NCBI GenBank assembly: GCA_011947345.1
Contig: JAAVTG010000581.1
Location: 806,001 to 870,000, forward strand
Source of the DNA: Phytophthora quininea
Taxonomy: Eukaryota; Oomycota; Peronosporomycetes; Peronosporales; Peronosporaceae
Direction: 5' to 3'
DNA length: 64,000 nt
The notes under the pieces: generated by a model
The model's input: the letters and a program-made list of their open reading frames with translations, nothing else
The model's database searches: none
Told to the model about the DNA's origin: nothing
Position numbers and translations under genes: made by a program
Part shown: one piece after another, positions 1 to 64,000 of the stretch
Layout of the letters: each line of letters starts with the position of its first letter
Position numbering within the stretch: the stretch's first letter is position 1

Positions 1-1012
1 TCTCCGTGCTGCTCGATGACGTCTGCCGGCAGCGGTGACGAGCCGCCGGTGGTGGTGTTGAGCAGTCCGAACTCGTCGTACTTGGCCAGGATGTGGCCCA
101 CCGCGCGGTTCAGGTAGGACTCGCTCAGGTTCTTGGACACGTAGATGTAGTCGTAGAGCGCGTCGTAGTAGTCGGAGCCCGTGGGCATCTCCAAGTCCAT
201 TCCGGCGATCAAACTCTCCGCCGCCGAGTGGGTGGCTCCCCAGTCACTCACGACGATGGTTGAGCTGTTGTATTCGTTGCGGATGGTGTCGAATAGGTCC
301 TGGTTCTGACAGGCCTGGACGCCGTTCACCTTGGTGTACGAGCACATGAGCGTCGCACCGTTACCCTCTTGCAGGAGCGTCCCGGGGCGACCCAGTACAG
401 CTCCTTAAGCACCTGCAGGTCGACGATGCTGTTCACGGCGCTACCACTTGCACCAGAGTACGACGGACCGATCTGCTTGGGGTTGGCCATCGTGCCCTGG
501 TCCTGGACAGCCTTGACGCCTTGCACGCCGAGACGCGCGTTCAGGAACGGATCTTCACTGTACGACTGCCAGAAGTTGCCTTCGTACACGTCGCGCAGGA
601 TGTTGACACGCGGATACAGCGCCACGGCGATGTTGAAAAGCTTGGACTCTTTGCCGGTGATGACGCCGTGCTGGTACGCGGCGTCGAGCGACCAGGTAGC
701 GGCGACGTTCAGCTGCATCGGAGACCCCGTCGAGTTCTGCACGATATTGACGCCGGCTTCACCGTCGGTGAGGCGAATCTCGGGGATGCCTAGAGACTCG
801 ACGCCAGCGTTGTAGCCGGCCTGCTGCTGGTTGCCGTACGTGTCGACGTCGCCGTGCACGAGGCCGACCTTCTGCTCTGGTGTCAAACTCTCAACCAAAG
901 CGTCAACTTTGCTGTTGCCAGTGCGCCAGGAGACTTCAGCTTGGTAGTCGTATTCGGCGGCGGCGAGGCGAGCGCAGAGCGCCACCGTGATGGCCCACGA
1001 TAGTCGGACCAT
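1..1012 (-). CDS. Secreted glycoside hydrolase family 3 beta-glucosidase, 3' part outside the window
   Basis: The protein starts with a signal peptide (MVRLSWAITVALCARLAAA, ATG at 1010-1012). The GH3 N-terminal barrel follows, with conserved stretches such as SLTPEQKVGLVHGD, LYPRVNILRDVYEGNFWQS and DPFLNARLGVQGVKAVQDQG. The frame is lost at the C/G run 381-387. The next frame continues the family exactly through GATLMCSYTKVNG and SDWGATHSA, which carries the aspartate that serves as nucleophile in GH3 enzymes. One added base in the run restores the frame, so sequencing error is more likely than decay. Role by family: hydrolysis of beta-linked glucosides outside the cell. The upstream in-frame ATG at 1189 is less likely because the signal peptide starts at 1012. 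The C-terminal domain lies beyond base 1. Confidence 0.85.
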
Positions 1013-1341
1013 GACGGATGCTTGTAGTCCGAACTGTGGAGTGGAGAGCAAATGTGCGAATGACGTAGGCCACAGGTTGAGCTTCTTGGTGGCGTCGAGT
1101 TTGCGTGAGCGCCTTGGTTCAGTCTGGGACGGCCATGCTTGTCCGCTTGGTGCAAGGTTCAACTTGTACAGAAATGACAAGAGTGGCACGACGTAGTGGA
1201 TCTATCTGCTTAGTCAAGCATTTCAGCAATCGCGGCTGGTTGAGTTTCTTCGATAGCTGCCTGGCACACGCCATTGAGAACCGAAGGAGAGAGAGAGAGC
1301 TGTGTAGTGTTTTGTAGTTGGTGTGAAACCAACTTAAACCT
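1013..1341. other. Upstream region of the GH3 gene, no gene seen
   Basis: Only short overlapping frames occur here, without recognisable motifs. The stretch should hold the promoter of the leftward GH3 gene, but I see no convincing initiator. Confidence 0.4.
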
Positions 1342-1992
1342 CTATGTGGGGTGGTGACGTTGAGTAGATCTACTTGTATCTCTCTCTGGAGAACATGGCC
1401 AACCGCTTGGGTCAGTAACTCCACCATATGCGATTGCAGTGTCCATTTCTTTTGACGCTTTCATCACGGATCGGACTTCCCGCCAGTAGTTCAACTCGGC
1501 ACTAGCAGCATATCGCGATACTGCATCCACACAACTTTGAGCAGCGCTTGTGCTGATCGAGGCGATGTAGAGATCAAGATAGAACGCAACTTGTCTGGAC
1601 CCTGATGCACTGCACCGGTTTCCCGGCGCGCACGGACCTCCCCTCATGGAGTAGCGATGCATGTAGTTGCAGTGTGAGGAATGCAATCTACTCATCCATC
1701 GTTTTGGCGCTAGTAATTCGTTGTAGTCCTGGAAATCTACTACAGCACGTGGAAAACTAACTCCAGGCAGCACATTGCAGACGCAAACGGCAAGCAATAA
1801 TAATGTGGTGTCATATCGACATACCGAGGTGTGTGTTCGCAGTTGAAGCTCAAAGCCATAAACAGTGGGCTTCAGTTGATTCCTTCGAACATAAAGCAGA
1901 CGATGTTGATTATCTTCGAGAATGTTTAGTACGATGAAAAGAATAGAGTCACTTCTTCTCGAACGAAAACGAACTCTTGTCGTCCTCTCCAA
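1342..1992 (-). mobile_element. Possible Ty1/copia retrotransposon pol fragment
   Basis: A 216-codon open frame. Its C-terminal part, VSRYAASAELNYWREVRSVMK followed by KEMDTAIAYGG, resembles the RT/RNase H junction of copia polyproteins. There the consensus is a 'LSRY..P...HW..VKRVLRYLK.T' segment followed by a GY-DADWA segment. The rest is not recognisable and no LTR was found. The call rests on one short motif, so an unrelated degraded gene is possible. Confidence 0.3.
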
Positions 1993-2219
1993 CTCGAACG
2001 CAGCACAATCCCCTTGTAGCTGCTATACCTCTACTGTGCTGTGAAGGCTACGTAGGATACAGCGCTATGGCCAATTTCCGAGTGCCGCTACGTTTCTCTT
2101 TTCCCTTTCACGAAGGATCTGTCTGTTGAGTCAACTTCAACTCGTTGGCTTAAACTGCAATCACATTCATTATCGACGCTGATCACTGCACATGCATATT
2201 TCCAAGCATATCGCTCTTC

Positions 2220-3207
2220 TCAGACGGACCCCACACACAGTCGGCAAAACGTTTGGGCAGTCACAACGTCAGCGTTCGGCGCCAGAATCGTCTTCTTGTA
2301 GACTTCTCGGTCTCTGCAGAGCGCAATGTAAATGGGAGGATCGGCACTCCTGCCATTTTCCAGCGAGGGGGCGAAGAGCGTCTCCATCTCTCGTAGCTGG
2401 TTGGTGTCAATAATTTTCTCCATTTTCATATTAACCTCGAGGAAAGCCACCCGTTCCATGAACCATCTGCAGACGTGAACTTTGCAATGCTGTCAATGTC
2501 AGCTCAGATACGCCATACTGTCCAGACCATTCCACCACTCCAAGTATCGGTCGTTCTCTTTCCTTTTGACGTTCCACTTGACCTCGACTGCGCGTACTTT
2601 CAGCGGTTTAAACGCGTTATCCTGCGACTCATTCAGAGGACAGTCCGCTACGACAATGCACAGCGTTCTCTCGCTCGCAAGATGATGCACACAGTTCTTA
2701 AACAAGCTGTCCATCAAGTACGCATTCATGCGAGCATCGATCGCCCAACCACACATTATATTCAGGCACTACGGTCAATAGTAAGTGGACAGCGGCTTCC
2801 ACGTCAATGACCTGGCGCCAGTTATGTCGCCCTTCCAAAGACTGGGATATGGTGCCATCGGACTCTTGGAGTGCGAAGACGATCAAGTACGAACGGCGTC
2901 AGAGCAACCTGGCCTTCGTCGACACCAAACAGATCGTTTGCAACTGCCGTGTGGATCGACGCCAAACTTTACTGCACAAACCGCCGGACGGAACCTCCCG
3001 AATAGAAGAATCGATCGCTCATCTCGTCTTGAGCAAAGTGGAAGATGTTTTCCCCAGATTCATCAGGTCTTGTTGCAGCCAACTCGACAGCGTTAAACAA
3101 TGAGCAAACTCTGCTTGCCGGGAAGATAAATCCAACGTAGCCAAAAGAGAAAACGTTTCCAACCCACCAGACAGCTTCTCAAAAGAAATCCATTCAGCAA
3201 CAGCCAA
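2220..3207 (-). pseudogene. Degenerate Crinkler/RHS-like gene
   Basis: Four overlapping leftward frames read as one broken protein: about 3207-2960 (with FYSGGSVRRF near 2975), 2886-2698 (VWLGDRCSHECVLDGQLV), 2756-2499 (VVADCPLNESQDNAFKPL, VRAVEVKWNVKRKENDRYLEWW) and 2459-2220 (IYIALCRDREVYKKTILAP, AQTFCRL). A 'YSGGS-R-F' motif and the tryptophan-rich tail are, from memory, typical of Crinkler C-terminal regions and related retrotransposon-hot-spot-like proteins of Phytophthora. I could not test this. No LFLAK N-terminal domain is present. At least three frame changes make it non-functional as read. Confidence 0.45.
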
Positions 3208-3218
3208 ACACTCTCTAC

Positions 3219-4133
3219 GCGAACCAGCTCGGGTATGAACTTAAGACAGATCTTTGTGCAGCTGTTAAGCTAGAGCAAGTCAAAATCGTGGAAGCTCTTC
3301 TTAACAGTGACGATCCGTCCGTCAAATGCGATCCGGACAAGACAGCCATGGGCCTTGATACCAACGGGGAGCTGTGGGTACTACTCAAGGTCTACGCAGA
3401 TATCGACTCGGCTATCTCGTCGAGGAACAAATACGCAGTGAAGTCAGCGATGAAAAATATTCTCACCAAAGCTACCATGAGGAAGGACGTGTTACCGGCG
3501 TATGCAGCACTTCAGAATGCAGTAGCTACAGCCCCTGGCCACTGGAAAGGTCAATTGATAGAGGTCATCGAGCAATTTGAGATCGACGTGCTTGACTGCG
3601 CTCTACGCACAGGACCGACGGAGTTTGTGGATGCAGTAGTCAAGACGGTGGTGAAGCCTGGTCGTTTGGCTTCCCCGACATTGAATCATGGCGAACACGC
3701 ACTCCACGTAGCTGCTTCTTGCGGAGACTTGGCCATGGTAACCCACCTATCAGCAAACCACGAGTGCTATTCAATCGCTCTCGATCACAACTGAAATACG
3801 CCAAGAAATCTCCTTAATGAAGAGGAAAAGCAAGTCCGCTTCATCCTCGAACAACACGAGAAGAAAACCAAGCTCATGGAGGTGGCGTCAAGACTGCTGA
3901 CCCAAGAAGAAGTTACAGTGAGGAAACTGCTCGAACTGCCTGGAAACATGACCAGCATCTATGGTCTGCGCGATGACTTTTGGTTGGTCAACGGTGCATT
4001 GGATGACGGTGATATGAAGCTGCTGTTGAAGCAAACGTTCCAGAAAGCAGTGGACATAAAGCTCATGTACGACGACAATGCTGCTCTGTTCTTCAAGGAG
4101 GAACAGCGAGAATGTCGACGTACGGAGCTCTAA
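3219..4133 (+). pseudogene. Ankyrin-repeat protein broken by one nonsense codon
   Basis: One reading frame runs from about 3219 to 4133, interrupted only by TGA at 3792-3794. Before the stop it reads ...EHALHVAASCGDLAMVTHL... ALDHN; after it, NTPRNLLNEEEKQV and on to MEVASRLLTQEEV. In ankyrin repeats the D-x-x-G-x-T-P turn carries glycine at exactly the stop position, so a GGA to TGA change is the simplest explanation. The segment LKTDLCAAVKLEQVKIVEALL before 3294 also fits an ankyrin helix pair. No clean start codon was identified; the upstream part of the frame reaches a stop near 3138. Its role is unknown, and ankyrin proteins are numerous in oomycetes. Confidence 0.55.
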
Positions 4134-4404
4134 ATGACTCGTTGATTGTCGCAACTGGCATCTCTTCCTTTTCGTACAAGAACTTGAGTACGACAAACTT
4201 TTTGCAGTCTCAAACGCTTTATGTAGCGCCGGAGGGAGACTTGCTACTTGTTGTAAAGAAATCCCACCTTTTCCACTCCGCCCCACGCGCAGGGGGGTTG
4301 ACGGCAAGTTTTGATTCTGCCGGAAGGGAAATGAGATAAGAAAAAGTTTTAAAAATATATCGTATGTATTGAACAAGGCCATTTCTTGCTGTAGCTCGGC
4401 ATTT

Positions 4405-7400
4405 TTACCGCTTCTGGCTGTTGACGAAGCGCAGGCCGATGAGCGCGATCACTCGGAACGCCACGATGAAGGCGATGACGATGAAAAAGTTGGGCCAGAT
4501 CTCGTCGTGCTTCATGCCGAACACGTCCTCTGTGAATTGCTTGACGGTGACGGCACCCGTGGCCACTGGGGCGTTCTTCAACGGCTGACAACCAAGTTCC
4601 GAGCCGACCTCACTCCACGCCTTGGTAGCCTCGTCGTACGAAGGTTCATGGGGGCAATCGGCAAACACTAACGCGCCGAGGATGGCGAGCGAGAACCGCT
4701 GTGGCGTGATCGTGTAGAGCCACTTGTAGCCCTGCGGAATGAGGTTCGCCGGCGGACTGAAACCCATGAAGAGGAAGAAGACCGAGTTGACGAGGATGCC
4801 GATGATGCCAGCCACTTCTTCACTTGGCAGCAAGTAGACGAACATCTGCCCCATGTACGTGAGCATGAGGATTAGCAGTGACGTGTTGACCCAGTACATG
4901 ACGAACGCGTAGAAGCTCGTGAACTGCACCAGCGGGAAGAAGATGGCCGTGAACACCAACGTACCGCCGAACACGTACGGGATCTCGACAATCGTCGATC
5001 CGATAAAGTACCAGAAGGCGTTGTAAGTCTGCGAGGCCCGTTCGCGGTAGAACGCCGGACGGTCGGCCGAAGCCACCGACAGCACACACTGGAACGAGAT
5101 CATGCCGTTGAACAGTGTCGCCATGAAGAGCATGCCCATACCCGAGTTCAGACCTTGGTACGTGTCGTACTCGGCCTGCGTGAACGTCACGCCGAACAGC
5201 AACGCCAAGAACACCGACATGCCCACACGCGTCAGGTTGTATGTGGGGATCTCCAGTACATGTCCAGAAAGCGTTTGATGAGGAACCTCGCCTGGGTCGC
5301 TGATGACGCCGCTCGCTTCCTGGCAAAAGTCAATTCCGCAGTGTCGGCAGACGGTTTGCCGATTCCTTCGCAGCTCAAAGCGTGGTCCAACTTCTGCTTC
5401 TGCTCGCTGTCCTGGAAAGTCGACACGAAGTCCATGCCATCCGCCGAGTTGTTGGACACACCAGCGCCGATACACTCCAGCATCCACGTCGCGGGGTTGT
5501 ACTTGGGCGGCAATGGTGACATACCCGGAAGACCTTCGAAGTAGTCGACCAAGTGCTTGCACTTGTGGCCCAAGTCGCCGAAGAACACGGTCTCACCTCC
5601 ACGCTTCAGCAGGAGGAGGCTGTCGAACAAGAAGAACACTTCCGAGGACGGCTGGTGGATCGTGCAGACAATGGTGCGTCCCGAGTCGGCCACCTTACGA
5701 ACTCCGTCCATAATGACCTTGGCAGAGCGAGCATCGAGACCACTCGTGGGCTCGTCGAGGAAAAGCACACTAGGCTGAGCTGCCAACTCAACGCCGATCG
5801 TCAAGCGCTTCATTTGCTCCGTGGAGCTGCCGCGAATGATTTGGTCGGCAATGTCGTGCATGTCCAGCAGCGTCAAACATTCCTCGACCGAGTCGTACTT
5901 GGCGCTGTCTGGCACACTGGCGTCCTGGCGCAGGAATGCGCTGAAGGTGAGAGCCTCACGGATCGTCGACGCCTCCGAGTGGATATCCATCTGCTCGCAG
6001 TATCCCGTGCATCGTCGGATAGCAAGTTCGTTGGCCTCGTACCCGTTCAAGAGAATCTCACCGGTGATCTTGCCGCCGGTCTTGCGGTTGGCAATCACGT
6101 CCATCAAGGTCGTCTTACCAGCCCCAGAAGCTCCCATTAGTGCCGTCATTTTGCCAGGTAGAGCGAAGCCGCTGATCCCCTTGAGCAATTCAATCGATTC
6201 CTTCGGGTTCGACGGCTTCGGCACCGAGTAGCGCAAGTCCTTGAACGCCACCGTCACCGGCGTGAAGGTCGTGTTGCGAGACGCCACATCCAGCATCACT
6301 TCACTCGCGGTTAAAGACTTCTCAGCACTACGAGCTGTTGGGGTGCTAGTGAGACGGTAAGCGTCTTCGTCGTCGACTGGTTTGGTAGCGCCGACATTTT
6401 CAGGCGCCTCGTAGCGCTTGTACTCCAGCGCGAGGTAGCCGAGCGTCATGCACGTCACGTAGAAGACCACCATGTAAATGAGAGAGTAGAGGATCCACAC
6501 CTTCTCCGTCTTGAGGTCAAACAACTGCAGATAGTATTCGCCCATGGTGACGCCTTCGGTCGAGCAGTAGTCGACTCCTCCGTACTCGCAGACGTCCAAC
6601 GCAGACGACCGGTACTCGATAATGGCAAGAGCACGAAGCGTCCAGGAGACCGGCGTGATCCAGTACAGCCAGATGAAGTAGCCAGGGATTTGGCTCTCGG
6701 TGATGATGAAGCCCGCAAAGATGATGAAGATCAACGTCGACGCCATGGAAATGGGGGTCGCGATGTTGATGTCGGGAGCAGCAGCCGTCAACACGAAGAA
6801 GAACGAGCCCAGCCCAAAGTTCGTCGCGAAAAGCACCAGCAGGAAGAGCAAGAACTCCAGCACCTCTGACACAAAGCCGCACATCCAGTACACCAACGTG
6901 CCGAAAATGAGCGTCTCGGCGATGCAAAGCGGTAGCTGACTGACCGAGTTGGCGAATACGTAGCTCGCAGTGTGAAAGAAGTTCGCACCGCGTTGCTTGT
7001 AGAAGATTTCACGAGCTGCCATGAATGTCGGTAGTTGCGAAGCCTGACCGAGCGACAGGAACAACGTGCCGGCGAAGATGATGCCCATGACTACCTGGAT
7101 CTCGGTCGGGTCGAATTGGAAAAACGTCGTAGCGTACAACAGCCCCATGACTGTGATCATGAGCGCACGACCAAAGAGGTACGGCTTGTTGCGTCCGATG
7201 ATGAACATTTGTCGGCGAAGCAGCGTCAGCGCACTGGCCTGGAAAGACTGGTGGAACTCAGGCATCGGCTTCATGTTCTTCTCCGCACATTCCACCAGCA
7301 GATTGCTCGTCGGCGTTTGCAGTAGCTGCAAGTTGTTCTGGTAGATGTGCGACTCGCGGAAGACGCGGGCAAACTCGCGGGGGTCGCGAGGGTGCATGTA

Positions 7401-8546
7401 GTTGGTGATCGGAAGACTCACTTCGTATTGGAACTGCTGCTTCGTGCCCAGGTCCATCAGGTAGTCGGCTACGTCACGTCCCTGAGGGCATTCGAAGCCC
7501 AAGCTGGCGAAGTACGGCACCACTTCGCTCATCGGACCATGGTACATGACCTCACCGGCGTTCAAGATCATCAGGTCGTCAAAGAGAGCCACAACTTCGG
7601 GGGCAGGCTGCAGTAGAGCAATCACCACGGTCTTGTGGAAACGGTGGGCGATGCTGCGCTGGGTGTTGATAATGTCGAACGTAGCGGCACTGTCAAGCCC
7701 CGTACTGATCTCGTCCATGAGTGTCATGTACTTCATGCCGAACTCCATCTCGCCGGTCGTGACACGCTTCCGTTCGCCACCAGAGATGCCGCGCATCAGA
7801 GCGTCGCCCACAATGGTGTCTTGGCAAAGACTCAGTCCAAGCTGGTTGACCACCACCTCCGGGTAGTTGTCGAAGAGTGACTTGACAACCGCCAGCGCCT
7901 CAGCATTCTCCTCGGGTTTGCCTTGGGTCAGGAGTTCACCTGCACGTCGCTGGAGCTCACCGCCGCAGAATTCGTGAGCATATTCGAGCGTCTCTCGCAC
8001 TGTAAGCGTTGCAAAGTGTTTGTCGTGCTGCGGCACGTACGACACGAACTGCGGCAGCGTTCTCTTGATCTCCTGTTGGGTGAGACCGTTGTACGTGATG
8101 TCGCCTGCAATTTCAATGTTCTTGGCCATGGGGAAGCGTCCGCTGAGCACCTTCATGAGCGACGACTTGCCCGAGCCAGGTTGACCCAACACAAGGGTCA
8201 TCGTGCCCGGCCTGAAGGACCCGGTCACGTTCTTGAGGATATCCTTGTGCACCACCTGCTTCTTGCGACCGATGCCGGACAACGACTTCTTGACGGTGTT
8301 CCAGAGCGTGGGGAGGTCGTTCGAAGTCCCGTCGTCTTCTACGACAGTGATATCGGCCGACACCGACAGGTCGTTGAAGCGAACCTCCATCTGAGGGAGT
8401 TCTCGACCCATAGAGGTCTCAAGTCGGGAGGCGACGAATTCGTGCAGCGCTGCCGGGCCGTTGGCCAGCAACGTTTTGCCAGACTCGAGGCCGATCTGCT
8501 TGCTGGTCGAGCCCTGCTCCACTTCAGCGACCGCTTTGTCGGCCAT
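4405..8546 (-). CDS. Full-size ABCG/PDR (pleiotropic drug resistance) ABC transporter
   Basis: About 1,380 residues in the order NBD1-TMD1-NBD2-TMD2, the reverse order typical of PDR pumps. NBD1 has Walker A GQPGSGKSSL, signature SGGERKRV and Walker B LMDEISTGLDSAA. NBD2 has Walker A GASGAGKTTL, the degenerate signature STEQMKRLTIG usual for PDR proteins, and LFLDEPTSGLDARSA. TMD2 ends in several hydrophobic helices. The frame changes at the GGGG run 5245-5248: upstream it reads DMYWRSP, and TYNLTRVGMSVFLALLFGV continues in the neighbouring frame. One extra base restores it. I chose the start at 8546 (MADKAVAEV) over 8681 because an initiator-like sequence lies only about 10-25 nt upstream. 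By family it exports amphipathic drugs or lipids at the plasma membrane. Confidence 0.93.
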
Positions 8547-8554
8547 CGGCACTG

Positions 8555-8570
8555 TGAAATTGGTCGAGTG
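8555..8570 (-). promoter_or_regulatory. Oomycete initiator-like element before the PDR gene
   Basis: On the minus strand the sequence is CACTCGACCAATTTCA. It resembles the oomycete core promoter (an Inr of TCAYTYY type followed by a flanking CAATTT). It sits 9-24 nt upstream of the chosen ATG, consistent with the very short leaders of oomycete genes. Confidence 0.35.
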
Positions 8571-9901
8571 TCGCTCAGCCAGGAAGTTTGGGAATGAGCT
8601 CGGGACTTGGTAGGGAGATCGCGGTACTGATTGTGGCAAAGCAGGCTGGCACTCCAATCGATAATCACGATCGAACGCCACCCAGATGGCCAGTGTAACG
8701 TCACGACGGCCAAGATGCAGCCATCCGGAGCGGAGACAACGACGGATGTATCCGATATGTACCGAGTTGAGCTCAGCTCTGGTGGACGCTAGCTGTTATT
8801 GTAGCATCCTAAGCTAGAATCCAAGAGCATTCAGGAGCTTCAGGACCGTGTTTCCGTTGCCATTTACGCGAGACCCCTACCACGATTTGATGATGCGTCG
8901 CGGTAAGCCTTTCAATGTTCGTCTCGTCCAAAATGACAAAGTCCTGTAGCTGGACCGTGCCTGAAGGTGACGCTCTCTCCGAAGTGTTCATTTGCGTGTT
9001 GTTGCAGCGTTGAGCGGGCAAACAGATCTGCTTTTTCGATCAGAGTTTAACTCGATTTTTGCAAAATACAGCAACAGCCGCAGCCCCAGTCCCGGGGTTT
9101 ACGCGGTGTCCAAACACGAAAAGCTTACGGCTCGTTGCATCGCAGATTGGTTCCAACAGTCTGTAGTAATCTCAGCGTGCTGGAGCCAATCCGTAGTCAC
9201 TTGTTTTGGCCTTTGCGGAGGCCTCGCGAAAAGCTACTTGTTGTCTGGTACAACCTTACCTAAGCAAGCCAAACTACTGCGAGAGTTGACCTCATCCACG
9301 CGGCGATCGAGGGGAGGAGGTCACTCTTGGAAGCCGCCGGGACAGAAGTAATTATCGTAGTCATTCCAAGAAGCGCCATGACGAGCGACTTGTTTGAGGT
9401 GGGGGTCGTGAAAGCTGCAGCAAACATATTTCATTCGACAATTCCACGCAATGCCACCAGCAAAACCACAATCCCATGGATCAGACACGAAACACTTGCC
9501 GCTGCAACCTCATTGTCCAGTCGGAAGCTTCTTCTGTGCATGAGGAGTGATCTTCCGCGACAAGCAGCAGTTGGACATTCGACCAGTCAGCACATTCCAA
9601 GCCCAGTCCTACTTCTTGCCTACCGTGTCGTGTGCAGCAGCTCCGGGCTCGCGCATGGAGCCTGGCCTCGTTCAAGTACCCCAATCGTCGACGACGGTCG
9701 GACCCAACTAGTTGACCGCCGATGAGCAGGGATTGGCTCGCGTGCTGGGTCAGTTATCAACTCAACGGGGTTTGTGGCCTGTTCCTCCTGTAGTCACGCC
9801 GCTCTCTCCTTTAGATAAACTTCTAGATCATATCGTTGGGATGCATTCCTACGGTGGCAATCTCAGTCTCGTCTTGCCAAATATTTTTTCCATCGAGATT
9901 T
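8571..9901. other. Intergenic region between divergent genes, no supported gene
   Basis: Open frames here are short and carry no recognised domain: for example 9327-9725 on plus, 132 codons, and 8809-9021 on minus with a FVILDETNIERLT stretch. The region should include the 5' flank of the PDR gene and of the MIF4G gene. Confidence 0.4.
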
Positions 9902-9943
9902 CTATCGTAATATTTGCGATACCATTCCCGAATATTACGATAG
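9902..9943. repeat. Perfect 13-bp inverted repeat just upstream of the MIF4G gene
   Basis: Arms CTATCGTAATATT (9902-9914) and AATATTACGATAG (9931-9943) are exact reverse complements around a 16-nt loop. The hairpin ends 37 nt before the ATG at 9981. It may be an operator-like palindrome, a leader hairpin or the end of a small transposon. Confidence 0.7.
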
Positions 9944-9980
9944 CTTGAGCTCACCGCTCTGTCCGCCAGCGCTCCGCAGT

Positions 9981-12043
9981 ATGTCCAAGCTCAACCCGAA
10001 CGCCGGCGAGTGGGTCCCCAGGCACGTCTCCACCTTCGTACGCCTCCCCACCTGTTCTCCACCTCTCTAACGCGCTCTCTTGCCGCAGCTTCTCGGCCCC
10101 AGCGGCGTCTCCAGTCAAATCAGAAGCTGCATCTCCAGCGAAGGAAGCGGCGGCGTCTCCAGCCAAGAAAGAGGCCGAGCCAGCCAATGGGAAGACGGCG
10201 CTGGAGAGAGCCGCAGACTTTGGCCACGACGTGAACGTCACGGAGGACGGAGAGCCCATTTCTTACGTAAGGGATAACATATTCTGCGTTGTTCTAAAGA
10301 CATTCATACTAACACGATGCTGTAGGAGGGCTACTCGCCATTACACGACAGGTTCATCTACTCCAAGGAGTATTTGATGACGGTACGTGAAGTCATGAGA
10401 GAAATTTACAGTACGAAGCTTATTGTTATTTTTACGTGGTAGTTCCAACCGGTTGGAGATCATCGCATCGCTGGCATTCCCGACGTGTGTCGAAATCCGA
10501 CACCACCCAAGGTAAAATATTTATTACTATTATTATTATTAATATTATTGGCTGGGAGCTAATAGTAGTGGACTTGATGACTAGCAACTTGGGTCGAAAG
10601 TGAAGGGAGACTGGTGTACACGATTGCGGAGCTGCTCAAGGTAAAGAATACTCTAATATTATTTTTACTTACGGTTGTGGAGGGACTAATGGCGCAATGC
10701 AGTTCCAACCGCTGTACGAGATGATGCCGGAGGATTTTGCTTGGGCCGATACGATCGGTGCAGACGCGGTGATGGGCGACAAGAAGAGCAAGGCCAAAAA
10801 CAAAAAGGACAAGAAGCAGAAAGCGGGAGGCGTCCTGTCGTACGACGCGTCCTTGGTGTGCTACTTCAACCCCACAGAGTACGCCATGAACATGGGACTC
10901 TACACTGGACCTCCGGCGGAGGACGCTGCGAATGGAGCTGCATCCTCCGACGGCGGCAAACCGCCTGCCATTGAGCCAGTCAACCCTGTCGAAGAAGCAA
11001 TCGCCGCAAAGCGACGCATTGCCACGTACGTTTGCAATCCTAAGAGCGATAGTGTACATGTTGTGACGAATTTGGGTTGCTGCTGAGCAGGTTATTGGAC
11101 GATGTCGGTCCTGGCAAGGTGGACTCGATTCTGGAGGCGTTCATGGCCATCACGATCACGTGCACGCATACGTTGCAAGAGATTATCGGCCTGCTGTTTG
11201 ACCGCGCTATTGCTAACCCAACGTTGAGGTAAGATTGCCTAGGAATCGTGTTGAAAAGTGTTAGGTTGGGACTGATTTTGTCTCCGTTGAAGTGATTCGT
11301 ACGCGCAATTGTGCTCGGGTATGTCGGAGCGGACGCCAGAGTTTAAGGACGGCGCTAAAACGATCAACTTCCGGCGGATCCTGCTCACCAAGTGCTACGA
11401 GTCGCTGATCGAAGAGCCTGATGACCAGCCCACGTACTCGAGCAAATCCAAAAACGGAAACAACGGGCATAATGGGGCATCGCAGCACTCGTGGCGGCGG
11501 AAGTGTATGCTTCAGAATGTTGGCTTTGTTGGGGATTTGTTCCGGCGACAGCTCCTGACTGAGAACATCATGCACGTCTGCATTGCAATGATGCTTGATG
11601 ATGAAGTGAAGCCGCAGACAGAGATTATTGAGGCGGCGTGCGGTCTTCTTTCCCAGGTTTGCTTAATAGTGTCATCACTACCGGTAGTTGGCGCTAACAG
11701 GAGGCTGTTTAGGTTGGCGATCTGCTCGATGGATCTAGCCCAGCCTCTCGACGGACAATGGACGAGTACTTCGCAGTCCTGGTGCGTATTCGAGATAATT
11801 GCGAACTCCCGAGTCGTGTCAAAAACCTCATCACTACGGTAAGTTACGTTAGACGCAGTCAGATATGTGATATGCTAATACTTTCGGGTTTGATGCCAGC
11901 TGAAAACGCTTCGAGCAAGTGGATGGATAAAGAAATCCCAAGACGGCAACTCGTCTGCACCGACCACACCGGTAGCATCTCCTATTAAGGCTGCGGATGT
12001 CGAAACCCCGAACAGCAAGAAAAGACGGTCTCTCCAACTGTAG
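9981..12043 (+). CDS. Compact eIF4G-like protein: PAM2, eIF4E-binding motifs and MIF4G domain
   Basis: Ten exons give about 498 residues: 9981-10021, 10089-10266, 10326-10382, 10443-10511, 10585-10640, 10703-11025, 11091-11228, 11293-11656, 11713-11838 and 11900-12043. The N terminus SKLNPNAGEWVPSF fits the PAM2 motif that binds the MLLE domain of poly(A)-binding protein. YSKEYLM fits the eIF4E-binding consensus YX4L-hydrophobic, and a second match, YTIAELL, follows. A MIF4G (HEAT-repeat) domain runs from about LLDDVGPGKVDSILEAF to VRIRDNCELPSRVKNLI. The exon 4-5 junction needs one extra base to keep phase. By family it should bridge poly(A)-binding protein and cap-binding eIF4E in the cytoplasm. 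It is much shorter than canonical eIF4G and closer in layout to PAIP1/CTIF-like proteins. Confidence 0.8.
10022..10088 (+). other. Probable GC-AG intron 1 of the MIF4G gene
   Basis: Splicing at AG|GCACGT (10020-10027) and GCCGCAG|CTT (10082-10091) is the only choice I found that keeps the PAM2 motif in phase and continues as VPSFSAPAASPVK. The donor is GC rather than GT. Confidence 0.6.
10520..10549 (+). repeat. ATT microsatellite in intron 4 of the MIF4G gene
   Basis: Imperfect run of TTA/ATT triplets with a few substitutions, wholly inside the intron. Probably polymorphic. Confidence 0.7.
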
Positions 12044-12219
12044 CCGCAGCAACGGAGTTAACTAGATCTGAAGCTGGCTCCAGTGTGCCCACTGCTGCTC
12101 AAGAGTGAACATTTTTTCCTGTGGGAGTGAAGATATGCCAAGTAACGTAGAAAATTCGATAGGTTAGCGATATTTAACCCTCAAACAGAAACAAGAAAAC
12201 CAAGTAACCCAAATAGTTA

Positions 12220-13123
12220 TTACCCGTCATCTCCATGCCGCACGTGAAGTAACTGGAAGACTCCATTATCTTCAGCTGGCGAGAATTGGTATTCGATCTG
12301 TGTCTGCTGTGAATCAGCCACAGTAACATTGTCTTCAGTCTCTTCACGCAGAGAGAACACTTCCGGTTCCTTTTCGGGACGGATCTCCAAGAATTTGCAC
12401 CATCGTCGAAGGCGCGGTCGGTCCCGGAGGAAAAACGCATCCGTCTTTCCCACAACCACGACGGCGCCAAATCCAGTGGACGCCTCCATATATTCTCTCG
12501 CATCTAGCAAGTACGCCAGGGTCTGGTATACGCTCCCCATGTCACTGCAAAAAAAAAACAACGTTTCAGCATATAACCAGAATAAAACCCGTCAAACGAT
12601 TTCTCTACGTTTGATCCGGAAAGAACTGTTCAAAGCTGTCGATGATCAACACCGACGTCTGCTTAGCCACGACGTGCAACGAGCACAGGAAATGTTGCAA
12701 CTCGGTGCTTGTCTTCAAGTACCTACCAACAAATAACATACATCAGCTATTGCAAAATGGCTACACTTTTAACAACGTACTTGATGTGGATCTGCTGCCA
12801 GATTGCATTGTCCTCGCCGGTTTGCACCGGCTGATCGCACTTTGCACAAGGAATTAACGGTACGATCGAGTCGGCCGCAGGTTGTTGAGAGGCACCGGAA
12901 TCTCCGCGCAGCACCAACGCCACCCCTTGCCAGTCTGAACCTGTGTGAATCCGTACTGTAGCAACAGAGACGTCTGGCCGGAGTCTGCGGGGCCGTGGAT
13001 GTACAGCACACCTCTGTCCGGAGCTTCCTCGTCTTCTTGGACGCTCGGTTTCGCGTTGTCGGGTGCTCGAATGCCGGCGCAGAAGTTGCCGTCGCCATGC
13101 CGGAAAAAGTGCTCCAGTCGCAT
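12220..13123 (-). CDS. SWSAP1/RecA-like ATPase with altered Walker A
   Basis: Three exons (13123-12781, 12722-12609, 12544-12220) give about 260 residues. Exon 1 has a RecA-type P-loop context, VLYIHGPADSGQTSLLLQY. Exon 2 reads LQHFLCSLHVVAKQ and TSVLIIDSFEQFF, a plausible Walker B strand. Exon 3 holds the rest of the core. Order, spacing and small size fit SWSAP1, the partner of SWIM-domain protein SWS1 in RAD51 regulation during homologous recombination. The P-loop lysine is glutamine (GQT instead of GKT). Exon 1 loses frame at the CCCC run 12923-12926 (GGGG on the coding strand); one added G gives GVALVLRGDSG and the open continuation PLIPCAKCDQPV. Other small RecA-like paralogues remain possible. 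Confidence 0.6.
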
Positions 13124-13376
13124 TATTAAATGTGGTTGCTACTTGGGGTGAGAACTTAATTTGAATTAAGTATGAAGTTGCAGGTTAAGGGGTGGAGTTG
13201 AAGCGAACGTCGTGTTTACCATTCGTCTCGGCCTTGATCGAGCAGTGCGTGCAACATCAGTATGAGTCGTCGAAACCCTCCCCGGTTGCTTCGATACCGT
13301 CGCCTGTCCGCTTTCCTGACAAAGCCAAGCGTAGAGCCCCAATATTCATCGCTTGCCGGCACGGCTGGCGACTGAT

Positions 13377-14507
13377 TCATACACGCTCCATTGGTACAAG
13401 TCTGGCGCGGTTTTCCCGAGTTGCTGCACTGTGGTGGCGATGTTCCCTCGTCCTTGCTGGCGTAGAATTGTAATTAGCCGTCCTGGTCCTCGTCACTGCC
13501 AGGTCGCCCACGTTGACAACGCAAATGCAGCAATTCCAGCAGTCCGCGAGATCACTGAATACTGCCAGCAGAGACGTGAATCCGACCGCCGCAGCGGTCA
13601 TGGTAACTGAGGCTGCGACACAGAGTACGATGTCCGTGTAGAGATAAATGACGCCGTGAGCGTATTCATCCGCTGCCATCACTTCGAACATGCACTTTGC
13701 GTCCCAAGCAAACCAAGTTAGCAACACGAGCTGGAACAGCAGCGAGTATCCAAAGGCCGAGCCTGTGACGAATTGTGTGCCATAAACCACCAACAGCACA
13801 CTTGATGCGCAAGCTACCACTAGGAACGCTAGCGCCCCAGCAACTAGTGGCGAGATGAGATGTCGGTCGGGGATAAGACAGTCAGCGTCACAGTCGTCTT
13901 TCAGTCGAGTGCCGACGACAAAGACCATGAGAAACGACCAGGCGAAGGTGGCGCCGCAGTTAAAGAAACCAATTTGTGTCTTGAAAACCACCTCCAAGCC
14001 GACGAAGGTGGCAGCCTGGAGGACACTAAACAGCAGTAGGAGTACCACGTTGATGCAGCATCTTGTGCGATGAAAATACAAGACAGCGAGCATGGCAACA
14101 GCTGACAGTCCGCACATTATCGCCAACGCAGGATTAAAGTCGACGAACATTGGGATGACTTTGTCGTGGACGGAAGGGTAGAAGGTGGCGATCCCCACGA
14201 TCAGCCACACCCCAAAGAGCTGTAAGGCGAATACGAGCAGCACTTTTCTTCGGAAGGCAGCTTGAAGCCCAAGAGGGAGTTCCGAACTCGCATCCAGTAG
14301 CTCTGCCGACACGTTTCCATCATTCCAGCGATCGATTCTCCGCTTGACATAGTCGATGTAGATGGTCGACGGAAGCGGAAGAACTGGAATTGCTTCTTTC
14401 TCGTGTGGGTGCAATTCCTCATCCATGTTGTCGAGCACCACAAAGTCGATTCCCGAGTCGTGATTCTTGACACAATCACTCAGAGGTGATCGGGCAGAAG
14501 GCGGCAT
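13377..14507 (-). CDS. TMBIM/Lifeguard (Bax inhibitor-1-like) membrane protein
   Basis: A 376-residue frame from the ATG at 14505-14507; the ORF continues upstream to 14699 but without family features. A hydrophilic N terminus of about 110 residues is followed by seven hydrophobic segments. The first is VLLVFALQLFGVWLIVGIATFY, the middle ones include SFLMVFVVGTRL, and near the end comes DEYAHGVIYLYTDIVLC, matching the Bax-inhibitor signature 'DEYI-A-LYLDII'. By family it sits in ER or Golgi membranes and affects calcium leak and cell-death responses. The last 45 residues are arginine- and serine-rich and look unlike the family, so a missed intron or frame error near 13500 is possible. An antisense plus-strand frame (13192-13473) was not accepted. 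Confidence 0.75.
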   Translation of the reverse strand: MPPSARSPLSDCVKNHDSGIDFVVLDNMDEELHPHEKEAIPVLPLPSTIYIDYVKRRIDRWNDGNVSAELLDASSELPLGLQAAFRRKVLLVFALQLFGVWLIVGIATFYPSVHDKVIPMFVDFNPALAIMCGLSAVAMLAVLYFHRTRCCINVVLLLLFSVLQAATFVGLEVVFKTQIGFFNCGATFAWSFLMVFVVGTRLKDDCDADCLIPDRHLISPLVAGALAFLVVACASSVLLVVYGTQFVTGSAFGYSLLFQLVLLTWFAWDAKCMFEVMAADEYAHGVIYLYTDIVLCVAASVTMTAAAVGFTSLLAVFSDLADCWNCCICVVNVGDLAVTRTRTANYNSTPARTREHRHHSAATRENRARLVPMERV

Positions 14508-14734
14508 GCTTGGCAAAATGTTATGTGAAGCAGCACGCTTTTTCACGATCTGTCTGGTGGCGGGGTAAAGCTGCACACAGGAAACGACTGAGCGGCACGT
14601 CATAACGGACAGACACTTTGGTGGGCAATCGTCGATCAATCTTGTCGATAACTTTTTTATTTCTTGCCTTGACAAGCAAACAATTCGCACAGACACCAAG
14701 CTGTATGATTGCAGGACACTTCAAATGGCGACTC

Positions 14735-15589
14735 CTACTCCTCCTGCGCCTTCTTGAGGCCATGTTTAAGCACTGCGCCGGTCAGTTCCCCGACAAACGG
14801 GTTGGCTGCAATGGGTCCCTGCTGCAGCTTGCGCATGCCGTTGACCACCTCGCGCGTCTTGGAGATGTACAGTCCGTCCAGACTCGAGCGCATGTCGATC
14901 TCCATGTCCTCGACCATCCGTCCCATGTTGGACACGTGGTCGAATTGGTCTTCGAACTCCATGGTGCGCTCCGTCTGGCGAGTGAGCGTGCCGTCCAACG
15001 TCAAGTCTCCGAGTTCCGGCCGCTTCACCTTCATGGCCAGCAGCACGGACGTCGTGAGGCGGTACGTAGCCTTCTTGACGCCCTTGTCCACCACGTCGCT
15101 GCCTTCCTGCACTTCAATGACGTGGATGGAGTTCCACGAGCCTTTCTCAACAAAACGTTGGTCCACCACATCTTTCTTTACTAAGAAACAGGCCGCGAAG
15201 CCTGGCTCCAGGTCCCACATGTAGACGGACGAGATGCCTCCTTGGTAGTAGAGCTCCCTGTACGAGTCGAAGATCTCGTTGGCCTGCACTTCCAGCTCTC
15301 GTAGGGTCTCGGAGGGATAGAACCCTTCCCCGTCATTAACTGCTGGATCGTACTGGTTGGTCCACGGGGACCGATACGAGTCACCGTCGCGGTTGTAGTC
15401 GCACAGGAGGTACTTGCGGCCGTTGGCGGGGTCTACGGCCACTTGCAGCGGCTGATCCACGCGCTGGTACAGGTCGTCGGCCAGGGAAGGCGCCAGACGC
15501 GTGAGGTTGTACACGTCCGTCTCCACCTCGCGCGGGGGCATGCGGCGCATGAGGTTCAGACTCGCCGTCATGGCGTCGGCGTCACTCAT
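14735..15589 (-). CDS. CAPZB: F-actin-capping protein subunit beta
   Basis: An intact, intronless 284-codon gene. Near the N terminus are LNLMRRMPPREVETDVYNL, LYQRVDQPLQVA and GRKYLLCDYNRDGDSYRSPW. Later stretches YMWDLEPGFAACFLVKK, GSWNSIHVIEV and ATYRLTTSVLLAM are hallmarks of CapZ beta. The C terminus KLQQGPIAANPFVGELTGAVLKHGLKKAQEE carries the actin-binding tentacle. Length agrees with the family (about 270-290). With the alpha subunit it caps actin filament barbed ends in the cytoplasm. It is transcribed divergently from RPA49, with 167 bp between the two starts, which suggests a shared promoter region. Confidence 0.97.
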   Translation of the reverse strand: MSDADAMTASLNLMRRMPPREVETDVYNLTRLAPSLADDLYQRVDQPLQVAVDPANGRKYLLCDYNRDGDSYRSPWTNQYDPAVNDGEGFYPSETLRELEVQANEIFDSYRELYYQGGISSVYMWDLEPGFAACFLVKKDVVDQRFVEKGSWNSIHVIEVQEGSDVVDKGVKKATYRLTTSVLLAMKVKRPELGDLTLDGTLTRQTERTMEFEDQFDHVSNMGRMVEDMEIDMRSSLDGLYISKTREVVNGMRKLQQGPIAANPFVGELTGAVLKHGLKKAQEE

Positions 15590-15756
15590 CTTGCCCTCGT
15601 CTCGGCGATAATCAGCTGGTTATAAGGTTATGTTCGATAGTTATAAGGTTAAGCCGAGTTTTAACCCATGAGAAAAATGAATAAAAACTTTTTCAACGCA
15701 AGCGCTGCAGTCCAAGCAATAGCACGTCAAGCGCACTGCTGTACGTCCACCAAGCC

Positions 15757-17245
15757 ATGAGCAAGCGCGTCGAGGTCCATCTGCAGCACCAGCCAGCGTT
15801 CGACAGCGCCGCCCCCGTCGTAGGTGCGTACCGGTTAAATCAGTGCAGCGTATTGGCCAATTAACCTTATGACTCCACTGCGATTGTCCATTGCAGCGAC
15901 GTTCCGCAACGGCCCGCCGCCTCCGAACCAGCGCAAAGACTTGGCCTTTGAAGTGTTCGAGAATCCTGCCAAGAAGCAGCGGCTGGTGATCTCCAGCTCC
16001 GACAAAGTGGCGTACCAAGGCGCCAACTTTGGCTACTTGGGCTCCAGCCACGACTTCTCCAGGTGCAGCAATTGCAGTAACTTTGTAAATTGCTGCTAGT
16101 TATTTAATCTTTCTTTATTCGATCCGACGCCAGCTATGCTGTAGGCGTGTATGACAAGAACACCAAGGAGGTGAAGCTGTGCAACGTCAACCAGATCTAC
16201 GTCATGCAGCAGGCCATCAAGGGCTCGTCCGAGAACATTGACGAGAACCGCGGCGAGGACAAGAGCTTTATGGAGCAGAGACGCGACCTGGTCGAGGTCT
16301 TCGGTAGTAAGAAGAGCAAGCGCATGCAGAAGAACCGCGAGGAGAACATCGTCGACTTGGAGCACATCAGTGGCGCGGCTTCGGTCTCGCAGACGCTGCA
16401 GAAGAAAATCTCGGCGGCTAAGCGCAAAGAAGAGGAGGAGCGTGCTCGCGACGCCAACTACTCCAAGGAGGCGGCTGCGTTGGCAACGACACGGAATACC
16501 ATCCTACCTCCCTGCGACATCGATGCCCCCACGCCCGACCGCGTCTACGACCTTCGCAAGTGTAAGTATTTGTACTGGTTTGTTGTGGAAGGTGGCTCTA
16601 ACGGTCTCGTTTTACAGTTGTGGATGGTCCTGTCATGGATTCGCTGACGATTATGGCCGAGGAGGTGATCGAGGCGTTGAGCAGCACGAGCGCGGTCGAG
16701 TACGCTGCCAGTCTGAACTTGGCGTCACTGCCTACGCGTCTGCTTCTGTCGCTGCCAACACCGTACGACGTCAACAAGGTCATCCTCGTAGTGTACATTG
16801 CATACATGATCGACTTTTTCAACTCGCGCTTCCCGCTGCGCAAGTCTGCGGCTGTGCTGAGCGAAGAGAAGGGCATTCCGATCGTGGTGGTGCGTCACTT
16901 CCTCAAGCTCTTTACGGATGTCGAGGAAGGCAGCAACGGCTACCCGACGTACCTGCAGCCCAAACCCAAGAAGGACAAGCTGATCCTGTACCTTCTGGTG
17001 GTGGCGCTGACTGCCAACGACTTCAGTCTCGATCTGACCGAGGTCGGCTCCGACCTGAAGCGCTCGGCCGTGTCGCTCACGACGTACTGCCGTCAATTGG
17101 GCTGTGTGGTCGAAAGGGCAAGGCCGACGCGGCCGTTTTCGGCAGCGCTTCATCGCTTGCATCCAAGAAGCAGGTGCATCGTGTGGTGCTGTCGGTGCCG
17201 CTCCACTTCCCGACTCCGAAGCGTGGCGTCGGTCCCCGTAGGTAA
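15757..17245 (+). CDS. RPA49: DNA-directed RNA polymerase I subunit RPA49
   Basis: Four exons (15757-15823, 15897-16062, 16134-16561, 16618-17245) give about 429 residues. The N-terminal TFIIF-like part contains TFRNGPPPPNQRKDLAFEVF, YQGANFGYLGSS and YAVGVYDKNTKEVKLCNV. A linker follows with EENIVDLEHISGAASVSQTLQKK. The C-terminal tandem winged-helix region begins FVDGPVMDSLTIMAEEVIEAL and includes SLPTRLLLSLPTPYDVNKV. The frame slips at the GGG run 17115-17117; one added G gives a family-like ending that stops at 17245, while the uncorrected frame ends at 17250-17252. The protein pairs with RPA34.5 on Pol I in the nucleolus and helps initiation and elongation of pre-rRNA. Confidence 0.9.
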
Positions 17246-17418
17246 ACTGTGAGCCAGCCACAAGCCGAGCAACGAAATACATAGTACTTTTGCACGTTGA
17301 CAACTTGACTCCATTGTTTCTCCGCCTTCTGGTCCTCAAAACTTTTTGCATTCGGCATTGAAAAACTCCGCCGGCGTCCTAACCAGTTACTATAGATACA
17401 TCTCTTCCTTCCTCTGGC

Positions 17419-18310
17419 TTAGGTCTGCGTGGGGCGGCTCGTGATATCCGAATCGGTGGAGAATCGCGACAGTGCCGATGTGCGGTCGAATGAGCCCGAC
17501 TCCAGCATAGCGTAGCTGTCGTTGGTGCCGCGCATGTCGTCCATCCAGTGCGACGATTCCTCGGCCGGGACCTCACTCTGTCGCTCCAAAGCCTCCGACA
17601 CGGTCGTCGCCGTCGTGTCGCGACCGAACTCGGACGTCTCGCGGCCGAACTCCGACGTCTCCCTACCGAACCCGTCGACGCTACCGTCGAACGAGTTGAG
17701 CACTCCTGTCCGTTGTACGTCCCGGAGAACGAATTGGCGTAGGACCCGGCCATCGACCCGGCCATCGACCCGGCCATCGACCCGGCCATCGAGCCGGCGA
17801 TCGACCCGGCGAAGGAGCCGGCGTACGACTCGTTGTAGGACTCGGCGTAGCTGCCGGGGCGGCGTTGAACTCCATCGAGTGGGCCTCAAAGTTGCTGGTG
17901 CTGGGTCTGGAGGCCTGCACCGCATCCTTCTTATGGAACGGCGACGTGGACGGCGCCGCGCCGTTCACGGTGGACTGCGCCGGATCGAAGTTGTACCGCG
18001 TCGGCTCCTGCGACGGACTGGGCGAGCTGCTGTGCAGGATGGCGATGGACGAGTTGAGCGGGTCCGGTGTGGCCTTCGTGGACGGCCCGTCCAATGTGGT
18101 GAAGTCGTACTCGCTCGGAGTGTTCTGCACTGTCGGCTCCGAGTTATTATTGTGCTCCGAGCCCATGACCTTGGAGCCGGGGTAGTCCCTTGTGAACTGC
18201 TTCTCGTCGTCCTCGCGCTGGCCGTTCTGGTAGCGGTAGAAGAAGAAGACGGCGAGGCCGAGCACCACCACCACGCCGATGATGATGCCGATGAGAGCTC
18301 CGGCGCCCAT
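17419..18310 (-). CDS. Single-pass membrane protein with GSMA repeats, function unknown
   Basis: It starts MGAGALIGIIIGVVVVLGLAVFFFYRYQNGQR, a short N terminus, one membrane helix and a basic stop-transfer, so most of the chain should be on the cytosolic side. A Ser/Thr/Pro-rich stretch follows, then GSYAES-NESYAGSFAGSIAGSMAGSM repeats, twice ETSEFGR, and a C-terminal part with SSHWMDDMRGTNDSYAMLESGS. Two frame changes occur: at the GGGG run 17856-17859, and near 17703-17712. No enzyme domain is recognised. The plan resembles small membrane scaffolds with a disordered tail. An antisense frame of 322 codons is judged a GC-rich shadow. Confidence 0.6.
17743..17790 (-). repeat. Four perfect 12-bp tandem repeats inside the membrane-protein gene
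   Basis: Unit GACCCGGCCATC on plus, encoding MAGS on minus, repeated four times, with further diverged units to about 17814. An in-frame unit length suggests slippage tolerated in a disordered region. Confidence 0.85.
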
Positions 18311-19249
18311 TCTGAATCCGCTTTATTCTTTCGTTGGACTGGAGGCGGCGAGTTCCGTTGTGGGGCCCGCGCGAAAGTCCGGGAATGCGTACCTTCCGTC
18401 GTTGCTACGCAAATGGCGCAGCAGGTGCGGGCTCTGGACAAAACGGCTGCATTTGTAGCGATCTCTGCGAGACGCTGGAGACAGCCGTGATCGGCTGGAG
18501 CACCGCGATCGGACGACTGACAAGTACCACGAGGCTTGGGGAGGATATCCCGCAGCAAACTTGCGGGCTCCGCTTGTGATCACTTACAGCTCAACACTTT
18601 CGGCTGTTTGTACTGGAGCGCTATCGATGTCATTTGTTGTTGCTGGTGGCACGAGCAGAGACAAAGCGTGTAGTATGCTGTCCACCCAGCCGCAAAGCGT
18701 CCCAGGAACACCACAGATTTGAAGCCCCGTACTCGCTGAGAGGCAGTGTGGTCGCCTTCAGGTCTCTGTAACAAGGCGCCAATCCTCGCGCTTTCGGTGT
18801 CGCCGATTGCCTATCGGGAGTCCCTGACGCCAACAGCGAAAAAGGGTTTTCTCGCTTGCTTATCTTCGACACCACAGTGTTCAAGGTTTGAACAAATGAA
18901 CCCCTTGGCGTAGGAGCCGGCAGTGACGACACGATCGGGCTCTGCGAGCCATAAACGGCAGTGGCGCTACCTTCGACGTTGGGCGGTGCAGCAGCTTCGT
19001 CTTGAGGTCCACGGCGGGGAAATCCTCTGTCGTTCCCGCCGTTGCTTCGCAGGGACGTCGCCAGAAAAGCTTTGGGATTGGTGGTGGGACCAACGAGTTC
19101 GTCCGCGCGAAGATACCGGCGCCTCCCATGTGAGCCCTACCCAAGTCGGATAAGGCGACCAGCCGACTTAGCAGAAGGTGCAAGAGGCACAGCGTTGCAA
19201 CTGCTGCGGCTGCGCTTTCAAGACGGTTGGCGGTGACTTGGTCGAGACA
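18311..19249. other. Region without a supported gene
   Basis: Both strands carry frames of about 60-100 codons only. One rightward frame near 19178 begins with CNCCGCAF, which looks like a zinc-binding knuckle, but nothing around it extends the match. Its downstream part belongs to the inverted duplication. Confidence 0.35.
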
Positions 19250-19879
19250 GATGCCAAGACCTCCATGCTGCAGCTGACAGCGCGATCAAGGCCGAGTCGG
19301 CTGCGGAAAAGTGACCAGAACGCTGTCTTCGCTGTGAGGACATGCTCCAGCTGGCATATGTCCCCTCTGGAGCGGCAGATATCGCTTGCCAAGGCGGGAA
19401 ACAAGAGCTTTTCGTCGAACAGAGCTGTGTCATCTAGCTCTCTCAGTCTCGGTGTGTGGTGTCTCGGTGTAGTTCGTGGCAACGCAGCGGCGGGGCAATT
19501 GGTGAGCGGAAGTGACAAGTTTCCCGGTAAGGGCATTGAATTGGCAAGCGAGCTTCATGGGGTGGAGATCGATGCTGATGGCGAGCTAGGACGACTGCGA
19601 TGAGTTGAGAGACCTCGGCCCGCAGATCCCACAAATCTTGGTGTCTGGTTCCGTCGGACGGTCGGTCGGTCGTCTCTCTCCATGGACCATCAACGGTTTG
19701 GCTTCCGATGCCCCCGCACTGAATGCGCCAACGAAGATAGTTGGTCGATCTGAGCGGGAATGCTGCTTGTCCGTCTCGGGTAATCCATGCGGGGCCATCG
19801 TTCCCCGAAGCGAAGACCTTGTCGACCTCTTGGTCCATACCTGCCATTATCCAAGTTGCTTCAGCGCCCGCAAGAGGAA

Positions 19880-21628
19880 ATGCCGCGCCACTCACTATTC
19901 ACGTCAACATTGCTGTCACTTGCCTTGGTGTTGGCCATTATTGACTCCACCTTTGCTACTGGCAACTCCTACCCGACCGTGCTGGTCCACGGCTTCTCCG
20001 GTTGGGGTCGAGACGAACTCCTCGGCTTCAAGTACTGGGGCGGTCTGCAAGGCGATTTCCAACAAGAACTGGAGGCCCAAGGCTTCACCGTCTACACTGC
20101 CGTCGTCGGTCCCTTCTCCAGCAACTGGGACCGAGCTTGCGAACTCTACGCTCAGATCAAGGGCGGCCAAGTCGACTACGGCGAGACGCACTCGACTCAC
20201 TACGGCCACCACCGCTACGGCCGCAACTTCACGGGGTTGTATCCGCAGTGGGGCGAGACCAACGCCGACGGATCGATCAACAAAGTCCACCTCATCGGCC
20301 ACAGTATGGGCGGCCAAACGATCCGCATGCTGACCCAAATGCTCGAGAAAGGAACGACGGGTGCTCCAGTGGAGGAGACTGCATCGACCCACCCGCTCTT
20401 CAAAGGCGGCAATAGCTGGGTGCACTCCATCACGACAGTGTCGACGCCGAACCAGGGCACTCTACTCGCAGACGGGATTTCCTCCATCAGTTCTAGTGTC
20501 TTCGACTTGATTCCAAGTGTGTTTTCCGTTGTCGGGATCGCGGGAGATGAATCCTCTCTCGTCTACGATGCCAAACTGGATCAATGGGGGATCACTGCAA
20601 AGCAAGACGACGAAACTTTGTCCCAATACTTGACGCGCGTATTCTCCAGCAGCATCTTCGATTCGGGATCCAAGGACATGTGTCTTTGGAGCTTGTCAAC
20701 AAGTGGAGCGACTGAGGAGAACACTTGGGTGACCACTCTGTCGGACGTGTACTACTACAGCTTCGTCACTATCGACTCGTACTCGACGGTCGACTAGCTA
20801 CTGCGCAAGATTTCGCTGCCAAACGTCTTGACGATGCTGCTCCCATTAGATGTCATCTCGGTCTTCTTGGGTAGTCGATACGGTCCCAACCACGGCTTCT
20901 CCACCGACTGGCAACCCAACGACGGCGTTGTCAACACCATCTCAATGGCGAGCGACTCCACCGGGACGGTCACTTCGTACAGTGGATCCTCTCAACTCGG
21001 CAAGTGGAATCAAATGATACAGCTCAGCAATGTGGATCACTTGGGGGTGATTGGAATCACTCTTGTTACTCAGATATTCGATCTGTACTCGGCACACGCA
21101 ACGCTTCTCCAAGGCCTTCCAGTTAGTCATTCTTCTCGTCGCCTGGAAGGAGCAGCTGGCACGGACACTGCAGCAGGAACTCTTGAACTGGCCATCCTCT
21201 CGCTGACCGCAGCCTCCACAAACATACAGAAACCTCAAGACCTGACAGGTCTCTGCTCAAGCTATGAGAGTTGCCGACTGGAGATGTCGCTCTACCTCTC
21301 TCGGTGGTCACTCATGTCATGGTCGTGTCCTAGTATAGCTGGGAATAGGCTCACAAGATGGATGGATGGCTTGTGTGGTCAAAGGGGTTTAGGCTGAGAG
21401 CTTCCTCCTCGTGCTCGGCACGTGTACATGTAGTAAGGCGTGGTTAAGCCATGGGAATCTTACTTTGAGTTTTACCTCCAACTGCGCAAGTCTTCTACTT
21501 TCCTGTTTGACACTCTCTCGCAGCACAAAGCTGCTACAAGCCCCGCCAGCACATACGCACAAGCGTACTGCAGCAACTTGCTCGCCGTCACCACTGGATC
21601 GACTCGGCACTTGCGCGGCTCAGCTTGA
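19880..21628 (+). pseudogene. Secreted lipase, copy 1, broken (family I.5 type)
   Basis: It begins with a signal peptide (MPRHSLFTSTLLSLALVLAI) and the core VLVHGFSGWGRDELLGFKYW. The nucleophile elbow GHSMGGQ, the acid in QPNDGVVNTISM and the histidine in VDHLGVIGI are all present. Two lesions exist. TAG at 20795-20797 replaces the TGG of the inverted twin (D-W-L-L becomes D-stop). A 274-bp insertion at 21263-21536 splits the C-terminal cysteine motif. Apart from these, it is nearly identical to copy 4 at 30347-31815. As read, only about 305 residues would be made, without the catalytic Asp and His. Confidence 0.9.
21263..21536. mobile_element. 274-bp insertion with 5-bp target duplication (solo LTR or MITE candidate)
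   Basis: Comparison with the inverted twin shows an extra segment flanked by CAAGC on both sides (21258-21262 and 21537-21541). The insert begins TATGAGAGTTGCC and ends CACAAAGCTGCTA. Five-base duplications suit LTR retroelements, and TGAGAG...TACA offers TG/CA ends when the boundary is shifted. No coding capacity. Confidence 0.7.
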
Positions 21629-21652
21629 ACTGTTAATGTCTTGATAATTGTT

Positions 21653-21945
21653 TTACTCGGTATCATCCGTCAAGTTCTCGCTAGTGTGTCCTTTTGGCTT
21701 GACGTTTTCCTCTCCATTCTCCTGCAGTGCTTGTGTTCGTAGTCGCTTTAAACTTGTCGGCGACGCGTTCTCTTTGTGTGCGCTGCGGGGGCGTTTCTCG
21801 CCGCTAACAAGCAGAGCGGCGACGTCAATCTTGCTGTTGGAGAGCGCAACTTCCAACGGCGTCTGCTTCATGTAGTCTTGCAGCGTCAAGCTCGCTCCTT
21901 CGTCGACAAGCAGTCGCACAGCTTCCTTTCGTCCGAGATAGCAAT
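21653..21945 (-). pseudogene. 3' end of an ankyrin gene, duplicated fragment
   Basis: It reads EAVRLLVDEGASLTLQDYM, then KQTPLEVALSNSKIDVAALL and a lysine-rich tail. This matches the end of the ankyrin gene at 30040-30320 but with an intact frame. It is cut off at about 21945, so it has no start. It lies tail-to-tail with lipase copy 1, as in the right-hand copy. Confidence 0.8.
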
Positions 21946-21950
21946 GTGTC

Positions 21951-22795
21951 CCAGAGTTGTTGTACATAATGATGTCGATAGAAGATCACTATTGGACTAG
22001 TAGCCTGGAATTTACATGTACATCTCAAGAAGACTTTACAGGAGTGGGGGATGGATCGCTTACCGATGTGTAGATCAATGGCAACCCATGGAAGGTCATT
22101 GTGCACACTCCAACACGACTGGGATAAGATAGCACTGCCCCAGCAGAGCCTGACAAGACTTCAGTGAAACATACCTTAAAAATATACACAAGCGACTAGA
22201 AATGGATGCCCGAGCAAAACACAAAGATCGAGAGTTGCTGTCACTTCAACATGGCCTTGAACAATTCGTCCCAGTACAGTGGGGAACTCCACCACGAGCA
22301 GAATCGTTAGCAGTGAAATTTCTGGCCAAACTGGAAGAAATAAACGTTGAGATAACACGCGTTCGAGTAACTACTTACATACCTCCGCGAAACCTTGGTC
22401 AACATTCAGACAGTTACCTTTTCTTTTGCGAATTTACTGTCGTTTCCGCAGATGCAGTTGTAGCAAAACAGCAAGCCTCGCAGACGATCTAACTTGCTAG
22501 ACTTTCATCAGAATAGCAGCGTGCGAACTCCAATAATCTGCTAATGCCTTTCACTCACTCTCTCTTACGTAAAGTTGAATGGTAACCTCTCTTTGTTGTT
22601 ATCGTACTAGTAAACGAGTTTTCTTTTACAGCCTATCGCGACCTCCTTTGGGCGGCGTTGTGGAGCGTGCTTCGCCTCTTAACGTCATATACATAGAGAT
22701 GTTTCGTACTTCGTGACGCACATTTGGGGCCCTTCATCCACGGACTTTCCGAACACCTTGATCGTCCTGCAACTCCTGCAGCTTCAACGCGCCGT
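21951..22795. other. No supported gene
   Basis: The longest frame, 22202-22492 on plus (96 codons, starting MDARAKHKDRELLSL), has no recognisable family. The rest is AT-richer spacer. Confidence 0.35.
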
Positions 22796-23026
22796 TCACA
22801 CCAACTTTCTCTCTTCTTTGTCGTGGTCGGGAAGTTTGTCTTCGTCGTCTGTCGTGTAGTGGCTTCGAAGAAATCGCTTTTTCTCGCCAACGAGAGGCGA
22901 GGAATGGACAACGTTCGACTGATCGGCCTTCGCTGCTGTGTCATTCGCAAGAAAGACGGCTGCAAGAACGACGGCCGCAAGAATGACGGCCGCAAGAACG
23001 GCAATGGTCGTGTTGGAGAGACGCAT
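22796..23026 (-). CDS. Short candidate RXLR-dEER secreted effector
   Basis: 76 codons. Residues 1-27 form a strongly hydrophobic signal peptide built of near-repeats (VLAAVILAAVVLAAVFLA). RFLR stands at residues 51-54, followed by an acidic stretch and KEER at 70-73. This is the spacing of RXLR-dEER effectors, which Phytophthora secretes and which reach plant cells. The frame ends three residues after EER, so there is almost no effector domain. A longer frame continues in another phase to about 22730, so a frame error or truncation is possible. The start is supported by an initiator-like sequence 35-54 nt upstream. Confidence 0.65.
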   Translation of the reverse strand: MRLSNTTIAVLAAVILAAVVLAAVFLANDTAAKADQSNVVHSSPLVGEKKRFLRSHYTTDDEDKLPDHDKEERKLV

Positions 23027-23060
23027 GGCTGGACGTTGGTTGTGGGGTCTTGGGGACTGG

Positions 23061-23080
23061 AGGGAATTTGCGGAATGCAA
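23061..23080 (-). promoter_or_regulatory. Initiator-like element upstream of the RXLR candidate
   Basis: Minus-strand TTGCATTCCGCAAATTCCCT combines an Inr-like CATTCC with CAAATT, the oomycete Inr/flanking pair, at the expected distance from the ATG at 23026. Confidence 0.45.
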
Positions 23081-23628
23081 ACTGCCGCAGTACGTCGTCC
23101 CTCTTGAGTAACTCAAATGAAGCGGCAGGTTAATGGTTGTTTTAGCACCACACAGTTCTGGTACAGCATCTTGTAAGACGCTTACGTGTATATCGTGAGC
23201 GCGATCCCAATAACGAGAACCAGTAATCGTAAAGCACGATCCCAAAATACGCTCCTTGGATCATGTCCCAGAGAGAACAATGACTTGAATGCGATGGTGT
23301 ACAGTGTCCATAAGATGATCTATACATTCTGCCCAGCCTCGTTCTGATCCTGGCAACGCATTCACGTGTCGATTGTTTCCTTCCTACCACGAGGAGCCTC
23401 CGTGATCCCAGCGCCGTTTGCCAGAGGCTCCCCACCTAGCTACAACAGCCTCGTGGTGGCTAACAGAATGCAACGACGACTATCTACTGTCCAAGGACTA
23501 CACGGGAGATGTATCGCACCGCAGTTGTCGACTTCAGCGACGATTCCTAGCAGCTGATGCAGATTATTCTCCACGTTTGTTCTGCGCAGATATTAGGGGG
23601 GCTTCGATTACCGATTATTTGCGAGTCC
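23081..23628. other. No supported gene
   Basis: Short unrelated frames on both strands. This is the boundary between the effector candidate and a retrotransposon remnant. Confidence 0.35.
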
Positions 23629-24549
23629 TCAATCTGCGAAGGCTTGGAATACAACGCCAGAGAGTTGGGCAGCGTGAAGTTGAACGTGTCGGAGGCGAAA
23701 TAGGTCTGGGTTGCAGTTGATGAAGTTGCCGAAATGTGATGTTTGTTTTAGTCGGCGCAGAATGGTGTGATACTGCTGGTGTAGATTCCGGTCTGCGGTT
23801 CTGAGGCGTCTGCGAACGTGTGCTCCAAATGTTGCATATATCGCGACCAGAGCTGTCGCTTTGGGTTCTGGAGTGCCGTCTTCAAAGCATACCGTAATGC
23901 GTTCAGTCCAGCGATGGTGGAGAACTATACATCGTAGCATATTCCAGAGAATAATTAATATGTCGTGGTGTTGCCTCCAATGTTGTACGAAAAGGAGTTT
24001 GTGCGGGAGTACAGCCAAGGTCCACGTGAGTTGTCCGACGAAAAATGTCTCCCAGTCAGACCAAATCAAGGACCATATTGCCGCTGAGGGCGGACATTCC
24101 AAGAAGAGATGTTGAGAAGTCTCAATCGACGAGCACGCTGGGAGCTGACACTGTTGAGCTGAGGGGTCCTGCTGCAACAGGAACCAAAGTCTGGATTTCA
24201 CTGGAAGTAGTCAGAATGCGACTCCCATCGTTATAAACCTGCAGCAGTTCCTGACGGTGTTCTCGACCGAACTCCAGATATTTTTAAGGTGCACTGTAGG
24301 AAATTGAAAGGCATACATAAATTTACCTTCACACGTCAAAGCATTTTTGAGAGGGGTATAATGGAGCACAGCCAGAGGGTGCAGAAGGATGATCGTAGGG
24401 AACTGCCAGCCAATCTGGAGGTGTATTCGACCAGAGACGGCTTGGGTGTACGCAGCCAGCTCAGTGGTGTAGAAGACCCTTCCGAGGCTGCTGCAGGCCG
24501 ACCTGGGGTGCTTTCCACCGTTACTCTCGCACGGCCATCTCAGTGACAT
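23629..24549 (-). mobile_element. LINE-type retrotransposon remnant (reverse-transcriptase zinc-finger end)
   Basis: One leftward frame spans the segment with a single TGA at 24211-24213. After it comes VKSRLWFLLQQDPSAQQC, then CQLPACSSIETSQHLFLECP and WSLIWSDWE. This CxxC...ETxxHLFxxCP arrangement is the zf-RVT module at the C terminus of many plant and protist LINE polyproteins. The catalytic reverse-transcriptase domain is absent, so this is a 5'-truncated, dead copy. Confidence 0.7.
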
Positions 24550-24857
24550 CTGGGCGGCGTTGAACTCACGCGGATGTCAACCAGCGGCCACCTTCGCGAC
24601 TGGAGTGACACCTTGAACCCCCATGCTTGCCAGGTGGTCGCCAATCTTGGTTGCCGTGCATGTCCGTGAAATGCTGCGCTGATACACATCGCCGCTGCCA
24701 AAGGCGAGACGTCCCATGCAAGTGCAACTTGCCATGCAGCCGACTTCCCTCACGTCCGAGTCGTCTTGCTGTCCGAAGGGAATGAAGGATTGTTCATCCG
24801 CCGCAGTCCTCACTTCCGAATTCGCTTCGACGTCCGCACTCCATTCACCTATCGAGG

Positions 24858-26296
24858 ATGTCGATACTTCTACGTCTCGCCACGCTGTTGGTCCTCGCGT
24901 TGGTATCACCGTCCAAGTCGCTAGCCGACAACTCGTATCCGATCATCCTGGTCAACGGCTTCTCCGGTTGGGGTCGTGACGAACTGCTCGGTTTCAAATA
25001 CTGGGGCGGCATCCAAGGAGACTTCCAAGAGGAACTGACGAAACAAGGCTACACGGTCTACACTGCTGCCGTCGGTCCGTTCTCGAGCAATTGGGACCGT
25101 GCCTGCGAGCTGTACACGATCATCAAGGGAGGTCGGGTGGACTACGGTATCAAACACTCGGCTGCGCACAACCACCTCCGCTATGGTCGCAACTACACCG
25201 GACTGTATCCGCAATGGGGTGACTCCAATTCCGATGGCTCCATCAAGAAGGTTCACCTCATCGGCCACAGCATGGGCGGCCAAACCGTCCGGATGCTGGC
25301 CCAATTGCTAGAGCACGGCTCGACGGGGGCACCGATCGAGGAGGATCCATCGACGCACACGCTGTTCAAAGGCGGCAAGACGTGGGTGCACTCAGTCACG
25401 ACGATCGCGTCACCGAACCAGGGCACAACTTTGGGCGACGGCTTCTCGCAGATCGGCGACTCGGTCAAGGACCTTCTTGCCGGAGTGTTGAACGTCGTGG
25501 GCATTCTGGGAGATAGCGCCAAAATGGTCTACGACGCCAAGCTGGATCAGTGGGGAATCACCACCAAACAGTCCGGCGAAACGCTGCAGACGTACATTGA
25601 CCGGGTCTTCTCTAGTAGCATCTTTGCCTCGGGCTTTAAAGATGTTTGCCTTTGGAGCTTGTCAACCCCGGTGCCAAGGAGGAGAGCACGTGGGTGCAGA
25701 CGCTGAGCGACGTCTACTACTATAGCTATGCCACCATCGACACGTACGACACGCGCGACTTGCTCCTGCGCAAGGTATCGCTGCCGAATCTGCTCACGAT
25801 GCTGCTGCCGTTGGATCCGCTCGCGATTTTCCTTGGCAGTCGCTATGCCCCAGACACACTGAAGCTCTCTACGGACTGGCAGCCGAACGACGGCGTCGTC
25901 AACACCATTTCCATGAGCTCAGACGGAGTGGGCACCTCCGTCACGTTTGCCGGGTCTTCGCAAATCGGCAAGTGGAACACGATGCCTCAGTTGAATCGGC
26001 TGGACCACCTGGCGGTGACCGGCATCACGCTGCACACGCAGGTGCTGGATCTGTACGAGGCCCACGCCAAGCTGCTGACGAGTCTACCTACGACGGCATC
26101 TCGACGGTTGGCCGACTCACCTGCTGCCGTGGAGAAGCTCGACGCTGCCATCTTGTCACTGACTGCCGCGACGACGAGTGTGGAGACCAAGAGCGACCTC
26201 GAAACGCTGTGCACGAGCCCCAAGAACTCGTACGCCGAAAGCTACTGCACCCACATGCTCAAGGCTGCCCCCACCACACGTCGGCTGCGAGGGTAG
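24858..26296 (+). CDS. Secreted lipase, copy 2 (family I.5 type)
   Basis: About 479 residues: signal peptide MSILLRLATLLVLALVSPSKS, then YPIILVNGFSGWGRDELLGF, GHSMGGQTVRMLAQLL, QPNDGVVNTISM and LDHLAVTGI. The catalytic Ser, Asp and His are present. The frame changes at the CCCC run 25666-25669; one added C makes it open throughout. The oxyanion-site motif HGF is NGF here, a substitution not seen in the other five copies. The C-terminal extension carries the Cys pair LCTSPKNSYAESYC. Expected role: hydrolysis of host or environmental triacylglycerols outside the cell. Confidence 0.88.
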
Positions 26297-27222
26297 AACG
26301 CAGAGTCTGTCGAGAAGGACCGTATCATTTTGAAATGCCACGCCTCACGTTGAAGGTTTAGTGTCCCTTGTAGCAGACGAAACCTTGATGTGCCGGATCA
26401 GCTGCTGACTCTTGACATGTTCCGAACTCTTGAGCTCTTCAACATGAGGAGCCAGACCACGACGATGTACGTTGGGCCCTGCAGTGTTAGCGTTGGCAGG
26501 AAGACTTCCGGATTCTTGTCAACGGCACTTCCGAGTCGCGTTTGACACCGCAACGGCTGGAGCTTCGAGTCGCAGCAGTAACGGGTCCGCGGTCCCACAG
26601 GACACGCACACTTGGCTGCGGCTTGCCATCGCGTCCGCTTCCCTCCAGCAATATGGCGAGAATGGTGATCACCAGCCAGCCACTGGCAGCCATCCGACGT
26701 GGTGAAACCCGTGCAAAGCGTGCAGGATGGAATTTCGCCCGCGGGATTGGGCTCTGACGCTGCTCTCAGCAATCACAGTCGTCAATGCTGCCTATTCGAG
26801 CGCACAAGCGGCCTCTACGGAAAAGCTACTCCCGGTTGATTATCTCGGTGGTGTCCGTACCCCAAGCAGCACCAACGTCTGAGCAGCGTGCAGTCCATGA
26901 CGGCAAGGACTACCAACGTGGTGACCAAGATGCGAGCTGTGGCCACTCAGCCTGAGTAGCAGACCAGCTTTTGAGCTTTGCTGCTGAAATTCTGCGGGAA
27001 CAGGTGGCTGCGCTTTGTGATCCTGCAAGTGCTTGCCATGAAGAGCCTCCCGTCTTTGCCGCTCCGAGCCATCACCGCCGTTGCACTTTACGACTTCCCA
27101 ACCTTTCCTTGCACGAGATGGAGCTAGCCACGCAGCTCTCTTGCTCGTCACGACCAACTTGACCGTGACGTCCTTCCAATCCCTCCAGGCCCACCGAGAG
27201 CAAAGGCGACCTTGCCACACTA
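26297..27222. other. No supported gene
   Basis: Frames up to 126 codons occur on minus (26840-27220; 26398-26772). One internal frame at 26693-26487 starts with a signal-like MAASGWLVITILAILLEGSG and runs 68 codons. No family is recognised, so I do not call it. Confidence 0.35.
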
Positions 27223-27237
27223 CTCATTCTTCAATCT
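27223..27237 (+). promoter_or_regulatory. Strong oomycete core-promoter match before lipase copy 3
   Basis: CTCATTCTTCAATCT reproduces the oomycete Inr (CTCATTY) plus flanking CAAT-type element, 35-50 nt upstream of the ATG at 27273. Confidence 0.55.
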
Positions 27238-27272
27238 ACTGCGGGTGAAGTCCAACAAGGGTCGACAAGAGG

Positions 27273-28780
27273 ATGCGGACATTGCTCAGTCTCGCGTTGC
27301 TGCTGCTGAATGCGGCAATTGTACATGCTACCAACACATACCCGGTGATTCTGGTGCACGGCTTCGCCGGTTGGGGTCGCGACGAGCTACTGGGTTTCAA
27401 ATACTGGGGCGGCATCCAAGGTGACCTTCAAGAAGAGCTTGAGGCACAGGGCTACACGGTCTACACGGCCTCGATCGGGCCGTTTTCAAGCAATTGGGAC
27501 CGTGCCTGCGAGCTGTATGCGCAGATCAAGGGTGGGGTGACGGACTACGGAGTCGAACACTCGTCGAAATACGGCCACGACCGCTACGGCAAGAACTACA
27601 CGGGACTATATCCCGAATGGGGAGACCAACTCGGACGGATCGGTCAACAAGGTTCACCTGGTTGGCCACAGTATGGGCGGCCAGACCGTTCGGATGTTGG
27701 CCCAACTGCTCTCGCAGGGGTCGACTGGGGCCCCGGTGGAGGAGACGTCGTCTACCAGTGCTCTGTTCGAAGGTGGACACGACTGGGTGCACTCGATCAC
27801 GACCATCTCGACCCCCAACCAGGGCACGACGCTGGCCGACGGGTTTTCCGAGATCGGTGACACCGTCAAGGACCTGCTAGTAACGGTCATCAATTTCCTC
27901 GGCATCTTTGGCGAGAACGCAGAGATGATCTACGATGCCCAACTGGACCAGTGGGGGATCACCGCCAAGACGGACGACGAGACGCTGCAAGAGTACATCG
28001 ACCGAGTGTTCGCGAGCGACATCTTCGACTCTGGCTACAAGGATCTGTGCATTTGGAGTCTGTCGGTGTCGGGGGCCAAGGAGGAGAGCACGTGGGTCGA
28101 GACGCTCAGTGATGTCTACTACTACAGCTACGCTACCAAAGACACCTTCTCCACTTACAACTTGAAGCTGCAGAAGATCTCGTACCCGAACGTGTTGACG
28201 ATGCTGCTGCCTCTCGACGTCACATCCATTTTCCTCGGCAGTCGCTACGCCCCGACACGTTGGGGCTCTCGACCGACTGGCAGCCCAACGACGGCGCCGT
28301 CAACACCATCTCCATGAGCCAGGACTACGTGGGCGACCTCGTCTCGTTCAGCGGCTCGTCGGTGATCGGGAAGTGGAATGAGATGACGCAGCTCACAGGT
28401 TTGGACCATTTGGGGGTCACCGGCATCACGCTGCTCTACCAAATCCTGGATCTGTACAAGGCCCACATGGCGCTGCTCTACAGTCTCCCCAGCGACTCGA
28501 CCTCGTCTCGTCGACTGGTGGAGAACACGACGGTCACCACCAAGCTGGACAGCGCTATCTCTTCATTGAACGCTGCGACTGCCAGCTTGCAGACTCAGGA
28601 AACCTCGAAGCGCTCTGCGAAAACCCCATCAACACGTACGCCGAGAACTACTGCGCCAACATGCTCAACACGACGTTAGTCAACAACACCATCGCGACAG
28701 CTAACGCCACCGTTGAGACTGCAACCAACACCAGTGTGTCTAGCGAAGCCACCACCACACGCAGACTGCGCGTGAACTAG
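27273..28780 (+). CDS. Secreted lipase, copy 3, three frame breaks (family I.5 type)
   Basis: Signal peptide MRTLLSLALLLLNAAIVHA, then YPVILVHGFAGWGRDELLGF, the SSNWDRACELY and DYGVEHSSKYGHDRYG segments, GHSMGGQTVRML, QPNDGAVNTISM and LDHLGVTGI. The frame breaks at GGGG 27619-27622, at CCCC 28250-28253 and near 28602. Each is repaired by one base, giving about 500 residues ending RRLRVN at 28780. All positions equivalent to the catalytic triad and to the zinc ligands of bacterial relatives are kept. Two of three breaks are in homopolymers, so sequencing error is the likelier cause; recent pseudogenisation is not excluded. Confidence 0.8.
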
Positions 28781-28917
28781 GTCAATAGCTGTGCAATAGT
28801 AATTGCGTGAAATGGTCAAGCTTTTCATGTAGCACAAGCCAACGCTGCTAGTCGACAAAGCACCCGAAAAAATGGCTACACAAATGGTCAGCAGACAGAA
28901 AATCCTAAGAACGACTG

Positions 28918-30320
28918 ATGGAGCTGGTTACCGCGGCTACCAAGGGCGACCTCCGGCTCGTTCGCCAGGCGCTCTCGCACGACTGCAAGCTGGACGAGGT
29001 CAACTCTCGCGGCTGCTCGGCCTTGATGCAGGCGGCGCGCATGAACTTTGTGGAAATCATGACGCTGCTGCTGGTCAACGACGCGTCCGTCAACTTGCAG
29101 CGAGCCGACGGCTGCACTGCGCTGCACGTGGCCATCGAGAGCCAGCAGCTGCGAGCCGTTAAACTACTGCTGGACTTCGATGCCGACGTCGCAATCGGCG
29201 ACAATCGAGGCGTGACGCCGTTGATGCAGGCTGTCGAGAAGGGGCTGCTGAGTCTGGTCAAAGTTCTGGCCAAGAGAGCTCCGCAGTCCTTGAACGCCGT
29301 GTCAAAAGACGGCACCACCGCTCTTGGAGTCGCCGCCTTGAACGGACAAGTGGAGGCGATGAAGCTGCTGCTGGAGAGTGAGAACGTGGCCTTGAATGGT
29401 AATTGCGCACCTGGTAGAACAGCTTTGATGCTGGCTGCTAAAGCAGGGCAAGTGGACGTAGTGACGGCTCTGTTAGATAAAGAAGTGTCGTGGACAAGGT
29501 GGCTCAAGACGGCAATACAGCACTCACTCTAGCGACGGAGGGCGGCCACATGGAGGTGGTCCAGCTCCTGCTGGATCGAGGCGCCAAGCTCAACAAACAC
29601 TACGTGGAAGTGGCGCCGTTGGCTGTAGCAGCCCAGAACGGCCACGTAGAGATCATGAAGCTCTTGCTGAGCAGAAAAGCTCGTGTCAATGCCTACGATG
29701 GCGACTGGGACACTGCACTGCACGAGGCAGTGTACAATAATCAGATAGACGCCGTGCGAGTGCTGGTGAACAGCACCCCATGCGCCGATGTAAACAAACG
29801 CAACCGTAGCGGGTGGACGCCCGTTATGGCAGCGACGCAGCGCAATCACATCGAGATGATCGAGCTGTTGGTCGAAAAGGAGCGTCCGTGACAGTCAAGA
29901 CAAACGACGGACGGACGGCGCTGCATATTGCAGCCGAAGAGAATCGAGTGGAAGTGATCCGCTTGCTGATGAAGCACGGAGCGTTAATTGACGCTGTGGA
30001 CCGACTGGACCGAACGCCATTGATGATGGCGGCGTATCGCGGACGGAAGGAATCTGTGCGACTGTTTCTCGACAAGGAGCGAGCTTGACGCTGCAAGACT
30101 ACATGAAGCAGACGCCGTTGGAAGTTGCGCTCTCGAACAGCAAGATCGACGTCGCCGCTCTGCTTGTTAGCGGCGAGAAACGCCCCCGCAGCGCACACAA
30201 AGAGAACGCGTCGCCGAAAGTTTAAAGCGACTACGAACACAAGCACTGCAGGAGAATGGAGAGGAAAACGTCAAGCCAAAAGGACACACTAGCGAGAACT
30301 TGACGGACGATACCGAGTAA
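28918..30320 (+). CDS. Ankyrin-repeat protein, several frame breaks
   Basis: About 467 residues made almost wholly of ankyrin repeats: GCSALMQAARMNFVEIMTLL, GCTALHVAIESQQLRAVKLL, GVTPLMQAVEKG, GRTALMLAAKAGQVDVV, GNTALTLATEGGHMEVVQLL, GWTPVMAATQRNHIEMIELL and GRTALHIAAEENRVEVIRLL. A lysine-rich C-terminal tail follows. Frame changes occur near 29487, at AAAA 29875-29878, near 30078 and near 30221. The truncated duplicate at 21653-21945 is intact over the last two sites, which shows what the ancestral frame was. Likely a cytosolic binding protein; partner unknown. It ends 26 bp from the end of the convergent lipase copy 4. Confidence 0.75.
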
Positions 30321-32280
30321 AAGCAATTATTCAAGACGTTAACAGTTCAAGCTGAGCCGCGCAAGTGCCGAGTCGATCCAGTGGTGATGGCGAGCAAGTT
30401 GCTGCAGTAAGCTTGTGCGTATGTGCTGACGGGGCTTGAGCAGAGACCTGTCAGGTCTTGAGGTTTCTGTAGGTTTGTGGAGGCTGCGGCCAGCGAGAGG
30501 ATGGCCAGTTCAAGAGTTCCTGCTGCAGCGTCCGTGCCAGCTGCTCCTTCCAGGCGACGAGAAGAATGACTAACTGGAAGGCCTTGGAGAAGCGTTGCGT
30601 GTGCCGAGTACAGATCGAATATCTGAGTAACAAGAGTGATTCCAATCACCCCCAAGTGATCCACATTGCTGAGCTGTGTCATTTGATTCCACTTGCCGAG
30701 TTGAGAGGACCCACTGTACGAAGTGACCGTGCCGGTGGAGTCGCTCGCCATTGAGATGGTGTTGACAACGCCGTCGTTGGGTTGCCAGTCGGTGGAGAAG
30801 CCATGGTTGGGACCGTATCGACTACCCAAGAAGACCGAGATGACATCTAATGGGAGCAGCATCGTCAAGACGTTTGGCAGCGAAATCTTGCGCAGTAGCC
30901 AGTCGACCGTCGAGTACGAGTCGATAGTGACGAAGCTGTAGTAGTACACGTCCGACAGAGTGGTCACCCAAGTGTTCTCCTCAGTCGCTCCACTTGTTGA
31001 CAAGCTCCAAAGACACACGTCCTTGGATCCCGAATCGAAGATGCTGCTGGAGAATACGCGCGTCAAGTATTGGGACAAAGTCTCGTCGTCTTGCTTTGCA
31101 GTGATCCCCCATTGATCCAGCTTGGCATCGTAGACGAGAGAGGATTCATCCCCCGCGATCCCGACAACGGAAAACACACTTGGAATCAAGTCGAAGACAC
31201 TAGAACTGATGGAGGAAATCCCATCTGCGAGTAGAGTGCCCTGGTTCGGCGTCGACACTGTCGTGATGGAGTGCACCCAGCTATTGCCGCCTTTGAAGAG
31301 CGGGTGGGTCGATGCAGTCTCCTCCACTGGGGCCCCGTCGTTCCTCTCTCGAGCATCTGGGTCAGCATGCGGATCGTTTGGCCGCCCATACTGTGGCCGA
31401 CGAGGTGAACTTTGTTGATCGATCCGTCGGCGTTGGTCTCGCCCCACTGCGGATACAACCCCGTGAAGTTGCGGCCGTAGCGGTGGTGGCCGTAGTGAGT
31501 CGAGTGCGTCTCGCCGTAGTCGACCTGGCCGCCCTTGATCTGAGCGTAGAGCTCGCAAGCTCGGTCCCAGTTGCTGGAGAAGGGACCGACGACGGCAGTG
31601 TAGACGGTGAAGCCTTGGGCCTCCAGTTCTTGTTGGAAGTCGCCTTGCAGACCGCCCCAGTACTTGAAACCGAGGAGTTCGTCTCGACCCCAACCGGAGA
31701 AGCCGTGGACCAGCACGATCGGGTAGGAGTTGCCAGTAGCAAAGGTGGAGTCAATAATGGCCAACACCAAGGCAAGTGACAGCAATATTGACGTGAATAG
31801 TGAGTGGCGCAGCATTTCCTCTTGCGGACGCTGAAGCAACTTGGATAATGGCAGGTATGGACCGAGAGGTCGATAAGGTCGTCGCTTCGGGGAACGATGG
31901 CCCTGCATGGATTACTCGAGACGAACAAGCAGCATTCCCGCCCAGATCGACAGTCTCGATACTGCTAGAGGGTACCAACCATCCTCGTTAGCGCCTACTG
32001 TGAGGGCCTCGAAAGACACACGGTTGACGGTCCATGGAGGGATATGAACGACGAAGCAGACACACAGAGGATCTGGGGCGGAGGTCTCTCTTGGCTCATC
32101 ACGAGTCGTCGTGATTCAAGACGACTATGGGGTCTCCTAGCTTGTCATCAGCATATGTTGCTTCAGAGGGGATACTCGTCGTGAAGCATGTCCTGATAGC
32201 AATGAAAGCGTTCTGATCACTTTTCCGCAGCTGACTCCTCACTGTCAGTCGCAGTATGGAGGCCTTGATGTTTGTCCAGG
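30040..32280. repeat. Inverted segmental duplication, right copy
   Basis: Reverse-orientation match to 19250-21950. It holds lipase copy 4, its upstream region and the 3' end of the ankyrin gene. Here the ankyrin gene is complete, so this side is probably the source and the left side the derived copy. Confidence 0.8.
30347..31815 (-). CDS. Secreted lipase, copy 4 (family I.5 type), twin of copy 1
   Basis: Signal peptide MLRHSLFTSILLSLALVLAI, then YPIVLVHGFSGWGRDELLGF, GHSMGGQTIRML, YDAKLDQWGI, QPNDGVVNTISM and VDHLGVIGI. The C-terminal Cys pair is LCSSPVSTYAQAYC. The only break lies in the run GGGGCCCC at 31329-31336; one extra base opens the frame for about 489 residues. It keeps TGG where copy 1 has TAG, and it lacks the insertion. 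It is therefore the functional member of the inverted pair. Confidence 0.88.
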
Positions 32281-32566
32281 TGGCCTAAATATGCAGAATT
32301 CCACACCTTAACTTACAGCACAGATATCTCTGTCAGCTCGCGTAGTGATGATGGCACTTTCGAGACCATCAACTGCGTCATCGGCAGTCGCCAAATTTCC
32401 AAGCGTGTAGCAAGCCCAGAGCTTTTGGTCGTTGGTTCCAAGGCACATCCGTCAGTGACTTCAACTAGCTGAGAAAAACGTTTTTTATTTCGTATTTTAT
32501 ACGATTTCTTAATCGAGTCTCGAAGAAGCATCCAAGTAAAGGAGGTGAAGAAGCGCCACGCCAGAC
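32281..32566. other. Short intergenic segment
   Basis: A 72-codon leftward frame (32313-32531) has no family. The rest is the 5' flank of the BSD gene. Confidence 0.35.
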
Positions 32567-34108
32567 ATGTCGTTCAGCAGCTTCTACTCGGTGGTTAACG
32601 CCATCAAGGACAAGGTCTGACTGCTAATCTTCTTCCCACCTTGCCCACAGCCCAAAAGAACGCGTTTCTTGCGCGTCGTGGGCGATTCTCCTTATGAAAT
32701 CCAGTCTTCTTAACTAACTTGCTTGGAATATTTTGTTTCTTAGTCGGCGGAGGCCATGACGACGCTCAGTTCCGACCTCCAAGACTTCACCTCTATTGTA
32801 CAGGAGGTAAGGCTCAACAATCTATAAGAAAAGGCCGGTGTAAAAACTAAATTATGTTTATTATCATTATAATATCGACAGGACGTGGCGGAGTTGTCCA
32901 AGCAAGTTCGGCAAAACATGGAGGAGCGTCGACAGAGTGTGGAGAAACAGTCAAAGGACGGAGAAGACGCCAAAGCGAAGAGCGACGACGACCACGAGGA
33001 GAAACAGGATGACAAACAGGACGAGACAGTAGTGGACCCGGAAGAGATGCCCATGGAGGACCCACTAGTACAGTTGAAGAACTCTTTGTTCTCCTTTGAC
33101 GTTAGCAGCACGCTGGGCTCGGTGAGCTCCACGGTCGGCAGCAAACTTGGCTCGCTGAACCAGGTGGGCTCGACGGTCGGCAGCAAGTTGGGCTCGTTGA
33201 GCGTGGGGACCAGTCTGGAGTCTCTGGAAGCCATGGGCTCCAAGCTGTTGAACTCGGCAGACGAGTTTCTAGGCACTCTAACTGGAGATACACTGTACGA
33301 AGACGAAGAACTGAGCGAGAGCGAGCTCAGTGCGCGGCGATTCCGCTTACTGGCGCTGCAGGAGGACTCGGACACTTACATCGAGCCTCCCATTGACGTG
33401 GAGACGTTCGAGAAGTGGAAACTGACCATCCCAGCTGCAGAACTGACCGATATCCAGACAGAAGTGCTGGAGAACTACCCGACTGTCGGCACCAAGTTCA
33501 CGGAGCTGGTGCCGTCGGTGGTGGAGGCCGACGTGTTCTGGGCGCACTACATTTACAAGGCCTCGCTTCTGGCTGCCCAAGAGCAGCGCGGAGCGGACTT
33601 GCTGGAGCATGGTACGTACTACAAGCTTGGTAGTTGTCAACTACTGTACTTAGCTGTTGTGTTAGCTTTGAACGACAGTGAGGAGGAACTTGGCTGGGAT
33701 GTCGACTCTCCAAAGAAGACTGAGAAGGAATTCTTCCCGGACGAAGAGGCCAAAGAGGAAGAGAAGGCGCCGACTGGCACTTCAACTCCTGCAGCTAATC
33801 CACCGTCGTCCAGCGATGGCGAGAGCTGGATCGAACTGGACGAGCGGAAGGACTCGACGTCCTCGAAAGGATCCGCCTCGCCGAATGCTTCGGCTGGTCT
33901 GAAAGAGCCGACGAGCTCTCTGGCTGATCTGAAGCTGGACGAGGGAGATGAAGCAGCTGCTGAACAGGAAGACTCGCTGGACTGGGGCGACGATGACGAT
34001 GAGATCGTGCCGGAAACTGCATCACCTGATGCTAAGAAGCAGGAGACGACTCCGGCAACCCACGAGGACGCCAGCAAGCGTGGTGAGGACTGGGGCGAGT
34101 GGGACTAA
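32567..34108 (+). CDS. BSD-domain protein (SYAP1-like)
   Basis: Four exons (32567-32614, 32744-32806, 32882-33611, 33666-34108) give 427 residues. The N terminus MSFSSFYSVVNAIKDK and SSDLQDFTSIVQE form the amphipathic leader seen in SYAP1-like proteins. Repeats of STVGSKLGSL follow, then a BSD domain at about residues 210-270 with ETFEKWKLTIPAAELTDIQ and VEADVFWAHYIYKASLL. The C terminus is acidic and ends GEDWGEWD. The last intron is 54 nt and in frame, so retention would insert 18 residues without a stop. Related proteins act in signalling and membrane traffic; I cannot be more specific. Confidence 0.82.
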
Positions 34109-34233
34109 GAGAAATGGCACTTCCATGTCCTCTATCGATCCCCATGAATCCAATTTGTCAATCCCATTCGCGATTGCTCTTTGTGGACCTGCGTCTGCTG
34201 CATTCTATTGACACCATCCCACCGAGTTTATCG

Positions 34234-35727
34234 TCACAGGCGTGATCGACAACCAGTCTGTTGAGTTCCTAGACTTTCACTATTTCGCTGATAAGAACTC
34301 TTCAACCACAGTACCGTTGCGTTATGCTGACCGAGTATCAGTCGGCAGTTGTTTCCGGCATACTTGTTGGCGGGACTCGCGCAGAGCTGCTCGATGTCTT
34401 CTTGAGTCTGTACGCTCGATCGTTCCGACACAACCGAAGAGATAGCATTGGTGATTGTCTTGTGGACCATTTTGTTGTGCACGACACTCCGCGCTTCCAT
34501 ATCCACTGGAAGACTCGCCAACAACTGAGCAAGTGACGAATACACGCTCATGATCTTCGAAAACAGTGAGAAGCCCGTGACGTCCATGTGGTCCACGCCC
34601 GTGAGCTGTTTCATTTGGTGCCACCTGCCAGCTTGCGATGTTCCGTTGAACGTCACCAGCTCACCAACACCGTCATGGCTCATGGAGAATGTGTTGACGA
34701 TGCCGTCGTTCCGCTGCCACTCCGTCGTGAGATTTAGCTCATCAGGCGCATATCGACCGCCGAGAAACACCGAAAGCTCACCGAACGCGGGGTTCATAGT
34801 AAACGGATTCGGCAGCTGAATCTTCTCGAGTCTCAAATTGACCGATGCGAACGTGTCGACGGTGGCGTAGCTGTAGTAGTAGACATCGTCTAACGTCTCG
34901 ACCCACGTGCTCTCCTCAGCAGCGCCAGCCACAGACAAACTCCAGAGACAAGTGTCCTTGAACGACGGGTCGAACAACCTGCTCGACATGATGCGGTCGT
35001 AGTAGTCCCGGATCGATTCGTCGTTAGCTCTTGAAGAAACATTCCACTGACCCAGCTGCGCGTCAAAGACCGCAGCGGTGCTGTCCCCCGCAACGCCAAT
35101 GATGCTCAACGTGGCAGCGATCGCGTCCTTCATCGCATCGCCAATGATCGAGAACCCGTCCGCCAGAGTTGTGCCTTGGTTGGGCGACGCGATCGTCGTG
35201 ATCGAGTGCACCCAATTCTTGCCGCCTTCGAACAGCGGGTGGGTCGCTGCTTCTTCCTCGGTTGGGGAGCCCACCGTTCCTTTCTCGAGCATCTGCGCTA
35301 ACATCCGAACGGTTTGACCGCCCATACTGTGGCCGACGAGGTGGATCTTGTTCACGGAGCCATCAGAATTGGTCTCACCCCACTGCGGATACAAGGCCGT
35401 GTAGTTCTTGCCAAACCGAGCGTGCCCATGCGTTGCTGAATGCTCGACCCCATAGTCCACTTGACCTCCTTTGATCTGCGCGTAGAGCTCGCAAGCGCGG
35501 TCCCAATTGCTCGAGAATGGACCGATGGATGCTGTGAACACTGTGTAGCCCTGGTCGATAAGTTTTTCTTGTATGTCACCTTGAGCACCGCCCCAATACT
35601 TGATACCGAAGAGTTCGTCGCGACCCCACCCACCGAAGCCGTGGACGAGTACGATCGGGTACGTGTTGTTGGCCACAACCAGAGGCGACACGAAAGCAAG
35701 AACCAAAAGTGTCAACCACCTCGTCAT
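34234..35727 (-). CDS. Secreted lipase, copy 5 (family I.5 type), intact
   Basis: The only copy with an unbroken frame, 497 residues. Signal peptide MTRWLTLLVLAFVSPLVVA, then YPIVLVHGFGGWGRDELFGI. Catalytic serine in GHSMGGQTVRML, aspartate in QRNDGIVNTFSM, histidine in VDHMDVTGF. The segments SSNWDRACE and DYGVEHSATHGHARFG, and the Asp of FKDTCLWSLS, correspond to the Asp/His/His/Asp zinc site of Geobacillus lipases. It is the most diverged member (FDAQLGQWNV where others have YDAKLDQWGI). The C-terminal extension has LCASPANKYAGNNC and then 30 residues absent from the others. Expected to act on triacylglycerols or phospholipids outside the cell. Confidence 0.93.
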   Translation of the reverse strand: MTRWLTLLVLAFVSPLVVANNTYPIVLVHGFGGWGRDELFGIKYWGGAQGDIQEKLIDQGYTVFTASIGPFSSNWDRACELYAQIKGGQVDYGVEHSATHGHARFGKNYTALYPQWGETNSDGSVNKIHLVGHSMGGQTVRMLAQMLEKGTVGSPTEEEAATHPLFEGGKNWVHSITTIASPNQGTTLADGFSIIGDAMKDAIAATLSIIGVAGDSTAAVFDAQLGQWNVSSRANDESIRDYYDRIMSSRLFDPSFKDTCLWSLSVAGAAEESTWVETLDDVYYYSYATVDTFASVNLRLEKIQLPNPFTMNPAFGELSVFLGGRYAPDELNLTTEWQRNDGIVNTFSMSHDGVGELVTFNGTSQAGRWHQMKQLTGVDHMDVTGFSLFSKIMSVYSSLAQLLASLPVDMEARSVVHNKMVHKTITNAISSVVSERSSVQTQEDIEQLCASPANKYAGNNCRLILGQHNATVLWLKSSYQRNSESLGTQQTGCRSRL

Positions 35728-36578
35728 TTTGAGAGAAGCTTTGGGTCTTGGCTGCAGAGCAATATCACGAGTGCTGATTGCACTCGGCTAGCGGTAAGCG
35801 ACTGGAGCATGGCTTTCTAACCCAGCAAGCGGGATCTACTAAAGCCTGTAGGAGGTCAAGCCAATCGTCGAGGATTTTCGTTGTCGTCCGCGTTGCACTT
35901 GCTGCGGTCAAAGGCAAAAGAAGCGCACAGCTGTCCTGCGTTTGACTAGTTGTGCAGGAAATCGCCTCGAGATGTGCATTGGTAACGAGCCAAAACACCG
36001 ACCGGAAGCTCAGTTCCGGCGGACTTTCCTTCATTGACCTCGCCGAAAGCCAAGTGGTGCTGTCCAAGCAGGTCCTTCGAGAGGTACAATCGCAGCGGCC
36101 GCAGTAGAGACCAACGTGGTTGGCGAGATTCTCACACTTTGCAGCTGGAACGGAAGAAGCTTACGGACGGCACTGCTCTACCCGACCAACGACAAAGCTC
36201 GTGATCATTGTTGTGCCAAAAGATATTGCAGCGACGTGTTGGAGGCAACCAGCCCGCTCTGAATGCTGCAATTTGTCGGCCACTCGGCAAAAACGCGCAT
36301 GCCTCCACACCGTCATTCTGGGCGTGGGTCTTGTGTCATTTCGTGCTACATGCCGTCGATTTTCTTGACGCTTTCTTCGTTGCTGTTGATCAAAGGCAAT
36401 TTCGTCGACCATGAATGTCAAGCAGAACATTATGCCAGACAGGCTATTGCGGCTGTGGGATCGTGCTGCTGAAACCGGTGCTGTTTTGTTGGAAACTCTT
36501 AGGCGCCATCCTCAGGAGTTTTGCCCATAATGAGCAGAACCGAACGTCTCAAAACGACAGACGAGATCCACGCCTCCG
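35728..36578. other. No supported gene between divergent lipases
   Basis: Frames of 60-100 codons without domains (for example 35765-36067 minus, 36161-36430 minus). Confidence 0.35.
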
Positions 36579-36585
36579 TCATTCC
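36579..36585 (+). promoter_or_regulatory. Initiator-like TCATTCC before lipase copy 6
   Basis: TCATTCC fits the oomycete Inr and lies 28 nt upstream of the ATG at 36614, supporting that start over the upstream ATG at 36521. Confidence 0.35.
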
Positions 36586-36613
36586 TCTATCGTCTTCCTC
36601 CGAGAACAATCAA

Positions 36614-38045
36614 ATGCCGTTGTATTTCCAGGTCGTCGCGGTAGTGGTCTCACTTGCTTCGCTGCTGCTGGCTACCGACGCCGCTGGCAACTCCTACCCG
36701 ATCGTGCTGGTCCACGGCTTCTCCGGTTGGGGTCGAGACGAACTCCTCGGTTTCAAGTACTGGGGCGGTCTGCAAGGCGACTTCCAACAAGAACTGGAGG
36801 CCCAAGGCTTCACCGTCTACACTGCCGTCGTCGGTCCCTTCTCCAGCAACTGGGACCGAGCTTGCGAGCTCTACGCTCAGATCAAGGGCGGTCAGGTCGA
36901 CTACGGCGAGACGCACTCGACTCACTACGGCCATCACCGCTACGGCCGCAACTTCACGGGGTTGTATCCGCAGTGGGGTGAGACCAACGCCGACGGATCG
37001 ATCAACAAAGTTCACCTCGTCGGCCACAGTATGGGCGGCCAAACGATCCGCATGCTGACCCAAATGCTCGAGAGGAACGACGGGTGCCCCAGTGGAGGAG
37101 ACTGCATCGATCCACCCGCTCTTCAAAGGCGGCAATAGCTGGGTGCACTCCATCACGACAGTGTCGACGCCGAACCAGGGCACTCTACTCGCCGATGGAA
37201 CAGCCACGATGGGAAACACGCTCGAAGACTTGACCTTGGGCCTGTTGAACGTCATCGGGATCGCTGGGAACGAGCCAAACCTCTTCTACGACGCCAAATT
37301 GGATCAGTGGGGGATCACCGCCAAGACTCGAAGCGAGACGCTCGTCGAGTACTTGCATCGAGTGTTCAACAGCAGCATTTTCGAGCCTGGTTCGAGGGAC
37401 ATCAGCGCCTGGAGTTTGTCCACGAAAGGAGCCGCAGAAGAGAACAAGTGGGTCACGACGTTGCCTGACGTCTACTACTACAGCTTCACCGCCGTGGACA
37501 CGTTCTCGACGCGCGACTGGCTGCTGCGGAAGATCTCCATGCCCAACGTCCTGACCATGATGCTCCCTCTGTGCGTCAGCTCGACGTTTCTAGGCAGTCG
37601 CTTCGGCCCCGAGCACGGCCTCTCGACGGACTGGCAGCCCAACGACGGCGTCGTCAACACCGTCTCCATGGCGAGCGACTCGACAGGCCAAGTCGTGCCC
37701 TTCAAAGGGGTCTCGTACATTGGCAAGTGGAATCAGATGCCGCTGCTCAAGTTCACGGACCACATCGCCATCGTCGGCATCACGTTGCTCGCTCGGATGA
37801 TCGGATTGTACTCGGCCCACGCCAAGCTGTTGCAGAGTCTGTCAGTGACGCCCCAAAGCCAAGCAGTGCACACCGAAGCTACCGTCGATATCTACACCTC
37901 CATCTCGTCCGTCACCGCAGCCACTGCCAACGCGCAGACCGAGGAAAACGTGCAAATGCTTTGCGATTCCTCGAGTTCCAACAAATACGTCGACGCATAT
38001 TGCAACCATGTTCGGACTGAGGCCACGCAGGTCATGCGCCACTAA
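36614..38045 (+). CDS. Secreted lipase, copy 6 (family I.5 type)
   Basis: Signal peptide MPLYFQVVAVVVSLASLLLA. The first 150 residues after it match copies 1 and 4 almost exactly, while the second half (ATMGNTLEDLTLGLLNVIG onward) is clearly different, so the gene looks like a mosaic. GHSMGGQTIRML, QPNDGVVNTVSM and TDHIAIVGI supply the triad. Near 37071-37076 the frame shifts: compared with copy 1 two bases are missing after CTCGAGA. The second half is open to the stop at 38045. Cys pair in LCDSSSSNKYVDAYC. About 477 residues if repaired. Confidence 0.87.
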
Positions 38046-38215
38046 GAATGATTGACATGTTTACCTTGTTTCCACTTCAACTTGAGTACTTGGTGTTTGT
38101 ATACCTTCGCGACACGACACCTTTTTATTGGGTAACGGCACGACATGGTCGGATTTCCCCATACAAACGTAGATGTCGCCTCGCCGTCCTCCCTCCTGCT
38201 GGTTTAACAGCCCCT

Positions 38216-38231
38216 CGTTCATTATAGCTTT
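38216..38231 (+). promoter_or_regulatory. Initiator-like element before the SOD gene
   Basis: GTTCATTATAGCTTTT resembles the oomycete Inr with a downstream TTTT flank, 43-58 nt from the ATG at 38274. Confidence 0.35.
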
Positions 38232-38273
38232 TGGATCGTCAACATCGGACCCACCACCGCTAAGATCGCCAAG

Positions 38274-38933
38274 ATGATGCTCGTGAAGCGTGCCGTGTCC
38301 ACCGCCCGCTGCCAGTCGCGAGGCATCGCGACGGTGACGCTGCCGGACTTGGCCTACGACTTTGGCGCGCTGGAGCCGTCCATCAGCGGCCAGATCATGG
38401 AGATCCACCACCAGAAGCACCACCAGACGTACGTCACCAACTACAACGCCGCCCTGGAGCAGTACGCCGAGGCTGAGGCCAAGAAGGACAACGCCAAGAT
38501 GCTGACGCTGCTGCCGGCGCTCAAATTCAACGGCGGGGGCCACGTCAACCACTCCATCTTCTGGACCAATCTGGCCCCCAAGACTCAGGGCGGTGGTGGC
38601 GAGCCCGACGGAGAGCTGCGTAAGGCCATCGACCAGGAGTTTGGCAGCTTCGAGCAGTTCAAGAAGACCATGGCCGCCAAGTCGGCGGGCGTGCAGGGCT
38701 CCGGCTGGGGCTGGCTGGGCTACTCGCCTGAGAGCAAGCGCGTCGGCGTGGTGACGACGCCCAACCAGGACCCGTGCTCCACCACCGGCTACGTGCCGCT
38801 GCTGGGTATCGACGTGTGGGAGCACGCCTACTACCTGCAGTACAAGAACGTGCGTCCGGACTACTTGAAGGCCATCTGGGACGTCGTGAACTGGAAGAAC
38901 GTCGAGGAGCGCTACCTGGTGGCCAAGAAGTAA
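38274..38933 (+). CDS. SOD2: Mitochondrial manganese-type superoxide dismutase
   Basis: An intact, intronless 219-codon gene with strong GC bias at third positions. The first 20 or so residues ([19 protein letters not shown]) are a basic mitochondrial presequence. Metal ligands are the His of [13 protein letters not shown], the His of [11 protein letters not shown], and Asp and His of [22 protein letters not shown] places the outer-sphere Gln as in Mn enzymes. It converts superoxide to peroxide in the matrix. A long antisense frame (38061-38945) is a composition shadow. Confidence 0.97.
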
Positions 38934-39004
38934 GAAGGAAGACAAGAGACGTTAAGGAATTTGAGTAATGTCAGTTCTTGCACCACAGCTACAGACGTCG
39001 ACGA

Positions 39005-41703
39005 TTACTTCTTTGCAGGACCGAAGAGACCTCCGTCACTGCTCCAATCCGAGTCCGAATCGGAATCCGGGTCTGCCTGAGCAGCACGTGCAGCAGCGCT
39101 AGGAATGGGTGGGTGCGCAACGGGCGCTGCAGTAGCAGTAGTACCCGACGGCGGACCAAATAGTGAGTCCGACGATGCAGCAGCCGGGGCTGGAGCAGGC
39201 TTGGACACTGGTGGCGGAGTCGGTGTTGCAGCCGGCTTAGCTGCAGGCTTGGCTGTGGCTGGGCCAAACAGGCCTCCGTCGTCATCGCTCCAATCACTAT
39301 CGTCATCGGAAGAAATCTGCCGGTTCATGAGCGGCTTCGGAGGTGGCACTGCGTTGGTCGCCACAGCCGCTGCTGGCGCCGGAGTCGGAGCTGGTCGAGG
39401 TGGCGCCGCAGCTACTGGAGCTGCTGCGGCAGGCTTCTGCGGGAGGCCAAACAAACCTCCATCGTCGTCGCTGTCACTCTCACTCTCGCTCAAATTGTTC
39501 GTGACGACAGGGGCGGTCTTGAAGCGGCGACAGGAGGTGTCCGTGTTGTAGGTGGTGGAGCGGTAGTTGGCTTCTTTGTCCCAAAGAGGTCTCCACCGTC
39601 GCTATCGTCGCTGTCTCCTTCACCGAATAGATTACTCTGAGGAGCGCGCTGTTCTGGTTGCGGTCGCTGGACTGCAGACGGTGGCACCGCAGCAGGAACT
39701 GAAGCCGGAGCTGCCTTCGACGGAGCTGCACCAAACAACCCGCCGTCTCCATCGTCTTCGCTGCTGCTGTCAGAGTCCATGCGAGCGCGTGGAGGAATGA
39801 CGGGCGGTACAGCTGCCGGCTTTGCCGTCGGAGCCGGCGTTGGCGTTGGCGTCGGCTTCGAGGGCGCTGCTCCAAACAGCCCGCCATCGTCGTCGTCGTC
39901 GCTGCTGTCGTCAGACAAGTCAAGACGGCGAGATTGCGGCGGTGGCAACACCGCAACACCTGCAGGCTTCTTCGTGTCCTTCGGAGCGCTAGATCCCCGC
40001 CCAAAGAGACCACTTACAGTAGACTCAGCGTCACTATCACTAGACAAGAAGCTCTTCTTTGACTCGAGCGTTGCAGGTTCCTTGGCAGCCGCTTCGCCCA
40101 GTGGTGGCAGTCGGAATCCCTGCGGTGGTTCTTGCGCGGTAGGTGTCTTGGACTCTTTCGCACCTCCGAAAAGCCCACCGTCGTCATCGGACGACGACGA
40201 GCCGAACGAGTCCGACCTCCGTGGAGTCAAACGCTTGCTGCTGTTGCGACGCTTTGGCGTACTGGTACTAGACTCCTCAGCAAACAGCGAGGGGCGTTGC
40301 TGGTCATCCGTAGCAAACACTCGGGGCTTGGCAGCTGGTGCCGAGCCAAAGAGCCCAGCGTCGCTCTCTTCGTCCGAGCTGTCAGAGAAGGGATTCTTTC
40401 TCGCTGGTGTTGGTGCTGCAAAGGTGGAGGCGCTTCCTGTTCGCGACGACTGGCTGAGCTCTGCTTCCGACTGGGAGCTTTCTTCTTCTCATCCCCACTG
40501 TCGCTCGTCCAGTCGCTGTCGCTGTCCTCGTCATCAAACACCGGACGACGCGAGTTACGCGACGACGATTGTCGAGACATTGGTGGAGCTTGTTGTGGCG
40601 CTGACGGGCGACCAAACAAGCCGCTCGTGTCACTTTCGTCGGAATCTGCACGTCGCCGAGAAGGTGCCGACGCCGACGGCCGCCCAAAGAGCCCGCTAGT
40701 GTCGCTCTCAATGGAGTCGCGTCGTCTCGACTCCACTGGAGGTCGACCAAAGAGCCCGCTAGTGTCGCTTTCATCGGAATCACGGCGTCGTCTTGGTGGA
40801 GGTGCTGCCACCGACGAGCCGTCCGATTCGCCGGAACTTGACCGGTACCGCGATCGGCGCTGAGTTTTCTCATCGGGATCCGACTCGGATTCCGAATCCG
40901 AACTGCTGTACGACGAGCCGTAGCTCGAATCACTGTCGCTGTCAGAGTCATCTTCCGGTGCAGCTCCCAATCCCAACGTCTCGTCCTCCAAAAACTCTCT
41001 AGTGCCGATAATGAACGGTAGAGGCCGTTCGTTGTAAATGTCCAGCACAGTATCAAACTCCGACGCCGTCTCGCTGTTGTCGTCTTCATCTTCGATCATT
41101 ACGAACAGCTTCATGGCCTCCATCCCCATGTCCAGCGCCGACCTGTACTTGTTGACGATACTTTCTGCAGCCGCCTTGGTGCTGTCCTTATCCTTGGCTT
41201 CCGCCGGAGGTTCCGTCGGATCTTCAGGTTTCTCGGCAGCATCAGCTTTCTCTGTACCGTTCTCAGTAGCAGCAGTGGCGGTGTCTCGTACTCCGAAGAA
41301 ATCCTCCTGTTCTTCGTCATACACTCGGTTCTCAATGAACTGGTTGTTAGACAGCATCAGGAACTGGTTGAACGTGTTCTTGAGCCGCACGTGGGCCGAG
41401 TCCGCTTCCGCTGCAATGTCCCGCACGCTGTCTTCCAGCACTTTCGTCCTTTCGAATAGATTGACAGAGTATCTCTTGAGGAACAGGTGCAGGTCGTGGT
41501 CGGAGTGAAGAGTCCAGTTGCCAACTTCCTGCGCCAGGTCGTTCAGAGTTTTCGCTTCCGCGGGCTTGGGCACGGGCGCTTCGGCAGCGTCTTCTTCGGG
41601 CTGGTCTTGCGCTGCAGACGACGGAGCTTCCGATGGCGGAGGGGCGGGGAGGGATCACCGCCAGGGCGCTCTCCGGAGCCTCAAGAGCCAGCATCTCGGC
41701 CAT
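39005..41703 (-). CDS. WASHC2: WASH complex subunit FAM21 homologue with LF-acidic repeats
   Basis: About 900 residues. The head domain is diagnostic: NWTLHSDHDLHLFLKRYS and FNQFLMLSNNQFIENRVYDEE match FAM21. The long tail repeats acidic-serine plus GLFG blocks (SDESDTSGLFGRP, SDDDGGLFGAAP, DSDWSSDGGLFGP), more than ten in total, like the LFa motifs with which FAM21 binds retromer VPS35. It ends GLFGPAKK. Frame breaks occur near 41645, near 40420 and near 39515, each short; neighbouring frames continue the same repeats, so I treat it as one gene. Start MAEMLALEAPE at 41703. Role: anchors the WASH actin-nucleating complex to endosomes. It is tail-to-tail with SOD2, 71 bp apart. Confidence 0.88.
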
Positions 41704-42714
41704 GTTTCTCTGATTAGACTCGAATCGCGGAATTGTGACTCCCAGGACTACAAAAATGATCTGATCAGAGAAATAGTACATTGATTTAGAAATAGAATAG
41801 CGCTTCCTCTGCTAATAGTGCATTTCCCAACCCGAACTGCGTGGTCTGTTGCGGTTCAGTTCAATAGCGCCTCGGAAGTTGTTTCTTGGCCCAGCACCTT
41901 TGTATGGAGTTATTCCTGGAAGTCACATCCAAAATCTGGTGTATTAATTCCTGTTAAATACACAACACACAAACTTTTAACACGACTTTTCTGGACTACG
42001 GCACAATAAATCAATACTTAGCCAACCAGAAGAGATTTGGTATGTTTAAACAGGCTTTGACATGGCCGAAGCGTACTACGTGTAGGCACGACGTTTTGTA
42101 CGTAGACTTGACATTTGACTACGATGGCGAGACAAAGCTGTACTAAGATTGAAGAGTGCTGTTCAAATAGAATACACTCTTGAACTGCCGCAATTTTGTT
42201 CTCTGTTCTCCGTTGTCAGCATGTCCAGAACGCAGTCCTTGAAAGACTAATCAAAGCGGAGCCAAGAAGGAGGAAACCAGAGACTGTCAAGGCTGACGAA
42301 TCTCTCTTAAAAGGTTCATGTCGTTTTGGTTGCTGAACGCGTTTCCTGACCCTTCAACCGATAGATACCCTGAGCTGCCATCACCTTGGTAGCTTACATG
42401 GAGAGTGTATCGTCCTCACCGTCTGTCTCTCACCAGAACACCAAAAGAAATCACACTGCTGTGGCCAATAGCTTCAGCAATCATGGCCGTGTTGACAGGG
42501 CTGACCCGGAGCATTGATTTTTTCCCTGACGACAAGGTATTCCCAAATCTCTGGCAATTATACCAAAGATGCCTACGTTCGCTAGATTATGAGACATCAT
42601 AAGAAGAATCACGATTTGATACTTTATCAGTTCATTCGACTGGCAGGAGAAAAGTCGTGCTAGAGCGAAAACAATGGCTTTTACCGTTCAGATCTAGTGT
42701 AAATAATGACGGCG
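41704..42714. other. AT-rich spacer, no supported gene
   Basis: No frame over 70 codons and no recognisable motif. It marks the switch from the gene-dense block to the transposon-rich block. Confidence 0.4.
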
Positions 42715-42925
42715 TTAGTATTGCACCGTATTTGTTACGTTTGTCGTGTCATCATACCATTAGTTCGTGTTCTAGTATGTTTTAATCGGGTCCTAATACC
42801 AATTAGTTGTACCGACATATCCTTCCGTATTGTCTTAATACTGTTTAGTCATGCTATAATATCGTTTCGTTGTGTCTTCGTACTGCTTAGTCGCATTATA
42901 TTACCATTTAGCCGTGCCATACAGA
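42715..42925 (+). repeat. Degenerate minisatellite, about 20-21 bp period
   Basis: About ten diverged units such as ATACTGTTTAGTCATGCTAT, ATATCGTTTCGTTGTGTCTT and ATTACCATTTAGCCGTGCC, with TTAGT and GTGTC-like cores recurring every 20-21 bases. The period is visible by eye but unit identity is low. Confidence 0.55.
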
Positions 42926-42926
42926 C

Positions 42927-43125
42927 CTGGCCAAAAGGGTAAGACACTCCATAAAATTGTTGCTTGTTTGGCCAATAATAGCAAAGTATGGTTGAAAATT
43001 GAACCAATGCTACCGTTTTTCAGGCTGAATCGACCGATCAAATTTGAGCTCAATCGCGCAAGTATTGAGAGAAATTCTATACAAAGGTTACTGTCACGTG
43101 CCGGTCAAAAGGACAGGACACTTTA
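42927..43125 (+). mobile_element. Two Tc1/mariner-like terminus fragments in direct orientation
   Basis: CTGGCCAAAAGGGTAAGACAC near 42931 and GCCGGTCAAAAGGACAGGACAC near 43100 share the GGxCAAAAG..GACAC pattern common at Tc1 ends. They lie 170 bp apart in the same orientation, so they are not a single inverted pair. Confidence 0.4.
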
Positions 43126-43159
43126 ACTACTTTAATCAGCGCTAATATGTTTGCAGTAC

Positions 43160-43387
43160 TTACTGACAAGCTTCATAAACTTTCGTGCCACGCTTTCGCC
43201 TCTTCTTGGCCACCGCTTCGTCGCGATGCTTGGTCCACCACTTCTGATTAGCGACCTTGCGTGTTTGCGCCACCTTCCGGGGCTTGTTGCACTTATGTTT
43301 GAAGAAATTGCTGCGCAAGAACTGTTTGCCGCAGTTCTTCCACACCTTGGCGGGAGTTGAACCGTCGGTGGTTCGTTTCCTGCCCAT
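43160..43387 (-). CDS. Small lysine-rich protein, unknown
   Basis: 75 codons, MGRKRTTDGSTPAKVW at the start, then NCGKQFLRSNFFKHKC, which spaces one Cys, one His and one Cys like half of a zinc finger. A very basic tail (AVAKKRRKRGTK) suggests nucleic-acid binding. Its position in transposon debris suggests it may be an accessory or DNA-binding fragment of an element. Confidence 0.3.
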   Translation of the reverse strand: MGRKRTTDGSTPAKVWKNCGKQFLRSNFFKHKCNKPRKVAQTRKVANQKWWTKHRDEAVAKKRRKRGTKVYEACQ

Positions 43388-43500
43388 CTTGAGAAATAGC
43401 TAGTTTGTTTCTTTTGAGAACTACATCTGGTTGGTCAAAATGCTGCAAGAGCTTGCTTTGGTGTTGCATGAAGTAACATTTTGTTAGAGGCGGGGAAGTA

Positions 43501-43788
43501 GTGATAGTTAAATCTAATTCTGATGTGGTCCTGCTTAACTGTACCTACAAGACGAATGTTTTTGAGATGCCTTTGTTCAACATTGTGTGTTACCGAAATG
43601 CATACAACAATAAACCTGACGCAATGCTTTTTTGGGGAGATCAGAAGATGCTTTTGAATGGGTGTTGGCGGAACTTCGGTGAGTGCTTGAATCGGAACAT
43701 ATTTCGCTTCCGCAAGTTCTTTTTTGTTTCGGATCAGGAGGAAGCTCTTTTAAATGTGCGCGAGCATGTATTCGCTGGAGTCCTGTAA
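43501..43788 (+). mobile_element. Mutator-like (MULE) transposase fragment
   Basis: SDVVLLNCTYKTNVFEMPLFNIV matches the start of the MULE/FAR1 transposase core, where the Asp of a 'D-TYKTN---MPL' motif is catalytic. Here that position is Asn, so the fragment would be inactive. The frame ends at 43788 and no second half is recognised. Confidence 0.55.
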
Positions 43789-44606
43789 TGTTATGCTTTT
43801 GGCGCTTTATCGCTGACGTACGAAAACACTCTTGTCCAATATGCTAACGGCGTACCTGTAGCTACCGGCAAACGACGCAAAGCAAGCAAGGTCAAGTCTA
43901 CTGCGAAAAAGAGTTCTGGATATCGAGAAAACTGGGGAACTTATTGGGACATTTGTTATTTTGATCTGTAACGATGCGTGAATATAAAAATCTCCACAAC
44001 GATCTGCATCGTTTGTGCTCATCAGAGGCCGAACACATCAACAGGGAGCGATGCTCGACAAATCGTTCATTTTGACATTTACCCTACGTCTCATGTGGAA
44101 GGATAACCTTCCTCTTTAAAGTGATGGCTGCTTTAATTAGGATGTATAACGCCAAGAAATTGTGGAGGCGACAATCCCTAAAGGAACACAAAGACGCCGT
44201 TACGAATGTTAAACGGAGAACTTTTGCGAAACCAATATTTGCAAACTTAGTGAGCATTGTTCATACATATGCGTTACTGACGTGTGTGGATATCCTGATA
44301 TCGAGCACGATCAACGCATGCATGAATGCTTTTACCCACGCGACTGGTTTGCCCTGAATTAATCAGCAAAAACGACTGGAGTACGGCCAAAATTCATTAG
44401 CGAAAACGGATTATCATGTACAGCGGGTGTAAAAAGTCAACGCCCACCTGAAAATGACTGGATTTTGTATTGGTGTCAATGAGTATACTAAATCAAGTCT
44501 AAATGTAATGTTGAAGTTGGCCAGTTCAGTACTTTGTATGGCCACCAAGGCTAGCACGTGCAGCTTTAAGTCGCTTCGGCGTCGACATCACAAAGTCTTC
44601 TACCAC
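43789..44606. other. Repeat-region spacer
   Basis: A 78-codon frame (44121-44357, plus) has no family. The segment near 44420 (CAGCGGGTGTAAAAAGTCAA) could be a Tc1 terminus belonging to the element to its right. Confidence 0.3.
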
Positions 44607-45470
44607 CTAGCCATCGATGGTCGCCCCGATGTGCCGCAGTTTTACTTTCAAGTCATCGATCGAAGTCGCAGGGGCGTAGTTTAGCTCTCGTTTCATGATG
44701 AACAAGAGATTTTCGATCGGATTAAGGTTGGGACTCTGTGGTGGGTGCCCCAATGATATCAACTTTAGCTCTGGCGTACGACCAGCAGTCAGCTTAGCAC
44801 TGTGGGCAGGTGCATTGTCCTGCACAAACAGCGCCTCGCCCGAAAGACCTAGAAACTGCTTAGTGATAGGAATTTTCTTGGCGAAGAATCTGCCGGTAGT
44901 AATCTCCAGTGACTGACTTCTCTCTAAAATGAAGCGTCCCAACGCCCGCAGCAGCGATGGAACTCCAAACCATTAGAGACTTCCAATTGGGCTTAAATGT
45001 AGGCACAACGCATCTATGATCAAAGACCTCATGAGCCCACCGTCACACGGACACTCGTCCAGATGTTCCATGCATCTCCACACACGCCGCATCGCTAAAA
45101 ACCACTCTTCTCCGCCAGAATGTCGTCATCCTGCCAAAGCTTTTGGCGTAGGCTAAACCCCAGGCGGCGGTGCCTCGGGCTTAGGTAAGGTTTCTTCGGT
45201 GCTGAACGGCCGTGAAGGCCCGACCCTCGGATAAGAACCCGAGCTAGACCGCAGGACACGTTATATCCGACGTCCTTCGACACCTGAGCAGCTATTGTCT
45301 CGGCACTCACAAAGCGGTTTTTCTCGACCTCCTCACGATACGACGGTCATGGCGGACGTCAGTGAGGCGGGGACGGCCTGATTGTGGCGGAGCCAAGGTG
45401 TGGCCATGCTTCTTGTAGTGCTGTATAATTGTGCGAACACTCCATCTTGGCATTTCAAGTTAAAAAGCTA
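44607..45470 (-). mobile_element. Tc1/mariner transposase, degenerate
   Basis: The C-terminal frame 44942-44607 has the DDE core: FVQDNAPAHSAKL with the second Asp, and LGHPPQSPNLNPIENLLF with the third acidic residue (E). Frames at 45310-45095 hold the helix-turn-helix linker (LHGRSAPKKPYLSPRHRR), and 45450-45320 holds an N-terminal IIQHYKKHGHTLAPPQSGRPRLT segment. They are in different phases with internal stops, so the copy is dead. Confidence 0.75.
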
Positions 45471-46229
45471 GACAGATCACCGTATTTAGTGTTAATACTC
45501 AGATAGTATTAGTGGCAAATTAGCGCTACTAACATTATTTATTGTGAGCGGCAATATTTGCGTAGTTATTGAGTCTTGAGGATATGAGACCCGACTGTAG
45601 GTGGCGTCATTTCAAGGTATCATGCAGACAAATTACAACGTTGGGCGATATCTCTCACGGCTTGCAGCTGCGCGAGGTAGGCGTTCCTTCAGTGTTGCCA
45701 TGGTGGAGGTGATTTCTTGGTGGTTGCTAGCATAAGACCATAAAGTTCAAACCGCTTTACGTCCGCTGTATGTTGAAATACACGCGCATGTCCTGGCGTG
45801 TTGGCCTGGAACATTTCGCGCAGTAGCATTAGAATGTGCCACGACTCAGAGGCTTTGATGCAAAATAATAGCGATTAATGCAACAACAGCAGGTTGTACT
45901 CCCCTTCCTCTTGAATAAATACTGAATGCGCTCAAGTTAGTTGAATTGCTGAGTTTGGGCCTTTTAAAAATTGATGCAAGATGGATCACAGAGTTGCTGC
46001 CCCTACCTGCACTGTTATCCACCTCTTTCCACCGCTTCATACATGCCTGTCTTCATTCATATCATAATTTAGTCCGTAGGCTTGAACAATAATGTTAGGG
46101 TGTGTCTTGGAAAGAATGGCACCAGTAATAGTTGTCTACTGGGAGGGAAAACTGCCTCAACCTATCAAACAGTATAACAAAGACCACTTCGACTGCATGT
46201 ACCATACATCCTTTAGAGCTAGGCGGACC
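45471..46229. other. Repeat-region spacer, nothing recognised
   Basis: Short frames only (for example 45846-46040 minus, 46092-46316 plus). Confidence 0.35.
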
Positions 46230-47450
46230 AACAGATTTGTAAAGAATTCGGACTTGAATTCACGCTCCTGTGCATGTGTCAAATCCGCGAATCGAACAAG
46301 CATCTTGGTCGTATAACCATTCTGACGGTCTTGTCATCTCGCTTGAGAGACCAAGCAACGCCAAACGCTGCACAAGATTTGCCTGTTCCTTGTGGTACCG
46401 TTACCCAAGGGATGACGTACGAGGCAGTGTTCCCGATAATGCAATTTCTAGATTAATGTCTGAGCTGAGAGGAACAAAAAGGATAAGTCAATTATTACAC
46501 ATTATATGAGAATCCCGCAGCGAGATCTTACATCGATCACAAGTTGAACATCCCAGAGGTCCATGTTGTACAACAAGCGCATTACGTGCACCTGTTTCTG
46601 CGGCTCAATGCGCTTCCTCAGGTCCGTGTACACGAGCTTTATCGATGAGAAAACGTTCACATTCGTTATACGTTGGCGGGATAAACGCCACGTCCTCATA
46701 CTTTGCCTTTCTTGTCAGCTTTTGCCTCTTGAACGCCACCTTCACGATCGATGGCGCTTCACCTGCTTTGGGCGTTGCCTTGGCCACTTCTTGCGGTCTA
46801 AACGCAGTCTTTCGGCGGCGGTAAGCGTCTCATCACGCTGCATCTTCACAAGACCAGATTCTAAAAACGGGATGGTTAACAACTGCGGCATTGACGGCAG
46901 GCCGTTCCTTCGTCTCTGGGTGTAGCCTACTATTTTTGGGGAACACTGATACGAGGAGACAATGCACGATTCAAGTGTTTTCCACTCGTCCTGAACTTCG
47001 TGGCGGTGATACAGGATCAATCCGTTTCTAGCAACATCAATTCCACTGAGTACAACATAGCGTTCGGGGATAGTGGCGAGTTGGCTGCACAGGTTAAACA
47101 CGAGAGCATATTGGGCAGCTTCCATACTAGGCTCGCCATTGACACCCGTGAACTTCCACCAAGATATTGACAGGCCCCTCAAGAGCTGCGAGTTGAGCAT
47201 CGGTGACTTCAACCTCCACGTCGTTAGCAGATTTTCCACTGCCCGCAATCGTCGTCCGCGCCACCTTTAAGGATTTCACTTCGCTCGTATTGGTCCAACC
47301 TTCCCTCAGAAAAACCTCGAGTTCTCAAGCAGGACTCTTGATATCCACGTTCGCCGCCTCGATCGCCCTCTTCAACGCAATCAACAACTCGTGCTCCTTG
47401 ATGTTGATGGAGAACACGCGCGGCCGACCGACTATCGCAGTACAGCTCCG
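46230..47450 (-). pseudogene. Degenerate gene of unknown family with a P-loop-like motif
   Basis: Leftward frames join as one broken protein: RVFSINIKEHELLIALKRAI, VTDAQLAALEGPVNILVEV, YALVFNLCSQLATIPERYVVL (47100-47030), LILYHRHEVQDEWKTLESC, PPTYNECERFLIDKARV and RIEPQKQVHVMRLLYNMDLW (46600). After it comes VPQGTGKSCAAFGVAWSL near 46390, with a Walker-A-like GTGKS. There are several stops and phase changes. I do not recognise the family. The order resembles Crinkler/RHS-like proteins with an NTPase segment, but that is a guess. Confidence 0.4.
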
Positions 47451-47469
47451 TCATCTTCTCTGCATAATC

Positions 47470-47976
47470 TAGAGACACCACCATTGCTACTACTGAGAAT
47501 AAAACCAAGAAAGCTGATACTGACGCGAAGGTTGGCGCTGGGCATGGGGGATGGAAACCATGACGCTGTTCGTGACGATTGAAGCAACAGCGCGAGAGTT
47601 TGATAAGTACTGCGCTGGAAATTTACAACGAACGGCCATTCCCGTTCATTTAGAGCTTTTGGAGGACGGGGCACCGGAAGATGACTCTGATAGCGACAGT
47701 GATTCGAGCTACGGCTCGTCGTACAGCAGTTCGGATTCAGAATCCGAGTTGGATCCCGATGAGAAAGCTCAGCGCCGATCGCGATATGGTGGTGATACAC
47801 CACCACTGGTGAAGTCAGGACGATTGGCCGTATCTAGCACCTCTTTGAGGTTGCCGTGCAATCTCATCGTCTCGACAGAGTCGACTACAAGCTGATTGTT
47901 CGGGATTCCTAGTGTTGTTGCTTGTGCTGCTCACACAGACTCGGATGGTGGTCTCTTTGGTCCTGCAAAAAAATAA
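47470..47976 (+). pseudogene. Truncated, rearranged copy of the FAM21 gene
   Basis: It contains GAPEDDSDSDSDSSYGSSY then SSSDSESELDPDEKAQRRSR (47670-47790), almost identical to the FAM21 gene around 40860-40985. Near 47915-47976 it has the C-terminal coding end (DSDGGLFGPAKK plus stop). The head domain and nearly all LF repeats are missing. Orientation is opposite to the intact gene 6 kb away. It has frame shifts and is non-functional. Confidence 0.8.
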
Positions 47977-48034
47977 TTGCCTGCTCCACAGAAGATTTTA
48001 ACAATCCAACATCTATGCGAAGTGTTCTATTACT

Positions 48035-49664
48035 CTAGTCACCAAAGTTGAAGGCGAATCCCGCCTTGGGCTTCGGCTGTTCAGAGTCCGACTCGTGGTC
48101 GGAGTCTTCATTATCATCCTCACTTGCGTCTGCATTGTCCTGCTTTCCAGATTTCATCAGCGCGTTCCAGTTGCTCTTGACAGCTACGACGGTGTCATCC
48201 ACATCGGCTTCCTGCAACTCGTGGTAGTAGGCCTCGTTCTCAAAGGTGCGGTCATAGGCGTCGTCGGATGTGGGGTCGTTAAGGAATACTAGGCGAGCAG
48301 CGTGTTCGGCGGCATGTCCCGCTGCGTCTTGCTGAGCGCAAATTGACGAGCAGTATGCGTTTGTCTTGCACACCACGCAGCGATGCAGCGCATCACCTTC
48401 CGCTGCAGCGTCGACCAGAGTCTTATTGCAGTGGAAGCAGCTCATTGCACGCCATTCTGCTGCCTGGACAAGCTTTTCCTTGCGCCTCCAGACCGTCAGT
48501 CCGTAGGCAGAATTGCCCCAGTTGGGCAGTGCAATCTCCTGCTCGAGAGCAAAACGGCGCTGCAGCTCGCTTTCGAAGCGCATGTCGCCTGTGTCCCCTT
48601 GCCATTCCCCAACGTGCAAGATCACATCGCCCTGGAACATTTGCACACTACGCACTGCCATCGCATCACCAGGCGGAGGGTAACAGAGGAACAACGTTCG
48701 CCCAGCCATGTCTTCCTGGTTTAGGATTTCAGGTCCGCCACGACCAACGGGGCAGAATGGCGGCACGTGGCCGTGATAGGCGTTGCCGTCTACCCCTCGG
48801 CGCTAGGTGGACACACATCATAAGCAACGACATCGACATCAGCCTTCTGAAGCAGCGAGCTCCAGTAACCCGTACCAGCACCGACTTCAACAATTGGCGC
48901 GTGCTTTGCTATCACATCTAGCGCTTCCTTAGTTGGAGTAGCGTAAGCATACAGGTGACAGCACCAGTCGCGGCAGTTGTTGCGCCACTCACCAAGAAGA
49001 GGGTAGCTCGGCATCTCCTTCAGCACTGTGGATGCGCCTCCTTCCGCTCCGCTCGAGCGCGAATTGTTGTTCTTTTCGCGGCGGTAATGCTTCTTCTGTG
49101 GCTTCTTCTTACTACTCTTCTTGGCAACTACAGCGTCGTCCACCTTTGGTGCTGCTAGTACGGCATCCATTTCCCCATCCATACCGACACCTTCCTCGTA
49201 GAAGAGGCGAATACCTTCACGCAATCTCGCATGGTAGATCGTCAAAGAGGGTTCTCACCTTCCTGTTGAATAGCACGTTGCCGTTCACGAGCAACTTCTT
49301 CCGGCGAGGTCGACTTTGCGATCGGCAACGACAACGCCTTAATCAGTCGGGAAGGGATTCCAGGGCCCGACAGCTCGCGGTTCAAGAAGGCTTCTAACTG
49401 GCTATTGCTCTCAGGTGTAAACCGTTCAAGCTCTTTTAGATACACTTCCGGTGCAGGAACAGCTCCACATGCACGTCCGTACAGCACTAACGTAGCATAG
49501 TACGTCTGGAAGTACATCTGATCAAACACACAAGCCAACGCGATCGGCAGCTCATCTCTGGACGCCGTTCCCACTGCCTTCTGCGCCTTACGAAGCTGCG
49601 TCTGCAAGTCTGTCAACAGCTGCATCTCCTGCTTCAGCTCATCGGCCGACTTTTGACCGTTCAT
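48035..49664 (-). CDS. SAM-dependent methyltransferase-like protein with C-terminal MYND finger
   Basis: Two exons (49664-49259, 49214-48035) with a 44-nt intron give about 528 residues. The N-terminal part is helical, MNGQKSADELKQEMQLL and onward. The SAM-binding motif I is IVEVGAGTGYWSSLL, preceded by CRDWCCHLYAYATPTKEALD. The C-terminal MYND zinc finger has CFHCNKTL, CVVCKTNAYCSSICAQQDAAGH. The tail is acidic. The frame is lost at CCCC 48793-48796; one added base opens it (GVDGNAYHGHVPPFC). The LFLCYPPPGDAMA stretch also occurs in uncharacterised eukaryotic relatives. Substrate unknown. Confidence 0.75.
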
Positions 49665-50371
49665 GGTTCCTCCCGCCGCAAATTGTTTTTCAAATTCATC
49701 AGCACAGCCTCCAGTCGATCCATGGCAGACTTAGTCCACACCCTGCTTTTGAAAACACTGGCCGCCAGCCTTCCAAGTCGAATGATCTGAAACAGTGCTC
49801 CTAAAAGTCTCTGCCCTCCACTAGGCAAAGTCGAAGCTGCATCTGCGTCCTCACGTGTCACTACTGAATGCTGCAGCACTCCATGTTGACATTTCATGCA
49901 CTGTGCACTCTGAATCAAGTGCTTCTTGCTCTTATCTGCTTCATCAGCGTCTTGCAGCCCCAAATTCCTTGACCCATTGACACAAGAGCATCCAGGGACG
50001 CCACACGCTCGAAGAGCACAGGTATCTGGTAGAATATTGGCCAGCTTCTTCAGCACTGTTTTATGAGCATCTTCAGGGTCTTCTAGCTCCTTCTGCTTGG
50101 TATTTAGGTCCAGCAGCTTGACGCCTGCACTAACTCCGGCTGTACGAGCATTCTCGCTCTTAGAACCGGTTTTATTTGCTGATACTTGTCTCCGGCGGGT
50201 CTTCTTGCTCTGCTTACGCTGCTTCACGTGCGATGCCACGTCCTGCTCCACTTCCAGCCCGTACTCGGCAGCTAGTGCAGCCATTTCATCCTCGATGAAG
50301 GCGATCTCGCCCGCCTGGAAGCCCAGGTGGCCGGCCTTGCGCTTGCGGCCGCTCTGCTTGGTCTTACCCAT
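49661..50371 (-). CDS. Small basic protein overlapping the methyltransferase start
   Basis: 236 codons, starting MGKTKQSGRKRKAGHLGFQAGEIAF, with a basic nuclear-signal-like stretch HVKQRKQSKKTRRRQ. A cysteine-containing segment follows (CALRACGVPGCSC ... SAQCMKCQHGVLQH), possibly zinc-binding. The TGA stop overlaps the next ATG as ATGA (49664-49661). In a eukaryote this suggests one fused gene with a lost base between RREEP and MNGQ, rather than a bicistron. Family unknown. Confidence 0.55.
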   Translation of the reverse strand: MGKTKQSGRKRKAGHLGFQAGEIAFIEDEMAALAAEYGLEVEQDVASHVKQRKQSKKTRRRQVSANKTGSKSENARTAGVSAGVKLLDLNTKQKELEDPEDAHKTVLKKLANILPDTCALRACGVPGCSCVNGSRNLGLQDADEADKSKKHLIQSAQCMKCQHGVLQHSVVTREDADAASTLPSGGQRLLGALFQIIRLGRLAASVFKSRVWTKSAMDRLEAVLMNLKNNLRREEP

Positions 50372-50517
50372 GTTGAATTGAAAGGGTTTTTGACTGGATG
50401 AAAGGAAACACCTCGTTTGGGTTAATTTTTACTGAAAAGTCTCGTTCAAGTTGAGGTATAGAAAAGCAAGTCATTCCCAGAACTTCAAGAAAAACAATCC
50501 TCAAGAGCTGCGCCCCC

Positions 50518-52764
50518 ATGGCCAAGAGCAAGATGGAGACGCCAGGGGACGGCGACGACTGGCTGGTGGTGCCCTGCGAGCGTCCCGAGCATGTCGAGAA
50601 GGGGTGGGAGTCGAGGAGCAGCCCCAAATGGACGAGGGGAGCATCCAGCGACCGAGAACGAAGGAAACCAGGCCTGGTTACTCGGGTTACGTTCTGGGGA
50701 TATGCGCTTCTTCAAGGTTAAACCTTTTATTTATATATTATAGTGGGTGATTTTTATATGTTGTATGTTTTAGGTGTCTGTGTGGCCCAATGGCCAAGAT
50801 GAACCTGTTGAAGTGCATCCAGACAAGTCGCTGCTTATTGCAGTGGACAAATACTGCAGCATGGAAACATTGCAACAACTGCTTCAAGACGCAGTGGCGA
50901 CGCTACCAGAATTGCAACAATTGTTCCCAGAAGTTACAAGCGACACTGTTGCAGACGCAATTCAAGTTTGTGTCCTTTCGGACGACAAGACGTCGTGGGA
51001 ACCAGTTACAGAAAGAGAGCCACGCTTTCAGGAGAACACTCAGCAGCAAGATGAAGACAATGAAGACGCCGCACAGCACATGGTGGGGACTATTAATGTA
51101 CCAGACGACGCGGAAATAGGAGATCTCCTCGTGGAGACGAGATTTGTTGCTAGTAGTGGGGACGGACTGGTTGACTGGCGCCTAGGCAGGTTTTATACCG
51201 ATATTAAGAAGAATGCGTGGCGTTTCCAGCTGCAGATAGGCCAATTGATCGACGCGCTTGACACGGACAAGCGGTGGTATGAGTCTCGCGTTGTTGACGT
51301 GGGTCCAAGCCACGTCAAGGTTCACTATCGAGGCTGGACGGCGAAGTGGGATGAATGGCTGCATCGAATGTCGTCGCGGCTAGCGCCACTGCACAAATAC
51401 GTGCGCAATTGGCGAGACTTTGAGGTCGGCGACGAGGTTATGGTAGGCACGGAGGTTCCTGGAAAAAGGTACCCAGAGTGGCGGAATGCCTGCGTGACTG
51501 CTCGTGAGGCCACTGGAAAAGATGGCTCGTTCCAACTAATCGAGCTTGATGTGGATGGATCCAAATACTGGATGGACACACAAGACGAGCTGCTTTGTCC
51601 ATTGGGCACGCACAAGGCTGTCAATGCCACCAAGAAAGAAGATGCATCAGTCTTGACAGCTCCTCCTCGTTACTGCAAGACTACTTTGATCTCCCAGAAG
51701 AGCCTGTGGGCTCGTTACCAAATGAAGTTGAATCTGCTTCCGACATGATGCAAAACATGCAGTTCGCCGAAGGAGACGACTGGTGTGTGGTTGATGACGA
51801 GTTCGAAGGTGACGATACCGAACCGGTCAGCAAGAAGACCAATCTGGACGATAACGACAAGCCCAACGATCAAACTCTACCGAATCAAAGCTCCTCCGAA
51901 TGTAGCCAAAGCGCTACCTCCCTCGATTGCAACGCCGATTGTAGCAGCAGCGGCGAATCGACGGACTGTACGATCGGCGCAATGTCTGCAACAGCAGAGG
52001 AAGTGTCGGCGGTGGTGAATCTACCTGACCAAGACAGAGAGAACGAAGAGAGCTGGCGATTCGAGCTCGAGATCGGACAACTCGTGGACGCTCTCGACAC
52101 GGACAACAATTGGTACGTTATGCCCCTTGTATCCCGTTGTACCCTTCATCTAACAAGCAAGCTTAGGTATGAGTCCCGGGTCGTGGCTGTCAGCTCCACT
52201 TTAGTCAAGGTGCACTACCGTGGCTGGACATCCAAGTGGGACGAGTGGCTGGAGCGCACGTCGAGTCGCATCGCGCCACTGCACAGCAAAGTGCCCGACT
52301 GGCGCATGTTCAAAGTGTACGACGAAGTGCTGGTGGGGCGCAAGGTAAACACGAAAAAGTATCCCGAGTGGCGCAATGCCGTCGTCACTGCCTGCGAGAA
52401 CTGCGAGGTGGACGGTTCGCTTCGGATCGAGGTGGACATCGATGGCGTCCGAGTGTGGATGGACGCGCAGGACGAGCTGCTGTGTCTGCCAGGGACCCAC
52501 AAGGCGTTGAACGCGCCGGTGCTCACTCGCTCGTCGTCTCTTTTAAGGGGGCGAACACAGTGTCAAGTGTTATCAGGCTGTAGGCAATTCATTTTCGTGC
52601 TGTCGACGTGTGAATGCACTTCAACGTCCACACCCAACCGCAATCTCATCAAATTGTCCACTTGGATACCCTGGTCTCCGATACGTGGCCCCAATAACAA
52701 AGAATTCCCTCGTTATTGGTATAGTGAAGTGCGCGTTGTTCATAGATTATACGTGATTGGCTGA
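50518..52764 (+). CDS. Protein with two Tudor-knot (chromo-barrel) repeats
   Basis: Two homologous modules: WYESRVVDVGPSHVKVHYRGW then TAKWDEWLHRMSSRLAPLH (about 51275-51390), and YESRVVAVSSTLVKVHYRGW then TSKWDEWLERTSSRIAPLH (52170-52290). Each is followed by FEVGDEVMVG or FKVYDEVLVG plus a YPEWRNA...VTA unit. 'V-VHY-GW--KWDEW' is the MRG15/MSL3 chromo-barrel signature, so binding to chromatin or RNA is likely. A 54-nt intron lies at 52113-52166. A frame change near 51665 joins the halves. The first exon (ATG at 50518) and the C terminus beyond 52530 are uncertain, since the phase at the 50720-50773 intron does not close without an indel. Confidence 0.65.
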
Positions 52765-52856
52765 TTGGCCGGACCCCAATCCTCGTTGTTAGAATATAGT
52801 TGCAATTCGAGCGCAAAACACATTTTGGCGAGAAGCGCAAAACCAGAGCCCACGCA

Positions 52857-53809
52857 ATGCAGCAGACAGGTCGCGTCGTGGCTGCGCCGGCGGACGACGC
52901 CAGCCGCCTGGTGTCCAGCGAGGAAGAGATGCTGCGTCTGGCGCCGCTGCCGCACGAGCGCGTCGTGTACTGGGGCTCCGGCAGCCCGCAAGGTAAGCGA
53001 AAGAACCAGCCCCAACTTGATGATACATTCTTATTTTCCGTGAAATTCATCATTATTTCTTGTATATTCTACCCACAGCCTGGCGGATCCTCATCGCGTT
53101 GGAAGAGAAGAAATTGGCGTACCGAAGTGTATGCGTGAGCTTCAGCAGCGGCGTGCTCAAGACCCCCTTCTTCAGAGCGCTGAACCCTCGCATGCGCATC
53201 CCAGTGCTAGTGGAGCCGGCGGAGCTGCCGCCGACGGAGGAAGGAGAGAGCACTGACGAAGAGAATAAGACTCCCAAAAGCAAAGTCGCAGAGGCGGCCA
53301 TGGGCATCTCTCGACTCATGACAGCGTCCGTGGCTCAGTACCGAACCATTGTGTACGAGTCCGGCGCCATCTTGGAGTATCTGGAGAAGAAATATCCCCG
53401 TATCCCATGCATGCCAGAGTCTCCAGCGCTTTACGCAGTGGCGCAGTCCAGACTGCACGAAGCCAACGAGATTCTGTCTGTCGTGGGCGACCTCGTGGTC
53501 TATCTGAGACGGTTCCCTCAAGACCGACGCAACCCGCAGGTGCTGAACGCCAAGTGGGCGTCTGTGGAGAGCGAGTTGAGCTTGTGGGAGTCCTATCTGG
53601 ACGGTCACCAGTTCCTCGTGGACCAAGAGCAGCCGTATTTATGCGATTTCACGCTCTTCAGCAACATTGCCTACGCGGTGAGGTGTGGGCTGCAGCTCGA
53701 CGGGCTCTACCCAAGACTCGCCATGTTCTACGTGCGATTGTGTGCGAGGAATCGATCGAAAAGACCTGGCCGCCGCACTGGCGAACGACTATTGGACTCA
53801 AGGTGCTGA
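52857..53809 (+). CDS. Glutathione S-transferase-like protein
   Basis: Two exons (52857-52992, 53079-53809) give 288 residues as read. Exon 2 opens AWRILIALEEKKLAYRSVCVSF, followed by LNPRMRIPVLVE and VYESGAILEYLEKKYP. These are the N-terminal thioredoxin-like fold features of GSTs (cis-Pro in IPVLV, ES at the gamma-glutamyl site). An insertion of about 50 residues (ELPPTEEGESTDEENK...) sits between strands 3 and 4. The all-helical C-terminal domain has YLCDFTLFSNIAYAV. The last 25 residues depend on the frame chosen near 53745. Role: detoxification or glutathione-dependent signalling, cytosolic. Confidence 0.75.
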
Positions 53810-54326
53810 CCAAGACGTGCTGTTACTGTGGCGGTCGTGCGGACCAGCCGTGCGTATGCAAACAGCGAGCGGCGCCGCCACGGATGATGGTGTCGCCACC
53901 GTCGTCAATGCCCACCCAGCAGTCGTCGTGATACCCGTGTAGGAATGAGCTTCAAGTTACCTGGTGAGAAGAGTTTGCAGTACCTGAATGGCTTCATGTT
54001 CGCATCACCTTCAAACGTTTGGTCTGCAAAATACATAGTAGATTGGCCCCCAACTCCGGCGTCGTGCCGTGTCGACTTCTTCGAATGCTGTTGAAACTTT
54101 TCAAGAACGAGCTTCGGACTGATCGCGGTAATGTGTGTTGCTCGCAACTCACCATTAAAACCCTAACGAATCTGTGGCAGCTTGTTCCTCGCCGTTAGAA
54201 GTCCGCTTTTTCTCCGGAGAGCGCACGGGGCAGTTTGTTCTTGCCCGTTAGAAAGGGTGAACGGTATTGCAGCCACCAACGCGTCAATTTCCAGTCCCAG
54301 TCTTGAATTTGTCAAGTGAAGAGAAG
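53810..54326. other. Intergenic, possible alternative 3' end of the GST gene
   Basis: Two alternative frames continue to about 53940, one with TKTCCYCGGRADQPCVC. Beyond that nothing is recognised. A copy of TCAATTTCC near 54286 may belong to the promoter of the Crinkler gene. Confidence 0.3.
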
Positions 54327-56048
54327 ATGAGTGAAGAGCTGGAGCTGTGTTGCGTCGTGCTAGGGTCCGGGACGACTTTCCCGGTCAAGATCACTCGTTC
54401 CGCGAAAGGCTTTGACCTCCGCAGGGTGATCGCACAAGCCAAGTGGATCAACGTGGATCCGATGGAGGTGACGATGTACCTGACAAAGGCGAAGGACAAC
54501 ACCTGGCTTCGGGACAGCCAGGTTTTGGATGGGATTGTGAGTGGATCGATTGCCAATGTCTACGCCAAACTTTGGCCCATGTGGAGACTGGATGGTGACA
54601 AGTGTTTTGGGAGGAACTTTGAGCCTGAAGATGAAGACATTCACGTCCTTGTTGACTGCCCATTGAAGGATTCTGACTCTGCCAAAGCAAAAGCAGGTCA
54701 AAAGACCTTACTCTAGAGCAAGCATGGCAGCATTCCGTGCTACACTCACTTAAAATGCTGACACTGAGCGAGATCCCGAGAATTCTTCAACGTCCACTAC
54801 CGTTCCTAGTGTCGACGTCGAACACCTCCTTGCCAAAAGAGGTATTCGCTGAGAACGGCCCGATCGTGCCATCCAAACAGACTTTGACGTGGTTGAGCGA
54901 AACCTGGCGAAAGTTAGACACCAAGTGGTTCAAATGGACTGTGCCGAAGGATGATTTCTCCATCTTGCTTGAGTTTACCACGTACGTGGGGAATGCGAGT
55001 GGGTTTATGATGGAAACAAGTTGGCCACTGAGCGGGAAGTTTGCTCCACCGGAGGAAGGTTCAACCGTGTTTGCCAGTGTTGATCGGCTGCTGATGGTTC
55101 GCGGCGAAGTTGCTACTGCGGCTACTCAATCGACAAGTGCTGCGCCAATTTGACGAGCAAGATCCGAGTGTGGAACTGCATTTTTACGGTGACCTTCCTT
55201 TCCTTTTGGGCTTCGTCACGAGTGGACCGGCGCTGCGGATTGTTGCGATTGACCGAGCTCTACGTCTAACGACCGTCGCAGAATTCAAGTCGATCTTCGT
55301 TCAAAAGGCGGACGTTGTCAAGGCGTTCTACAACTTGGCGTTTATGCTGGTGCATATGCGACTCCTGTCTTCTCCAACACACCCAAGTTCTTTACTGCCA
55401 TATACCCCGCGCACTGAAGGAAATGTTACCCTCACCATGCTGGATGACCGTATCGAACGAAAGATCACTCGACATGATGTTCGTAACATCTACGAGACGT
55501 TGGAGAAGTTGAATACTTGGGGAAGCAGTGCCACGCATCTACAGACGGTGTTGAATTTAAACGGTTCATCCTGGCATTGCATCGTCCAGCTAGCTCCACT
55601 AGGCTACCAACGTCAGCCAAGCAACACGACCGAAGTTCGCCAATGGCTGCGAGAAATACTGACAGCGTTGGCGTACTGGCATGGGAGCAACTTCTGCCAC
55701 GGCAACATTTGCTGGAAGAGTATCCTCTATACGACCGAGACAACGCAGCCGGGATACTGGTTCCTGATCGATATGGACAATGCGATGGCGAAGAAGATCG
55801 TGTGGAACTTGCCCTTCCGCGGTAGCTCGTCTGCCATGCGTAACGACTTGCAACAGTTGGGAGAAATGGTCGATGCTCTGAACAAGAAGGTGAAGCTTCC
55901 GGCAGATCTTCTGAGGATTCGGGACACGCTTCTCTCGGCGAGCAAGACGCGAAGTCTGACTGCGAAGATGGTGCTGAATGCGATGAACGAGGTTGGGAGT
56001 GTGGCGAAGACTTTTGAGACGAGAAATGCCAAGTGTCTTCCAAGATAA
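54327..56048 (+). CDS. Crinkler (CRN) effector-type protein with kinase-like C terminus, frame-broken
   Basis: The N-terminal domain starts MSEELELCCVVLGSGTTFPV and carries MYLTKAKDNTWL in place of the LYLAK/LFLAK motif, and HVLVDCP, a match to the HVLVxxP motif that ends the DWL region. A linker follows with SFGKEVFD-like and WTVPKDDFSILLEF segments. The C-terminal part has kinase features: CHGNICWKSILY (HGN in the catalytic loop), WFLIDMDNA at the DFG position and QLGEMVDAL. The frame changes near 54700 and near 55100. CRN proteins act inside plant cells, and CRN8-like members have kinase activity. No classical signal peptide is visible, which is common for CRNs. Decay and sequencing error are both possible. 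Confidence 0.75.
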
Positions 56049-56475
56049 ATGGTTACAGCGTCATAGCGAAGTTACTTGGCATGTAGTATTTCCGTGGCGA
56101 CGTTAACTATCAATGAACCTTCATGGAAACCAGACTGTCAATAGCCATGATCAAGTACAACGAGGAAAGGCTCCGAAGCTGAAACAGCAAGCCGTCGTCT
56201 GGTGAACCGCGGTATTTCGTCAAACATCAAAATCTCAACAGTTTTACGTGGAGTGCTTATCTTCCTCTTGTAGTCTGCAGGTGCTTGGAGACACGATGGG
56301 GGGTCGGCGGAGCTCCCAGGAAGCTGGCCGAAGTCTATTTGACAAGTGATCTACTCTGTTGGGGCCCGGTTTGGAGTCCAGTTGTGCTTGGCTGGCGCTC
56401 CAGTCAACATGGTTGTCGTTATCATCAACACGGCTGTCGTGAGTGTCAACACGTTTGGCGTTATTGCAGTGAGCC
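56049..56475. other. No supported gene
   Basis: Short frames only on both strands. Confidence 0.35.
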
Positions 56476-57415
56476 TTGGACTCGTTATGCACGAGGCCAG
56501 CAGCTTGGCAGCTGCCGCTAGCTTGGCTGGCTGGGTACGCCTCGCACTACACTCCCATGTGTGCGTCGTTTCTGGTACCCCCAAGTGCAGCAGCGTTGGG
56601 AGCTATGCGATCCATGAATGCGACTGCCACATCAAACAGCGCCGCACCTGGATCACGTCCTGCTGCAGGAGCAGTGTCACAGCAGACCAATAGTGCTGCC
56701 AATGTAGCAATGCAAGACGAGCAGGAGGAAATGTATCAATTCGAGCTGCTTCGTGACACCTGAGCTCATGATCGCGAAGCTGTGACGCATGTGCTCCAAA
56801 CAAACATCACCCACGCGCCTACAGCCAAGACGCTGACTTTCCGCGTGGCATTCCTGGACCAATTGCTTGAGCGACGAGTTGACTCCAAGACGGCGTGGCT
56901 CTGCCATCGACAGATCATGCGCGAAATCGCACGGTACCAGCACCTCGATGCCGATCAAGTTGCTGGGTTGCGCAACAAGGAGCAACAGTTCAAGAAGACT
57001 GTACGCGCCATTCAAGACGCACAACGCCTCAGTGCTCTATTTGCTGCACCTCCAATAACAAGCGGAAGTGGCGATCAAAGCGGAACTGGAGAAAACGATG
57101 TTCCGTCCCCCAATTTACATGGCGGCGGTGCGATTTTCAATCGAGGGCGGCATGGCCGCTACATCAAACGCGGCGGACGTGGCAGTGCTCGAAAACGAGC
57201 TACGCGAGACGTTTCTTGAGCGCGCGGACGAGCGAGCTATCGACAACTACATGGCAGCAATACAGCACCTGCGTCGTGTGAGCATCAAACAGCAGTCGTT
57301 GATGCTGGAAATGCGTGTAGACACGCCATAGCTGAAGACCGAAGAGGCCAACGAAGAAGCCGTCGAAGATGATGACGATGACAAACAGGACGTCAGTGGC
57401 GAGGATGCAAAGTGA
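56476..57415 (+). pseudogene. Broken gene of unknown family
   Basis: One frame runs from about 56476 with TGA at 56761-56763. It reads SQQTNSAANVAMQDEQEEMY, then AKTLTFRVAFLDQLLERRVD, HRQIMREIARYQHLDADQV and NKEQQFKKTVRAIQDAQRLS. Near 57050 it passes to another phase: VAIKAELEKTMFRPPIYMAAV, VLENELRETFLERADERAI, NYMAAIQHLRRVSIKQQSL. After TAG at 57329 it ends with an acidic DDDDDKQD tail. It looks like a helical, coiled-coil-rich protein. Its position next to transposons hints at an element-carried gene, without proof. Confidence 0.4.
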
Positions 57416-57592
57416 TGTTGGAGTTGCATTGAGACGAAGCGTTTGCCCCCGATATCCATAATCAGTTTTCCAAGCTGATTTTTCAAGTGTTTTTCGACCA
57501 AAGATAAGACACGCAATCTACCTAATATAAATTATGTTGGGATTTACCTAAAATTTGAATAGTACGAGCCTTTATCGTTAATCAACAGCTTA

Positions 57593-57609
57593 CCGACAAC
57601 GACACAAAA
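57593..57609 (+). repeat. Left terminal inverted repeat of pogo-like element 1
   Basis: CCGACAACGACACAAAA, preceded by TA at 57591-57592. Confidence 0.85.
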
Positions 57610-57698
57610 AGCCGAGCATATCAGTTTAGGTAGTTCATACAAAAACGTGACACAAAAACTCGGGCTTGACAACAAAAAAAAGACGTGTTATTCATCGG

Positions 57699-59060
57699 CT
57701 AGATAGTTACTGCCTCAAACCTAGGAATAGCTGTCTCAAAGCTGCGAATTATTTGGTCTGCTGGAAAGGCTTCCCACGCCTCTATCGTCGCCTTAACAGC
57801 TTTTAGACGCTTTTGTGGTGCTGAAAGCCCCGATTTAGGGGCATAAGAGCCACGAATTCGCGATTTTAGCGGTCCCATTACCCCCACATCTAACGGTTGA
57901 CAAACCGAGGTGCTTTGGGGGTAACGGAACCACAGCAGCGCAGGCGTCTTCAGCCACAACGCGTACTCCTTGCTCCGACACGTGACTGTCGAAGTTGTCG
58001 ACAAGGAGCAGCGCTGGGCCGTCAATTTCGAATTTTAGCAAATTTTTAACATAAAAATCCCAACCTATGGAATCCATCCAACCTGCTTCTTGTACAGTGT
58101 AGAAATGGCCTTTTGGGAGTGTCTGCAGCTCCTTGGACTCTATCGTTCCGCCCAACTTTCCGCGGAGTATGAAGAGAATTGGAAGTTTTTTTCCTGAAAC
58201 ATAAAAATAAAATATTAATAAATAATCACATTTTTATAGCAATAAAAATCATACCATCAGCTCGAATCGTGAGCACAGCCGTCATTCGGCCTGAGTGCTT
58301 GGTCAAGTCTCGCACTTTGGCCGACTCCTTCCGCCCCTTGATGCCCCAAACCCGAGCGGGTGGCATGTCAAAATTTATGGCGGTTTCGTCCACATTATAA
58401 ATTTCGCTAGGAGAATAGACGTTGTAGGTGCTCCAAAATCCGATGGCAAAATCTGCCTTTAGCTGTAACAAATCTGCGGTAGGAAACTTTGTTTCTTGGG
58501 CTTTTGTGTGGAGAACCCGTATCTAAAATAAGTACATTTTGTCAGTACACGTCTGAATTATTAACAACATCAAGTGATAACACTGAAATAGCAACATCAC
58601 CTATCTGCAGTGCGCTGTAACAATCTCTCGAGGGCTCTACGACAGCTCTCGGGCGACTTCTTGTTCTCTGCGTAGTGTTCGAGCCATTGGCTGTAGTTAT
58701 CTTGTATAAAACCTATCATTATGGAGGTTGTGAGCCACTAATACATAATACGTTAGAGTAAAGATAAATAAAGTTAAAATATACGAAACCTCTTACCTCC
58801 TCTTCACGCCTTGTGTCCTTCATGAACGTCACGAGGGCAGGGGTGAAAGGAAAACTTTCCTTGCGCCCCTGCCCCTTCGTGGTTTTGGACAGCTTGTTCC
58901 CCGCGAAGCAGCGCAGCCGCTCCCGGGACCGCCACCACCCATCCACCGTGCCATGTGGATAACCGAGCTCAGCGACGGTCCCCGGCAACCCGATCTCCTC
59001 AATGCGGGCCAGCGCTGACAGCTTCTCCTTGACGGAGTAGCCGCGCTGCTTGCGGGGCAT
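57699..59060 (-). pseudogene. Transposase of pogo-like element 1, broken
   Basis: Start at 59060 (MPRKQRGYSVKEKLSALARI). An N-terminal helix-turn-helix follows: VAELGYPHGTVDGWWRSRERL. The DDE_1 catalytic core is spread over later exons: IYNVDETAINFDMPPARVWG (first Asp), ALLLVDNFDSHVSEQG (second Asp) and STSVCQPLDVGVMGPLK (third Asp). Introns lie near 58800, 58530 and 58215. The frame slips by one near 57905, at a CCCCC run. The gene looks recently active apart from this slip. Confidence 0.75.
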
Positions 59061-59213
59061 GGCGTGCGTCAGGTTTTGCAAAGTGCAGGTTTGGAGGACC
59101 ACCAACCATGTTTTAAGGGGGCTTTATTGGCAAAAGAATTAATGAAAACTTTGATTTGATTGGTCGAAAATTTGTATTGACGTGGCTGGAGTCCGGGTTT
59201 TGTGTACCCCGTC

Positions 59214-59230
59214 TTTTGTGTCGTTGTCGG
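59214..59230 (-). repeat. Right terminal inverted repeat of pogo-like element 1
   Basis: Exact reverse complement of 57593-57609, followed by TA at 59231-59232. Confidence 0.85.
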
Positions 59231-59278
59231 TACTGCTTTCTTGCTAATATGACGATGTATACAATGATGCATCCTGTA

Positions 59279-59303
59279 CAGACAACGACGAATTAATCCG
59301 GCA
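59279..59303 (+). repeat. Left terminal inverted repeat of pogo-like element 2
   Basis: 25 bp, starting CAGACAACGACGAATTAATC, preceded by TA. Confidence 0.88.
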
Positions 59304-59424
59304 CGTTTGATCGGATTGCATACGAAATGCTGCCAACGAAAAAGACTTTGATTGGTTAAAATTTCAACTTAGCACAGAGAAAAAGCAACAAAAAGCAGAT
59401 GGCAAACAAAAAACTGTTGTATTG

Positions 59425-60811
59425 TCAAATTGTTACTTCTGGGTAGTGGGGAATAGCTTTCTCGAAGCTACGAATTACTGTATCCTCAGAGATGTCTTCC
59501 CAGGCCGCTATGGTGGCTTTAATAGCTCGTATACGTTTTTCTTTGCGGCCCCACCAGTAATTCCGCTAAATTTAGCTCGCAGTTTAACTTTAGTGGTCCC
59601 ATAACGCCAACATCAAGCGGTTGGCAAACCGAAGTGCTGTTTGGCGGTAATGGGACCACCGTAGTACTTGCCAGCTCAGCAACAATTCGCTGACCCTCCT
59701 CCGAGACATGACTTTCAAAGTTGTCAAGGAGGAGGATGGAAGGTTTATCTATTTCGAATTGTAGCACATTTTCTACGTAAAATCGCCAGCCTGTGGCATT
59801 CATCCAAGCGTTCTCCTGCACCGTATAGTAGTGGCCTTTAGGATACTCACACAACTCGCACTGGTCAATCAGTCCGCCCAACTTGCCGCGCACAATGAAG
59901 AGAATCGGCAACTTTTTCCCTAAAATTTAGCACAACGTTCGACAAAGTAGTTTAAAACCACGTAAATGTTAACAAAAACGAAATGTGGCTTACCATCACC
60001 CGAATTGTAAGAACAGCAGTCATCCGTCCTGCGTGCTTGGTCGTGTCCGCAATGTGAGCCGGGTCTCGACGTCCCTTGAGGGCCCAGATACGGGTTGGTG
60101 GCATGTCAAAATTGATGGCAGTTTCATCAACGTTGTACATGCCACCACCCGCGAACGCCTCGTACTCTTCCCACAGCTTCACTGCAAACTCTACATGGGT
60201 CTCCTCCAATGCTTCAGAGCTCATCTTGGCGAGCTGTGGCTTTTGGGAGGAGAAATCATTGCTAAAACAAAACAATTAGTGAAAGTTAGCGTAAAAAGTA
60301 GCATAATATCCCCAAAATGCCGCGTACCGCTCAGCGACACGCTGACAAAGGCGCTCGAGTGCTGCTCTTCCACTTTTCTTTCCTTGAAGATACGATGTGA
60401 TCCAGCTCTCACTGATATGGCACATGAAATCTATCATTCCACTCGACGTTAAGGCCTACATTAGCACAGCAAAATAGTGCAAAACTTAGTAAATTTAGTA
60501 AATCATAGGCAATTTTGGATTCAAGTTAGTAACGAAGTGGATTTTGACCTTTCCTCACGCCGCTCGTCCTTCATGTAGGTTATCAGGGCTGCAACGTGCG
60601 GGTAAATCTCCTTACGGCCTTGACCTTTTAGCGTTTTTGACGTAGCATTTCCTCGAAACGCTAAAATCTTGGCCCTCTGTCGCCACCAGCCGTCGGCAGT
60701 TCCACGAGGGCATTGAAGGTCCCGCGCAACCTGCTCGACGCCGTAAATGGCGATATCCTGTATTGCCTCGCGCTTTTCCTTGATCGTGTAGGTTCGTTGC
60801 TTGATAGGCAT
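59425..60811 (-). CDS. Transposase of pogo-like element 2
   Basis: Start at 60811 (MPIKQRTYTIKEKREAIQDI). The helix-turn-helix is VARDLQCPRGTADGWWRQRAKI. Later exons give GMIDFMCHISESWITSYLQG, then MYNVDETAINFDMPPTRIWA (first Asp), SILLLDNFESHVSEEGQRI (second Asp) and STSVCQPLDVGVMGPLK (third Asp). The last exon ends EDTVIRSFEKAIPHYPEVTI with TGA at 59425-59427. A one-base slip lies near 59570. The three introns are short. Close relative of element 1 but a different family by sequence. Catalyses cut-and-paste transposition in the nucleus. Confidence 0.75.
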
Positions 60812-60967
60812 CTCGAAAAGTGAAAGTTAGCTTAGAGTTCACGGCATTTTGCTGTGCACCAGTCAAATATTAGCTGTAGTGATAGGTCAAAATGTTTATT
60901 TTTGCGTTTTTGATTGGCCAAAAAAGCGGGAAATTGTCTATGCAAGCTTCAATGCCGGCTTTTGCGT

Positions 60968-60992
60968 TGCCGGATTAATTCGTCGTTGTCTG
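60968..60992 (-). repeat. Right terminal inverted repeat of pogo-like element 2
   Basis: Exact reverse complement of 59279-59303, followed by TA. Confidence 0.88.
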
Positions 60993-60994
60993 TA

Positions 60995-62110
60995 ATCGGC
61001 TTGGCTGAAAAAACTCTATTTGTAGTCTATCCAAGGACAGAATAGAAATAGCTAGAGTTTATGAGAATCAGAAACAAACAACAATAGTAAGGAAACAGAC
61101 TTATGCATAGCAGTCGAGAATCCGCCATTTCGCGTGACGCAGAACTTGCTGCTGCGTGGTTCGAATCGTCTACGGAATTTTGCACGCAAGACTCCGTCTC
61201 ACCGAGAGCTGTTCGGGATCAAGGACCTTACTTCATATACCGAGTGCTCAGGAGGACCTGCAATGGTGGAAAACCTGTTGTTTGTCAAAACCAGAGTGAC
61301 TTGACCGAAGAATTTGCGTTGCGTGGCTTATATTTTGCTAATGACTGTATGCAGAAATATGACTTCTTAACTATGGAGACCATGGCGAAAATTCTTCGCA
61401 GTCTACGTCGTACTCGCGAGTTGTTCGGATCACGGTGATGAACACATTGGGTGTTATAACATTAACGCCCTGCAGCTGTCGCTTCGTTCTACAGACCAAA
61501 ATCTTATCAACCTGGTGAGGTTCAAGCGTGAGGTGTCGAGATCGACCATGTCTCTCTTCAAAAAGACGGTGGACTCTTAAGCGCTCGCGGCTTACCATCG
61601 TCGGCCTCAGTCCCACAAAATCTACCGCGCTGTAAGTTGTGTCAAGATCGACGGCATCTACGGGTTTATCAAAACTCGGATCACTATGGGAAGGAAAGGT
61701 CAAGAGCACTAAGGCTGCGCTGCGCAACTTCTGTGGTTTATCCGTAAAATATTCTAAGGCGGGAGGAACAAGCACGTAAAACTGTCTGAAGCTGATTGTT
61801 TTGGTAGGCTTTTTCAGTTTTTAACAATAAACAAATGTTCCTGCCACAATAGTTTTTATTCTATTTATTAATCGAAAACATGTGTTTTTACTCGTAATAG
61901 CTCTCTCATTTATCAAATAATGGCTTTGTTAGCGACTTAGTGAAGATGTTTCGCTTGTGTTACAGTAAGTAAATATAAACTTCTTTCAGGGTACTTTCTC
62001 CTGTATGAGGAACTATTTAATGCCGATGAGCTTGCTGCGCCCACGGAACTCAGGGTTGTTGCAGATTTTACTGTAACTTGTTTTTGTCTCCATGTTAGCT
62101 TGGTGCCTTG
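60995..62110. other. AT-rich region, one orphan frame
   Basis: A 111-codon plus frame (61103-61438, MHSSRESAISRDAELAAAWF) and a 134-codon minus frame overlapping it (61371-61775) have no recognisable domain. I do not call either. Confidence 0.3.
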
Positions 62111-62374
62111 CTAGACAGTTTCTTTTGGCAGAAGTTTAATATACATGAGTTCTTGCATGCAATAGCATAGGGCAATGTACTCTGCTTCAGTGTAGAGAGA
62201 ACGATTGTGTGATGTCTGCCCGAGAACCAGGCAGGCGGCCACCTGACTGCCGGGCGAACAAAAGACTAACTGAAGCGGAAACTCCATCAAAGTGATATAT
62301 ATTTTTCTTATCAAGTACGAGGGGACCAGATCACAGCTGCGATTTGGATAGGCAGCGAGCCCCTTGCCAAACAA
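62111..62374 (-). mobile_element. Ty1/copia RNase H fragment
   Basis: The leftward frame contains TSHNRSLYTEAEYIALCYCMQ followed by ELMYIKLL. This fits the copia RNase H motif 'S-STAEAEYIAL-----E--W---LL', with the catalytic Glu kept. Nothing else of the polyprotein is recognisable nearby. Confidence 0.6.
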
Positions 62375-63774
62375 CCAGCGCGATGACGATAAGATGCGAA
62401 GGAGAGCCGTCGTGGACGCAGTTCGAAGCTGAGCTCACTTCTTCTTTTGCCTCAGACCCCGAGCACGAGTTTAGAGTAGAGCATTAGCATGGAGGATAAA
62501 AGGAATATATTGTATTGTATTGTCGGAAGAGTTCACTTTAACACTGAACCATCGCAGTTAAACCTGCCCGGTATTCGGGACTGGATCTCTTCCAGTCTCC
62601 ATCTTTACGAGGCACAATTACTCGATTCGTCATCGAGCACTCACAGAAAATGCTGAATCTGTTAGCAAATCGGCCTCTATCCATTTGTTTTGTTGGCCAC
62701 CGAGCTGAAGCCTCTGGGAAATGCTTCGGAATATTTACAGAAGCGCAGTCGGCTTTGGCAAGTACTCGTATCAGCGTTTCTGGCGGGACGCCGAAGAGTT
62801 TGCAGGCGCCTTGTCTTGAATCTCAGCTGTATAAATGTTGAGTATGCACGCCAGGGCATTGTTCTTTGTCACAATCGGAAGTGGATAACCACGCGTGCCA
62901 CGACTGGACTGGACAATGTATTATAGAGATAATATCACCAACAAACAATCAAAATAGATCATTTGACCATGGTTTATTAGTAACTCCTATTTCACGGTGA
63001 AACAGGGATCATCTGGACTACACGGTTACGGTGACCACGCAATTAATCCTTGTTAGGCTGTGATTGCTCGCTTTCTCAGTATGAATTTTTTTAATTGCGT
63101 ACGAATACCCCCAAACAGCTTCACTTCACCTCGCTTGCTATTGCCAGGCCTGGGGTCGTCCAAGCCCATTATGATCGGAGGGGTCGGATTGGAAGCAAAT
63201 ATATAAATGATCTCTGCTCGACGCTATGACTTTGTAGGGTAGTGCATATTTTTTTAGGTGCCCCCAACGCTATAAGATGGCTTCCTCACAGATGTAATAT
63301 TGTTCCAAGAGAGGATTTTTAAAAGATTTTTATGATATTTTTAAATATTGTATTGGTAATAGTTATTACAAAAACTAAGTATGGTCGGATAGGTTCCAAC
63401 ACAATTGTTGCCATACATACATATTAAAAAGTCAGCAAGAAAGCAATAAGCTGAGATCGATATGTATGTCATTGAGGTGGTATTGCTATTTACTGATTTA
63501 TTATCCACGAGAATATTGTGGATTTCACAGAAACTTGCATTTGGGGCGCCTGTTATCTTGCGCTAACCAGAGATGCCGAATATGGAATTTTTACTGACGA
63601 GAATGCTGTCAAGGAAATAAATAATGTCCTGAAGAAAGGAAGATGCAGCAGTAAGTAATTAGCGTCATGAAAGATCAATAATTACAATGAACTCTGCATA
63701 ACCTACATGCTAAAACCGCAGTGTAATTAGCTTTCTTTCAGCACTTCATCAACTGTGCAATCGCCTCACAGCCG
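62375..63774. other. AT-rich region, no supported gene
   Basis: Only frames under 80 codons (62650-62926). A short open stretch near 63570 reads DAEYGIFTDENAVKEINNVL but is not extendable. Confidence 0.35.
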
Positions 63775-64000
63775 TTAGTTCACGCGCAAAAACAAAATCT
63801 TCTCCAACGTGTACGGCGTCGTTCGGTGACGCTCATGGCCGAATGTAATCCGAGCGAGGCTAAAATAGCGCTCAGCGATGTTGGAAGTTGGGGGAATTGT
63901 TTCCAGCAGCACATACTTTTGCATTTTTGCGCCCGCTTCCACTTCCGCTGAAACTGTGTGACGAAAGATTCCTCTTCGCTCTCGTCCTTGCTCTCGTCGT
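63775..64000 (-). mobile_element. hAT transposase C-terminal fragment, cut by the window end
   Basis: Leftward coding ends TIPPTSNIAERYFSLARITF, then GHERHRTTPYTLEKILFLRVN and a stop. This is the hAT dimerisation domain pattern (TSN-ERLFS ... RR--P--LE--LFL--N). The frame slips once near 63918-63921 at a run of four T (AAAA in the coding strand). The rest of the element lies beyond base 64000. Confidence 0.7.

Follow-up and report, generated by a model that had tools for sequence, protein, structure and literature searches.

How an oomycete came to carry a cluster of lipases that resemble bacterial enzymes is the question raised by a stretch of Phytophthora quininea DNA of 64,000 nucleotides, analysed here as a whole (the window). 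An earlier note on this DNA had described six secreted lipase copies and had suggested that the gene was anciently acquired from bacteria and then expanded locally. All six loci were found where the note had placed them, within 19880..38045, near 19.88, 24.86, 27.27 and 36.61 kb on the + strand and with starts near 31.8 and 35.73 kb on the - strand. The features discussed below are as follows.

14735..15589, - strand: neighbouring eukaryotic gene for F-actin capping protein beta
19880..21262, + strand: lipase copy 1; signal-peptide-like N-terminus and catalytic core; TAG codon in frame at 20795-20797; tail split by an inserted repeat
21263..21530, no strand assigned: dispersed repeat of 268 bp in the tail of copy 1, found neither in copy 4 nor in the allele on contig C906
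24858..26296, + strand: lipase copy 2; single frame change near 25665
27273..28679, + strand: lipase copy 3; two frame changes, at about 27.6 and 28.25 kb
30347..31815, - strand: lipase copy 4; inverted near-duplicate (98%) of copy 1; single frame change near 31.33 kb
34234..35727, - strand: lipase copy 5; uninterrupted frame of 497 aa; Ser134-Asp341-His380; zinc-ligand positions Asp76, His96, His102 and Gly226
36614..38045, + strand: lipase copy 6; single frame change near 37.07-37.13 kb
36684..37074, + strand: tract of 391 nt in copy 6, 99% identical to copy 4
38274..38933, + strand: neighbouring Fe/Mn superoxide dismutase gene

Since the neighbouring F-actin capping protein beta gene is eukaryotic, the locus is nuclear. 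The strong similarity of the lipases to bacterial ones might raise the suspicion of bacterial contamination of the assembly. The probability of this is negligible: it is refuted by a contig of at least 870 kb, on which the lipase loci lie among actin-capping, BSD, ankyrin and superoxide dismutase genes, and by homologues in at least 30 named oomycete species. A tRNA scan and an Rfam scan of the window gave no matches.

Family assignment and active-site residues

The copy 5 protein matched the Pfam family Lip_C (PF24708) with 202 bits against a cut-off of 27 (E 1.5e-59). Its best match in the PDB was 5AH0 (E 2e-107, 363 bits), followed by 5AH1 (2e-89) and Geobacillus-type lipases (about 1e-82). 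Judged by these scores, the similarity to Lip_C and 5AH0 is far above chance, and on sequence grounds the six genes are of the bacterial lipase family I.5 type. A 2025 survey gives a Ser-Asp-His catalytic triad and a zinc site built from two Asp and two His as traits of this family (PMC12616515). The triad is kept in all six copies, and its three residues in 99, 101 and 98 of 103 aligned relatives. All four zinc ligands are present in copies 1, 2, 3, 4 and 6 (copy 3 has two overlapping frames in the alignment, and its His was taken from the open frame). Copy 5 has three of them, Gly226 replacing the second Asp, and none of the 103 aligned relatives shares this Gly.

The motifs SSNWDRACELY, GHSMGGQ, NDG(I/V/A)VNT and DH occur in each of the six copies, as had been claimed. 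The opening VHGF, also ascribed to every copy, was found in five, copy 2 opening with VNGF. A hydrophobic N-terminus lies directly ahead of the mature start in all six, which agrees, by Kyte-Doolittle hydropathy only, with the signal peptides proposed before.

Two details depart from the likeness to Geobacillus and Staphylococcus lipases that the earlier note had seen. The nucleophile elbow is GHSMGG, with Gly in all six copies, where Geobacillus has Ala. Such an A-x-S-x-G elbow is typical of Bacillus/Geobacillus members of family I.5. Since only 14 of the 43 bacterial rows have it, the Ala elbow is not a defining feature of the wider family. The thermoalkalophilic lipases of Geobacillus (4X6U and 2DSN among them) share family, triad and zinc ligands with the oomycete copies, but score below the Pelosinus lipase and did not emerge as the nearest branch. 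The second detail concerns the staphylococcal YSIRK lipases (NCBIfam NF047351), whose core is homologous; the match of 250 bits lies below the cut-off of 650, and the first 329 profile positions are unmatched by the oomycete lipase.

The closest known structure is that of the family I.5 lipase of Pelosinus fermentans (5AH0), which we take to be PfL1. It is 46% identical over 78% of copy 5, and its triad and zinc ligands are alike. This bacterial enzyme, however, has an AHSMG elbow where the oomycete copies have GHSMG, and no C-terminal extension. The C-terminal tail has a median of 71.5 residues in the 104 rows of the oomycete clade, counting those without an organism name, as against 3 in 43 bacterial proteins, two of which have long tails (42 and 179 residues).

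Relatives, trees and origin

The earlier note had proposed a protein search with the intact copy, followed by a tree. Among the best 120 of 939 matches to copy 5, the named relatives were oomycetes first and then bacteria. Within these 120, the named rows among P0001-P0103 were all oomycetes (30 species in nine genera), rows P0104-P0120 were bacterial or without an organism name, at 40-47% identity to copy 5, and no Saprolegniales or Albugo name occurred. The nearest relative among the matches listed was from P. boehmeriae, with 74% identity (78% over the tree columns).

A second Lip_C family, sharing PF24708 and having a VFGFG-type opening and a separate place in the tree, is found in oomycetes, including the genome studied here (contigs C534, C159, C150 and C419), Saprolegnia and Aphanomyces. 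Plants carry Lip_C lipases of the same description. The label "bacterial-type" therefore fits the secreted oomycete clade and not the whole Pfam family.

For the trees, 109 proteins were chosen, including 43 of 77 bacterial loci, and the careful tree kept 69 of them, 40 being dropped; rows were omitted for speed or because of long branches. Fungal AHSMG lipases, which show high divergence from Geobacillus 2Z5G according to PMC9408867, are absent from the trees. In the careful tree, the secreted oomycete clade was recovered with support of 100/97, or 100/100 together with three ENA sequences (P0087, P0091 and P0098). A bacterial subtree (100/98), to which Pelosinus, Clostridium, Paenibacillus and proteobacterial members belong, enclosed it, and plants and the second oomycete family fell outside. 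The tree program warned that long branches meet, namely those of plants, the second oomycete family and P0151.

One common eukaryotic origin was rejected in four of five AU tests. In the AU tests, P0087, P0091 and P0098 (and P0152 in the 69-row tests) were counted as eukaryotes by assumption. With 69 rows, a single clade of all eukaryotes (p 0.009) and a single clade of the secreted and second oomycete families (p 0.003) were both rejected. The same groupings were rejected with 74 rows (p 0.036 and 0.025), a set formed from the 69 by removing three rows and adding eight. In a set of 61 rows, from which plants and five long or odd rows were left out, the joining of the two oomycete families was not rejected (p 0.136). 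As for the donor lineage, AU tests rejected joining with neither Clostridia-type nor proteobacterial groups (p 0.309 and 0.302).

It is worth considering that the secreted genes might belong to an old eukaryotic Lip_C family that persisted in some oomycetes and was widely lost elsewhere, with no transfer into oomycetes. The Lip_C proteins of plants and of the second oomycete family would fit such a history, and so would the reduced-set test. We nevertheless regard it as unlikely in view of the position of the secreted clade within the bacterial subtree and of the four rejections. A place among general eukaryotic lipases, the outcome that the earlier note had set against its own proposal, is not what the trees gave. 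A weak argument in the same direction is that copy 5 matches bacterial proteins over the whole core (363 bits for 5AH0) but aligns with the second family of the same genome only piecewise (at best 80 bits), these scores being from different searches and the second-family genes being split. Acquisition from a bacterium by an oomycete ancestor, followed by multiplication of a secreted I.5-type lipase family, is thus our best reading, and we hold it to be probable. The list of relatives and the trees support the transfer and expansion suggested before, with the fifth test as a reservation.

Duplication and frame breaks

Copies 1 and 4 form an inverted duplication of 98% identity, flanking DNA included. 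Copy 6 is mostly far less like copy 4 outside the 391-nt tract. This tract is likely, judging by its sequence, to be the result of gene conversion, although it may be an assembly chimera. Parts of the cluster occur again on other contigs of this assembly, which seem to represent the second haplotype. Rows from Globisporangium and Pythium occur in both main subclades of the secreted clade; the expansion therefore predates the genome studied here. The repeat in the tail of copy 1 appears to be LTR-like. The genome contains nine matches to it at 97-100%, the element itself among them, and inspection by eye showed a direct repeat of 5 bases at its ends.

Copy 5 is the only uninterrupted copy of the six, in agreement with the earlier note; an in-frame stop interrupts copy 1, and the reading frame shifts in copies 2, 3, 4 and 6. 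Introns were ruled out as the source of the breaks, because adjacent matches overlap or abut. Programmed frameshifting was judged unlikely, since chaperone genes appear to break likewise.

If the frame changes were real, the cluster would be mostly dead, with copy 5 alone functional. Interruption of five of the six copies, the stop and inserted repeat in copy 1, and the recurrence in C906 of the breaks near residue 266 of copy 2 and residue 328 of copy 3 are consistent with such decay. C906, however, has breaks that are absent from the window, and it shows none at the site near residue 118 where copy 3 is broken. Runs of G or C coincide with several of the lipase breaks, though not visibly with that of copy 6. 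In the same assembly, frame changes without room for an intron were counted by hand in 5 of 16 chaperonin loci above 100 bits (C858 and C859, both among the five, seem to be a single gene present twice) and in 4 of 9 HSP90 loci, some of the broken loci in either group perhaps being true pseudogenes. The dN/dS ratios of the lipases are also low, namely 0.00-0.23 for the N-terminal pieces in the 14 of 15 pairs that had usable dS and 0.13-0.45 for the C-terminal pieces in the 13 of 14 compared pairs that had usable dS, one pair being too short. A mostly dead cluster is accordingly unlikely. Because chaperone genes of the same assembly break too, most of the lipase frame breaks are probably assembly errors.

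Proposed history and function

The locus would be a local cluster of secreted family I.5-type lipases or carboxylester hydrolases. An ancestor of Peronosporales and Pythiales would have taken up one such gene from a bacterium, after which the family would have had a signal peptide of the host type and some 70 additional residues at the C-terminus. Tandem and inverted duplication multiplied the gene, the copies probably being partly homogenised by gene conversion. We infer export of the protein, a fold like that of the Pelosinus lipase, and zinc binding. It would cleave ester bonds by means of the Ser-Asp-His triad, with acylglycerols or plant lipid polyesters as possible substrates, and may serve in feeding or infection.

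The proteins might act mainly at the interaction with the host, for example by releasing lipid signals, rather than as nutritional lipases. Secretion-like N-termini and expansion of the lineage in a group rich in plant pathogens are in keeping with this role. We consider it doubtful, because the matches listed include homologues from Lagenidium giganteum, Pythium insidiosum and P. oligandrum, which favour a general digestive role. These species live on animals or other microbes; P. oligandrum, whose homologue is Poli38472_012706, is used in biocontrol.

CE5 cutinases are a different enzyme family from these lipases. Those of Phytophthora give a precedent for the uptake of a bacterial ester hydrolase by oomycetes, being bacterial-derived according to Belbahri 2008, as cited in PMC4316629. 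PfL1 is reported to degrade PBAT (PMC12616515), and PMC2926784 reports that no cutinase was found in P. ultimum. Since some relatives cut polyesters and Pythium ultimum has no recognised cutinases, the lipases might supply cutin-degrading activity in this species. That they form a second, so far unrecognised class of polyester hydrolase in oomycetes, taken from bacteria, which degrades plant cutin or suberin and explains the cutinase activity reported for P. ultimum culture filtrates, is a speculative proposal and rather unlikely to hold.

Among the open-licence papers listed, we found no published account of bacterial-derived lipases in oomycetes. The systematic search of McCarthy and Fitzpatrick reported five transfers, and the word lipase is absent from the main text as retrieved (PMC5023847); the present family is a further entry among the few bacterial genes listed for oomycetes. 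The 2025 survey describes the family I.5 sequence cluster as exclusively bacterial (PMC12616515), a picture altered by a eukaryotic branch in at least nine oomycete genera. The oomycete lipases are a possible new source of polyesterases, and since close bacterial relatives cut polyesters, they would make it possible to test directly how oomycetes that have no recognised cutinases handle plant lipid polymers.

The lipase cluster and its surroundings

Six homologous lipase genes, four on the plus strand and two on the minus strand, were found between 19.88 and 38.05 kb, in agreement with the cluster of six that had been described in an earlier note. The features needed here are as follows.

34234-35727, minus strand: lipase copy 5, 497 codons, the sole uninterrupted copy of the six
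4405-8681, minus strand: PDR-type ABC transporter gene, in two overlapping reading frames
28918-29891, 21531-21940 and 30035-30443: a gene with ankyrin repeats, and duplicated ankyrin pieces, interspersed among the lipase copies
21263-21530: 268-bp dispersed repeat, LTR-like, inside the tail of copy 1

The Lip_C profile of Pfam matched copy 5 at 202 bits (cut-off 27). The best solved structure by sequence was 5AH0, the family I.5 lipase of Pelosinus fermentans (E 2e-107), followed by 5AH1 and then by Geobacillus-type lipases. A hydrophobic stretch lies ahead of the mature start in all copies, and the catalytic triad is kept in all six. The full set of four zinc ligands, as predicted from the alignment, is present in five of the six; the exception is copy 5, in which one ligand position is Gly226, the aligned relatives having Asp (98/103) or Glu (5/103) there. 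Judged by sequence, the copies are built like secreted ester hydrolases.

The window lies in a contig of 870 kb or more, from an assembly of 87.2 Mb and 993 contigs. The neighbours are ordinary eukaryotic genes; they encode an actin-capping protein beta, the PDR-type ABC transporter, proteins with ankyrin repeats and with a BSD domain, a superoxide dismutase and a glutathione transferase. Third-position GC was 0.65-0.74 in the lipase pieces tested, compared with 0.75-0.93 in three neighbour genes. Four further contigs (C906, C907, C697 and C51) match portions of the lipase region at about 89-97% identity, and the best interpretation is that they represent the second haplotype; C906, C907 and C697 start within a lipase gene.

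Duplication and frame breaks

Copies 1 and 4 are inverted duplicates with 98% identity. The duplication extends over some 400 bp of flanking DNA (96%) that includes part of an ankyrin gene, the ankyrin pieces having been carried with it. Between copies 2 and 3 the identity is about 75%. Copies 6 and 4 have 391 nt in common at 99%, from just past the signal-peptide region, while past about 37.15 kb their identity is only 50-78%. Such a tract might be an assembly error at a repeat, but gene conversion is favoured over this reading and appears likely. The dN/dS ratios were 0.00-0.23 for the N-terminal pieces of the copies (usable dS in 14 of 15 pairs) and 0.13-0.45 for the C-terminal pieces (usable in 13 of the 14 pairs compared, one of the 15 being too short), with dS close to saturation in the older pairs. 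These low ratios point to purifying selection.

Five of the six copies are interrupted, and the breaks could be either assembly errors or marks of pseudogenes. In the same assembly, frame changes without room for an intron were counted by hand in 5 of 16 chaperonin loci (above 100 bits, six weaker loci excluded; two of the five seem to be the same gene represented twice) and in 4 of 9 HSP90 loci. Examples in conserved chaperonin or HSP90 genes are:

contig C636, 75054-76545
contig C3, 1433426-1434898
contig C376, 7248-8761

Some of these broken loci may be true pseudogenes. The assembly nevertheless probably contains many small insertions and deletions, and pseudogene claims made from it need care. 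A number of the lipase breaks coincide with runs of G or C, which is not visibly so for the one in copy 6. One break in copy 2 and one in copy 3 are common to the window and C906, whereas another in copy 3 is absent from C906, which has further breaks missing from the window. In view of the chaperone breaks, the G/C runs and the only partial sharing with C906, most of the lipase breaks are regarded as assembly errors. Copy 1 stands apart. Its reading frame contains a TAG codon; the C906 allele has no stop at that place, though it carries a separate frame change. The tail of copy 1 is interrupted by the 268-bp repeat, which has nine genome matches at 97-100% (itself counted) and, by eye, is flanked by a 5-base direct repeat; neither copy 4 nor the C906 allele contains it. 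On account of the TAG and the repeat, copy 1 of the window is probably a true pseudogene.

Relatives and probable transfer from bacteria

A protein search with copy 5 gave 939 matches. Among the best 120 of these, every organism-named row in P0001-P0103 is an oomycete (30 species of Phytophthora, Nothophytophthora, Peronospora, Hyaloperonospora, Bremia, Plasmopara, Pythium, Globisporangium and Lagenidium), no Saprolegniales or Albugo names occur, and the first named bacterium is Pelosinus (46%). Consecutive locus tags among these matches, in P. boehmeriae (002256/002257), Bremia (007582/007583), Lagenidium (009853/009854) and P. oligandrum (012706/012707 and 013703/013704), suggest that lipase clusters are common. 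The local expansion suggested in the earlier note is supported, but it is old and group-wide and not particular to this genome.

A second, distant Lip_C family is present in the same genome and also in Phytophthora, Pythium, Saprolegnia, Aphanomyces and others. Three of its loci (L013, L015 and L016) have an unrelated open reading frame next to them, which in L013 and L015 has a signal-like start. Flowering plants hold a further Lip_C group (best 120 of 353 matches). Searching genome contigs with the Pelosinus protein gave 77 bacterial loci, in Bacillota, Pseudomonadota, Spirochaetota, Chloroflexota and others.

Trees were made from 109 proteins (quick) and from 69 of those (careful). In both, the secreted oomycete proteins form one clade (100/97 in the careful tree), which in the quick tree also takes in three rows without organism name. 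Its sister is a group of three ENA sequences, P0087, P0091 and P0098 (100/100), which could provide a means of dating the transfer. By eye, the N-termini of these three are hydrophobic. The secreted clade is nested in a bacterial subtree (100/98), outside which lie a planctomycete, two sequences without organism name, the plants and the second oomycete family. A single group of all eukaryotes was rejected by AU tests, which treat a few rows without organism name as eukaryotes (p 0.009, and 0.036 with 74 rows), as was a single group of the two oomycete families (0.003, and 0.025 with 74 rows). With 61 rows, after removal of the plants and of five rows that were long or odd, the latter grouping was not rejected (p 0.136); the topology result thus depends to some degree on sampling, and the tree program gave long-branch warnings for the 109-, 69- and 74-row sets. 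As to the donor, neither a Clostridia-type grouping (p 0.309) nor a proteobacterial one (p 0.302) was rejected. The bacterial transfer proposed in the earlier note is supported, with reservations on sampling, by the position of the secreted clade inside the bacterial subtree and of the plants and the second oomycete family outside it.

Change after the probable transfer

Bacterial relatives, PfL1 of Pelosinus among them, cut the polyester PBAT, and the family's sequence cluster has been described as exclusively bacterial (PMC12616515). In the chiefly open-licence literature we found no account of bacterial-derived lipases in oomycetes, and we claim no priority; the word lipase is absent from the main text, as far as available, of the surveys PMC5023847, PMC4447370, PMC4316629 and PMC2705460. 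P. ultimum, now Globisporangium ultimum, has members of this family (P0038 and others). Its genome paper gives it 31 lipases and no cutinase, and mentions reported cutinase activity in culture filtrates and no growth on apple cutin (PMC2926784). Lipase mRNA, not necessarily of this family, is recorded in P. ultimum and P. infestans during potato tuber infection (PMC6493774).

The C-terminal extension had a median of 71.5 residues in 104 oomycete-clade rows (copy 5 and P0001-P0103, rows without organism name counted), compared with 3 in 43 bacterial proteins read through to the stop, two of which have long tails (42 and 179 residues). A C-x(8-14)-Y-C motif occurs in the tail in 60 of the 104 rows and in none of the 43. 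We would guess at a disulphide-bonded helical tail. Globisporangium and Pythium rows fall in both main subclades and Phytophthora rows in one, so that the first duplication probably preceded the Pythium-Phytophthora split. The extension itself would, from these comparisons, have arisen after the transfer.
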